Positions 1 to 35,815 of a stretch of 35,815 nt of DNA are shown here, one piece after another. Position numbers and translations under genes: made by a program. This DNA is from Deltaproteobacteria bacterium (GTDB taxonomy: Bacteria > Desulfobacterota > Desulfobacteria > Desulfobacterales > B30-G6), in the NCBI GenBank assembly GCA_022340465.1, contig JAJDNW010000018.1:1-35815 (forward strand), in the 5' to 3' direction. Below the pieces are notes generated by a model. That model did not search any database and was not told where the DNA came from. It worked only from the letters and a program-made list of their open reading frames with translations. How positions within the stretch are numbered: the stretch's first letter is position 1; each line of letters starts with the position of its first letter.

Positions 1-42
1 GTCGAATATCTGAGCGGTAAGCTGGAAACGGGCAAACTCTGA
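1..42 (+). CDS. C-terminal end of an unidentified protein (partial)
   Basis: Frame 1 is open from the first base and reads VEYLSGKLETGKL followed by TGA. Only 13 residues are visible, so no family can be assigned. It is convergent with the minus-strand housekeeping genes that follow, and a terminator and a long hairpin lie between them. It could be a chance open frame, because so little is seen. Confidence 0.4.
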   Translation, partial: VEYLSGKLETGKL

Positions 43-90
43 CGCCCGGCATGCGGCAGGTGAGCTTTTGCGATGCCGGGGGTGGCGGCA

Positions 91-116
91 AAAAAATAAA
101 CCCAGCAACGCTGGGG
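91..116 (-). terminator. Rho-independent terminator of the minus-strand suhB end
   Basis: Read on the minus strand, a 6-bp perfect stem (CCCAGC, loop GTT, GCTGGG) is followed directly by a T-rich run (TTTATTTTTTT). This is the classic intrinsic terminator layout. It would end transcripts leaving the suhB and 65-residue protein genes. A second small stem (GCGGC/GCCGC) lies at 124-136. Confidence 0.7.
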
Positions 117-141
117 TAAAGCAGCGGCGCAGCCGCGTCAC

Positions 142-200
142 GTAACAAATGACCGGTCACGGGCCCGCGGAACGCGGGCCCGTGACCGGTCATTTGTTAC
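142..200. repeat. 28-bp perfect inverted repeat with 3-base loop
   Basis: The arms at 142-169 and 173-200 are perfect reverse complements, with only GAA between them. The right arm begins at the last base of the TAG stop codon of the 65-residue gene. No T-run follows on either strand, so it is not a canonical terminator by itself. It may act as a bidirectional transcription barrier, an mRNA 3'-end stabiliser or a small mobile palindrome. Confidence 0.85.
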
Positions 201-397
201 TATTGGAATTTGATGAAGGTGCTGTTGGACGCTACGATGTCCTCGATGAGTTCCTGGCGGGCCTTTTGACTGTGTTCGATGGCGCATCGCAATCTCAGGG
301 CACAGTGCTTCCGGCAAATGTCGTCTTCGCTGTTGAACTCGCCGATGCAATCCAACCGGTCGTTTATTATTTCGTCATATTCCAGGTGATATATCAT
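200..397 (-). CDS. Small cysteine-containing hypothetical protein (65 aa)
   Basis: The start codon follows the suhB stop codon with no gap (TAAATG), so translation is probably coupled. The protein is acidic at the N-terminus and has four cysteines, three of them clustered in CRKHCALRLRC (residues 28-38). That arrangement could bind a metal, but no known motif is matched. The frame ends inside the edge of a long hairpin. I do not recognise the family. The tight coupling and cysteine cluster argue for a real gene; there is no other evidence. Confidence 0.55.
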   Translation of the reverse strand: MIYHLEYDEIINDRLDCIGEFNSEDDICRKHCALRLRCAIEHSQKARQELIEDIVASNSTFIKFQ

Positions 398-1219
398 TTA
401 CGCTTCCTTTAATGTGATCAGGTCGAGCATCTCTGAATGAATGCGGCTATTGGTGGCCAGGATTTCTTTTTTATCGATGGTAAACTGCCGGTTGGAAAAG
501 TCGGTTACCACGGCACCGGCTTCCCGGGCAATGCACACACCGGCCGCGGTATCCCATGGGTGCAGGTTCTGCTCCCAGAAGCCTTCGAAGCGGCCGCATG
601 CCAGATAGCACAGGTCCAGGGCAGCCGAACCGAGCCTCCGGATACCCTGGGCTCTCGACATGCAGGCTTTAAGCCGAGCTTGCAGTTCGGGCATCACTTC
701 CGGCAGGTTATAGGGGAATCCGGTCGCCAACAGGCTGTCGCTTAATCGCGTCTCGGCGGACACGGAAATGGGGCGGTCGTTCAGGAAGGCGCCTTCACCC
801 GCCACGGCCGAAAAGAGCTCCCCGCTGATCGGATTCAGGACGATTCCGATCATGATTTCCCCGTCGCGTTCGAAGGCGATCGATATCGAAAAAATACCCA
901 GTCCGTGGGCAAAGTTCGTGGTCCCGTCGAGGGGGTCGATGATCCATCGGCACCCATCGCCGTTTTGGCGGCTGTCGGCCTGTACCGTTTCCCGGTTTGC
1001 CTGCCGGAGGCCGCTTTCTTCGGCCAGGACCGCATGACCGGGAAACCGTTCGAGGATGGTTTCGATAATCACTTTTTCTGAATCGGTATCGGCACGCGTG
1101 ACCAGGTCGATCGCCCCTTTTTTTCGCACGCCGGGGTCTTTGCCGACATAGGACCGCAGCACGCGCCCCCCGTTGAAGGCTGCCGCTATCCCCGTTCTTT
1201 TGATGTAGTCGAGGTCCAT
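398..1219 (-). CDS. suhB: Inositol monophosphatase family protein (SuhB-like)
   Basis: A 273-residue member of the Mg2+-dependent inositol-phosphatase superfamily, which hydrolyses myo-inositol-1-phosphate or related sugar phosphates in the cytoplasm. Metal ligands are visible in order: LAEESG (Glu67-Glu68), WIIDPLDGTTNF (Asp95, Asp98) and HPWDTAAG (Asp223). The length is normal for the family (about 260-270). The start is the ATG before MDLDYIK, with AAAAGG upstream. In proteobacteria SuhB also takes part in rRNA transcription antitermination, but a catabolic phosphatase of the same fold cannot be excluded. It lies 254 bases downstream of hflX, so it may have its own promoter. The next gene starts directly at its stop codon. 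Confidence 0.88.
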   Translation of the reverse strand: MDLDYIKRTGIAAAFNGGRVLRSYVGKDPGVRKKGAIDLVTRADTDSEKVIIETILERFPGHAVLAEESGLRQANRETVQADSRQNGDGCRWIIDPLDGTTNFAHGLGIFSISIAFERDGEIMIGIVLNPISGELFSAVAGEGAFLNDRPISVSAETRLSDSLLATGFPYNLPEVMPELQARLKACMSRAQGIRRLGSAALDLCYLACGRFEGFWEQNLHPWDTAAGVCIAREAGAVVTDFSNRQFTIDKKEILATNSRIHSEMLDLITLKEA

Positions 1220-1313
1220 ATGTGTAGGCCTTTTATATGGTATGGCCTATGGATGTCAACACGATTTAAAGTTGTGCCAGTAGGGTAGGTGGTTAAGTGA
1301 GTGTTAGGTATAG

Positions 1314-1348
1314 GGTGTACGGTGTTCGGTGCAAGGTACCAGGGGCCA
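1314..1348. repeat. Degenerate 7-base tandem repeat
   Basis: Five successive heptamers begin with GG: GGTGTAC, GGTGTTC, GGTGCAA, GGTACCA, GGGGCCA. On the minus strand most units end in ACC, and the pattern continues loosely to about 1290. It lies in the gap between hflX and suhB. Next to it, at about 1410-1440, is a stretch resembling dispersed 'ACCGCAAAGACGC' intergenic sequences found in several bacterial genomes, which is a memory-based comparison. Confidence 0.5.
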
Positions 1349-1473
1349 AGTCGGCGCAAATTTGCCTTTGGCATTCGGCAAGCCCCGCAGGGTAAAATAA
1401 ATTTCTCTGCATCCGCCGCGTCTTTGCGGTTAAATTGCTCTTGCTTAAGGCTTCCGACCTCCGGCCTCTGTTT

Positions 1474-3123
1474 TCACTCGGAGGGTGTCGGCGTGAGGCT
1501 TCGTTTTTCCAGCATTGCCTCGAGGGCTTCGATGAGCGGCAGGGTCGTTTTTCTGTTTTTAGCGCAGATGGAAATGCCTCCGATGCTGTTGATCATTTTT
1601 TCCATGATTGCTGCGGAAACGAGATCCTGTTTGTTCAGCACCTTCAGAGTCGGGATCCGGTGCAGGTTCAAATCGGCCAGGATGGTTTCCACCGCACCGA
1701 CCTGCTCCAGGCAGCGTGGGTTGCTGACGTCGATCACATGCAAGAGGATGTCGGCGTTTTCAAGCTCTTCCAGCGTGGCGCGAAAGGCTACCTTCAGATC
1801 TTCAGGCAGGTCCTGTATGAAACCCACTGTATCGGTGATGATCACTTGCGTGTCGCGGGGGAAGCGCAGGCGTCGGCTCGATGGGTCCAGAGTGGCGAAG
1901 AGGCGCTTTTCCGCCAGCAGGTGGCTTTTGGTCAAGGTGTTCAGCAGCGTGGATTTGCCTGCGTTGGTGTAACCGACGATGGAAATAATCGGCAAATCCC
2001 GTTTGGCGCGCTTTGCCTTGCGCTGGTGCCTCTGTTTGCGAACCAGGTCCAGGGAGCTTTCCAATTGGGCGATTCGGGTTCTGGCCCTTCGACGGTTGAT
2101 TTCCAGCTTGGTTTCGCCCGGCCCCCTGCCGCCGATGCCGCCCGTCAGGCGCGACATGGCGGTGTTTTTCGTCACCAGGCGCGGCAGCAGGTATTTGAGC
2201 TGAGCCAGCTCCACCTGCAGCTTGCCTTCCCTTGTGCGGGCGCGCTGTGCGAAGATGTCCAGGATGAGCTGCGTTCGGTCGATCACTTTCATCTCGATTC
2301 GATCCGTGATGGACCTGATTTGAGACGGGTTGAGTTCCTGATCGAAAACGATGAGGCTGGCTCCCTTTTGGAGTGCCAGGATAGTGAGTTCTTGAAGCTT
2401 TCCCGAACCCAATAAAAATTTGCCGTCGACGGCTCGTCGCTGTTGGAGAACCTTGTCAACCACTTGCATGCCGCCGGAGCCGACGAGTTCTTCCAGTTCG
2501 TCCAGAGCGTCTTCGGCCTTTCCCCTGGAAGCTGTCGTCACGCTGACCAGCAAGGCCCGTTCGGTCTGCGGTTCCGTGGTCAGTTGCTCACCCGTTTGTG
2601 CAAGTTCCGATTCGAGAGAGCTGATCAGTTCGTCGCAACCGATGTCTGTTTGACCGGGTTCGATGGGGTCGAGAAGACGATAGGGGGGCCCTTCGGTTTT
2701 GCCGGGGAGGATGTGGCTTATGTGCAGCTTGCCGGGGAGCCCGTCGGCATTCACGGTTATCGCCGCCATGAGGTCGAGGCGCATCAAAACCAGGTCGTTG
2801 AGATCATCGCGGGTAAGTGCCTGGCTGTCAAGATGGGTGTGAACACAACGGACGCCTTTCAGACGATCGGGGGCCGTCCGGTATTCACGCATCTGGGGGA
2901 TAACGATGGCGTGATGATTACCGATGATGACTGCGGCAACCCGTCCCTTGCGGTCGATGAGCAGACCGATCTGTCGATTGACTTCACGGGACAGGCGGCT
3001 TAGATCTCGACCGAGCTCCGGCGTCAGGACAAGGTGTGGCGGCGTACGCCGGCGGTAAAGGTTTTCCAAGCGCCGTATCTGATTTTTTTTAAGCCCTTTC
3101 GGGTTACCGTGTAATCGTTTCAT
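1474..3123 (-). CDS. hflX: GTPase HflX, ribosome-associated
   Basis: A 549-residue HflX, a GTPase that binds the 50S subunit and splits or rescues stalled ribosomes. The N-terminal HflX domain is preceded by an extension of about 180 residues, as in the long form of the family. The glycine-rich linker GGIGGRGPGETKLE is at about 328-341. The G domain has G1 GYTNAGKS (384-391), G3 DTVGFIQDLP (431-440) and G4 NKQD (497-500). The ATG before MKRLHGNPKG is preferred to a TTG three codons upstream, because this sequence is the usual start of the long form; no strong ribosome binding site is visible for either. It follows dnaB by about 40 bases and is probably in the same transcript. Confidence 0.93.
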   Translation of the reverse strand: MKRLHGNPKGLKKNQIRRLENLYRRRTPPHLVLTPELGRDLSRLSREVNRQIGLLIDRKGRVAAVIIGNHHAIVIPQMREYRTAPDRLKGVRCVHTHLDSQALTRDDLNDLVLMRLDLMAAITVNADGLPGKLHISHILPGKTEGPPYRLLDPIEPGQTDIGCDELISSLESELAQTGEQLTTEPQTERALLVSVTTASRGKAEDALDELEELVGSGGMQVVDKVLQQRRAVDGKFLLGSGKLQELTILALQKGASLIVFDQELNPSQIRSITDRIEMKVIDRTQLILDIFAQRARTREGKLQVELAQLKYLLPRLVTKNTAMSRLTGGIGGRGPGETKLEINRRRARTRIAQLESSLDLVRKQRHQRKAKRAKRDLPIISIVGYTNAGKSTLLNTLTKSHLLAEKRLFATLDPSSRRLRFPRDTQVIITDTVGFIQDLPEDLKVAFRATLEELENADILLHVIDVSNPRCLEQVGAVETILADLNLHRIPTLKVLNKQDLVSAAIMEKMINSIGGISICAKNRKTTLPLIEALEAMLEKRSLTPTPSE

Positions 3124-3162
3124 GCGTAACAACGCCGCAGGCGGTGGTGATCCCCGGCGGGG

Positions 3163-4518
3163 TTATTGTTTGATGTACTTGTCGTCGGCAAGGTCTTCGA
3201 AGCGGGTGTAGGTATTGATGAATGCCAGTTTGATATCGCCGGTGGGTCCGTTTCTCTGCTTTTTCAGAAGGAGTTCCGCAATGCCTTTGTTGGGGTTGTT
3301 CTCTTCCTTGTTGTAGACGTCATCCCGGTAGATGAAAAGCACCACATCGGCATCTTGTTCCAGTGCTCCGGATTCCCTCAGGTCTGAAAGCTGGGGCCTT
3401 TTGTCGTGGCGTTCCTCCAGCTTTCTGTTTAACTGGGAGAGCGCCACAACCGGTATGTCCAGCTCCTTGGCCAGCGCCTTGAGGCCCCGTGAAATTTCCG
3501 ATATTTCGAGGTCGCGTCTTTCGGCGGAAGCTCGCCCTTTCATCAGCTGCAGGTAGTCGATGATAACCAGGCCGATGTTCTTGTCCATTTTCAGCCTGCG
3601 CGCCTTGGCCCTGATGGACATGGCCGAAAGGTCCGGAGAATCGTCGATATAGATGTCGGCATCCGACAAGACCTCGGCCGCATTGGTAAGGCTGAGCCAA
3701 TGGTCCTTGCTGAAGAACCCGCTTCTGATTCGGGAGGAATCGATTCTGGCTTCGGCGCAGAGGAGCCGCATGGAGAGCTGCTCTTTGGACATCTCGATGG
3801 AAAAGATGGCCACGGGCGTTTTGGCATTGACGGCCGCGTTGCGGGCGATGTTGAGGGCCAGGGCGGTTTTACCCATGCTGGGGCGGGCAGCCAGGATGAT
3901 CAGGTCGGAATTCTGAAAACCCGAAGTGAGGTTGTCGAGCCGGCTGAAGCCCGTCGAAACGCCGGTGACAAGGGTTTTTTGACCCTGCCGTTCCTCCAGC
4001 GTATCGATGCTCTGCCCGATAATTTCGGACAGCGCGTGAAACGACTTTTTGTTCTTGTTGCCGGCGATTTCGAAAACTGCTTTTTCGGCGAAGTCAATGA
4101 CGTCGTCGACATCCCCCCGGTCTTCGAAACAACGGGCGGCAATTGCGTTGGCGCTTTCGATGAGCTGCCTGAGGGAAGCCTTGTCCCGGATGATCCTGGC
4201 ATAATGCTGGGCGTTTATGGCCAGTGGCGCCGTATTCACGAGTTTTGCCAGGTAGGTGGCGCCCCCTATTTCTTCAAGTTGGCCTTTTTCCTTCAGGATA
4301 TTTGCCAGGGTAACCAGGTCTACCGGTTCACTTTTGGCAAACAGTTCGGTGATGGCGGCAAACATTTTGGCGTGGGCCGACCGGTAGAAATCCTCCGGTG
4401 ACAGCGTCTCCAACACGTCCAGGAGCGTGCTGTTGTCCAACAGAATGGCACTGAGAACCGACTCTTCGGCTTCGAGATTCTGGGGTGGAACTTTATGGAG
4501 GGCAGGGTCCTTGTCCAT
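3163..4518 (-). CDS. dnaB: Replicative DNA helicase DnaB
   Basis: A 451-residue hexameric replicative helicase that unwinds DNA at the fork. The N-terminal domain starts with the family-typical KVPPQNLEAEESVL (residues 9-22). The RecA-like domain has Walker A ARPSMGKT (211-218), the DYLQLM segment of Walker B, and the conserved QLNRKLEER and SDLRESGALEQDADVV stretches near the C-terminus. No intein is present. The ATG giving MDKDPAL is chosen. An in-frame GTG ten codons upstream, 4 bases after the rplI stop, is possible and would add FHDFRIKIT. The rplI-dnaB order is a common bacterial arrangement. Confidence 0.95.
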   Translation of the reverse strand: MDKDPALHKVPPQNLEAEESVLSAILLDNSTLLDVLETLSPEDFYRSAHAKMFAAITELFAKSEPVDLVTLANILKEKGQLEEIGGATYLAKLVNTAPLAINAQHYARIIRDKASLRQLIESANAIAARCFEDRGDVDDVIDFAEKAVFEIAGNKNKKSFHALSEIIGQSIDTLEERQGQKTLVTGVSTGFSRLDNLTSGFQNSDLIILAARPSMGKTALALNIARNAAVNAKTPVAIFSIEMSKEQLSMRLLCAEARIDSSRIRSGFFSKDHWLSLTNAAEVLSDADIYIDDSPDLSAMSIRAKARRLKMDKNIGLVIIDYLQLMKGRASAERRDLEISEISRGLKALAKELDIPVVALSQLNRKLEERHDKRPQLSDLRESGALEQDADVVLFIYRDDVYNKEENNPNKGIAELLLKKQRNGPTGDIKLAFINTYTRFEDLADDKYIKQ

Positions 4519-4552
4519 AGTTATCTTTATCCGAAAATCGTGGAACACGATT

Positions 4553-4996
4553 TTATTCGGGTACGATCTCCACGGTAATTTCGGGTTCGACCTCCTTGTA
4601 CACGCGGATGGGAACTTTATGGGTACCGATGGTTTTGATCGGTTCCGTTAGCAGCACCATGCGTTTTTCGACGTCGACCCCCTGCTCGTTGAGCGATTTG
4701 ATAATATCGCGGACGGTAATCGAGCCGTAAAGGCGGTCCTCTTCACTGACCTTGGCTGTGATTTTGCACGCCACGTTCGTCAGGCGTTCGGCCATCTCCT
4801 CGGCCAACTTCTTTTCCTTGGCAATCTGCAGTTCGAATTTGGCCTTTTCCTGCGCCAATACGTTCCTGTTTTCGGGAGTGGCAAGCACGGCCTTGTTTTG
4901 GGGCAGCAGGTAATTTCGGGCATACCCTTTGGCGACGCTGACTTCGCTGCCGATGATACCCAGCGAATCAATGGTTTCTTTTAAAATGACTTTCAT
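4553..4996 (-). CDS. rplI: 50S ribosomal protein bL9
   Basis: A 147-residue bL9, the two-domain protein bridging the L1-stalk base of the large subunit. The N-terminal domain opens with MKVILKETIDSLGIIGSEVSVAKGY and the PQNKAVLATPEN segment. A long central helix (about 48-75, rich in K/E/A) joins it to the C-terminal domain ending in VEIVPE. Length is normal. AGGTT/GGAGG-like purines sit just upstream of ATG. It belongs to the rpsF-rpsR-DUF2232-rplI group, a standard ribosomal protein cluster in this lineage. Confidence 0.96.
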   Translation of the reverse strand: MKVILKETIDSLGIIGSEVSVAKGYARNYLLPQNKAVLATPENRNVLAQEKAKFELQIAKEKKLAEEMAERLTNVACKITAKVSEEDRLYGSITVRDIIKSLNEQGVDVEKRMVLLTEPIKTIGTHKVPIRVYKEVEPEITVEIVPE

Positions 4997-5090
4997 TTTT
5001 TAACCTCCGTTATCGTAACATTATTGATGTCCCATGCGGGGAATGGGGAAAATCCCTCTTCTAACGGCGAAGGGTTCAGTTTATCATGTA

Positions 5091-6044
5091 CTACACATTG
5101 TTTTCGCTATTCAGTTTTCTGAAATTGAGCCACATGTCGAAAACTCCCAGACCGATAATCAGCAGCAGAAAAATTTGCTGCAGCGCGATCAGGCTGTAAA
5201 GAAACAACCGCAACCCCTTCGGGAACCGCTTTTTTTCAAAATAGTAGGAGACCACGGCAATTCCCTGCATGAAATACACCGTCAGAAGGATCAGCAAACC
5301 GTTGAGTCCTATCATTTTTATGCCGACTGCCGGCACCATCAGCAGGCCGCCGCAGCAGATCAGGACCCAAATAAGTGGGTCCGGGGCTTTCCAGCGATTG
5401 AGGGCGCCGAAATTCGGGAAAAAAATACCTTTCTGCACCATGACGGCCCTTGCCAGCAACACATTGACCCACGCTACGAACAGCGTCGAACAGACCACCA
5501 TGGCCGGGATGATTCTTACCAGCACCCACTGTATCTTATCGAGAGAGTTCGACAGATTTACCAGTGCCTCTTCCGGAACCCCCATGCTTTCGTAGAGGGA
5601 CATGGTCAGTTTGAGATTTTCGGCGATGTAAGCAGATACAAGCGAGCCTATGCTTTTACCGCTGATATTGGCGTAAAGGAGCACACCCGCCAAGGCGCAG
5701 AGCAGTACGGTGGCGCAGGCGTACACGACCGTCTTGTCCACGGACAGATCCATGGACAGGAACTCTCCCAGCACAAACCCGAGCAGCAGCAGTTCCAGGA
5801 AGAAGGCATGGTCCATGGAAATGCCGCCCAGCAGGGCCGTCATGATGAAAAAGGCCGCCGCCGGAACGGCTAAACCTAATTTTCTACCCAGCTTGGTTCG
5901 ATAAAACAGGGTCGGCAGAGGGACAAAAAGCGCACAAAAGAAACCAATGAGCGGCAGATAACTGGTGACCGCCAAAAAAAGGACCGTAATTATGGTTCCT
6001 GTGGTGATATCCTTTGCCGCACCACCACTCACCGCCCGGGGCAA
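5091..6044 (-). CDS. DUF2232 (YybS-like) multi-pass membrane protein
   Basis: A 317-residue integral membrane protein with about eight hydrophobic segments, such as TGTIITVLFLAVTSYLPLIG near residue 15 and GLLILLTVYFMQGIAVVSYY near 250. It lies between rpsR and rplI, the position of DUF2232/YybS proteins in Desulfobacterota and Firmicutes. Its function is not established. The start is a TTG with GGAG nine bases upstream; no better ATG is near. The C-terminus is short and charged (KLNSENNV). Confidence 0.82.
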   Translation of the reverse strand: MPRAVSGGAAKDITTGTIITVLFLAVTSYLPLIGFFCALFVPLPTLFYRTKLGRKLGLAVPAAAFFIMTALLGGISMDHAFFLELLLLGFVLGEFLSMDLSVDKTVVYACATVLLCALAGVLLYANISGKSIGSLVSAYIAENLKLTMSLYESMGVPEEALVNLSNSLDKIQWVLVRIIPAMVVCSTLFVAWVNVLLARAVMVQKGIFFPNFGALNRWKAPDPLIWVLICCGGLLMVPAVGIKMIGLNGLLILLTVYFMQGIAVVSYYFEKKRFPKGLRLFLYSLIALQQIFLLLIIGLGVFDMWLNFRKLNSENNV

Positions 6045-6085
6045 TGTCTTTTTCTCCTGCTAGATTGTCTGGCAGTCATGGGGTA

Positions 6086-6367
6086 TTAGTGATCCAATGT
6101 GCCCACATAAGGAAGAAGGGCTATAGTCCGTGCCCGTTTGATGGCATGGGTAAGGGCCCTCTGGTGTTTGGCGCATGTGCCCGATATTCTTCTGGGGATG
6201 ATTTTTCCACGCTCGGTAATAAAATACCGTAGCAATTTCTGATCCTTATAGTCGATGTCGATGCTCGAATCGGCACAAAAGCGGCATACTTTTCTGCGAT
6301 GGTACACCCGTCTTTTCTTTTTTATATTGCGGCCGCGAGTGCGTTTCTGGGTATTGTAAGCTGCCAT
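6086..6367 (-). CDS. rpsR: 30S ribosomal protein bS18
   Basis: A 93-residue bS18, which forms a dimer with bS6 on the platform of the small subunit. The basic N-terminus is followed by KVCRFCAD (Cys28, Cys31) and [10 protein letters not shown] (Cys65, His68). These could form a zinc site of the 'C+' type. The core [25 protein letters not shown] is typical. Its start lies 4 bases after the rpsF stop, with the ribosome binding site inside the end of rpsF, so the two are translationally linked. Confidence 0.96.
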
Positions 6368-6371
6368 TTAT

Positions 6372-6923
6372 CTACTCCTCTTCCTTGCTGTCGGTTGGTG
6401 TGGTCGATGCTTCAACTGTGTCGGATTCCGCTGCTTCCGCGGTCTCTTCCTCTGCCTCGGTGGTTTCTGCCGGAGCCGCTTCGGCTTCGGCTTCGGCCTT
6501 GGCTTCCGCTTCGGCTTCGGCCTTGGCTTCCGCTTCGGCCTTGGCCTTGGCCTCCGCTTCGGCTATGGCTTCGGCTTCGGCCTTGGCTTTGGCTTCGGCT
6601 TCCTCCATTTCCACTTTTACGGCATCGAGATCCACATCCTTATCGAGAACGACCGTCATGTATTTCAATACCCGGTCGTCAATGCGAAAGGAGCGTTCCA
6701 TTTCGTCGACCAGGGCACCATCACCGCACAGGTCGAGGCACATGTAGTAGCCGCGCGATTTCTTTTTGATGTCGTAGGCCAGTTTGCGCATGCCCCACTC
6801 GTCTAGTTTTACCAGAAAACCGTTTTGCGCGGGGATCAGCTGGGTGAGTCGTTCGATTACGGGAGTCCTGCCTTCTTCGGAAAGGTCGGGATCCAGAATG
6901 GCGATTGTTTCGTACCTTCTCAT
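6372..6923 (-). CDS. rpsF: 30S ribosomal protein bS6 with long Ala/Glu/Lys tail
   Basis: Residues 1 to about 104 are a normal bS6 (RRYETIAILDPDLSEE, DEWGMRKLAYDIKKKSRGYY, ERSFRIDDRVLKYM). Residues 105-183 are a low-complexity tail of AKAEAEA-type repeats followed by an acidic Thr/Glu/Ser end (DSKEEE). The family is usually 95-135 residues, so this is strongly extended. The tail is probably a charged single alpha-helix, though that is not shown. AAGGAGG precedes the ATG at good spacing. It is the first gene of the rpsF-rpsR transcript, with a strong promoter at 7036-7064. Confidence 0.95.
   Translation of the reverse strand: MRRYETIAILDPDLSEEGRTPVIERLTQLIPAQNGFLVKLDEWGMRKLAYDIKKKSRGYYMCLDLCGDGALVDEMERSFRIDDRVLKYMTVVLDKDVDLDAVKVEMEEAEAKAKAEAEAIAEAEAKAKAEAEAKAEAEAEAKAEAEAEAAPAETTEAEEETAEAAESDTVEASTTPTDSKEEE
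6481..6606. repeat. GGCTTCGGC-type short repeats encoding the bS6 tail
   Basis: This stretch is built from 6-mers such as GCTTCG, GCCTTG and GCTTCC (plus strand), which encode alternating Ala, Glu and Lys codons on the minus strand. Such an array is prone to slippage in multiples of 6 bases, so tail length may vary between strains. Confidence 0.7.
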
Positions 6924-6945
6924 ACTGCCTCCTTTTGGATGTAAA

Positions 6946-6993
6946 GCCCCGACGCCGATTTGAAATCAAATGCATTCAATGCGTTGTCGGAGC
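6946..6993 (-). promoter_or_regulatory. Structured 5' leader of rpsF (possible bS6:bS18 autoregulatory RNA)
   Basis: In the rpsF leader RNA, GCUCCGAC (6993-6986) can pair with GUCGGGGC (6953-6946), with one U-G pair. This closes two inner hairpins, GCAUU-G-AAUGC (6982-6972) and GAUUU-C-AAAUC (6967-6957). Many bacteria regulate rpsF-rpsR through an mRNA element bound by S6:S18 that includes a CCG trinucleotide. A CCG is present here, but the match to that consensus was not tested. Confidence 0.4.
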
Positions 6994-7009
6994 AAGGATA
7001 TGTAAAAAC

Positions 7010-7023
7010 GTTCCCATGGGAAC
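7010..7023. promoter_or_regulatory. 14-bp perfect palindrome just after the rpsF promoter
   Basis: GTTCCCATGGGAAC is fully self-complementary and sits a few bases downstream of the predicted transcription start of the rpsF group. It could be a protein-binding operator. A hairpin is less likely because there is no loop. Confidence 0.4.
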
Positions 7024-7035
7024 TAAAAATGATAT

Positions 7036-7064
7036 ATATATTGGCTCTGTGACGCATTTGTCAA
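7036..7064 (-). promoter_or_regulatory. Sigma-70-type promoter of the rpsF-rpsR group
   Basis: On the minus strand a consensus -35 TTGACA (7064-7059) is followed after 17-18 bases by ATATAT/TATATA. This is the strongest promoter-like sequence in the minus-strand region, and its position about 110 bases before rpsF fits a ribosomal protein leader. Confidence 0.65.
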
Positions 7065-7087
7065 GGAAATTATTGGCATAATGTCGT

Positions 7088-8104
7088 CTATCTTTGCTTA
7101 TAGGGATTGGACATCCCGTCAGGCTGTCTTTTCCAGCGCCGGTGTATCCAAAACCACAACTCAGGGTGTGCGTAAATAATTCGCTGTACGGCATTCGCCT
7201 GATTCTGATTGTTGATGGCAATCTCTTTTTTCGGATCTCCCGGGCAGGCCTCCCAGGCCACTTCCTCGGTAATCACCACCTCGAAGCGATCAATGGCCTT
7301 CTGGTAGCTGTATCCGACAATGACGGCCGCACCGGTTCTGCGGGCAAGCATGGCAGGCGCTGTAACCGACATCGCCGGTCTCCCCATCCAATCGATGAAC
7401 GTGCCGTATTTGGCCGTCATGTTCTGGTCGATCGCCATGCCGATGGCCTCGCCGCTCCTTATGCCTCGCAATATCCTGATGGCCGAGTCCTTGTAGTTGA
7501 TAGGGCTGACATTCATCGCTCTGCGCGAGTCCAGGACCAACTTGTTGATCACGGGATTTTTTATTTTCTTGCCGACGAAACCTAACGGATACCCGCACAT
7601 TCCCAATTTCCCGCCAACGAGTTCCATCATTCCGATATGCCCGGAAACCAATATGACCCCTTTTTTGCGATTAAAGGCATCCTTTATGATCTCTTCGTTT
7701 TTCCAGTCCCAGTTGTTTTGCCAGAAATCCGGCCCCATATACGGCAGCCGCAGGTAGTTAACGATGATTCTGCCTAAATTGAGCAGCGATTCCCTGTAAA
7801 TGCGCTCCTTTTCGAAAGGCGGCTTGGTTTCGCCATAGACGATGTCCAGGTTGGTCATGGCGACATCCCGGCGTAATTTCAGCCCGTAAAGTAAATTGCC
7901 GATGCCCGTACCCACACGGTAAGCCGTTTTCCAAGAAAGGCTCTGCGCCCATTTGAGGAGTATGTTGAGGAGTAACTTTGTAAAATAATACCCTTCAACC
8001 TCTGTCGTTTGCGAGTGCTTGCGCGTATACGCCGCCACGTTTTCAAACGGAGCAGGATAAGAATCGAACCACATGTTTTTATTCGCTTTTTTGTCCGTTT
8101 CCAT
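7088..8104 (-). CDS. LpxL/HtrB-type lysophospholipid (lipid A) acyltransferase
   Basis: A member of the family that adds secondary acyl chains to lipid A or similar lipids at the inner membrane. The catalytic HX4(D/E) motif is HIGMMEL (His156, Glu161). The conserved AIDQN and C-terminal WFWIHRRWK segments are present. A hydrophobic stretch near 41-56 (FTKLLLNILL...) gives membrane association. The N-terminus has about 35 residues before this that are not typical. The ATG giving METDKK is used; a TTG 12 codons upstream is an alternative, and neither has a clear ribosome binding site. It is upstream of rpsF on the same strand but separated by the rpsF promoter. Confidence 0.85.
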   Translation of the reverse strand: METDKKANKNMWFDSYPAPFENVAAYTRKHSQTTEVEGYYFTKLLLNILLKWAQSLSWKTAYRVGTGIGNLLYGLKLRRDVAMTNLDIVYGETKPPFEKERIYRESLLNLGRIIVNYLRLPYMGPDFWQNNWDWKNEEIIKDAFNRKKGVILVSGHIGMMELVGGKLGMCGYPLGFVGKKIKNPVINKLVLDSRRAMNVSPINYKDSAIRILRGIRSGEAIGMAIDQNMTAKYGTFIDWMGRPAMSVTAPAMLARRTGAAVIVGYSYQKAIDRFEVVITEEVAWEACPGDPKKEIAINNQNQANAVQRIIYAHPELWFWIHRRWKRQPDGMSNPYKQR

Positions 8105-8140
8105 AATCGTGGTATCAATTTGTGATGGACGCGATTTCAA

Positions 8141-8604
8141 TTCACCGATAATTTAGGACCTAATCTGAGCTCAGCTTGGGTGGAAATATCGCCGATGCCA
8201 TCCGATCATCACCAGTCTAACGCGGGAGGCACCATTATTGCACGAAATAGTCGGTTTTGAAAAGGTTTACACATCGGTGATATATCAGGAGCCTGATACC
8301 CTTTTTGCGTTGGAGATGTCAACACCGAGGCATTGTAGGCTCACTCCAAATCCATAAAAAATCCGAATTTACAAATTCGACAACGTCGTCGCCGTATTCT
8401 TTGTAAATTCGGACGGAAAAAGGGTGCTGATACCACGGGACTGTAGGAACATCATCACTTTTCTGACAACGCGATGCTCAATCCAAGCCTCTTTGATTGT
8501 GGTCAATCTTTTTTTCGGTTTTTGGTCTAACACCTTTTATAAGCCCTGATCCAAGATATTTTTCCAAATTCCATCTTTCCTGTAAGGTTGTCAAAGAATA
8601 ATTG
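8141..8604. other. Intergenic region without a recognisable gene
   Basis: It separates the minus-strand acyltransferase from the plus-strand GntR gene, so it should contain divergent promoters. No convincing protein or RNA gene was seen. The only clear structure is the nested inverted repeat at 8298-8425. Confidence 0.6.
8298..8425. repeat. Nested inverted-repeat element (MITE- or REP-like)
   Basis: Outer arms ACCCTTTTT (8298-8306) and AAAAAGGGT (8417-8425) enclose 14-bp perfect arms TCCGAATTTACAAA (8362-8375) and TTTGTAAATTCGGA (8400-8413). A small apex stem CGAC-AAC-GTCG lies at 8378-8388. A structure of this size in a non-coding gap suggests a non-autonomous mobile palindrome. Whether it recurs in the genome cannot be seen from one copy. 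Confidence 0.55.
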
Positions 8605-8655
8605 TTGACTATTTGGTATTTTGCATTTAGTAATTGGTAAAATACTAAATGCAAA
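8605..8655 (+). promoter_or_regulatory. Promoter and 13-bp palindromic operator of the GntR gene
   Basis: TTGACT (8605-8610) and TAGTAA (8628-8633), 17 bases apart, form a plausible -35/-10 pair. A perfect inverted repeat TTTGCATTTAGTA (8620-8632) and TACTAAATGCAAA (8643-8655) with a 10-base spacer covers the -10 and the start site. Its placement suggests autorepression by the GntR protein encoded next. Confidence 0.6.
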
Positions 8656-8678
8656 CGAATCTATCAGGGGATAAGGCA

Positions 8679-9377
8679 ATGGCCAGATACATGACGATGA
8701 CGGAGATGGCTCTGGAGAGCCTGAGAAGGTCCATCCTGCGTGGAAAATTGAAACCCGGCACACCGCTGGTCCCGGCCAAACTTGATAAAGAGTTATCATT
8801 AAGCCGTGAAGCCATTCGGGATGCGATCCGCCAGATAGTGGGGTATGGGTTGGCGGAAACGATCCCCAACAAGGGCACGTATGTGGCCCAACCGCTGACT
8901 TTGGGCGAGTTGGAGATGATCTTTCAATTGCGAATGCACGCCGAGCCGGAAATAGCCGTCTCTGCGCTCAAGCATCTTACCGCCGATCAGGTCACGGAAT
9001 TGGAGCATCTGGCATCTCAAATGGAAACCTTGTCCGAATCCACGGAAAACTTCGCAGACCATTTTATATTAAACCGGGAGTTTCACCTCAATCTCTATAA
9101 ACCGGCCGAATGGAGCCATCTGCACCGCTTCATTGCCTTGTGGATCGACCAGATACTGATATTTCGAAGTTGTCTCTATCCAAAAAATATATACAAGGAC
9201 ATCTCCAAATTCAATCAAGAGCACCGCAACATCCTCAAAGCGATTCAGGACAAGGACCCCGCCCAACTCAAAGCCCTGGTTAAATCCAACCTGCAGTCAG
9301 GACTCGAAAATATCAGACGCAATTATGCTGATCCATTGCGGCAGCAGATCGATTCAAACAGAAGAAAGGTTAGTTAA
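8679..9377 (+). CDS. GntR-family regulator with FCD domain
   Basis: A 232-residue transcription factor. The winged helix-turn-helix spans about 8-72 (LSREAIRDAIRQIVGYGLAETIPNKGTYV). The FCD ligand domain spans about 78-215. FCD domains usually bind a metal through Asp/Asn and three His. Here Asn132, His136 and His182 fit, but the third His position appears to be Asn204 (VKSNLQSG). The ATG with AGGGG upstream is chosen over one ten codons earlier that lies inside the operator palindrome. Located at the head of the catabolic region, it probably senses an acid or CoA-pathway intermediate and controls the downstream genes. Confidence 0.88.
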   Translation: MARYMTMTEMALESLRRSILRGKLKPGTPLVPAKLDKELSLSREAIRDAIRQIVGYGLAETIPNKGTYVAQPLTLGELEMIFQLRMHAEPEIAVSALKHLTADQVTELEHLASQMETLSESTENFADHFILNREFHLNLYKPAEWSHLHRFIALWIDQILIFRSCLYPKNIYKDISKFNQEHRNILKAIQDKDPAQLKALVKSNLQSGLENIRRNYADPLRQQIDSNRRKVS

Positions 9378-9388
9378 GGAGCTGATCC

Positions 9389-10608
9389 ATGCCGAGCAAT
9401 TGGCCCCTGAAGGGGACGAAAATCGTCGACTGCACCCATATTTTATCGGGTGCCTATGTGCCAGCACGCTGCTCGGAGACCTCGGCGCCGAGGTCATTTA
9501 AATTGAGAAAATGGGCACGGGGGATCCGGTGCGTTTGAGTGGTCCGCCGTTTCAAAATGGTGAGAGCGCTTATTTTTTTTCGGTAAATCACAATAAAAAA
9601 AGCATTTGCGTCGATCTGAAGCAAAAGGCGGGGATCGATGTCGTTCACCGGCCTGTTGCCCGGGCCGACGTTTTTATGGAAAATTTCCGACCGGGGGTTA
9701 TGGACCGGTTGGGGTTGGGCTACGAGGCTCTCAAGAAAATAAATCCGGAATTGATACACGGATCTCTCACGGCCTTCGGTCGCAAGGGGCCTTATAAGGA
9801 CAAACCCGGTTTTGAGTTGATCATTCAGTCCCTTACCGGACTTGTGGACGTCACCAGTCCTCCGGGAGGCCCTCCGGCCAAAATACAGGTCCAGATGGTC
9901 GATCTCACCGCCGGTATGGTTTTGGCATACGCGACGCTTGCAGCGCTCTACCACAGACAGGTCAGCGGAAAAGGCCAACGCGTGGAAACTTCCTTGCTGG
10001 AATCGACGATTGTTATGCTGGCCAATTTGGCTGGTATTTTCCTGATGTCAGGCAAAGTCCTGACCGGATTGGGATCTAGAAATCCCCAGGCCATGCCCTC
10101 GCAGTCATTTAAGACCAAAGATTCCTATGTTTCGGTCGTATTGTCATCCGATCATTGGGGACGATTCTGCAATGCACTGGGACAAACTGAATGGATCGAC
10201 CATCCGGGCTTCAAAGAGCCCAGTTATCGCGTCACGCACTATGGTGAGATGGAAACCATGATCCAATCGGTAGCCACCACCAAGAACACTGCGGAATGGC
10301 TTGAAATTTTCGAAAACCATGAGGTCGCAGCAGCCCCGATCAATACGGTTGAGCAGGCTTTTGAGGATCCCGGCATCTTGGCAACCGGTATGGTTAAAAG
10401 CATGAACCATCCGATTGCAGGGGAAATAAGACTCCTCGACAAGCCCTGGCACATGTCGGAAACGCCGGGTGAGTTGAAATTACCGCCCCCACCCCTGGGC
10501 TGGCACACATCGGAGGTTCTCACAGCAGCGGGAGTTGAAGCCGAAGAGATTGACAGTCTTAAAAAAGCGAGCGTCATTGACGGGAAGAAAAAAGTACCCG
10601 TTTTATAA
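9389..10608 (+). pseudogene. Broken family III CoA-transferase (frameshift and stop)
   Basis: The reading frame begins well (AAGGAG, ATG, then LKGTKIVDCTHILSG as in the intact copy at 17601) but is interrupted twice. Near 9461 the frame shifts by two extra bases (or one missing). In the restored frame a TAA at 9499-9501 replaces the Lys codon of the IKIE motif. From 9511 an uninterrupted 365-codon frame continues to the normal C-terminus and retains the catalytic Asp in MVDLTAG. A protein starting at the internal Met would lack the first ~40 residues of the Rossmann-like domain. It is clearly a paralogue of the intact gene. A sequencing error could explain one lesion, two are less likely. Confidence 0.82.
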
Positions 10609-10641
10609 TTCAAGGATCACAAGGAAAGGAGGAACAGGAAA

Positions 10642-12330
10642 ATGAACAGACAACAGAAGAAGATGTCACGACGGGAGTTCGTTAGAACGATGGCAGCCGG
10701 TGCAGCCGGAACCATGGTCCTTTCCGTGGGGGTGCCGTCCCTGTTTGCGGCCACACCCCGGCGCGGGGGTGTTGTAAAATGCGGGATGTCGTTTTTGATT
10801 CAAACGCCTGATCCGCATCGCCGGAACGGCGCCTGGGCCCGCCAGGATGCCGCCCTGGCGTGGGAAGGATTGGTGGATCCGATTTCTCTGGGGGAACGCT
10901 TTCGGATAGCAGCGGAGAAGGGGGCTGAAAACGTTCCCGAGATCAAGCCGATGTTGGCGGACTCCTGGGACATCGAAAACAATGGCGCCCGCTACGTTTT
11001 CCATCTTAAAAAAGGCGTCAAATTCCACGACGGCAAGGAATTCGATTCCGGAGACGTCAAGTGGAACTGGGAACGGATCAGGGATCCGGCCCACTTTGCA
11101 GCGGCAAGGAAGTCGATGGCGCAATACATTGAATCGATCGAAACCCCGGATCGGTACACGGCAGTGGCCAATCTCACCCAGCCGTATGCCGGTTTTCTGA
11201 TGGGCAACGCCTGGGTGAACGCGCCGATGATGCCCAAGGACTGCATACCATATGGTAAGAACTTCGGGCAAGGCGACCACAAATCCGACCGGGCCGCACC
11301 TCCGGGAACCGGACCGTTTGAGATGGTCGAGTTCAAGCAAAATGACAAGGCCGTCTTCAAAGCCCACAAAGATTACCGTATCCCGGGTCTGCCCTACCTG
11401 GATGGAGTCGAATTTTTAGTGGTCAAGGATCAGCCCAGGACCCTGGCACTGAGGTCCGGAGACCTGCACTATATTTATGGTGTGCTCGACGACTACTTCG
11501 CGACACTCTTCAAGAACAAAAAACTGTACCAGACATTTGAAGCAGATAATCTGATGTTTTATCCATGGCTGTTTAATGAAACCCTGACAATCTATCTGAA
11601 CTGCCATCCGACCAAAGGAAATTCGCCTTTCAAAGACGAGAAAGTCCGCCAGGCACTGAGTCTTGCCATCGATCGCAAGGGACTGGCCCAGGCGTTATAC
11701 GGCAACCGCGGAATTCCGGCAGTTCAGGGGTTTCTGCCAGAAGAGTCCATTTGGGGATTTGATAATATTAAAGTTCCCGCACAGGACATTGCCAAGGCCA
11801 AACAACTGCTGAAGGAAGCCGGTTATTCCGATGGACTTGAGGTTGAATTCGCCATTACGCCAACCTTCGGCAAAAACGATCAGATGGCTCAGATTGTACA
11901 GCAGATGGTGAGACCGGCAGGATTCCGCGTCAAGATCCTTTCACAAATGGGACTTCAGTACTGGAGTCATCTCGTAAAAATGGACTACCAGATGATGGTA
12001 TTCCACACGGGCGGCGACGATCCCATGAGCAGATATTACGGTTTTCTGCATACCGACAATACCAAAACAACGCAGGGCTATTCCTTTGGATCGGCTGTCA
12101 AGGATCCGGAGATGGACCGTATGCTGGACGACATGGCTGCGGAAATCGACGTCATGAAACGGCGGGAGAAATTCAAGGAAATTGTATTGCGGACCAAAGA
12201 AAAAGCCTATTTTCTGCCCTATATGCGTTATGCTCTTGCCAATGGCTGGAGCAAGAAGGTGAAGAATTTCCACCCTGAGAATTACTACATCGCTGAACAG
12301 GCATTTAGAGAGGCATGGCTGGAGAGTTAA
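10642..12330 (+). CDS. ABC importer substrate-binding protein, family 5, Tat-exported
   Basis: A 562-residue periplasmic binding protein of the peptide/nickel/opine family (DppA/OppA-like, SBP_bac_5). The N-terminus carries a twin-arginine signal with SRREFV (9-14), a weakly hydrophobic AAGAAGTMVLSVG stretch, and a likely cleavage near FAA (35-37). Family features include YVFHLKKGVKFHDGKEF and VRQALSLAIDRKGLAQALYG. Tat export implies folding before translocation. GGAGG precedes the ATG. The next gene starts 7 bases downstream. The ligand need not be a peptide: many members bind opines, glutathione, sugars or amides, and the hydrolase and CoA-transferase neighbours suggest an organic acid conjugate. 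Confidence 0.92.
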   Translation: MNRQQKKMSRREFVRTMAAGAAGTMVLSVGVPSLFAATPRRGGVVKCGMSFLIQTPDPHRRNGAWARQDAALAWEGLVDPISLGERFRIAAEKGAENVPEIKPMLADSWDIENNGARYVFHLKKGVKFHDGKEFDSGDVKWNWERIRDPAHFAAARKSMAQYIESIETPDRYTAVANLTQPYAGFLMGNAWVNAPMMPKDCIPYGKNFGQGDHKSDRAAPPGTGPFEMVEFKQNDKAVFKAHKDYRIPGLPYLDGVEFLVVKDQPRTLALRSGDLHYIYGVLDDYFATLFKNKKLYQTFEADNLMFYPWLFNETLTIYLNCHPTKGNSPFKDEKVRQALSLAIDRKGLAQALYGNRGIPAVQGFLPEESIWGFDNIKVPAQDIAKAKQLLKEAGYSDGLEVEFAITPTFGKNDQMAQIVQQMVRPAGFRVKILSQMGLQYWSHLVKMDYQMMVFHTGGDDPMSRYYGFLHTDNTKTTQGYSFGSAVKDPEMDRMLDDMAAEIDVMKRREKFKEIVLRTKEKAYFLPYMRYALANGWSKKVKNFHPENYYIAEQAFREAWLES

Positions 12331-12337
12331 GTTAGAA

Positions 12338-13282
12338 ATGAGGCGATTTTTAATCCGTCGGTTACTGTACCTGATCCCCACCATGTTCCTGGTGACCATT
12401 GCGGTATTTTCGATCCTGCAGTTGATTCCCGGGGACCCGGTGGACGCCATGGTGGAAATCGGGGCCGACGCCGAGGTACGGGAACTCGTTGTCAAGCAGT
12501 ATGGCTTCGACAAGCCGATCATCGTGCAGTACGGCATTTGGTTGTCCAAAGTAATTCAGGGGGACCTGGGCCGTTCCATCCTCCATGCCCGGCCGGTTGC
12601 GGTCATCGTGGGGGAAGCGCTGCCTCTAACGGTCTACCTGGCGATCGGTGGTATGCTCTTCGCACTCCTGTTTTCGTTTCCGCTGGGGATTTTCGCTGCA
12701 GTCAAGCGAAAATCCCTGGTGGACTACGCCGCCCAGGTAACGGGATTGATCGGTTTGAGCCTGCCCTCGTTCTGGGCGGGACTCATGTTGATGCTCGTAT
12801 TTGGCCTGGTTTTGAAATGGTTCCCGATATTCGGCTACGTTTCTCCCGGCGAAAGCATGACGGGATTTCTGCACCACATGTTTTTACCCTCATTTACGCT
12901 GGGGATTGAAATGACCGGGGTGCTTACCCGCATGACCCGCTCAACCATGCTGGAGGAGTTGAACAAGGATTATGTCCGCACACATCGGTCTCAGGGGCTG
13001 ACCGAAGCCGAGATCGTGGGCCGCTTTACCTTAAAGAACGCCATGATTCCGACCCTGACCATTTCTTCCATTCGCTTTGCCATGCTCCTGGGAGGAACGG
13101 TGGTCATCGAGCAGATATTTTCCTTACCCGGAATCGGCAACATGATCTATGACGGCATTATGGGCAAGGATTTCCCGATAGTCCAGGGGGGCATCATCAT
13201 CCTGTCGGCCGCGTTCATCCTGATCAACCTGTTGGTGGACATCATGTACAAGTGGCTGGACCCGAGGATACAACTGGAATAA
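12338..13282 (+). CDS. ABC permease, DppB type
   Basis: A 314-residue inner-membrane permease with six predicted helices. The N-terminal RRLLYLIPTMFLVTIAVFSILQLIPGDPVD segment is typical of DppB/OppB. The cytoplasmic EAA-type loop is at HRSQGLTEAEIVGRFTLKNAMIPT. It pairs with the DppC-type permease encoded next to form the channel. The start codon is 7 bases after the binding protein stop. Unusually, about 196 bases separate it from the next permease gene, which are normally adjacent. Confidence 0.93.
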   Translation: MRRFLIRRLLYLIPTMFLVTIAVFSILQLIPGDPVDAMVEIGADAEVRELVVKQYGFDKPIIVQYGIWLSKVIQGDLGRSILHARPVAVIVGEALPLTVYLAIGGMLFALLFSFPLGIFAAVKRKSLVDYAAQVTGLIGLSLPSFWAGLMLMLVFGLVLKWFPIFGYVSPGESMTGFLHHMFLPSFTLGIEMTGVLTRMTRSTMLEELNKDYVRTHRSQGLTEAEIVGRFTLKNAMIPTLTISSIRFAMLLGGTVVIEQIFSLPGIGNMIYDGIMGKDFPIVQGGIIILSAAFILINLLVDIMYKWLDPRIQLE

Positions 13283-13359
13283 GCAATGTATGCATCCGCA
13301 ACAATCACCTATGGCAATGGTTTCAAGGTCCCAGATCGTGACCAAGTACAAGGCGGGGG

Positions 13360-13435
13360 CGGAATTTAACCTACAGACATACTGAAGTATTTCGAGGCGT
13401 TGAATTCCGACGCCAACACAGTAATTGGGTGTTGG
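13360..13435. repeat. Palindromic intergenic element between the two permease genes
   Basis: Three stems are visible. CGGAATTTAAC (13360-13370) pairs with GTTGAATTCCG (13399-13409), with one mismatch or wobble. It encloses ATACT-GA-AGTAT (13379-13390). A separate stem CCAACAC/GTGTTGG (13413-13419 and 13429-13435) follows. The surrounding gap of almost 200 bases interrupts an otherwise tight operon, which fits insertion of a REP/MITE-like repeat. It may also attenuate transcription. Confidence 0.55.
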
Positions 13436-13478
13436 TCGCGGTTTTGAAGCCACTTCTAAACATATAAGCGAGCATTAT

Positions 13479-14411
13479 ATGACAGGCCCGAACCCGGCAA
13501 ATCAACAATTGGACAGCACTATCGCCATCACCGATGAATCCACTTTCAAGGGTGCCTTGGTTCGATTGATTATCCGTGTGGGCAAGACGTTCGGCCGCCT
13601 GGTGGAATCCCGGATTGCGCTGGTTGGATTGATTATCTGCACCATCGTTGTACTGACGGCCATATTGGCCCCCTGGCTGGCGACCCACGATCCCATTCAG
13701 GGAGACTTTTTAAATCTGAAGGCCCCGTCCAGTGCCGAGCACTGGATGGGCACTGACCAACTGGGCCGGGATATCTGGTCACGCCTGGTCTGGGGAGCGC
13801 GCAACGCGGTGGTGGTGGCGTTGGTCGTCGTTCCCTTGCAGATGCTGGTTGGCATCGTGTTTGGCGGAATTGCCGGATACTACGGATCCTGGACCGACAA
13901 TCTGCTCATGCGCATCAACGATGCCATGCTGGCCTTCCCGGGATTGATGCTGTTCATGGCCATCCTGGCTATTCTGGGATCCGGCTTGTGGCCGTGCATT
14001 TTGGCATTGATCATCGGGGGGGCGCCCAGTCTGATTCGAATGACCCGGGGACTGGTTATCGCTGAAAGAGAGCGGGACTACGTAAAGGCTTCCACGCTGA
14101 TGGGCGAAAACGGGTTGTGGATTTTATACCTGCAGATCATTCCCAATGTGTCGTCCCCGTTGATTGTTATGGCCACCGTGCGGCTGGGATATACACTGCT
14201 GGTGTTTGCCGGTTTAACATTTCTGGGCTTAGGGCCACCCCCTCCGGAACCCAGCTGGGGTCTCATGCTGAACGAAGCCAGGGACCTGATGGAAACCGCG
14301 CCCATGGTGGCTGTGTATCCCGGGATGGCTATATTTTTCACGGTCCTGGGCGCAAACCTGCTGGGGGACGGATTGCGTGATGTTTTCGATCCCCGCTTGT
14401 CGGAAAAGTAG
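13479..14411 (+). CDS. ABC permease, DppC type
   Basis: A 310-residue permease of the DppC/OppC class. A hydrophobic helix (LVGLIICTIVVLTAILAPWLA) is followed by the family-typical HDP...LKAPSSAEHWMGTDQLGRDIWSRLVWGARNAV. The EAA loop is at ERERDYVKASTLMGENGLWILYLQIIPN. The ATG giving MTGPNPAN is preferred over an upstream non-ATG start 18 codons earlier that overlaps the palindromic element; the ribosome binding site is weak. The stop is followed after 27 bases by the ATPase gene. Confidence 0.91.
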   Translation: MTGPNPANQQLDSTIAITDESTFKGALVRLIIRVGKTFGRLVESRIALVGLIICTIVVLTAILAPWLATHDPIQGDFLNLKAPSSAEHWMGTDQLGRDIWSRLVWGARNAVVVALVVVPLQMLVGIVFGGIAGYYGSWTDNLLMRINDAMLAFPGLMLFMAILAILGSGLWPCILALIIGGAPSLIRMTRGLVIAERERDYVKASTLMGENGLWILYLQIIPNVSSPLIVMATVRLGYTLLVFAGLTFLGLGPPPPEPSWGLMLNEARDLMETAPMVAVYPGMAIFFTVLGANLLGDGLRDVFDPRLSEK

Positions 14412-14438
14412 TCCAATGATTTGCGGAGACGGGGAGCT

Positions 14439-15401
14439 ATGCAGGACCATTTTTTGTCATTAAAAAAGGTGAGTGTCACATTCGAACTGAGGGCCGGCAA
14501 GCTGTATGCGGTCGACCGGGTGAATCTGACATTGGACAAAGGAGAGACCCTGGGCATCGTCGGCGAGTCGGGAAGCGGTAAAAGCGTCATGGCCAAAACC
14601 ATCAACCGGCTCAATCCGTCGCCGCCTGCCGTTACCACGGGACAGGTGATCCTGGACGATACCGATGTCACCAGCATGTCATCGCCGGAAATGCGCCGGG
14701 TACGCGGTTCCCAGGTTGCGATGGTTTTCCAGGAGCCCATGACCAGTCTGAATCCAGTGTTTACCATCGGCCGCCAGATGACTGCCGGCATCAGGAGACA
14801 CCTGGGTCTTTCAAATAAAGACGCCGACCAGTGGGCGATTGATCATTTAAAGATGGTCGGAATTCCGTCGCCCCGCGAGCGTTTGAAGCAGTATCCCCAC
14901 GAGCTTTCGGGCGGGATGCGCCAGCGGGTAATGATCGCCATGGCCATTTGCTGCAACCCGTCACTTCTGATTGCCGATGAACCGACCACAGCCCTGGATG
15001 TAACCATCCAGGCCCAGATCCTGGACCTGCTGGCCGAGCGAATCCAAAAAAGCAACATGGCCTTGATGCTGATATCCCATAACCTGTATGTGGTGGCGGA
15101 TGTCTGTGATCGAATCTGTGTGATGTACGCCGGCCGACAAGTCGAGATGGGGCCGACTCCAGAGATATTCAAGAAACCAGTGCATCCTTACACCATTGGA
15201 CTGAAAGAATCGCAGCCCCAAATCGGCAAAAAGAGCGATTATCTGACACCGATTCCGGGAATGGTGCCCGACATGCTTCAGGTGCCGAGTGGATGTGCAT
15301 TCCATCCCCGATGTAAGTTGGCCGAAAAAATTTGTCGGGAGGCGGTTCCCGTGTTAAGAGCGATCGAGGATGGTCATTCGATTGCCTGCCATCTCGTATA
15401 G
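14439..15401 (+). CDS. ABC importer ATPase, DppD type
   Basis: A 320-residue ATPase. Walker A is GESGSGKS (42-49), signature LSGGMRQR, Walker B LLIADEPTTALD, and the switch histidine is in LMLISHN. The C-terminal oligopeptide/dipeptide transporter domain carries CAFHPRCKLAEKIC, the cysteine set that in this family can hold a 4Fe-4S cluster. The ATG with GGGGAG three bases upstream is chosen. It forms a heterodimer with the DppF-type ATPase encoded next. Confidence 0.94.
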   Translation: MQDHFLSLKKVSVTFELRAGKLYAVDRVNLTLDKGETLGIVGESGSGKSVMAKTINRLNPSPPAVTTGQVILDDTDVTSMSSPEMRRVRGSQVAMVFQEPMTSLNPVFTIGRQMTAGIRRHLGLSNKDADQWAIDHLKMVGIPSPRERLKQYPHELSGGMRQRVMIAMAICCNPSLLIADEPTTALDVTIQAQILDLLAERIQKSNMALMLISHNLYVVADVCDRICVMYAGRQVEMGPTPEIFKKPVHPYTIGLKESQPQIGKKSDYLTPIPGMVPDMLQVPSGCAFHPRCKLAEKICREAVPVLRAIEDGHSIACHLV

Positions 15402-15413
15402 CCGGACGTGATC

Positions 15414-16400
15414 ATGACAGAAAAAGCAATCCAGTATTCACCGAACAGCCATCCGGCCATAGAAGCCAGGAATCTGTGTAAAAATTTCACAGTCTACGTC
15501 CAGGGCAGGAAAGCGACACTCAAGGCGGTGGACCGCGTCAATCTGAAAATTTTCCCTGGCAAGACACTCGGCCTGGTCGGGGAGAGCGGGTCGGGCAAAT
15601 CGACCATCGCCTTTACCATGGTTCACTATTATCAGCCGACATCCGGGGAAATCATCCATTACGACAAGGGTACCCGCATCCATATCGAAGGCATGCTGGG
15701 GCGGGCCTTTCGCCAACGCATGCAGATGGTGTTTCAGGACCCATACAGTTCCCTGGATCCGCGCCAGACCTTGAAAACCATCATCGAGCACCCCCTGAAG
15801 CTGCATACGCATCTCAATCGCCGGCAGCGGCTGGACGCCATCATTGACATCCTGCATCAAGTCGGGCTGGATGCAGGACAATTATATCGCTACCCGCACG
15901 AGTTCAGCGGCGGACAGCGCCAGCGAATTGCGATCGCCCGCGCCCTTGCCGTTAATCCTCAGGTGATTATCTGTGATGAACCCGTGTCTGCCCTGGATGT
16001 TTCGGTTCAGGCCCAGATTCTGAATTTATTAAAAAAACTTCAGGAAGAACAGGGCCTGGCTTATCTGTTCGTATCCCATGATCTAAACGTCGTCCGCCAT
16101 ATTTCACACGAAGTTGCGGTAATCTACATGGGACGCGTGGTCGAACGGGCACCAACCGAAATGCTGTTCGAGGACCCCTCCCACCCGTATACGCGAGCCC
16201 TCATGGCTTCCATGCCTGGATTGGATCGCAAAGATGCCGGGGTCAATTTGATCGGCGAAATCAGTTCGCCAATCGATCCGCCGCCAGGCTGCAGGCTGGC
16301 TTCACGTTGCCCGGTGGCAATGGATCAATGCAAATCAATCGATCCGGAGCTGAAAGATATTGCTCCAGGACACGCCGTGGCCTGCGTGCACTATGGATGA
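15414..16400 (+). CDS. ABC importer ATPase, DppF type
   Basis: A 328-residue second ATPase of the peptide-type importer. Walker A GESGSGKS (56-63), signature FSGGQRQR, Walker B VIICDEPVSALD, switch YLFVSHD. The C-terminal domain has GCRLASRCPVAMDQC. It begins 12 bases after its partner gene ends; a GTG two codons upstream is an alternative start. An insertion of about ten residues after the first beta region (YDKGTRIHIEGMLGR) is within family variation. With this gene the five-component importer is complete. Confidence 0.94.
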   Translation: MTEKAIQYSPNSHPAIEARNLCKNFTVYVQGRKATLKAVDRVNLKIFPGKTLGLVGESGSGKSTIAFTMVHYYQPTSGEIIHYDKGTRIHIEGMLGRAFRQRMQMVFQDPYSSLDPRQTLKTIIEHPLKLHTHLNRRQRLDAIIDILHQVGLDAGQLYRYPHEFSGGQRQRIAIARALAVNPQVIICDEPVSALDVSVQAQILNLLKKLQEEQGLAYLFVSHDLNVVRHISHEVAVIYMGRVVERAPTEMLFEDPSHPYTRALMASMPGLDRKDAGVNLIGEISSPIDPPPGCRLASRCPVAMDQCKSIDPELKDIAPGHAVACVHYG

Positions 16401-16495
16401 TCCCGGATATTTGATTTCATGGATATCCAGGATAAATAGTACTGGACGCCGTACGGAAAAAACATCGCTGCCCATCAGGCGGCACGGAGAAGCAG

Positions 16496-17569
16496 ATGTT
16501 TCTGGATACTGACAATTTGTATTTCCCGGAACCGGGGGCTAAATGGGAAGCGGTGAATCCCAGGACTGTCGGATGGGACCCCAAAAAGCTAGAAGCACTG
16601 ATACAATTCGCCGGGGAGCAGAATAGTTCCTCTTTCCTGCTGCTTTACCGGGGAAAAATCCTGGTGGAGAAAAACTGGGAGGTTTCGCCCGAAATGGGCG
16701 GAGCCAATGATAGCTTGCAGAAAATGTATCGGTATTTTCAGCGGGGAGTCAACGCGGATAATTGCCCCATCGAAGATGTGGCATCCGTTCAAAAAGGACT
16801 CGCAGCCATTTTGGCGTACATGGCCAGGGAGAAGGGCCTTCTTGATTTTGACGATCCTGTCGGCAAGCATCTAGGCGTGGGCTGGTCGTTGGCAGATGAA
16901 GCGGCCGAAGGCAAAATTACCCTCAGGCACATCCTGACCATGACCACCGGGCTGAACGAGCAGCTTGAATTCGAAACGGAACCGGGCAAAAAATGGTTTT
17001 ACAACACACCCGCATATCAACACGTGATTCGCGTGGTCGCGGCAGCGGCAGCGATGGATTACCGGACGTTGACCCGGGAATGGCTAACCGGTCCGATCGG
17101 GATGAATGATACCACCTGGATCGAAAGAACCGGATTCCCCAAAATGAATAAAGTGACCATGCTGGGGCTGGCATCCACAGCCCGCGATCTGGGACGATTA
17201 GGGCTGTTGGTCCTGGCCGGCGGCAGATGGGGGATGGCTAACATTATCAATGATTGCCCTATATTTCTGCAGATGGTCAAGCCATCTCAGCATCTCAATC
17301 CGGCCTATGGCCATCTCTGGTATGTCAACGGGCAACGCCATTATATCCTGCCGCAGCAAACCAGCAAAACGGATGGGCCCCTGTGGCCCGCGGCACCGGA
17401 TGATACGGTGGCAGCCTTGGGGCTATTTTCGCGGTGCCTGTTCGTCTGCCCTGCTCTCGGACTGGTGATGACGCGTCTGGGATATGTCCCCGGGATGGCG
17501 CTGCAGGGCGGTCCCGGTTTTGCCCGCAAACTATGGGAGCGCTTAATCGCCGCCGCTCCGAAACATTAA
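16496..17569 (+). CDS. Class C beta-lactamase-like serine hydrolase
   Basis: A 357-residue protein of the beta-lactamase/transpeptidase superfamily (Pfam Beta-lactamase), which covers esterases, amidases and D-peptidases. The nucleophile motif SxxK is SVQK (Ser97, Lys100). The second motif appears as FYNTPAY, with Tyr169 the likely base; the canonical YxN is altered. No signal peptide is visible, so it should act in the cytoplasm on the imported compound. GGAG precedes the ATG. It sits between the peptide-type importer and the intact CoA-transferase, so hydrolysis of an ester or amide to give a free acid for CoA transfer is plausible. The substrate is unknown and antibiotic resistance is not implied. 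Confidence 0.87.
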   Translation: MFLDTDNLYFPEPGAKWEAVNPRTVGWDPKKLEALIQFAGEQNSSSFLLLYRGKILVEKNWEVSPEMGGANDSLQKMYRYFQRGVNADNCPIEDVASVQKGLAAILAYMAREKGLLDFDDPVGKHLGVGWSLADEAAEGKITLRHILTMTTGLNEQLEFETEPGKKWFYNTPAYQHVIRVVAAAAAMDYRTLTREWLTGPIGMNDTTWIERTGFPKMNKVTMLGLASTARDLGRLGLLVLAGGRWGMANIINDCPIFLQMVKPSQHLNPAYGHLWYVNGQRHYILPQQTSKTDGPLWPAAPDDTVAALGLFSRCLFVCPALGLVMTRLGYVPGMALQGGPGFARKLWERLIAAAPKH

Positions 17570-17600
17570 TTGTTTGAACATCTTGGAGAAAGGAAGACAA

Positions 17601-18788
17601 ATGGCAAATACCGGACCTTTAGCGGGAATACGGATTCTCGATTTCACCCATGTACTCTCCGGACCTTTTGGCAGCGCGTTGCTGGGGGACCTGGGAGCGG
17701 ACATTATCAAAATTGAATCGCCGGTCGGGGACAGTACCCGCTGGGCGGTGCCGCCGATTCAAAATGGTGAGAGCTCCTATTTTTTCTGTGTCAACCGCAA
17801 CAAACGAAGCATGATTCTGGATCTGAAAAAACCGGAATCAAAGGCCATCGTGAAGCGGATGGTCAAGGATTGCGACGTGGTGATGGAGAATTTCCGTCCC
17901 GGGGTCATGGATCGACTGGGGATGGGCCAGGATGCGCTGACGGCCATAAAACCGGACTTAATCTATGCCTCCATGACCGCTTTCGGTGAAAAGGGGCCGT
18001 ACAAGGACCTGCCGGGGTACGAGTTGATCATTCAGGCCATGACTGGCCTGATCGATATCACTTCCCCCAAAAAGGGACCCAAGGCCAAGATTCAGATCCA
18101 GGTGGTGGACCTGTGCACCGGGATATTCCTGGCTTTCGTCACCCTGGCAGCGCTTTACCACAAGCTCAATACCGGCAAAGGACAACGTGTAGACACGTCC
18201 CTATTGGAGTCTACCCTGGCCATGACAGCCAATCTGTCGGCCATATACTTCATGTCCGGAAACGTCCCGACCGGAATGGCGTCCCGCAATCCGCAATCCG
18301 TCCCCTCGCAGGTTTACAGAACCAAAGATTCCTGTTTTGCCACCGTGGGCAAGTGGGAAAAGCTGGTGGCTGCGCTTGGTAAACCGGAATGGGCCACCGA
18401 TCCGCAATTGGGCAACAATATGTACCGGGTTCAGCATTACGATGCGGTGAGCGATATGGTGGAGGAGGTCACCATGACCAAAACCACCGAGGAGTGGCTG
18501 GTCCTATTGAAAGAACACGACATGCCGGCCAGCCGCATCAATACGATGGAAGAAGGATTGGAAGATCCGGGGGTGGCCGCAACCGGCATGATCAAAACGG
18601 TTGAACACACCCGGGCCGGGCAAATTAAACTCTTGGACAAACCGTGGCACATGTCCGGTTCCCCCGGGGAACTCCGCTATCCGCCACCGGCCCATGGACA
18701 GCACTCCACCGAGATATTGAAGGAATTCGGGTACACTTCCGAGGAGATCCAGACCTTTAAAGAGGCTGAAGCCCTGTATGGTGAGTGA
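17601..18788 (+). CDS. Family III CoA-transferase (CaiB/BaiF type), intact
   Basis: A 395-residue CoA-transferase that moves CoA between carboxylic acids through an aspartyl anhydride. The N-terminal segment has LDFTHVLSGPFGSALLGDLGA and IIKIE. The catalytic Asp is Asp170 in QVVDLCTG, aligning with Asp169 of formyl-CoA transferase. VMENFRPGVMDRLG and GKGQRVDTSLLES are typical. The start is the ATG after GGAGAAAGGA. The gene at 9389 is a broken close paralogue sharing many of these strings. The location between two importers suggests activation of the imported acid. Racemases and formyl-CoA transferases share the fold, so the exact acids are unknown. Confidence 0.93.
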   Translation: MANTGPLAGIRILDFTHVLSGPFGSALLGDLGADIIKIESPVGDSTRWAVPPIQNGESSYFFCVNRNKRSMILDLKKPESKAIVKRMVKDCDVVMENFRPGVMDRLGMGQDALTAIKPDLIYASMTAFGEKGPYKDLPGYELIIQAMTGLIDITSPKKGPKAKIQIQVVDLCTGIFLAFVTLAALYHKLNTGKGQRVDTSLLESTLAMTANLSAIYFMSGNVPTGMASRNPQSVPSQVYRTKDSCFATVGKWEKLVAALGKPEWATDPQLGNNMYRVQHYDAVSDMVEEVTMTKTTEEWLVLLKEHDMPASRINTMEEGLEDPGVAATGMIKTVEHTRAGQIKLLDKPWHMSGSPGELRYPPPAHGQHSTEILKEFGYTSEEIQTFKEAEALYGE

Positions 18789-18909
18789 GAAAAACATGTT
18801 CGGTCCCAGCGCCATGCCCCAGAGCAGAGATAGCTTGGCGCGCTGACAAACGATTTTGATTGTCCACCCGGGACGAAGGTGTCCCACAGGTAACCACAAG
18901 GAGGATAAG

Positions 18910-20205
18910 ATGAAAAAAGCTTTTCATGGTGTACAGCGATTATTCCTGGCAGCAGTGTTGTTGGTGCTCATTGTCGGCCCGTCATTTGGAGCGGATTTTA
19001 ACTGGCGCAAGTACGAGGGGACCACGCTTCGAGCGCTTTTTGTGAAATCAGCATTTACGCCGATTGCCCAGAAACAACTTAAGGAATTCGAGGATCTAAC
19101 CGGTATTACGGTCAAGGCCGAGTACTATTCGTCGGCACCCTTACGTCAGAAACTGGTCATGGAGCTCGGTGCAAAAAACAAAGACCTGGACGTTTTTGGG
19201 GGAATGATGAAAACAGCCTTTCAGTATGAAAAAGCGGGTTGGCTGGAACCCCTTGAAAAATATGTCAACAATCCCGAGCTGACGCATCCTGATTTCGATT
19301 TTGAGGATTTTGCTGCCCGTACCCATCCCATTATCAACAATCATTTGATCGGGATAACATCCAGCTGCAACCCGCAGCTGCTCATGTATCGCAAGGACCT
19401 GTTCGAAGAATACGGCATCAAGGTTCCCACCAATTGGGCTGAGCTGGAAGCGGCTGCCCAGGCGCTGAAAAAGCATCTTCCAGATGGGCAGTTCCCCTGG
19501 ATTGTTCGTATGAACAAAGAAAACACGGCACCTTTCGCCACATTTCTATACACCAATGGTGCCAGCTGGTTGGATGAAAACGGCAAACCCGCTTTCAATA
19601 CGCCGGCAGCCGTCGAAGCCATCGAGTTCTATGGCAAGATGGCCCGGGAATACGGGCCTCCGGGGGCGGCTACTATCGGCTGGAAAGAAGTGGTGGGAGC
19701 CATCGCGCAGGGCAAAGCCGCTATGACGGCGGAGATTTCGATTTTTGCCGGCCTGGTATTCGAAAACCCCAAACGATCCAAGGTGGCCGGAAAAATGGGC
19801 TATGTCATGATTCCTCCTGGAAAAACCGGTCAATTTCAAGCCATGCTGCCGCTCACCACGGGTCATATCAGCACTTTTTCGGAGAAAAAAGAAGCGGCCT
19901 GGTACCTGCTGCAATACACCTCCATGAAAGAACCGATGATGGATTATCAACTGGCCGGGCTGCCCATGACGCGCTTGTCCTGTTGGGAAGATCCAAGATG
20001 GAAAGCCAAGGATAAAATGCCGCAACTGTCAAAACTTCAGGTGGAAGCGATTGAAAACGGGCGCATTGGTTTTGAAATCCCGATTGCCAGGTTCACGGAA
20101 GCCAGGCCCATATTGTCGCGTCTCCTGTATGTTGGTTATGAGGGCGGTGAAGTGCAGCAAGCGGCTGATGATGCCGTTAAAGAGGTTGCACGGTTGGTTG
20201 ATTAG
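18910..20205 (+). CDS. ABC importer substrate-binding protein, family 1
   Basis: A 431-residue extracellular solute-binding protein of the sugar-type (SBP_bac_1, CUT1) class. It has a Sec signal peptide (MKKAFHGVQR, then LFLAAVLLVLIVG) with cleavage near SFGA-DF (about residue 27). The ATG follows a strong AGGAGG and is preferred to an upstream in-frame start. Family-like features include LKEFEDLTGITVKAEYYSS and the hinge region near GKAAMTAEISIF. The downstream genes are two permeases and an ATPase. The ligand may be a sugar, polyol, glycerol-phosphate-like or polyamine-like molecule. Confidence 0.92.
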   Translation: MKKAFHGVQRLFLAAVLLVLIVGPSFGADFNWRKYEGTTLRALFVKSAFTPIAQKQLKEFEDLTGITVKAEYYSSAPLRQKLVMELGAKNKDLDVFGGMMKTAFQYEKAGWLEPLEKYVNNPELTHPDFDFEDFAARTHPIINNHLIGITSSCNPQLLMYRKDLFEEYGIKVPTNWAELEAAAQALKKHLPDGQFPWIVRMNKENTAPFATFLYTNGASWLDENGKPAFNTPAAVEAIEFYGKMAREYGPPGAATIGWKEVVGAIAQGKAAMTAEISIFAGLVFENPKRSKVAGKMGYVMIPPGKTGQFQAMLPLTTGHISTFSEKKEAAWYLLQYTSMKEPMMDYQLAGLPMTRLSCWEDPRWKAKDKMPQLSKLQVEAIENGRIGFEIPIARFTEARPILSRLLYVGYEGGEVQQAADDAVKEVARLVD

Positions 20206-20214
20206 GGGCACGGG

Positions 20215-21120
20215 ATGAGAGCAATATCGCCGGTACAGCGCATACTGGATTATACGGACAGGCAGATTCGCTGGCTATTCTCTTTTCCGGCCATGCTGTT
20301 TATGATCGTATTGTTCGCCTATCCGCTATACGAGCTGGTGTCCACCAGTCTCACCAACGAAGTGTTGTCATCGGAGGGTGCAGGCGAATTCATCGGCCTG
20401 GCCAACTTTTCCAGGGCCTTTTTTGAAGATCAGCACTTCTGGCGCTCTGTCCGGATTACGCTCTATTTTGCCGCCGGCTCAACCCTGGGCCAGCTGACGC
20501 TGGGGATGGGATTGGCCCTGTTCCTGAACAGGCGGTTCAAGGGCGAGGCAACCTTTCGCATGCTCTTAATGTTTCCCATCATCGCCACACCGGTGGCCAT
20601 GTCGCTGGTGTGGTCCATGCTGATGAACCCGATGATGGGCCATTTAAACTATTATCTGTCATTTTTCGGGTTTTCCGGATCATTGTGGGCGGCGGATACC
20701 AAAACCGTGTTGCCCTCCATCATCATGGTCGAAATCTGGCACTGGACGCCCATGACCATGCTGGTGTTTCTGGCTGGATTGAAGAGCCTGCCCAGGGAGC
20801 CTTTTGAAGCGGCGGTGGTGGACGGTGCCTCCAGGGTACAGATCTTTTTCAGGATCACCCTGCCGCTGCTCCAGCCATATGTTTTCCTGTTGTTGCTGAT
20901 GCGGCTGGTTCACGGGCTCAAGGTGTTCGACAAGATTTTCGTATTGTCCGGCGGGGGCCCCAACAGGGCGTCTGAAACGCTGAATATCATGATCTACGAC
21001 CAGGCTTTCGGGGCGACCAATTTCGGATATGCCTCTGCCCTGGGATCCTTTTTGATGCTGATCATTCTGCTCATTTCCATCGGCCTGTTCCGTTTTCGTC
21101 AGAGAAACTGGGGGTATTGA
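20215..21120 (+). CDS. ABC permease, MalF/UgpA type
   Basis: A 301-residue permease with six helices, starting with a short cytoplasmic N-terminus followed by FSFPAMLFMIVLFAYPLYELV. The coupling EAA loop is EAAVVDGASRVQIFFRITLPLL, a textbook CUT1 motif. It starts 9 bases after the binding-protein stop. The downstream permease starts one base after its stop codon. It forms the channel with the MalG-type partner. Confidence 0.94.
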   Translation: MRAISPVQRILDYTDRQIRWLFSFPAMLFMIVLFAYPLYELVSTSLTNEVLSSEGAGEFIGLANFSRAFFEDQHFWRSVRITLYFAAGSTLGQLTLGMGLALFLNRRFKGEATFRMLLMFPIIATPVAMSLVWSMLMNPMMGHLNYYLSFFGFSGSLWAADTKTVLPSIIMVEIWHWTPMTMLVFLAGLKSLPREPFEAAVVDGASRVQIFFRITLPLLQPYVFLLLLMRLVHGLKVFDKIFVLSGGGPNRASETLNIMIYDQAFGATNFGYASALGSFLMLIILLISIGLFRFRQRNWGY

Positions 21121-21121
21121 C

Positions 21122-21946
21122 ATGCGTGATCACCGAACCATACAGGTCATCAACCGAATCCTGTTTTACGTCATCCTGCTATTCATTGTCGGGGTGTTTT
21201 GCTTCCCTTTTCTGTGGGTGCTCTACACCTCTTTGCAGGATGCGGTGAACGCCGGCGCGGTTCCGCCGGATTTAACGGCACCACCAACCTTGGACAACTT
21301 CCGGCAGGTGTTTGCAGAAGGTCAGTTTTTCTCCTGCTTGTGGAATTCAACGGTGGTGGTGGCGTTGACCCTGATGGCCAATTTGATTGTCTCCCTGCCG
21401 GCGGCTTACGTGATCGCCCGCAAACGTCAGAACTGGATGATGTTCCTGATTCTGTTTCTGCAAATGGCGCCCTGGATCTGCCTGCTGCTGCCCTGGTACG
21501 TTATCTTCAAAAAACTGGGATTATACGACACCTATTTCGGGCTGGTCTTGTCCAACTTGACTTTTATGATTCCGTTCACGGTCTGGCTGATGCTGGGGTT
21601 TTTCGAGGATGTGCCCGTGGAGGTGGAGGAAGCCGCCTGGCTGGACGGGTGTTCTCACCTGGGAACCTTTGTCAGGATTGTGGCACCCCTGGTCAAGGGC
21701 GGTATTATCACGATTACCACCCTGGGGTTCATGTTTTGCTGGAATATCTTTCTATTCCCGTTGGTGCTGTCCGGGTATGATTCCAAAACACTGCCCGTGT
21801 TTGTCTATGGATTTATGGCGGACAATCAGCTGGATTTCGGTCCTCTGGCCGCTGCCGCGCTGCTGTCCATGGCCCCGGTAATCGTTTTTGTTTTGATCAA
21901 TCAGAAGTACTTCCGCCAGGGCATTGCTTTCGGCGGCGGGAAATAG
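21122..21946 (+). CDS. ABC permease, MalG/UgpE type
   Basis: A 274-residue permease with six helices. An N-terminal hydrophobic segment (ILFYVILLFIVGVFCFPFLWVLYTS) precedes a periplasmic loop with PPTLDNFRQVF. The EAA loop is EEAAWLDGCSHLGTFVRIVAPL. It starts one base after the preceding permease ends, so the two are translationally linked. The C-terminal QKYFRQGIAFGGGK is the usual end of this family. Confidence 0.94.
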   Translation: MRDHRTIQVINRILFYVILLFIVGVFCFPFLWVLYTSLQDAVNAGAVPPDLTAPPTLDNFRQVFAEGQFFSCLWNSTVVVALTLMANLIVSLPAAYVIARKRQNWMMFLILFLQMAPWICLLLPWYVIFKKLGLYDTYFGLVLSNLTFMIPFTVWLMLGFFEDVPVEVEEAAWLDGCSHLGTFVRIVAPLVKGGIITITTLGFMFCWNIFLFPLVLSGYDSKTLPVFVYGFMADNQLDFGPLAAAALLSMAPVIVFVLINQKYFRQGIAFGGGK

Positions 21947-21964
21947 AGAGATGAAGGAATTATT

Positions 21965-23065
21965 GTGGCTCAGGTTAAAATAGATAAGGTATCCAAGAAA
22001 TTTGGAAAATTCAAAGCGGTCAAAGAATTCTCCCTGGACATCCAGGATGGTGAGTTTATCGTGTTGGTGGGGCCGAGCGGATGCGGAAAAACCACCCTGC
22101 TGCGCATGGTGGCCGGCTTGGAAAAAGTGACCTCAGGAGAGATATTTATCGACCAAACAGACGTCACCCGCACGCCACCTAAAAAACGGGACATTGCCAT
22201 GGTCTTCCAGAACTATGCGCTTTATCCGCACATGAACGTGTACAACAACCTGGCCTTTGCCCTGAAACTGCGCAAAATACCCAAAGCTCAGATCAAAGCG
22301 ACCGTGGAAAAAACAGCTGATCTGTTGGGAATCGGCGATTTTCTAAACCGGCGGCCCAACCAGTTGTCCGGCGGACAGAAGCAGCGGGTTGCCCTGGGCA
22401 GGGCCATTGTCAGGCAGCCCAAGGTGTTTCTCTTTGACGAACCCCTGTCCAACCTCGATGCCAAACTGCGGGTTTCCATGCGGGCTGAAATTTTGGATAT
22501 CCACCGGCGACTCAATAACACCTCGCTCTATGTGACCCACGACCAGCTGGAAGCAATGACCATGGGAACAAGAATTATCATTATGAAAGACGGCGTCATT
22601 CAACAGAACGGCCCGCCCAAAGAGATCTACAATAATCCTGCCAATAAATTTGTAGCAGGGTTCATCGGCTCGCCGGCCATGAATTTAATGCGGTTTGTTA
22701 TTCAGGAAGATGCTGGAAAGCTGATGGCAGTCAAAAACGGCTTGGCACTGATGATCCCGGAAGAAAAAAATGAGCCGTTAAAATCGTATCTTAATCAGGC
22801 GGTCTTTCTGGGCTTGAGACCGGAGCATATCAGCGATTCGGTGGTTAACGGCAGTGAAGCCGCTAACGCTGCTTTTAAAGCGTTTGTGCGGCTGGTGGAG
22901 CCGCTGGGCTCCGAGCAACTGATCCACCTGGAAGCTGAAGACCAGCGTTTCATTGCCCGTATCGATCCGCGTTCATCCATCAGCTATGGCGACACCCTTG
23001 AATTTCACGCTGATATGAACTTCGCGGCTTTTTTCGATGCCGATACCGAAACAAGGATTGTTTAA
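21965..23065 (+). CDS. ABC importer ATPase, MalK/UgpC type
   Basis: A 366-residue ATPase. Walker A GPSGCGKT (36-43), the QNYALYPHM Q-loop, signature LSGGQKQR, Walker B VFLFDEPLSNLD, and switch LYVTHDQLEAMTM. The C-terminal TOBE/MOP-like regulatory domain spans about 240-366 (LGLRPEHI, LVEPLGSEQLIHLE). The start is GTG with AAGGA six bases upstream. It completes the second importer. The regulatory domain can bind inducer-exclusion partners in related systems, though nothing shows that here. Confidence 0.95.
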   Translation: MAQVKIDKVSKKFGKFKAVKEFSLDIQDGEFIVLVGPSGCGKTTLLRMVAGLEKVTSGEIFIDQTDVTRTPPKKRDIAMVFQNYALYPHMNVYNNLAFALKLRKIPKAQIKATVEKTADLLGIGDFLNRRPNQLSGGQKQRVALGRAIVRQPKVFLFDEPLSNLDAKLRVSMRAEILDIHRRLNNTSLYVTHDQLEAMTMGTRIIIMKDGVIQQNGPPKEIYNNPANKFVAGFIGSPAMNLMRFVIQEDAGKLMAVKNGLALMIPEEKNEPLKSYLNQAVFLGLRPEHISDSVVNGSEAANAAFKAFVRLVEPLGSEQLIHLEAEDQRFIARIDPRSSISYGDTLEFHADMNFAAFFDADTETRIV

Positions 23066-23138
23066 ATTTGAATTCCCCGCTGCGGCACGACTGGGGACTT
23101 CGAGCGAGCCTCGGTCAACAGGGAACGGAGATAGCGCA

Positions 23139-24902
23139 ATGAGCCAAAAGATTCCTGATGTCATTATTGAGTCCAACGTTCCGGCCACCATGCGCGATGG
23201 CGCCGTGTTAAGAGCCGATATATACCGTCCGGCCGTTGCGGGCACGTTTCCGGTCCTATTGCTCAGAACGCCCTATGCCAAATCCAATATGAGCTTGGTT
23301 TTTCAGACGACCATGGATCCGATAAAAGCGGCTCAGGCCGGTTATATGGTTATTATTCAGGATGTTCGGTCCCGGTGGGAATCAGACGGGGACAAGTTTT
23401 TTCCGTATCGGGATGAGTTCGATGACGGATTCGATACAGTGGAATGGGCGGCTTCGTTGCCCAATTCCAATGGAAATGTGGGCATGTTCGGCTATTCTTA
23501 TTATGCGACAACGCCGTGGTTTGCGGCTGTGACGCAGCCCCCGCACTTGAAGGCGATTTTCCCGTTTGCTGCCGCCATGGATTTTTACCAATATCGGGGA
23601 GGGGCGCTGGATCTTTCTATCATGATCGCCTGGACGCTGTTACTCCTCGGTCCGGATGGCATTACGAAGGCAAAAGCGGGTTCGCCCGAGCTGATTCCGG
23701 AACTGATGAGTCTGTTTGCCAACATCGATCGAATCGAGCAGGTTTTCAGGGCGTTGCCGTTTCAGGATATCGAGGCAATGAAACTGGGAGACACATTTGC
23801 CCCCTATTTTTATGAAACGCTGGCGCACCCCCTGTATGATGATTACCACAAGCAGCAGACAGTGATTGACAAGCATGATCGTGTCAGGGTACCGGCCCTG
23901 ATTTTTACCGGATGGTATGATCTGCTGCTGCAGAATGATCTGCTGCACTTTACCCGCATGCGCAATGAGGCGGCAACACCGGAAGCAAGGGATAATACGC
24001 GCATCGTGATCGGCCCCTGGACGCACGTCGGCACAACCGGTGCGGTGGGAGAACTGAATTTCGGATTAGGCGCTTCTACCCTTTTGCTGGAATTGAAAAC
24101 GAATCTGACAGAAGTTCACCTGGAGTGGTTTGATTATTGGCTTAAAGGGATCAGGAATAATATTAACGATGAACCACCGGTCAAGATATTTGTAATGGGC
24201 GACAATGCCTGGCGCGGAGAAAACGAATGGCCGCTGACTAGGACAAGATACACGCCGATGTACATACACAGCTCCGGCAAAGCCAATTCTCTTGTCGGAG
24301 ATGGCCAACTCTCTTTCGAGCCGCCTCTCGACGAACCTGAGGATCATTTTGTTTTTGATCCGAATAATCCCGTACCCACTATGGGTGGGAATCACATCCT
24401 GCCGCTGTATTATCACCGCGGTCCGGTTGACCAGACGATTCTCGAGCAACGATTTGACGTGCTGGTATACAGCGGCGATATTCTTGAGCAGGACGTTGAA
24501 GTCACGGGTCCTTTGTCCGTCAAACTTTTTGCTGCCAGTAGTGCCCCGGATACTGATTTTACGGCGAAATTGGTCGATGTGCATCCGGACGGGAGGGCCT
24601 TCAATATCGCCGATGGCATCATCCGCGCCCGCTACCGTAAGGGTCGAGCCGCTGAACCGAGTTTAATTACCCCCAATTCGGTCGTTGCGTACGACATCGA
24701 TCTTTTGGCCACCAGTATCGTATTTAAAAAAGGCCACCGCATCCGGATAGAGATATCCAGCAGTAATTTTCCTCGTTGGGATCGCAACCCGAACACCGGT
24801 GAACTGGCTCACGAAGCAGAAACATTAACCACCGCGTTTCAGACGGTCTACCATAACAGCCGGTATCAAACCCATATTCTGCTGCCCCTGATTCCTCGGT
24901 AA
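23139..24902 (+). CDS. CocE/NonD family hydrolase (X-Pro dipeptidyl-peptidase-like)
   Basis: A 587-residue alpha/beta-hydrolase with a C-terminal jelly-roll domain, the architecture of cocaine esterase, glutaryl-7-ACA acylase and PepX. The triad is visible: Ser120 in MFGYSYYA, Asp261 in TGWYDLLLQND, His296 in GPWTHVG. The C-terminal domain (from about 430) contains EVTGPLSVKLFAASSAPDTDFTAKLVD and IRIEISSSNFPRWDRNPN. The ATG with GGAG eight bases upstream is chosen over an earlier frame opening that overlaps the ATPase gene. No signal peptide is present, so it acts in the cytoplasm on an ester or amide. It lies right after the second importer. Confidence 0.92.
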   Translation: MSQKIPDVIIESNVPATMRDGAVLRADIYRPAVAGTFPVLLLRTPYAKSNMSLVFQTTMDPIKAAQAGYMVIIQDVRSRWESDGDKFFPYRDEFDDGFDTVEWAASLPNSNGNVGMFGYSYYATTPWFAAVTQPPHLKAIFPFAAAMDFYQYRGGALDLSIMIAWTLLLLGPDGITKAKAGSPELIPELMSLFANIDRIEQVFRALPFQDIEAMKLGDTFAPYFYETLAHPLYDDYHKQQTVIDKHDRVRVPALIFTGWYDLLLQNDLLHFTRMRNEAATPEARDNTRIVIGPWTHVGTTGAVGELNFGLGASTLLLELKTNLTEVHLEWFDYWLKGIRNNINDEPPVKIFVMGDNAWRGENEWPLTRTRYTPMYIHSSGKANSLVGDGQLSFEPPLDEPEDHFVFDPNNPVPTMGGNHILPLYYHRGPVDQTILEQRFDVLVYSGDILEQDVEVTGPLSVKLFAASSAPDTDFTAKLVDVHPDGRAFNIADGIIRARYRKGRAAEPSLITPNSVVAYDIDLLATSIVFKKGHRIRIEISSSNFPRWDRNPNTGELAHEAETLTTAFQTVYHNSRYQTHILLPLIPR

Positions 24903-25127
24903 GCGATATTAAACCCGCCGACTGCGATGATTTGACAGGTTGTTTCGTGGCCGGGGAATCTTTTACCGTGAGTTGCGTTGATTTCAGAACCTGTCTTTTT
25001 TATCGTTAAAAGGGACCTCTTTCATGGTCGCGAAGTCAGCTTGAGAGAAAATTCGAACCGAAGACGACCAAGAAAAAGCTGTTAAATCTGCATGAGTTAT
25101 AAAACACACCAGTAAGGAGAAGTCCAT

Positions 25128-26324
25128 ATGGCAAAATTGCCGCTTGAAGGGATAACGGTCATCGATTTCGCGACACTGATTGCAGCACCGGTTATTGCCA
25201 CATTTTTAGGAGACTTTGGCGCCACAGTCATTAAAGTTGAGCAGCCTGATGTCGGGGAACCGATGAGGCACAAATTGGCTTTTCCTGACGGCCGCAGCCC
25301 CATCTGGCTGAATGAAGGGCGCAATAAAAAAACAATAACGTTGAATCTAAGAACTGAACAAGGGCAGGAGATCGCGCATAAACTTGCCGAAAAGGCAGAT
25401 GTCGTGTTGTTGAACTTCCGCCCCGGCCAGGCTGAAAAGTGGAATATCGGACCGGAAGATTTGCATAAAAGCAATGAAAATTTAATTGTAGCCCTGGTTT
25501 CAGCCTACGGGCAGACCGGACCGTACAGCAAAAAGGGCGGCTTTGATCGTACTATAGGGGCTTTTTGTGGAACCACTTATGTGACCGGTTACCCGGATAA
25601 TCCGCCGGTGCGCACCGGCTATGCCCAAATCGATTACATGACGGCCTATATGGGCGCGTTCGGTGTGATGACGGCGCTTTATAACCGGGAGGTCAACCAA
25701 ACTGGCGGGGAAATCATCGATTTGAGTTTGGCCGAGGCGGGTTTTCGTTGCTCGGAAGCCGCTCTAATGGATTACAGTATGACCGGAAGCATTCGTGAAC
25801 GAACCGGTAACCGCAATCCCCACTTTGTACCTGCTGAAGACTTTGAAACAAGGGACGGCAGAATTCTGGTTATCAATGCCGGCACCGAACGCCTCTGGAA
25901 AAAGCTGGCATGTGCCATGGGGCAGCCGGAACTGCTGGAAGATGAGCGATTCGACAACACCATCAACCGGATTGTCAATCAAAATGCCCTCTACGCTATC
26001 ATTGCGAACTGGGTAAAGGAATTGACGGCAGAACAAGGGTTGAAAATCTGTGACGACGCCGGTGTACCGGCAGATATTATCCGCAATATTGCTGATCTGG
26101 CAGACGATCCTCACATGCGCAAACGCGAAGCGGTAATGGCCTTTAACGATCCTGAGAAAGGCGATATTCTAATACCCGGCGTTTTTCCGAAGATGTTGCG
26201 CTTCCCGGGAAAGGTAAAATTCCTGGGCGCAAGATTAGGAGAGCATAACCATGAAATTTATGGCGGCCTTATCGGTTTATCAAACGATGAAATCTCAAAA
26301 CTTAAGGATAACGGAGTGATTTAG
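25128..26324 (+). CDS. Family III CoA-transferase, third copy (divergent)
   Basis: A 398-residue CoA-transferase. It has VIDFATLIAAPVIATFLGDFGATVIKVEQP at the N-terminus, VVLLNFRPGQAEKW, and a catalytic Asp169 in AQIDYMTAY. It is clearly less similar to the 9389 and 17601 genes than those are to each other, so it probably handles another acid pair. AAGGAG precedes the ATG. A 225-base gap before it holds no recognised gene and may contain a promoter. The next gene starts 48 bases after its stop. Confidence 0.93.
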   Translation: MAKLPLEGITVIDFATLIAAPVIATFLGDFGATVIKVEQPDVGEPMRHKLAFPDGRSPIWLNEGRNKKTITLNLRTEQGQEIAHKLAEKADVVLLNFRPGQAEKWNIGPEDLHKSNENLIVALVSAYGQTGPYSKKGGFDRTIGAFCGTTYVTGYPDNPPVRTGYAQIDYMTAYMGAFGVMTALYNREVNQTGGEIIDLSLAEAGFRCSEAALMDYSMTGSIRERTGNRNPHFVPAEDFETRDGRILVINAGTERLWKKLACAMGQPELLEDERFDNTINRIVNQNALYAIIANWVKELTAEQGLKICDDAGVPADIIRNIADLADDPHMRKREAVMAFNDPEKGDILIPGVFPKMLRFPGKVKFLGARLGEHNHEIYGGLIGLSNDEISKLKDNGVI

Positions 26325-26372
26325 TACTAAAATTCATTTTTGTTGAAGAATTTAGAAAAAGGGGGCCAATGG

Positions 26373-27296
26373 GTGAATACTGACGTTTTACAATTTATAG
26401 AAAAGCTGTTCGCGACCAATTCTTTAAACCGGTTACCGGAGCAATATGGTGGGGGCCGAATTTTTGATAGGCCGATTATTGGTGTGGCGAAAGGTGACGA
26501 TCCAATTTTTTTAAAATATAAGGAAGTAGTGGGACCCGGGCATTTGACGCCGGAAGAAATGTGGCTGCAAAGTGGACTTCCGGATGATCCGGACATTGCC
26601 GCACGATTACGAACGGTATCCATCATTTTTCCCTATGTCGAACGAATTCGTGAAGAAAGCAAGACTGCTCGAAAAATGCCGGCAGAAATTTACAGCGTGG
26701 GCCGCAATTTTGCCAACGCGTTTATGGATGAAGTGCTGGAAAGGACAGTATGCTATTTTCAGGAAAAAAGATTTCAGGCGACATCCGGCATGCGTAGCCC
26801 TGCCTTTCAAATCATTGTCAATGAAAATCCTCTCAACATTTATGCCACCTGGTCCGAACGCCATATAGCGTTTGCGGCTGGTCTGGGGACCTTCAGTCTG
26901 CATGAAGGATTCATTAGCGAAATCGGCTGCAACATCCGGATTACCTCCATCATCACGGATGCGCCGCTGGAAGTGACACCCAGAAAAAACGATGATCCTT
27001 ATGCCAACTGTTTATACTACGCCAATGGCAAATGCAAAAAATGCGCGGAGAGATGCCCGGGCGATGCCATCTCAGAGGAAGGGCATGACAAATTGAAATG
27101 CTACCTGTATGGACAGATTGTCCAGGAAGAAATGACCGGCAGGCTTAAATATATATTAAAACGCCACCTGCGGTATATAAATGGCGAAGAGAAATGGTCA
27201 TATCCGGTCGGCTGCGCCTTCTGCCAGTTTGATGTCCCTTGTATGATGACTAACCCGGTAAAGGAGAAGGCCAATCTGAGCCCATTTAAGGACTAA
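26373..27296 (+). CDS. QueG-like protein with two 4Fe-4S clusters
   Basis: A 307-residue iron-sulfur protein. Eight cysteines form two sets: Cys213, 221, 224 and 228 (with CPGDAIS) and Cys243, 281, 284 and 290 (GCAFCQFDVPC). The segment ERHIAFAAGLGTFSLHEGF...RITSIITD resembles the cobalamin-binding core of epoxyqueuosine reductase and reductive dehalogenases. These proteins share AGLG and a following 'TD'. The start is GTG with GGGGG seven bases upstream; a TTG 11 codons earlier is less likely. It is longer upstream than simple ferredoxins. It may be a corrinoid or electron-transfer enzyme. A role as electron acceptor for the AORs is possible but unproven. Confidence 0.82.
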   Translation: MNTDVLQFIEKLFATNSLNRLPEQYGGGRIFDRPIIGVAKGDDPIFLKYKEVVGPGHLTPEEMWLQSGLPDDPDIAARLRTVSIIFPYVERIREESKTARKMPAEIYSVGRNFANAFMDEVLERTVCYFQEKRFQATSGMRSPAFQIIVNENPLNIYATWSERHIAFAAGLGTFSLHEGFISEIGCNIRITSIITDAPLEVTPRKNDDPYANCLYYANGKCKKCAERCPGDAISEEGHDKLKCYLYGQIVQEEMTGRLKYILKRHLRYINGEEKWSYPVGCAFCQFDVPCMMTNPVKEKANLSPFKD

Positions 27297-27326
27297 AATT
27301 TAACAATTTTTCATTCCAGTAATAGG

Positions 27327-27352
27327 TGCTGGATACCGGATCAAGTCCAGCA
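27327..27352. repeat. Short inverted repeat, possible dispersed intergenic repeat
   Basis: TGCTGGA (27327-27333) and TCCAGCA (27346-27352) flank TACCGGATCAAG. Sequences of the type 'TGCTGGATnCCGGATCAAGTCC(A/G)GCATGACAG' recur between genes in many proteobacteria; this is a comparison from memory. The rest of the 27297-27545 gap shows nothing I can identify. Confidence 0.4.
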
Positions 27353-27545
27353 TGACAGGGTAGGTATTTAATTGCCAGGTTAATAACATAATTCGATAGG
27401 AATCAAAGCACCGTTGAGAACTTACAATGTCGGTTACTTGTTTTGATAGTTGGCACACTTTTTAGCTGATTGAAGTTCATCATTTCCGCTGAGAAGTTTA
27501 CCATCCTTTGAAAATTATTGCAGAAGTCTAAAGCTCAGTCATACC

Positions 27546-27734
27546 TCAGGCAATGTAGCCTACGAATCCATCGCAACATTCGTTGAAAAATTCCATAGCC
27601 TCATCAACGGTGTCAAACATGATCCAATCGTGTTTAATGACATTTTCACCCTGCATACGGATGCGTTCGATCGCCGTATTCCCGAAATATTCAAAATGGT
27701 CTTGGTAATCTGCGTATATTTCCTGTGTTCTCAT
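27546..27734 (-). CDS. Small hypothetical protein (62 aa)
   Basis: An acidic protein with MRTQEIYADYQDHFEYFGN at the start, a cysteine pair (ECCDGF) and a hydrophobic end (VGYIA). A perfect AAGGAGG lies eight bases before the ATG, which makes it a convincing gene in spite of its size. It is divergent from the HU remnant and MoaD-like genes. I do not recognise the family. Alternating aromatic and charged residues suggest a small folded domain. Confidence 0.68.
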   Translation of the reverse strand: MRTQEIYADYQDHFEYFGNTAIERIRMQGENVIKHDWIMFDTVDEAMEFFNECCDGFVGYIA

Positions 27735-27781
27735 TTTGGCGCCTCCTTATCTTTGTTTTGTAAACAGATTACCACACGGGT

Positions 27782-27811
27782 TTGACAGATACGGTCACAC
27801 CGTTGTATGTT
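27782..27811 (+). promoter_or_regulatory. Sigma-70-type promoter ahead of the MoaD-like and AOR genes
   Basis: TTGACA (27782-27787) and TATGTT (27806-27811) are 18 bases apart. The spacer contains a small dyad ACGGT-CAC-ACCGT (27791-27803) that could be an operator. It points toward the HU remnant, the sulfur carrier and the AOR. Confidence 0.5.
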
Positions 27812-27855
27812 TTCCTGAGATTTCCTGCCCAACACCCATTAGAGAGAGGATTCCC

Positions 27856-27972
27856 ATAAACAAGCTCGAAGTTATTAAGACCCTTTGTGCGCAAAATGGA
27901 CTTTCCAAATTCGAAGCGACTAAAATTGTGCCCATTTTTTTTGAACAGATGTCAGCTGCATTGGAAAGATAG
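27856..27972 (+). pseudogene. Remnant of an HU/IHF-family DNA-binding protein gene
   Basis: The frame reads INKLEVIKTLCAQNGLSKFE followed by ATKIVPIFFEQMSAALER and a stop. This matches the N-terminal helical half of HU/IHF proteins (usual start MNKxELIExLAxxxGLSKxEA, then FFExIxxAL). The DNA-binding beta arms (GFGSF...RxGRNPxTG) are absent. The first codon is ATA where ATG is expected, with a good AGAGAGGA at correct spacing, so the start seems mutated. The protein should be about 90 residues but ends after 38. Confidence 0.65.
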
Positions 27973-28008
27973 GAAATTAAACAGGATTAACAGTAAGGAA
28001 AGGATACG

Positions 28009-28275
28009 TTGTTCAGATCCAAGGCAACCATTCAGATCAAGGTTAAGCTCTACGGTGGGCTGGACGCCCTTGCCAAGATAGAAAATTATGATCCCGAAGC
28101 TGGGCTTAGGTTGGATGTCCCGGAAAATATCCGCTTGGAGAAGGTAATAAAAAAAATAGGTTTAGGTAAAACCGGTTCAATAAGATTGTTTGTTAATGGA
28201 AACGCGGCAAAGTTAAGAGATCAGCTCAACAATGGGGATGTCATTTTTTGCATGAGGCCCATGGCCGGGGGGTAG
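28009..28275 (+). CDS. MoaD/ThiS-like sulfur carrier protein
   Basis: An 88-residue beta-grasp protein ending in MAGG. The C-terminal Gly-Gly is adenylated and thiocarboxylated in MoaD and ThiS, where it supplies sulfur for molybdopterin or thiamine. Typical features are IQIKVKLYGGLDAL at the start and LFVNGN...LNNGDVIFCMRPMAGG at the end. The start is TTG after AAGGAAAGGA. It is 54 bases upstream of the AOR, and AOR-linked MoaD-like proteins probably serve the dithiolene sulfurs of the tungstopterin cofactor. Specific activity on AOR maturation is inferred. Confidence 0.85.
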   Translation: MFRSKATIQIKVKLYGGLDALAKIENYDPEAGLRLDVPENIRLEKVIKKIGLGKTGSIRLFVNGNAAKLRDQLNNGDVIFCMRPMAGG

Positions 28276-28329
28276 TGCATCGAATTCAAGGAATTCATAA
28301 TTTGCAGAATCAAATTTAACGGGGGCTAT

Positions 28330-30291
28330 ATGGGCAATGGATTTATGGGAAAATATTTGGTTGTGAATCTGACAGACGGCTCAACGGAAACGGTTGAATT
28401 ACCCGATAGCTTTTACAAAAAGTATCTCACCGGATACGGACTGGGCGCAGCCATCATCGCTGAGCGGCAAAAAACGGGTATAGACGCGCTGGCACCTGAA
28501 AGCCATTTGGGTCTCTGCTCGGGGTTGTTAACCGGCTGCGGACTGCCCTTTACCGGACGGTTCATGGCGGTTGGCAAATCGCCACTGACCGGTGGATGGG
28601 GCGATGCCAATGCCGGCGGCTTTTTGTCCAGGGAAATCAAACGTACCGGATATGACGCCGTTTTTTTCACGGGCAGGGCCTCGCAACCGACCTGGGTGCA
28701 TATAACGGACAATAATGTGGACCTAAAAGACGCGTCGTTGCTCTGGGGGAAGAACATCAATGATACCGAGACGGCCATCAAAGAGGAACTAGGAACAAAA
28801 AATGTTCAAATCGCCTCTATCGGCATGGCCGGAGAAAAGCTTTCGTTGATATCCGGCATTGTGACGGATAAGGCGCGTGTCGCTGCCCGCTCGGGACTCG
28901 GAGCGGTCATGGGCAGCAAGAATTTAAAGGCGGTCTCTTTTAAAGGATCCACTCGGATATCCGTGGCCCGCCCAAGTGACGTGAAGGATTTGAATGCAAC
29001 TTTTTTGAATGAATTTAAGAAAGATGCCAATCTCGGAGATAGACTGGCCGTCAGGTTTCTCAATTTTTTGAGCAAACTCGTTGCGAAGTCACCCCTGAAT
29101 CCACCGGCGACAAACGGCAATTTGAAGCTTATCTTCGGCAAATGGGGAACACCGGGGCTGACGATGTTTTCAGGCATGACTGCCGACACGCCGGTTAAGA
29201 ACTGGGGGGGGACACCGTCCACGGACTTTACCTTCGAGAGCATTGAAAAACTGGCGGGTGAGACGGTAATCAAGCGTCAGAAGAAGAGGTACGCCTGCCA
29301 GTCCTGCCCTCTTGCCTGCGGAGGCAAGGTCGATGTCCTGTCCGGGCCATATCAGGGATCTGAAGGCCACAAGCCCGAATACGAAACCATTGCTGCTTTC
29401 GGTGCCATGGTGCTCAATGAAGATCTTGATGCGATTATTGAAATCAACGAGATGTGCAACCGTGCAGGCATTGACACCATTTCCACGGGTGGAACCGTGG
29501 CATATGCCATCGAATGCTTTGAAAACGGCCTGATTGACGCTGAGACCACTGGTGGACTGGAACTGACCTGGGGCAATGTAAACGCTATCATCAAACTGGT
29601 TGACATGATCATAAAGCGGGAGGGGTTTGGAGACACGCTGGCCGACGGTGTCAGGGTGGCCGTAAAAAAAATCGGCGCGGAATCTGAAAGGTATGCCATG
29701 CATGCAGGCGGTCAAGAACTGCCCATGCATGATTCAAGAAACGATCCCGGCTGGGCATTGATGTATCAAATAGAGCCCACGCCTGGACGCCATACAATCG
29801 CCAGTTATGTCGATGCGGACCTGCGCAGCGGAAAGGAGCAGTTCCCCGAGGTCAAACGGATGGTTAAAGCGGCCAAAACCAAACAGCGTAAAAAAGTCAG
29901 CATCACCACGGCGACAAGCATTTACACCCAGATCATCAACGGTTGCGGTGTCTGCATCTTTGGACCTGACACCATTCATTATCCGATCGTTGACTTCTTA
30001 AACGCGGTCACCGGCTGGGATCTGACCGCTGATGACTACTTCAAAACAGGAAAGAGAATACTGAATTTGAGAAAAGCCTTTAACATCCGTGAAGGCGTGA
30101 CCCAGGCTGATTCGAAATTGCCACCGAGAGCTGTCGGCACCCCCCCGCTAAACGATGGACCTTTGAAAAATATCTCTGTGGATGTTGACGCCCTGGAAAA
30201 AGATCTTCATGAACTCCTGGGATGGGATCAGCGTACCGGCGGCCCGACATCTGAAACGTTGAAAGAAATGGAACTGGATGATCTTTTTTAG
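28330..30291 (+). CDS. Tungsten-containing aldehyde:ferredoxin oxidoreductase family protein
   Basis: A 653-residue AOR-family enzyme that oxidises aldehydes to acids at a bis-pterin tungsten site, with ferredoxin as acceptor, in the cytoplasm. The N-terminal domain has KYLVVNLTDGS, RFMAVGKSPLTGGWGDANAGG and RSGLGAVMGSKNLKAV. The 4Fe-4S ligands are Cys323, Cys326 and Cys330 (CQSCPLAC) plus Cys539 or Cys542 in NGCGVCIFG. HKPEYETIAAFG (347-358) and ELPMHDSR (463-470) are conserved. It is somewhat longer than the 605-residue Pyrococcus AOR, with an insertion around residues 235-295. GGGGG precedes the ATG. Benzoyl- or acyl-CoA reductase-like relatives share the fold, so the substrate remains open. 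Confidence 0.93.
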   Translation: MGNGFMGKYLVVNLTDGSTETVELPDSFYKKYLTGYGLGAAIIAERQKTGIDALAPESHLGLCSGLLTGCGLPFTGRFMAVGKSPLTGGWGDANAGGFLSREIKRTGYDAVFFTGRASQPTWVHITDNNVDLKDASLLWGKNINDTETAIKEELGTKNVQIASIGMAGEKLSLISGIVTDKARVAARSGLGAVMGSKNLKAVSFKGSTRISVARPSDVKDLNATFLNEFKKDANLGDRLAVRFLNFLSKLVAKSPLNPPATNGNLKLIFGKWGTPGLTMFSGMTADTPVKNWGGTPSTDFTFESIEKLAGETVIKRQKKRYACQSCPLACGGKVDVLSGPYQGSEGHKPEYETIAAFGAMVLNEDLDAIIEINEMCNRAGIDTISTGGTVAYAIECFENGLIDAETTGGLELTWGNVNAIIKLVDMIIKREGFGDTLADGVRVAVKKIGAESERYAMHAGGQELPMHDSRNDPGWALMYQIEPTPGRHTIASYVDADLRSGKEQFPEVKRMVKAAKTKQRKKVSITTATSIYTQIINGCGVCIFGPDTIHYPIVDFLNAVTGWDLTADDYFKTGKRILNLRKAFNIREGVTQADSKLPPRAVGTPPLNDGPLKNISVDVDALEKDLHELLGWDQRTGGPTSETLKEMELDDLF

Positions 30292-30577
30292 ACAAGACCG
30301 TAGAGAATGGTTAAATCGTTGCGGGCTGTTGCCTAAATCATCAATACTGAAGGTTCTGTAACAGAACGCATTAAATAATTGAAAACAATAAGTTAACATG
30401 ATTTTGTGGGAGCTAACACACCGTCACACTTTTCAAATGCGGGGTACTTGGTAAAGAATTATCCTTTGCTTTGCCGGTGTTTTTATCTGCGAAATTTCAG
30501 TTGTCGACACGGCTTTAACATCCCGATAACGTGCCCCGAAATGTAATCTTTGGTTCGCACATTGATCTATTATATTC
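30292..30577. other. Intergenic region; short palindrome, no gene seen
   Basis: No protein or RNA gene is supported. A 15-base palindrome GTTCTGT-A-ACAGAAC (30353-30367) lies about 60 bases after the AOR stop. It has no T-run and is therefore not an obvious terminator. Confidence 0.5.
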
Positions 30578-30630
30578 TTGACATGATTGGGGAATTTAGT
30601 TACGAACATATATGTCAGCCGACCGACATA
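30578..30630 (+). promoter_or_regulatory. Promoter and TetR-operator-like dyad
   Basis: TTGACA (30578-30583) and TACGAA (30601-30606) are 17 bases apart. Just downstream lies TATGTCAGCCGACCGACATA (30611-30630), an imperfect palindrome with outer arms TATGTC/GACATA. The size and position are as expected for autorepression by the TetR protein encoded 50 bases further on. Confidence 0.55.
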
Positions 30631-30682
30631 ATTAAATTATCGTTTTCCATCCAATATCTTGTGTGGAAGGGGATATCCCATT

Positions 30683-31270
30683 ATGGGTAGAAAAACGGTT
30701 AGAGACGAAAGAAGGAAACAAATCCTGGACGCTGTTCACCAGTGCCTTCTTGAAAAACCGTTTCACAAAACCTCAATCAAAGATATTGCTCGAAAAGCCG
30801 GGTTGAACCATGGCGCTCTGCATTATTATTTTGAAAATAAGGAGCATATTCTTCTCGAATATATCGATTATTCTCAAAAGAAATTCGATATTTTTTATGA
30901 TAAATTCCTAAAAGAAGAGAATGTAAGATCCGCTGCTGATCTTGATTCAATCAATGAGAAATGTCACTGGGCGCTGGATGAACTTACATTTCACAAAGAG
31001 TACGCAAGAATATTTATCGAAATCTGGGCGCATGCGCTCTACAATCCCAACGTGATGAAAAAGATCAAAGGTATGTATCGAGAAAGGAGAGATACCCTTT
31101 TTTCGGATATCAGCAACATCGTCGATTCAAAAAAAGAGGCCAGAAAGATAAGTTTGACTGTCATTGCCGTGTTTGAAGGGCTATCGCTGATGTCCAGCCT
31201 TTTCTCAAAAAAAGATCTTCAATACGATTTTGATTTCAATGATTTTTTAAAACTATTGAACACAAAATAG
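30683..31270 (+). CDS. TetR/AcrR-family transcriptional regulator
   Basis: A 195-residue regulator. The N-terminal DNA-binding domain is standard (RKQILDAVHQCLLEKPFHKTSIKDIARKAG, then LNHGALHYYFENKEHIL). The C-terminal part, of BetI/TetR_C type, has KEYARIFIEIWAHALYNPNV. The ATG giving MGRKTVRDER, with GGAAGGGG upstream, is preferred over a TTG eight codons earlier. It is 90 bases upstream of the MFS gene in the same direction and probably controls the MFS-fusion-kinase group and itself. Confidence 0.9.
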   Translation: MGRKTVRDERRKQILDAVHQCLLEKPFHKTSIKDIARKAGLNHGALHYYFENKEHILLEYIDYSQKKFDIFYDKFLKEENVRSAADLDSINEKCHWALDELTFHKEYARIFIEIWAHALYNPNVMKKIKGMYRERRDTLFSDISNIVDSKKEARKISLTVIAVFEGLSLMSSLFSKKDLQYDFDFNDFLKLLNTK

Positions 31271-31360
31271 AAGAAAACTGTAGCGTCCATTTTAATAATA
31301 TGTAAAGAAATCCGAAAAATCATGCGTAACAGCGAATAACACGATCAGGAGGATAGAAAA

Positions 31361-32587
31361 ATGGGAGATAAGACCTTTACCGTTTATAAATATCGCTGGG
31401 TAGTGCTTTTTTTCTTTTCAATGATGCAGTGCATCATGCAGATGCTCTGGATCACCTTTGCCCCGATCACCAGCGAAGCAGCCGCGTTTTATCAGGTGTC
31501 TGCCTTGCAGATTGGTTTTCTGTCCATGGTCTTTATGATCGTTTACCTGTTTGTTTCCATCCCGGCCTCATGGGCTATTGATACATTTGGAATCCGCAAG
31601 GGAGTCGGATTTGGAGTCGTTCTGACGGGCATTTTTGCCATGACGCGTGGATTCGGCGGTGACAGCTTCACCTGGGTACTGGTTTCGATGATCGGGATCG
31701 CTGTCGCCCAACCGTTTGTGCTCAATTCCATGACAGCCATGGCTGCCCGCTGGTTTCCCCTGGAAGAGCGGGCAACGGCAGCAGGCATTGCCTCCCTGTT
31801 TCTTTTTGTCGGAATTATGGCCGGACTGGCTGTGACGCCCTCCTTGACGATCAAATACGGGATCCCGGGGATGCTGAAAATATACGGTGGCTTGGCACTC
31901 GTTTTTGCCGTGGCCTACCTGGTATTTGTCAAGGAGAAGCCGCCGACGCCGCCGGCCGAGGTCGACACCGAACGGACTCTGGTGTTTGACGGGCTGAAAC
32001 ATATTTTCAAACAAAAGGATATGATATTTCTGCTGATCATCTTCTTTTTCGGCCTTGGCATGTTCAACGCTGTCACCACCTGGATCGAGCAGATAATCGC
32101 CCCCCGTGGGTTTTCCATCGTACAGGCCGGAAACCTGGGCGGCATTATCATGATTGGCGGTATCCTCGGCTGTATTGTCGTGCCGCCAATATCTGACAAG
32201 ATACGGAAACGCAAGATTTTCGTGATCCTGAGTGCGGTACTTTCACTGCCGACACTGATTGGAATGTCCTTCACAACCAGTTACGCGCTGCTGCTGGTTT
32301 CCGGCTTTTTCTTCGGCTTTTTCTTCCTCAGCGTCGGGCCGATTATTTATCAGTACAGCGCTGAAATCTGCTACCCGGCGCCGGAAGCCACGTCCCAGGG
32401 CTTGTTGGTACTGGCCGGTCAAATTTCCGGTATCATTTATATTTTCGGGATGGATGCATTCAGGTCGGCGGACGGATCCATGACGCCCTTTCTGCTGTTC
32501 ATGATCGCGGTCATCCCCATCGAAATCTTTATAGCAGCGCGATTGAAAGAATCCACCATGGTTGAAGAGGGAGTTAAAAATGAATAG
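31361..32587 (+). CDS. Major facilitator superfamily transporter
   Basis: A 408-residue, 12-helix MFS transporter with a central charged loop near residues 185-215 (VKEKPPTPPAEVDTERTLVFDG). An FGIRKGVGFG segment lies between helices 2 and 3. The closest general resemblance is to the FLVCR-like/NNP or organic-anion branch; the substrate is not evident. AGGAGG precedes the ATG. The last bases overlap the start of the fusion gene by 8, so the two are translationally coupled and the transporter probably moves the substrate or product of the fusion enzyme. Confidence 0.9.
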   Translation: MGDKTFTVYKYRWVVLFFFSMMQCIMQMLWITFAPITSEAAAFYQVSALQIGFLSMVFMIVYLFVSIPASWAIDTFGIRKGVGFGVVLTGIFAMTRGFGGDSFTWVLVSMIGIAVAQPFVLNSMTAMAARWFPLEERATAAGIASLFLFVGIMAGLAVTPSLTIKYGIPGMLKIYGGLALVFAVAYLVFVKEKPPTPPAEVDTERTLVFDGLKHIFKQKDMIFLLIIFFFGLGMFNAVTTWIEQIIAPRGFSIVQAGNLGGIIMIGGILGCIVVPPISDKIRKRKIFVILSAVLSLPTLIGMSFTTSYALLLVSGFFFGFFFLSVGPIIYQYSAEICYPAPEATSQGLLVLAGQISGIIYIFGMDAFRSADGSMTPFLLFMIAVIPIEIFIAARLKESTMVEEGVKNE

Positions 32588-35500
32588 TTTACGTGTGAAC
32601 ATGACCCGACTGGAGGTCACAGCGGAAAAAATTCCGACTGGACAGGAATTGATCGGCGGCAGATGTCTGACCGCGAAAATTCTCAACCAGGAGGTTCCCC
32701 CGGGTGTTGATCCGTTGTCGGAAGGAGCAAAGCTGATCATCGCCACGGGCCCCCTGGCAGGCACAAACGCCTCGTCCCTGGGAAGACTGTCCATGGGTGC
32801 CAAAAGCCCTTTGACGCACGGTATTAAGGAGTCCAACGTCGGCGGTCCGGCCGGGCAGAAAATCGACCGCCTGGGCATCCGTGCAATCATCATCGAGGGC
32901 TGCCCGGCAGACGACAGCATGTATGTCCTGCACCTCAGCCCCGATAATTTTTCACTGGAGAAAGCGGATGATCTCAAGGGCCTTAAAAACACGGACACCG
33001 CTGAGCGGCTTCGGGATAAAACCAATGAGAACGTCACCGTGATATCCATCGGTCTGGGTGGTGAACGGCGCTGGAAATCAGCCGCCATCACCTGTACCGA
33101 CAAGGATGGGCGATGTTCACGGCATGCCGCCCGGGGCGGCCTGGGGTCCGTGATGGGGGCCAAGGGGCTGAAGGCTATTGTGATCGATGACAAAGGGGCG
33201 CCGCGCGTCGCCTTAAAAGATAAAGACCACTTCCGCAAAACCCTGCAACAGTTTGCCGAGCTGGTGAAAACAGATCACCAGACCCAGGAGATGAGCACGA
33301 TGGGCACTCCCGGTATCATCGATGCACTTCGCGACATCGGTTCCATGCCGGCGCTCAATTACGGCAGCGAGCCTCTGGAGGGGGTTGAAAACATCAACGG
33401 CGAAGCCTTGCTCAAGCTGGTGCAGGAACGCGGCGGTTCCATGGACCCCTGCATGCCGGGCTGCCTCATCGGCTGCTCGATGGTTTTCAACGATGCAGAC
33501 GGCAACCATGTCACCTCCAGTTTTGAATATGAAACCATCGCCCTGATGGGTACCAATCTGGGTATTACCGACCCGGATGTCGTCGCAAGATTCGACCGAA
33601 TTGTCGACGATATCGGCATCGACAGCATCGAACTGGGCAGCGCCCTGGGCGTGGCAGCTTCTGCCGGCCGGTTCAAAATGGGTGATGCCGATGGCGTTTA
33701 CAAGCTGCTGGAGGAGGTTGAACAGGGCACGGAATTCGGTGCCGTGTTGGGAAACGGTGTTGTCGAGACGGCCACCTACCTGGGGGTAGACAGGATACCG
33801 GCCTTCAAGGGCCAGTCCATGCCTGCCCACGATGCCAGGGTTACCAAGACCACCGGCGTCACCTACTTCACCAGCCCGCAGGGGGCCGATCACACGGCCG
33901 GGCTTTCCTACGAAGATCCACAGGGGACGGAAGGACAGGTAGACCGCTCGCTCAAGACGCAGATTTTCTGTGCCATGGCAGATGCCCTTGGAATGTGCAT
34001 CCTGGCTGCGCCCAGCGATCCGACCCGTGTCCTGATTTACCTGCGGGGCCTGATCAAAGGCCGCTACGGTATTAATATCAGTGCGAACCAGCTGTTCGAA
34101 ATCGGAAAGGAGACCCTGCGCCAGGAACTGAAATTCAACCGGGGAACGGATATCGAGACGGCCCATTCCGATCCGACCTTTGTTCGCGAGGAAAAAGTGG
34201 CGCCCCTGTCGGCCGTATTCGATATTGACCGGGATGAAGTCGATTCAATCTGGGACCGGTTGGAATCGGCCCGTCTGGTGGATTCCTTTGTGGAGTATCC
34301 CTATGTAAAGCGCTACGGCAATATTAAAGCCATGCCGGACCAGGGGATGGATCAGGACCTTATCTTCAGCCAGCTGAAGGAAATGGCGCAGGAGGAAGAC
34401 GCCAAGTGGAAGAACGGGAAATGCTCCGGTACCATGTATGGCGGCGATCCCAAGATTTTCGAGATGATCGGCCGGGCCTTTGAATTGTATACCCATGTCA
34501 ATGTTCTGCAGCGGGACCTGTGCCCCAGCCAGACCAAATTCGAGTCAGAGATCATTGCCATGACCCTTGATTTCCTCAATGCACAGGCCGTCAAAGATCA
34601 TCATCCCCATGACAGGCCCTGCGGTGTTATCGGCACCGGTGGTACGGACAGCATCATCAGCGCCGTACTGGCCCACCGCAACAAATTTCGTGATGAGCGG
34701 GGCATTACCAGGCCGGAGATGATCATGGCCCATACGGCCCATACCGCGTTTCGCAAAGGAGCGCATTATTTCGGCGTCAAATTGATCGAGGCACCGGTGG
34801 ACCCGCAGACCACCCTGGTGGATATGGATTTTGTGAAGGATCATGTCAATGACAACACCATCTTGCTGGTGGGATCGGCCGGAAATTATCCCTATGGCAC
34901 CATCGATCCCATTGATGAGCTTTCAGACCTGGCGCTGAAGCACGACATCGGGCTTCACGTTGACGGCTGCCTGGGTGGATTCATCCTGCCATGGGGGGAA
35001 CAGCTGGGATATGACATCCCGGCTTTCGATTTCCGCATTCCCGGTGTTACCTCCATTTCCGCAGACACCCATAAATATGCCTACGGCCCCAAGGGGACAT
35101 CTGTCGTGGTATACCGCGACAAGAATATCCGCAAATACCAGTACACCACCAATCCGGAATGGGTCGGTGGGACATATGTTTCTCCCGGTATCGGTGGCAG
35201 CCGCTCAGGCGGAATCATGGCAGCTACCTGGGCGGTCATGGTCACACTGGGTAAACAGGGATATCTTAAGCGGGCGCGCAGGATTTTCGAGACAGCCTTT
35301 AGCATGCAGAAATCCGTGACCCGGCATCCGGAGTTGCGATTGATGGGCAGCCCGACATTCTGCTTCTCTTTCACATCGGACGTTTTTGACATCTACCACC
35401 TCAACGATTTCATGAAGGATCGCGGCTGGCGGTTCAACGGTCAGCAATACCCCAGCGCCATCCATATGTGCGTCACCGGCCCCCAGACGCAGCCGGGTCT

Positions 35501-35693
35501 TGCCGAGGAGTTCGATAAGGACCTTGAAGAGGCGGTGGCCTATGCTAAAAAACCGGCCCGCAGCATCGCCAAGAGTGGCGCTCTGTACGGTGGACAGGGA
35601 TCCAAAGCCATGATCGAGCACAATGACATGGAGATGATCAGGGATATCATGATTGAATACCAGGACGATTGCTTGGAACAACCGGATGATTAG
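32580..35693 (+). CDS. Fusion of AOR-family oxidoreductase with sphingosine-1-phosphate lyase-like PLP enzyme
   Basis: A single 1037-codon frame. Residues 1 to about 570 are AOR family: GGRCLTAKIL, ATGPLAGT, GAKSPLTHGIKESNVGG, GGLGSVMGAKGLKA, cluster cysteines Cys291, Cys295 and Cys299 (spaced C-x3-C-x3-C, not the classic C-x2-C-x3-C) and Cys473 in ADALGMC. Residues about 585-1035 match the soluble part of sphingosine-1-phosphate lyase: SGTMYGGDPK, GTGGTDSIISAV, LHVDGCLGGF (Asp795 for the PLP ring nitrogen), DFRIPGVTSISADTHKYAYG (Lys832, Schiff base), and the ending SGALYGGQG. Lyases of this family cleave phosphorylated amino alcohols to an aldehyde and phosphoethanolamine; AOR oxidises aldehydes. 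Start: ATG after GAGGGAG. No membrane segment is present. Confidence 0.93.
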   Translation: MNSLRVNMTRLEVTAEKIPTGQELIGGRCLTAKILNQEVPPGVDPLSEGAKLIIATGPLAGTNASSLGRLSMGAKSPLTHGIKESNVGGPAGQKIDRLGIRAIIIEGCPADDSMYVLHLSPDNFSLEKADDLKGLKNTDTAERLRDKTNENVTVISIGLGGERRWKSAAITCTDKDGRCSRHAARGGLGSVMGAKGLKAIVIDDKGAPRVALKDKDHFRKTLQQFAELVKTDHQTQEMSTMGTPGIIDALRDIGSMPALNYGSEPLEGVENINGEALLKLVQERGGSMDPCMPGCLIGCSMVFNDADGNHVTSSFEYETIALMGTNLGITDPDVVARFDRIVDDIGIDSIELGSALGVAASAGRFKMGDADGVYKLLEEVEQGTEFGAVLGNGVVETATYLGVDRIPAFKGQSMPAHDARVTKTTGVTYFTSPQGADHTAGLSYEDPQGTEGQVDRSLKTQIFCAMADALGMCILAAPSDPTRVLIYLRGLIKGRYGINISANQLFEIGKETLRQELKFNRGTDIETAHSDPTFVREEKVAPLSAVFDIDRDEVDSIWDRLESARLVDSFVEYPYVKRYGNIKAMPDQGMDQDLIFSQLKEMAQEEDAKWKNGKCSGTMYGGDPKIFEMIGRAFELYTHVNVLQRDLCPSQTKFESEIIAMTLDFLNAQAVKDHHPHDRPCGVIGTGGTDSIISAVLAHRNKFRDERGITRPEMIMAHTAHTAFRKGAHYFGVKLIEAPVDPQTTLVDMDFVKDHVNDNTILLVGSAGNYPYGTIDPIDELSDLALKHDIGLHVDGCLGGFILPWGEQLGYDIPAFDFRIPGVTSISADTHKYAYGPKGTSVVVYRDKNIRKYQYTTNPEWVGGTYVSPGIGGSRSGGIMAATWAVMVTLGKQGYLKRARRIFETAFSMQKSVTRHPELRLMGSPTFCFSFTSDVFDIYHLNDFMKDRGWRFNGQQYPSAIHMCVTGPQTQPGLAEEFDKDLEEAVAYAKKPARSIAKSGALYGGQGSKAMIEHNDMEMIRDIMIEYQDDCLEQPDD

Positions 35694-35716
35694 CCTGGCA
35701 GATTCAAAAAGAAAAC

Positions 35717-35815
35717 ATGGGCGAATTGCATTTACAAAAATATGTGCTGTCTTGGGACCTGGGCAGCAGCGGTCTTAAAACCGCTATTATTTCAGACAGT
35801 GGTGACGTCGCAGCC
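35717..35815 (+). CDS. FGGY-family carbohydrate kinase, N-terminus (partial)
   Basis: The first 33 codons are visible and run off the window. YVLSWDLGSSGLKTAIISDSG is the phosphate-1 loop of the FGGY (xylulokinase/glycerol kinase) fold, which phosphorylates sugars or polyols with ATP. The ribosome binding site is weak. It starts 23 bases after the fusion gene and is probably cotranscribed, which links a phosphorylation step to the lyase-oxidoreductase. Confidence 0.8.
   Translation, partial: MGELHLQKYVLSWDLGSSGLKTAIISDSGDVAA

Follow-up and report, generated by a model that had tools for sequence, protein, structure and literature searches.

The 35,815-nucleotide stretch of DNA analysed here (the window) rather likely carries two independent units side by side: an orphan gene for an Fe-S protein with a class III corrinoid fold, and a pair of genes encoding a MoaD-like sulfur carrier and an aldehyde:ferredoxin oxidoreductase (AOR). 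The Fe-S protein matches the fold of QueG and the reductive dehalogenases (RdhA), retains all eight cluster ligands and belongs to a clade of its own; it is a candidate corrinoid reductase. In the mechanism that we propose for it, two ferredoxin-type [4Fe-4S] clusters probably relay electrons, supplied by a cellular ferredoxin, to the nitroreductase-like module, where a corrinoid would sit in its base-off form and in the Co(I) state reduce a small substrate. In the second unit (28009-30291), the MoaD-like carrier would give sulfur to the pterin dithiolene of the AOR tungsten cofactor, and the AOR would oxidise an aldehyde to the acid while reducing ferredoxin.

The preliminary description of this DNA had located the Fe-S, MoaD and AOR genes correctly, as checked against the open reading frames. 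The Fe-S gene (26373..27296, plus strand, 307 aa) starts with GTG at 26373, preceded by aaaaaggggg, and ends with the stop codon at 27296; an alternative TTG start at 26340 would give 318 aa. On the same strand, a CaiB-type (family III) CoA-transferase gene (25128..26324; PF02515, 9e-107) ends 48 bp before it, and the two are possibly co-transcribed. Downstream lies a minus-strand gene for a conserved 62-aa protein of unassigned function (27546..27734, with aaggaggcgccaaa before its ATG), which sits between the Fe-S and MoaD genes and thus separates the two units. This gene did not figure in the preliminary description. Its product has four further copies in the same genome (59-62 of 62 residues covered) plus one partial copy, and matches in 15 of 40 genomes. 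The adjoining plus-strand frame (27736..27972) covers the first half of an HU/IHF-like domain (PF00216, 7e-4; 20.2 bits, below the cut-off of 22.4) and is probably a decayed gene. The MoaD/ThiS-like carrier (28009..28275, plus strand, 88 aa, TTG start) and the AOR (28330..30291, plus strand, 653 aa, ATG start) are separated by 54 bases (28276-28329), exactly the spacing described before. A TetR-type regulator (30659..31270, plus strand) follows. Scans for promoters and terminators returned sites no more numerous than in shuffled sequence.

The preliminary description had also proposed that the Fe-S protein may serve the AOR as a redox or corrinoid partner, so that Fe-S protein, MoaD and AOR would form one functional cluster. 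We consider this very improbable. Its support is the proximity of the genes in the window and their occasional proximity elsewhere. We confirmed at least 537 stretches matching the Fe-S protein, from close and distant relatives together, and inspected the best 80 of these as well as 16 stretches from relatives; at least 3 kb was available on both sides in 48 of the 80 and 9 of the 16. AOR neighbours were counted by tblastn within 10 kb, in the sequence available per locus, as contig ends cut many loci. An AOR lay in range of the QueG-like gene at 2 of the 80 loci, once directly upstream (L101) and once about 8 kb away (L111), and in one of the 16 stretches, at 7 kb; the other 78 loci had none in the available sequence. 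Nor did any of the ten closest loci, five of which offered less than 3 kb on one side. The co-occurrence check suggested earlier shows sparse linkage.

The same picture emerged from the AOR side. Among seven AOR orthologues, a gene for the Fe-S protein lay within 1.5 kb in the window only. Two genomes of the same genus (G001, 99% complete, and G002, 81%) keep the MoaD-AOR pair but have nothing closer to the Fe-S protein than a 38% QueG-like homologue. The window's own genome has 21 AOR matches in 4.39 Mb, two of them possibly pieces of one gene, and by our own arithmetic about 1% of random genes would have an AOR no more than 1,034 bp from one of their ends. Closeness alone is therefore weak evidence; we estimate that chance would give similar adjacency rates elsewhere, assuming the AOR density of this genome. 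Together with the conserved opposite-strand gene that intervenes, these counts do not support a link between the Fe-S protein and the AOR, and beyond closeness we found no tie between them. Two independent units thus remain our preferred reading.

Gene context was equally uninformative about a substrate: no conserved neighbourhood naming one surrounds the QueG-like homologues in the 80 best loci or the 16 stretches. The CaiB gene was rejected as a clue to the substrate, as it occurs near such homologues in one of the 16 stretches (809 bp off, on the opposite strand) and at one of the 80 loci (7.6 kb off).

Sequence comparison of the Fe-S protein with 47 relatives bore out the eight cluster cysteines and AGLG core noted previously. 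The cysteines (C213, C221, C224, C228, C243, C281, C284 and C290) are each kept in 46 or 47 of the 47, AGLG occupies residues 169-172, and N19, D43, R111, W160, S161 and R163 are invariant (each 47/47). The motif C-x7-C-x2-C-x3-C-P is present in 45 of 47 relatives, C-x2-C-x5-C in 46, and the loop W-S-E-R-H-x-A-x-A-A-G-L-G-T-F is exact in 26. Judged from these alignments, the family supplies a recognisable motif pattern, the W-S-E-R-H loop plus the two cluster motifs. A profile-profile comparison of the family with E. coli QueG and 18 related proteins gave a probability of 98.8% (E 6e-17, 205 columns).

An AlphaFold model built from the 47 relatives (mean pLDDT 94.9, pTM 0.91) shows, over residues 1-305, a nitroreductase-type module and after it a double [4Fe-4S] ferredoxin, beyond which the chain ends; the earlier suggestion that this may not be a plain ferredoxin holds. 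All 46 Foldseek matches at E ≤ 0.001 are QueG or reductive dehalogenases, and the human B12 chaperones MMACHC (4e-3) and CblD (9e-3) rank next. Two points count against the reading: the Foldseek TM-scores reach only 0.33-0.49 by query length, and solved structures are matched by sequence alone over no more than the C-terminal half. VIA-align gave Z 15.6 against B. subtilis QueG (204 residues, 3.1 Å), 14.4 against PceA (213 residues), 13.5 against NpRdhA, 8.8 against MMACHC and at most 6.3 against nitroreductases. The model has the core fold of QueG and the reductive dehalogenases (class III corrinoid enzymes), and on this structural likeness we infer that the protein binds a corrinoid. S. thermophilus QueG and PceA align with Z 15.5 over 197 residues in the available text of PMC4646009; because this resembles the Z-scores of our model, the Fe-S protein appears to be roughly as far from QueG and from PceA as these are from each other, as would befit a third branch; the values come from two programs and are only roughly comparable.

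The fold could also have been kept without corrinoid catalysis, in a two-cluster electron-transfer protein or one that handles corrinoid as a chaperone or activator. That B12 processors such as MMACHC and CblD have the same fold is consistent with this, as are the gene context, which lacks conservation and names no substrate, and the apparent lack of a conserved QueG-type Tyr/Asp pair. In QueG, a Tyr and an Asp point at the cobalt. At column 113, our by-eye match to the QueG Tyr, the relatives have Tyr (29/47) or Phe (10/47, as in the window's protein), an uncertain alignment that rests on the motif Y-x-x-G-R-[DN]-[YF], hhalign having left the DYH region in an insertion. No column has Tyr in more than 35 of 47 relatives, and at columns 155-159, the by-eye position of the QueG Asp, the residues commonly found do not include Asp. 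We nevertheless regard this explanation as unlikely: the two-cluster enzymes are the nearest in structure by a wide margin, and the conserved nitroreductase-type module of 200 residues, six of them invariant, would be superfluous in a plain electron carrier. A corrinoid-dependent reductase remains the reading that we carry forward.

The phylogeny suggests that the Fe-S gene was laterally transferred, because five of the eight nearest relatives listed (52-60% identity) are Lokiarchaeota. We built a tree with 84 rows, drawn from 72 of the 80 loci and 11 of the 16 stretches plus the window's own protein. The protein falls in an 11-member clade (support 100/99) whose other members are from Lokiarchaeota, Helarchaeota and three scattered bacteria, apart from the homologues of its own order. 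The gene is an orphan, probably acquired laterally. The genome carries a QueG-like paralogue on another contig (C28, locus L052).

The MoaD-AOR pair is itself of an ordinary, known kind. The carrier ends in PMAGG, a C-terminal Gly-Gly also found at three orthologous loci, and scores slightly below the ThiS cut-off (PF02597, 5.6e-4; 20.8 bits, or 20.6 in the genome search, against 22.5). Both AOR domains, AFOR_N (PF02730, 2e-65) and AFOR_C (PF01314, 2e-103), are far above cut-off. MoaD lies directly upstream in four of seven AOR orthologues (≥56% identity), the window's included, and three of six ThiS-family matches in the genome are beside an AOR. None of the nine neighbouring genes scanned encodes MoeB, MoaE or another cofactor protein. 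The earlier suggestion that the carrier assists tungstopterin assembly is sensible; the available text of Iyer et al. (PMC1779556) had proposed this role for MoaD adjoining AOR in 2006. Tungsten as the metal, an aldehyde as the substrate and the AOR as the carrier's client are putative assignments.

Farther downstream, beyond the genes described previously, a single gene (32562..35693, plus strand) fuses an AOR (about residues 1-572) to a sphingosine-1-phosphate lyase (about 576-1043). An MFS transporter gene (31361..32587, plus strand) overlaps its start by 26 bases and is kept beside the fusion in two other genomes (G003 and G061); in G003 the fusion is 93% identical. Because an FGGY kinase follows a near-identical cassette in a related genome, the arrangement suggests a route that breaks down sphingoid bases anaerobically and couples this to the oxidation of aldehyde. 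If so, anaerobes would split sphingoid bases and capture the reactive aldehyde within one polypeptide. A search combining AOR with sphingosine, lyase or fusion, which covered few subscription journals and preprints, found no title or abstract start describing such a protein.

If the Fe-S protein binds a corrinoid, its family would add to the class III B12 enzymes a third branch that is widespread in anaerobes and Lokiarchaeota, with at least 537 matching stretches from close and distant relatives together. Such genes can easily be misannotated as reductive dehalogenase or QueG. Further class III families may exist, and a distinct cobalamin-binding motif is lacking, according to the available text of PMC4646009. 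A literature search on QueG/RdhA relatives, covering few subscription journals and preprints, returned no title or abstract start describing the family.

Among solved structures, the AOR is closest to 1aor (E 1.5e-96), the Pyrococcus furiosus aldehyde ferredoxin oxidoreductase; the two share both AOR domains, and the window's protein is about 26 residues longer around 217-257. The carrier stands directly beside the AOR gene, as in PMC1779556 and in aorD/aorE of Aromatoleum (PMC6365974), where a part in the tungsten cofactor is likewise proposed; here the carrier gene lies upstream. With QueG (5t8y, 5d08, 5d6s) the Fe-S protein shares a corrinoid-type module ahead of a double [4Fe-4S] ferredoxin, eight Cys ligands (compared using the ligand list in the available text of PMC4646009) and the core motif [SL]-[DE]-R-x-x-A-x-x-A-G-[LI]-G. 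Weak matches to both family models could mean a genuine QueG or a genuine dehalogenase, yet either is hardly credible. The likeness is real and far below the curated cut-offs (TIGR02486, 4.5e-8, 33 bits against 160; TIGR00276, the QueG model, 1.5e-6, 27.5 against 200). The protein has no C-terminal HEAT domain, its cluster motifs differ from those of QueG, and columns 112-114, by an uncertain placement by eye, do not read DYH (letters found somewhere in 2 of 47 sequences); nor do the columns so aligned show a conserved active-site Asp. QueH is an alternative epoxyqueuosine reductase; the genome has QueH, and its best QueG match (156 bits) stays below the cut-off. A queuosine role was accordingly rejected. 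At E 0.1, the Pfam dehalogenase domain is listed for none of the 47 members. In the available text of PMC6737245, putative reductive dehalogenases of Asgard archaea carry pfam13486; that domain is not listed in any member here, so the family is probably a different one. With PceA and NpRdhA the protein has in common the core fold and two clusters; they are longer N-terminally, residue 1 of our roughly 300-aa protein aligning with PceA 143 and NpRdhA 352. Perhaps this family, shared by anaerobic bacteria and Asgard archaea, forms a third and as yet undescribed branch among the class III corrinoid [4Fe-4S] reductases, a tentative placement under which it would perform neither epoxyqueuosine reduction nor classical dehalogenation.

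The three genes that the preliminary description treated as one tungstopterin and redox group are present in the window's DNA: the Fe-S protein gene (26373-27296, + strand, with a GTG start at 26373 or a TTG at 26340), the MoaD-like gene (28009-28275) and the AOR gene (28330-30291), the last preceded by a gap of 54 bases. The Fe-S gene begins 48 bases after a CaiB-type CoA-transferase gene and is separated from the MoaD-like gene by 712 bases. This interval holds a conserved small gene of 62 aa on the opposite strand (27546-27734), whose ATG is preceded by aaggaggcgccaaa, and an HU/IHF-like reading frame representing the first half only (27736-27972), probably a decayed gene. This arrangement points to two transcription units rather than a single operon. 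The small gene has four other nearly full-length copies in its own genome (five counting itself), and matches to its ~62-aa family occurred in 15 of 40 genomes searched.

Upstream, at 9511-26324, two ABC importers, one of peptide and one of sugar type, lie close to genes for three CaiB-type CoA-transferases. A CocE/NonD hydrolase, identified by family scan like one of the CaiB proteins and the sugar-type ATPase, is also encoded there, together with a beta-lactamase-like hydrolase, which was assigned by eye, as were the remaining members. The gene content resembles that of a region for uptake and CoA activation.

Comparison across genomes did not support a functional grouping of the Fe-S protein with the MoaD-AOR pair. 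By tblastn, an AOR lay near the QueG-like gene in 2/80 loci (the best 80 of at least 537 matching stretches), and in one of 16 stretches from relatives, 7 kb away. In L101 (8199-10858), from a MAG labelled Proteobacteria, the AOR directly precedes the QueG-like gene in the same orientation, and no other of these best 80 loci shows such an adjacency; in L111 it is ~8 kb distant. None of the ten loci closest to the window's protein had an AOR in the sequence available, five of them having less than 3 kb on one side. The window's own genome contains 21 AOR matches; if other genomes matched this density, chance alone would account for the observed linkage rates. CaiB was similarly rare (1/80 loci, 1/16 stretches), and no conserved partner gene was found across the 80 loci and 16 stretches.

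The AOR at 28330-30291 has both family domains, with 1aor as its best solved relative. A MoaD-like gene with a Gly-Gly end lies 50-90 bases upstream in four of seven orthologues (56-100% identity, from 96 genomes searched), and three of the six ThiS-family matches in the own genome adjoin an AOR match. The association of MoaD with AOR, proposed at the outset for tungsten cofactor assembly, is a recurrent adjacency and is already known. Iyer et al. 2006 (PMC1779556) report MoaD genes that strictly adjoin AOR, with a proposed role in making the tungsten cofactor, and two MoaD-like genes are described for the Aromatoleum aor operon (PMC6365974).

Most of the interest attaches to the QueG-like family, which is a candidate third class III branch, and to a gene fusion beyond the three genes. 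The next unit comprises a TetR gene, an MFS gene (31361-32587) and a gene (32562-35693) for a 1043-aa protein, AOR in its first half and sphingosine-1-phosphate lyase in its second. The lyase half matched the bacterial lyase structure 5k1r (E 1.6e-179) and 4q6r and 3mc6, the human and yeast enzymes (E about 1e-99); it contains a DTHK stretch, presumably the pyridoxal-phosphate lysine motif. With strict E-values and two candidates scored per genome, the full fusion was found in 2/389 genomes of the class and, among 395 of the phylum, in the window's own only; a possible third, in G061, is cut by a contig end. No account of such a fusion turned up among the papers that literature searches listed.

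The related genome G003 carries a 93% identical fusion with the same MFS gene before it and an FGGY-family kinase gene after it, and in G001, of the same genus, kinase, lyase and AOR are three consecutive separate genes. The window stops before the expected kinase start. Among the 16 loci fetched for the closer lyase group (the G003 fusion plus loci of 40-56% identity), 15 have the kinase next to the lyase; in the sixteenth, L245, the lyase begins 275 bases from the contig end. Further class-search loci had the kinase in three of four cases (none within 1.5 kb in L258), as did L273 from another order. None of six loci in a more distantly related group (36-40%) had the kinase beside the lyase; the two groups were defined after their neighbours were seen, and their identity ranges nearly touch. 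AORs of the fusion's clade adjoin a lyase only in L144 (fused), L211 and L212, and are apart elsewhere. In L212 (4071-7685, contig C1 of the own genome), a lyase-like PLP gene (38%) and the AOR are divergently oriented, and a ThiS match lies shortly after the AOR on its downstream side.

Members of this AOR clade also occur fused to an iron-type alcohol dehydrogenase, giving proteins of about 950-970 aa (L213:4324-7182 on own-genome contig C44, L217, L260 and L261; identified by Pfam for C44 and G040, and by similarity for L260 and L261). Both fusion partners, lyase and alcohol dehydrogenase, can make an aldehyde. The fusion and kinase linkage suggest anaerobic sphingoid-base breakdown, with the aldehyde handed directly to AOR. 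The kinase would phosphorylate the sphingoid base, the lyase would split the product into phosphoethanolamine and a long-chain aldehyde, and AOR would oxidise this aldehyde, yielding a fatty acid and passing the electrons to ferredoxin. This pathway is likely: its families and linkage are observed, and the substrates and channelling are our interpretation.

For the Fe-S protein itself, some match occurred in 26 of the 58 nearest genomes, own included, the best non-self match having 40% identity; in G001, which is 99% complete, it reached 38% only. In genome_contigs, ten of the best 80 of at least 537 matching stretches were closer (42-59% by best segment, 40-60% by multiple alignment; the remaining 70 matched at 31-39%). 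By label they are seven Asgard archaea (six Lokiarchaeota/Lokiarchaeia, one Helarchaeota), a Planctomycete, a deltaproteobacterial MAG and a Hyphomicrobiales MAG; all carry MAG labels, so that mis-binning of single contigs is possible. In a tree of 84 rows, the window and exactly these ten formed a clade of 11 (100/99), apart from 11 included homologues of its own order. Lateral transfer offers the simplest explanation.

Family models placed the protein in the QueG/reductive-dehalogenase superfamily, though far under every cut-off, and the fold first guessed from sequence proved right. A structure model from 47 aligned members (pLDDT 94.9, pTM 0.91) retrieved QueG, PceA, NpRdhA and another reductive dehalogenase at the top, then MMACHC and CblD (best 50 of 125 Foldseek matches). 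A second look with VIA-align, covering 473 Foldseek matches, gave Z 15.6 for B. subtilis QueG (204 residues, 3.1 A), 14.7 for S. thermophilus QueG, 14.4 for PceA (over 213), 13.5 for NpRdhA, 8.8 for MMACHC and at most 6.3 for nitroreductases. TM-scores were modest (0.33-0.49 by query length).

Each of the eight cluster cysteines noticed at the outset is conserved in 46 or 47 of 47 members; N19, D43, R111, W160, S161 and R163 are invariant, and E162 and H164 nearly so. The family's S-E-R-H-x-A-x-A-A-G-L-G aligns with S-D-R-A-V-A-E-R-A-G-I-G of B. subtilis QueG. QueG's cobalt-facing Tyr and Asp have no conserved counterpart at the columns aligned by eye. Tyr occurs in at most 35/47 members at any column; column 113 is Y in 29 and F in 10, with Phe in the window's protein, and the letters DYH occur somewhere in two of the 47 sequences. 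The protein also differs from QueG in being without the C-terminal HEAT domain, and a queuosine role is not needed because its genome encodes QueH. Payne et al. 2015 (PMC4646009) hold that more class III families may exist, note the lack of a distinct cobalamin motif, and give Z 15.5 over 197 residues for PceA compared with S. thermophilus QueG. Measured roughly against this value, the modelled protein is about as close to QueG and PceA as these are to each other, which makes the family a candidate third class III branch, a member of neither.
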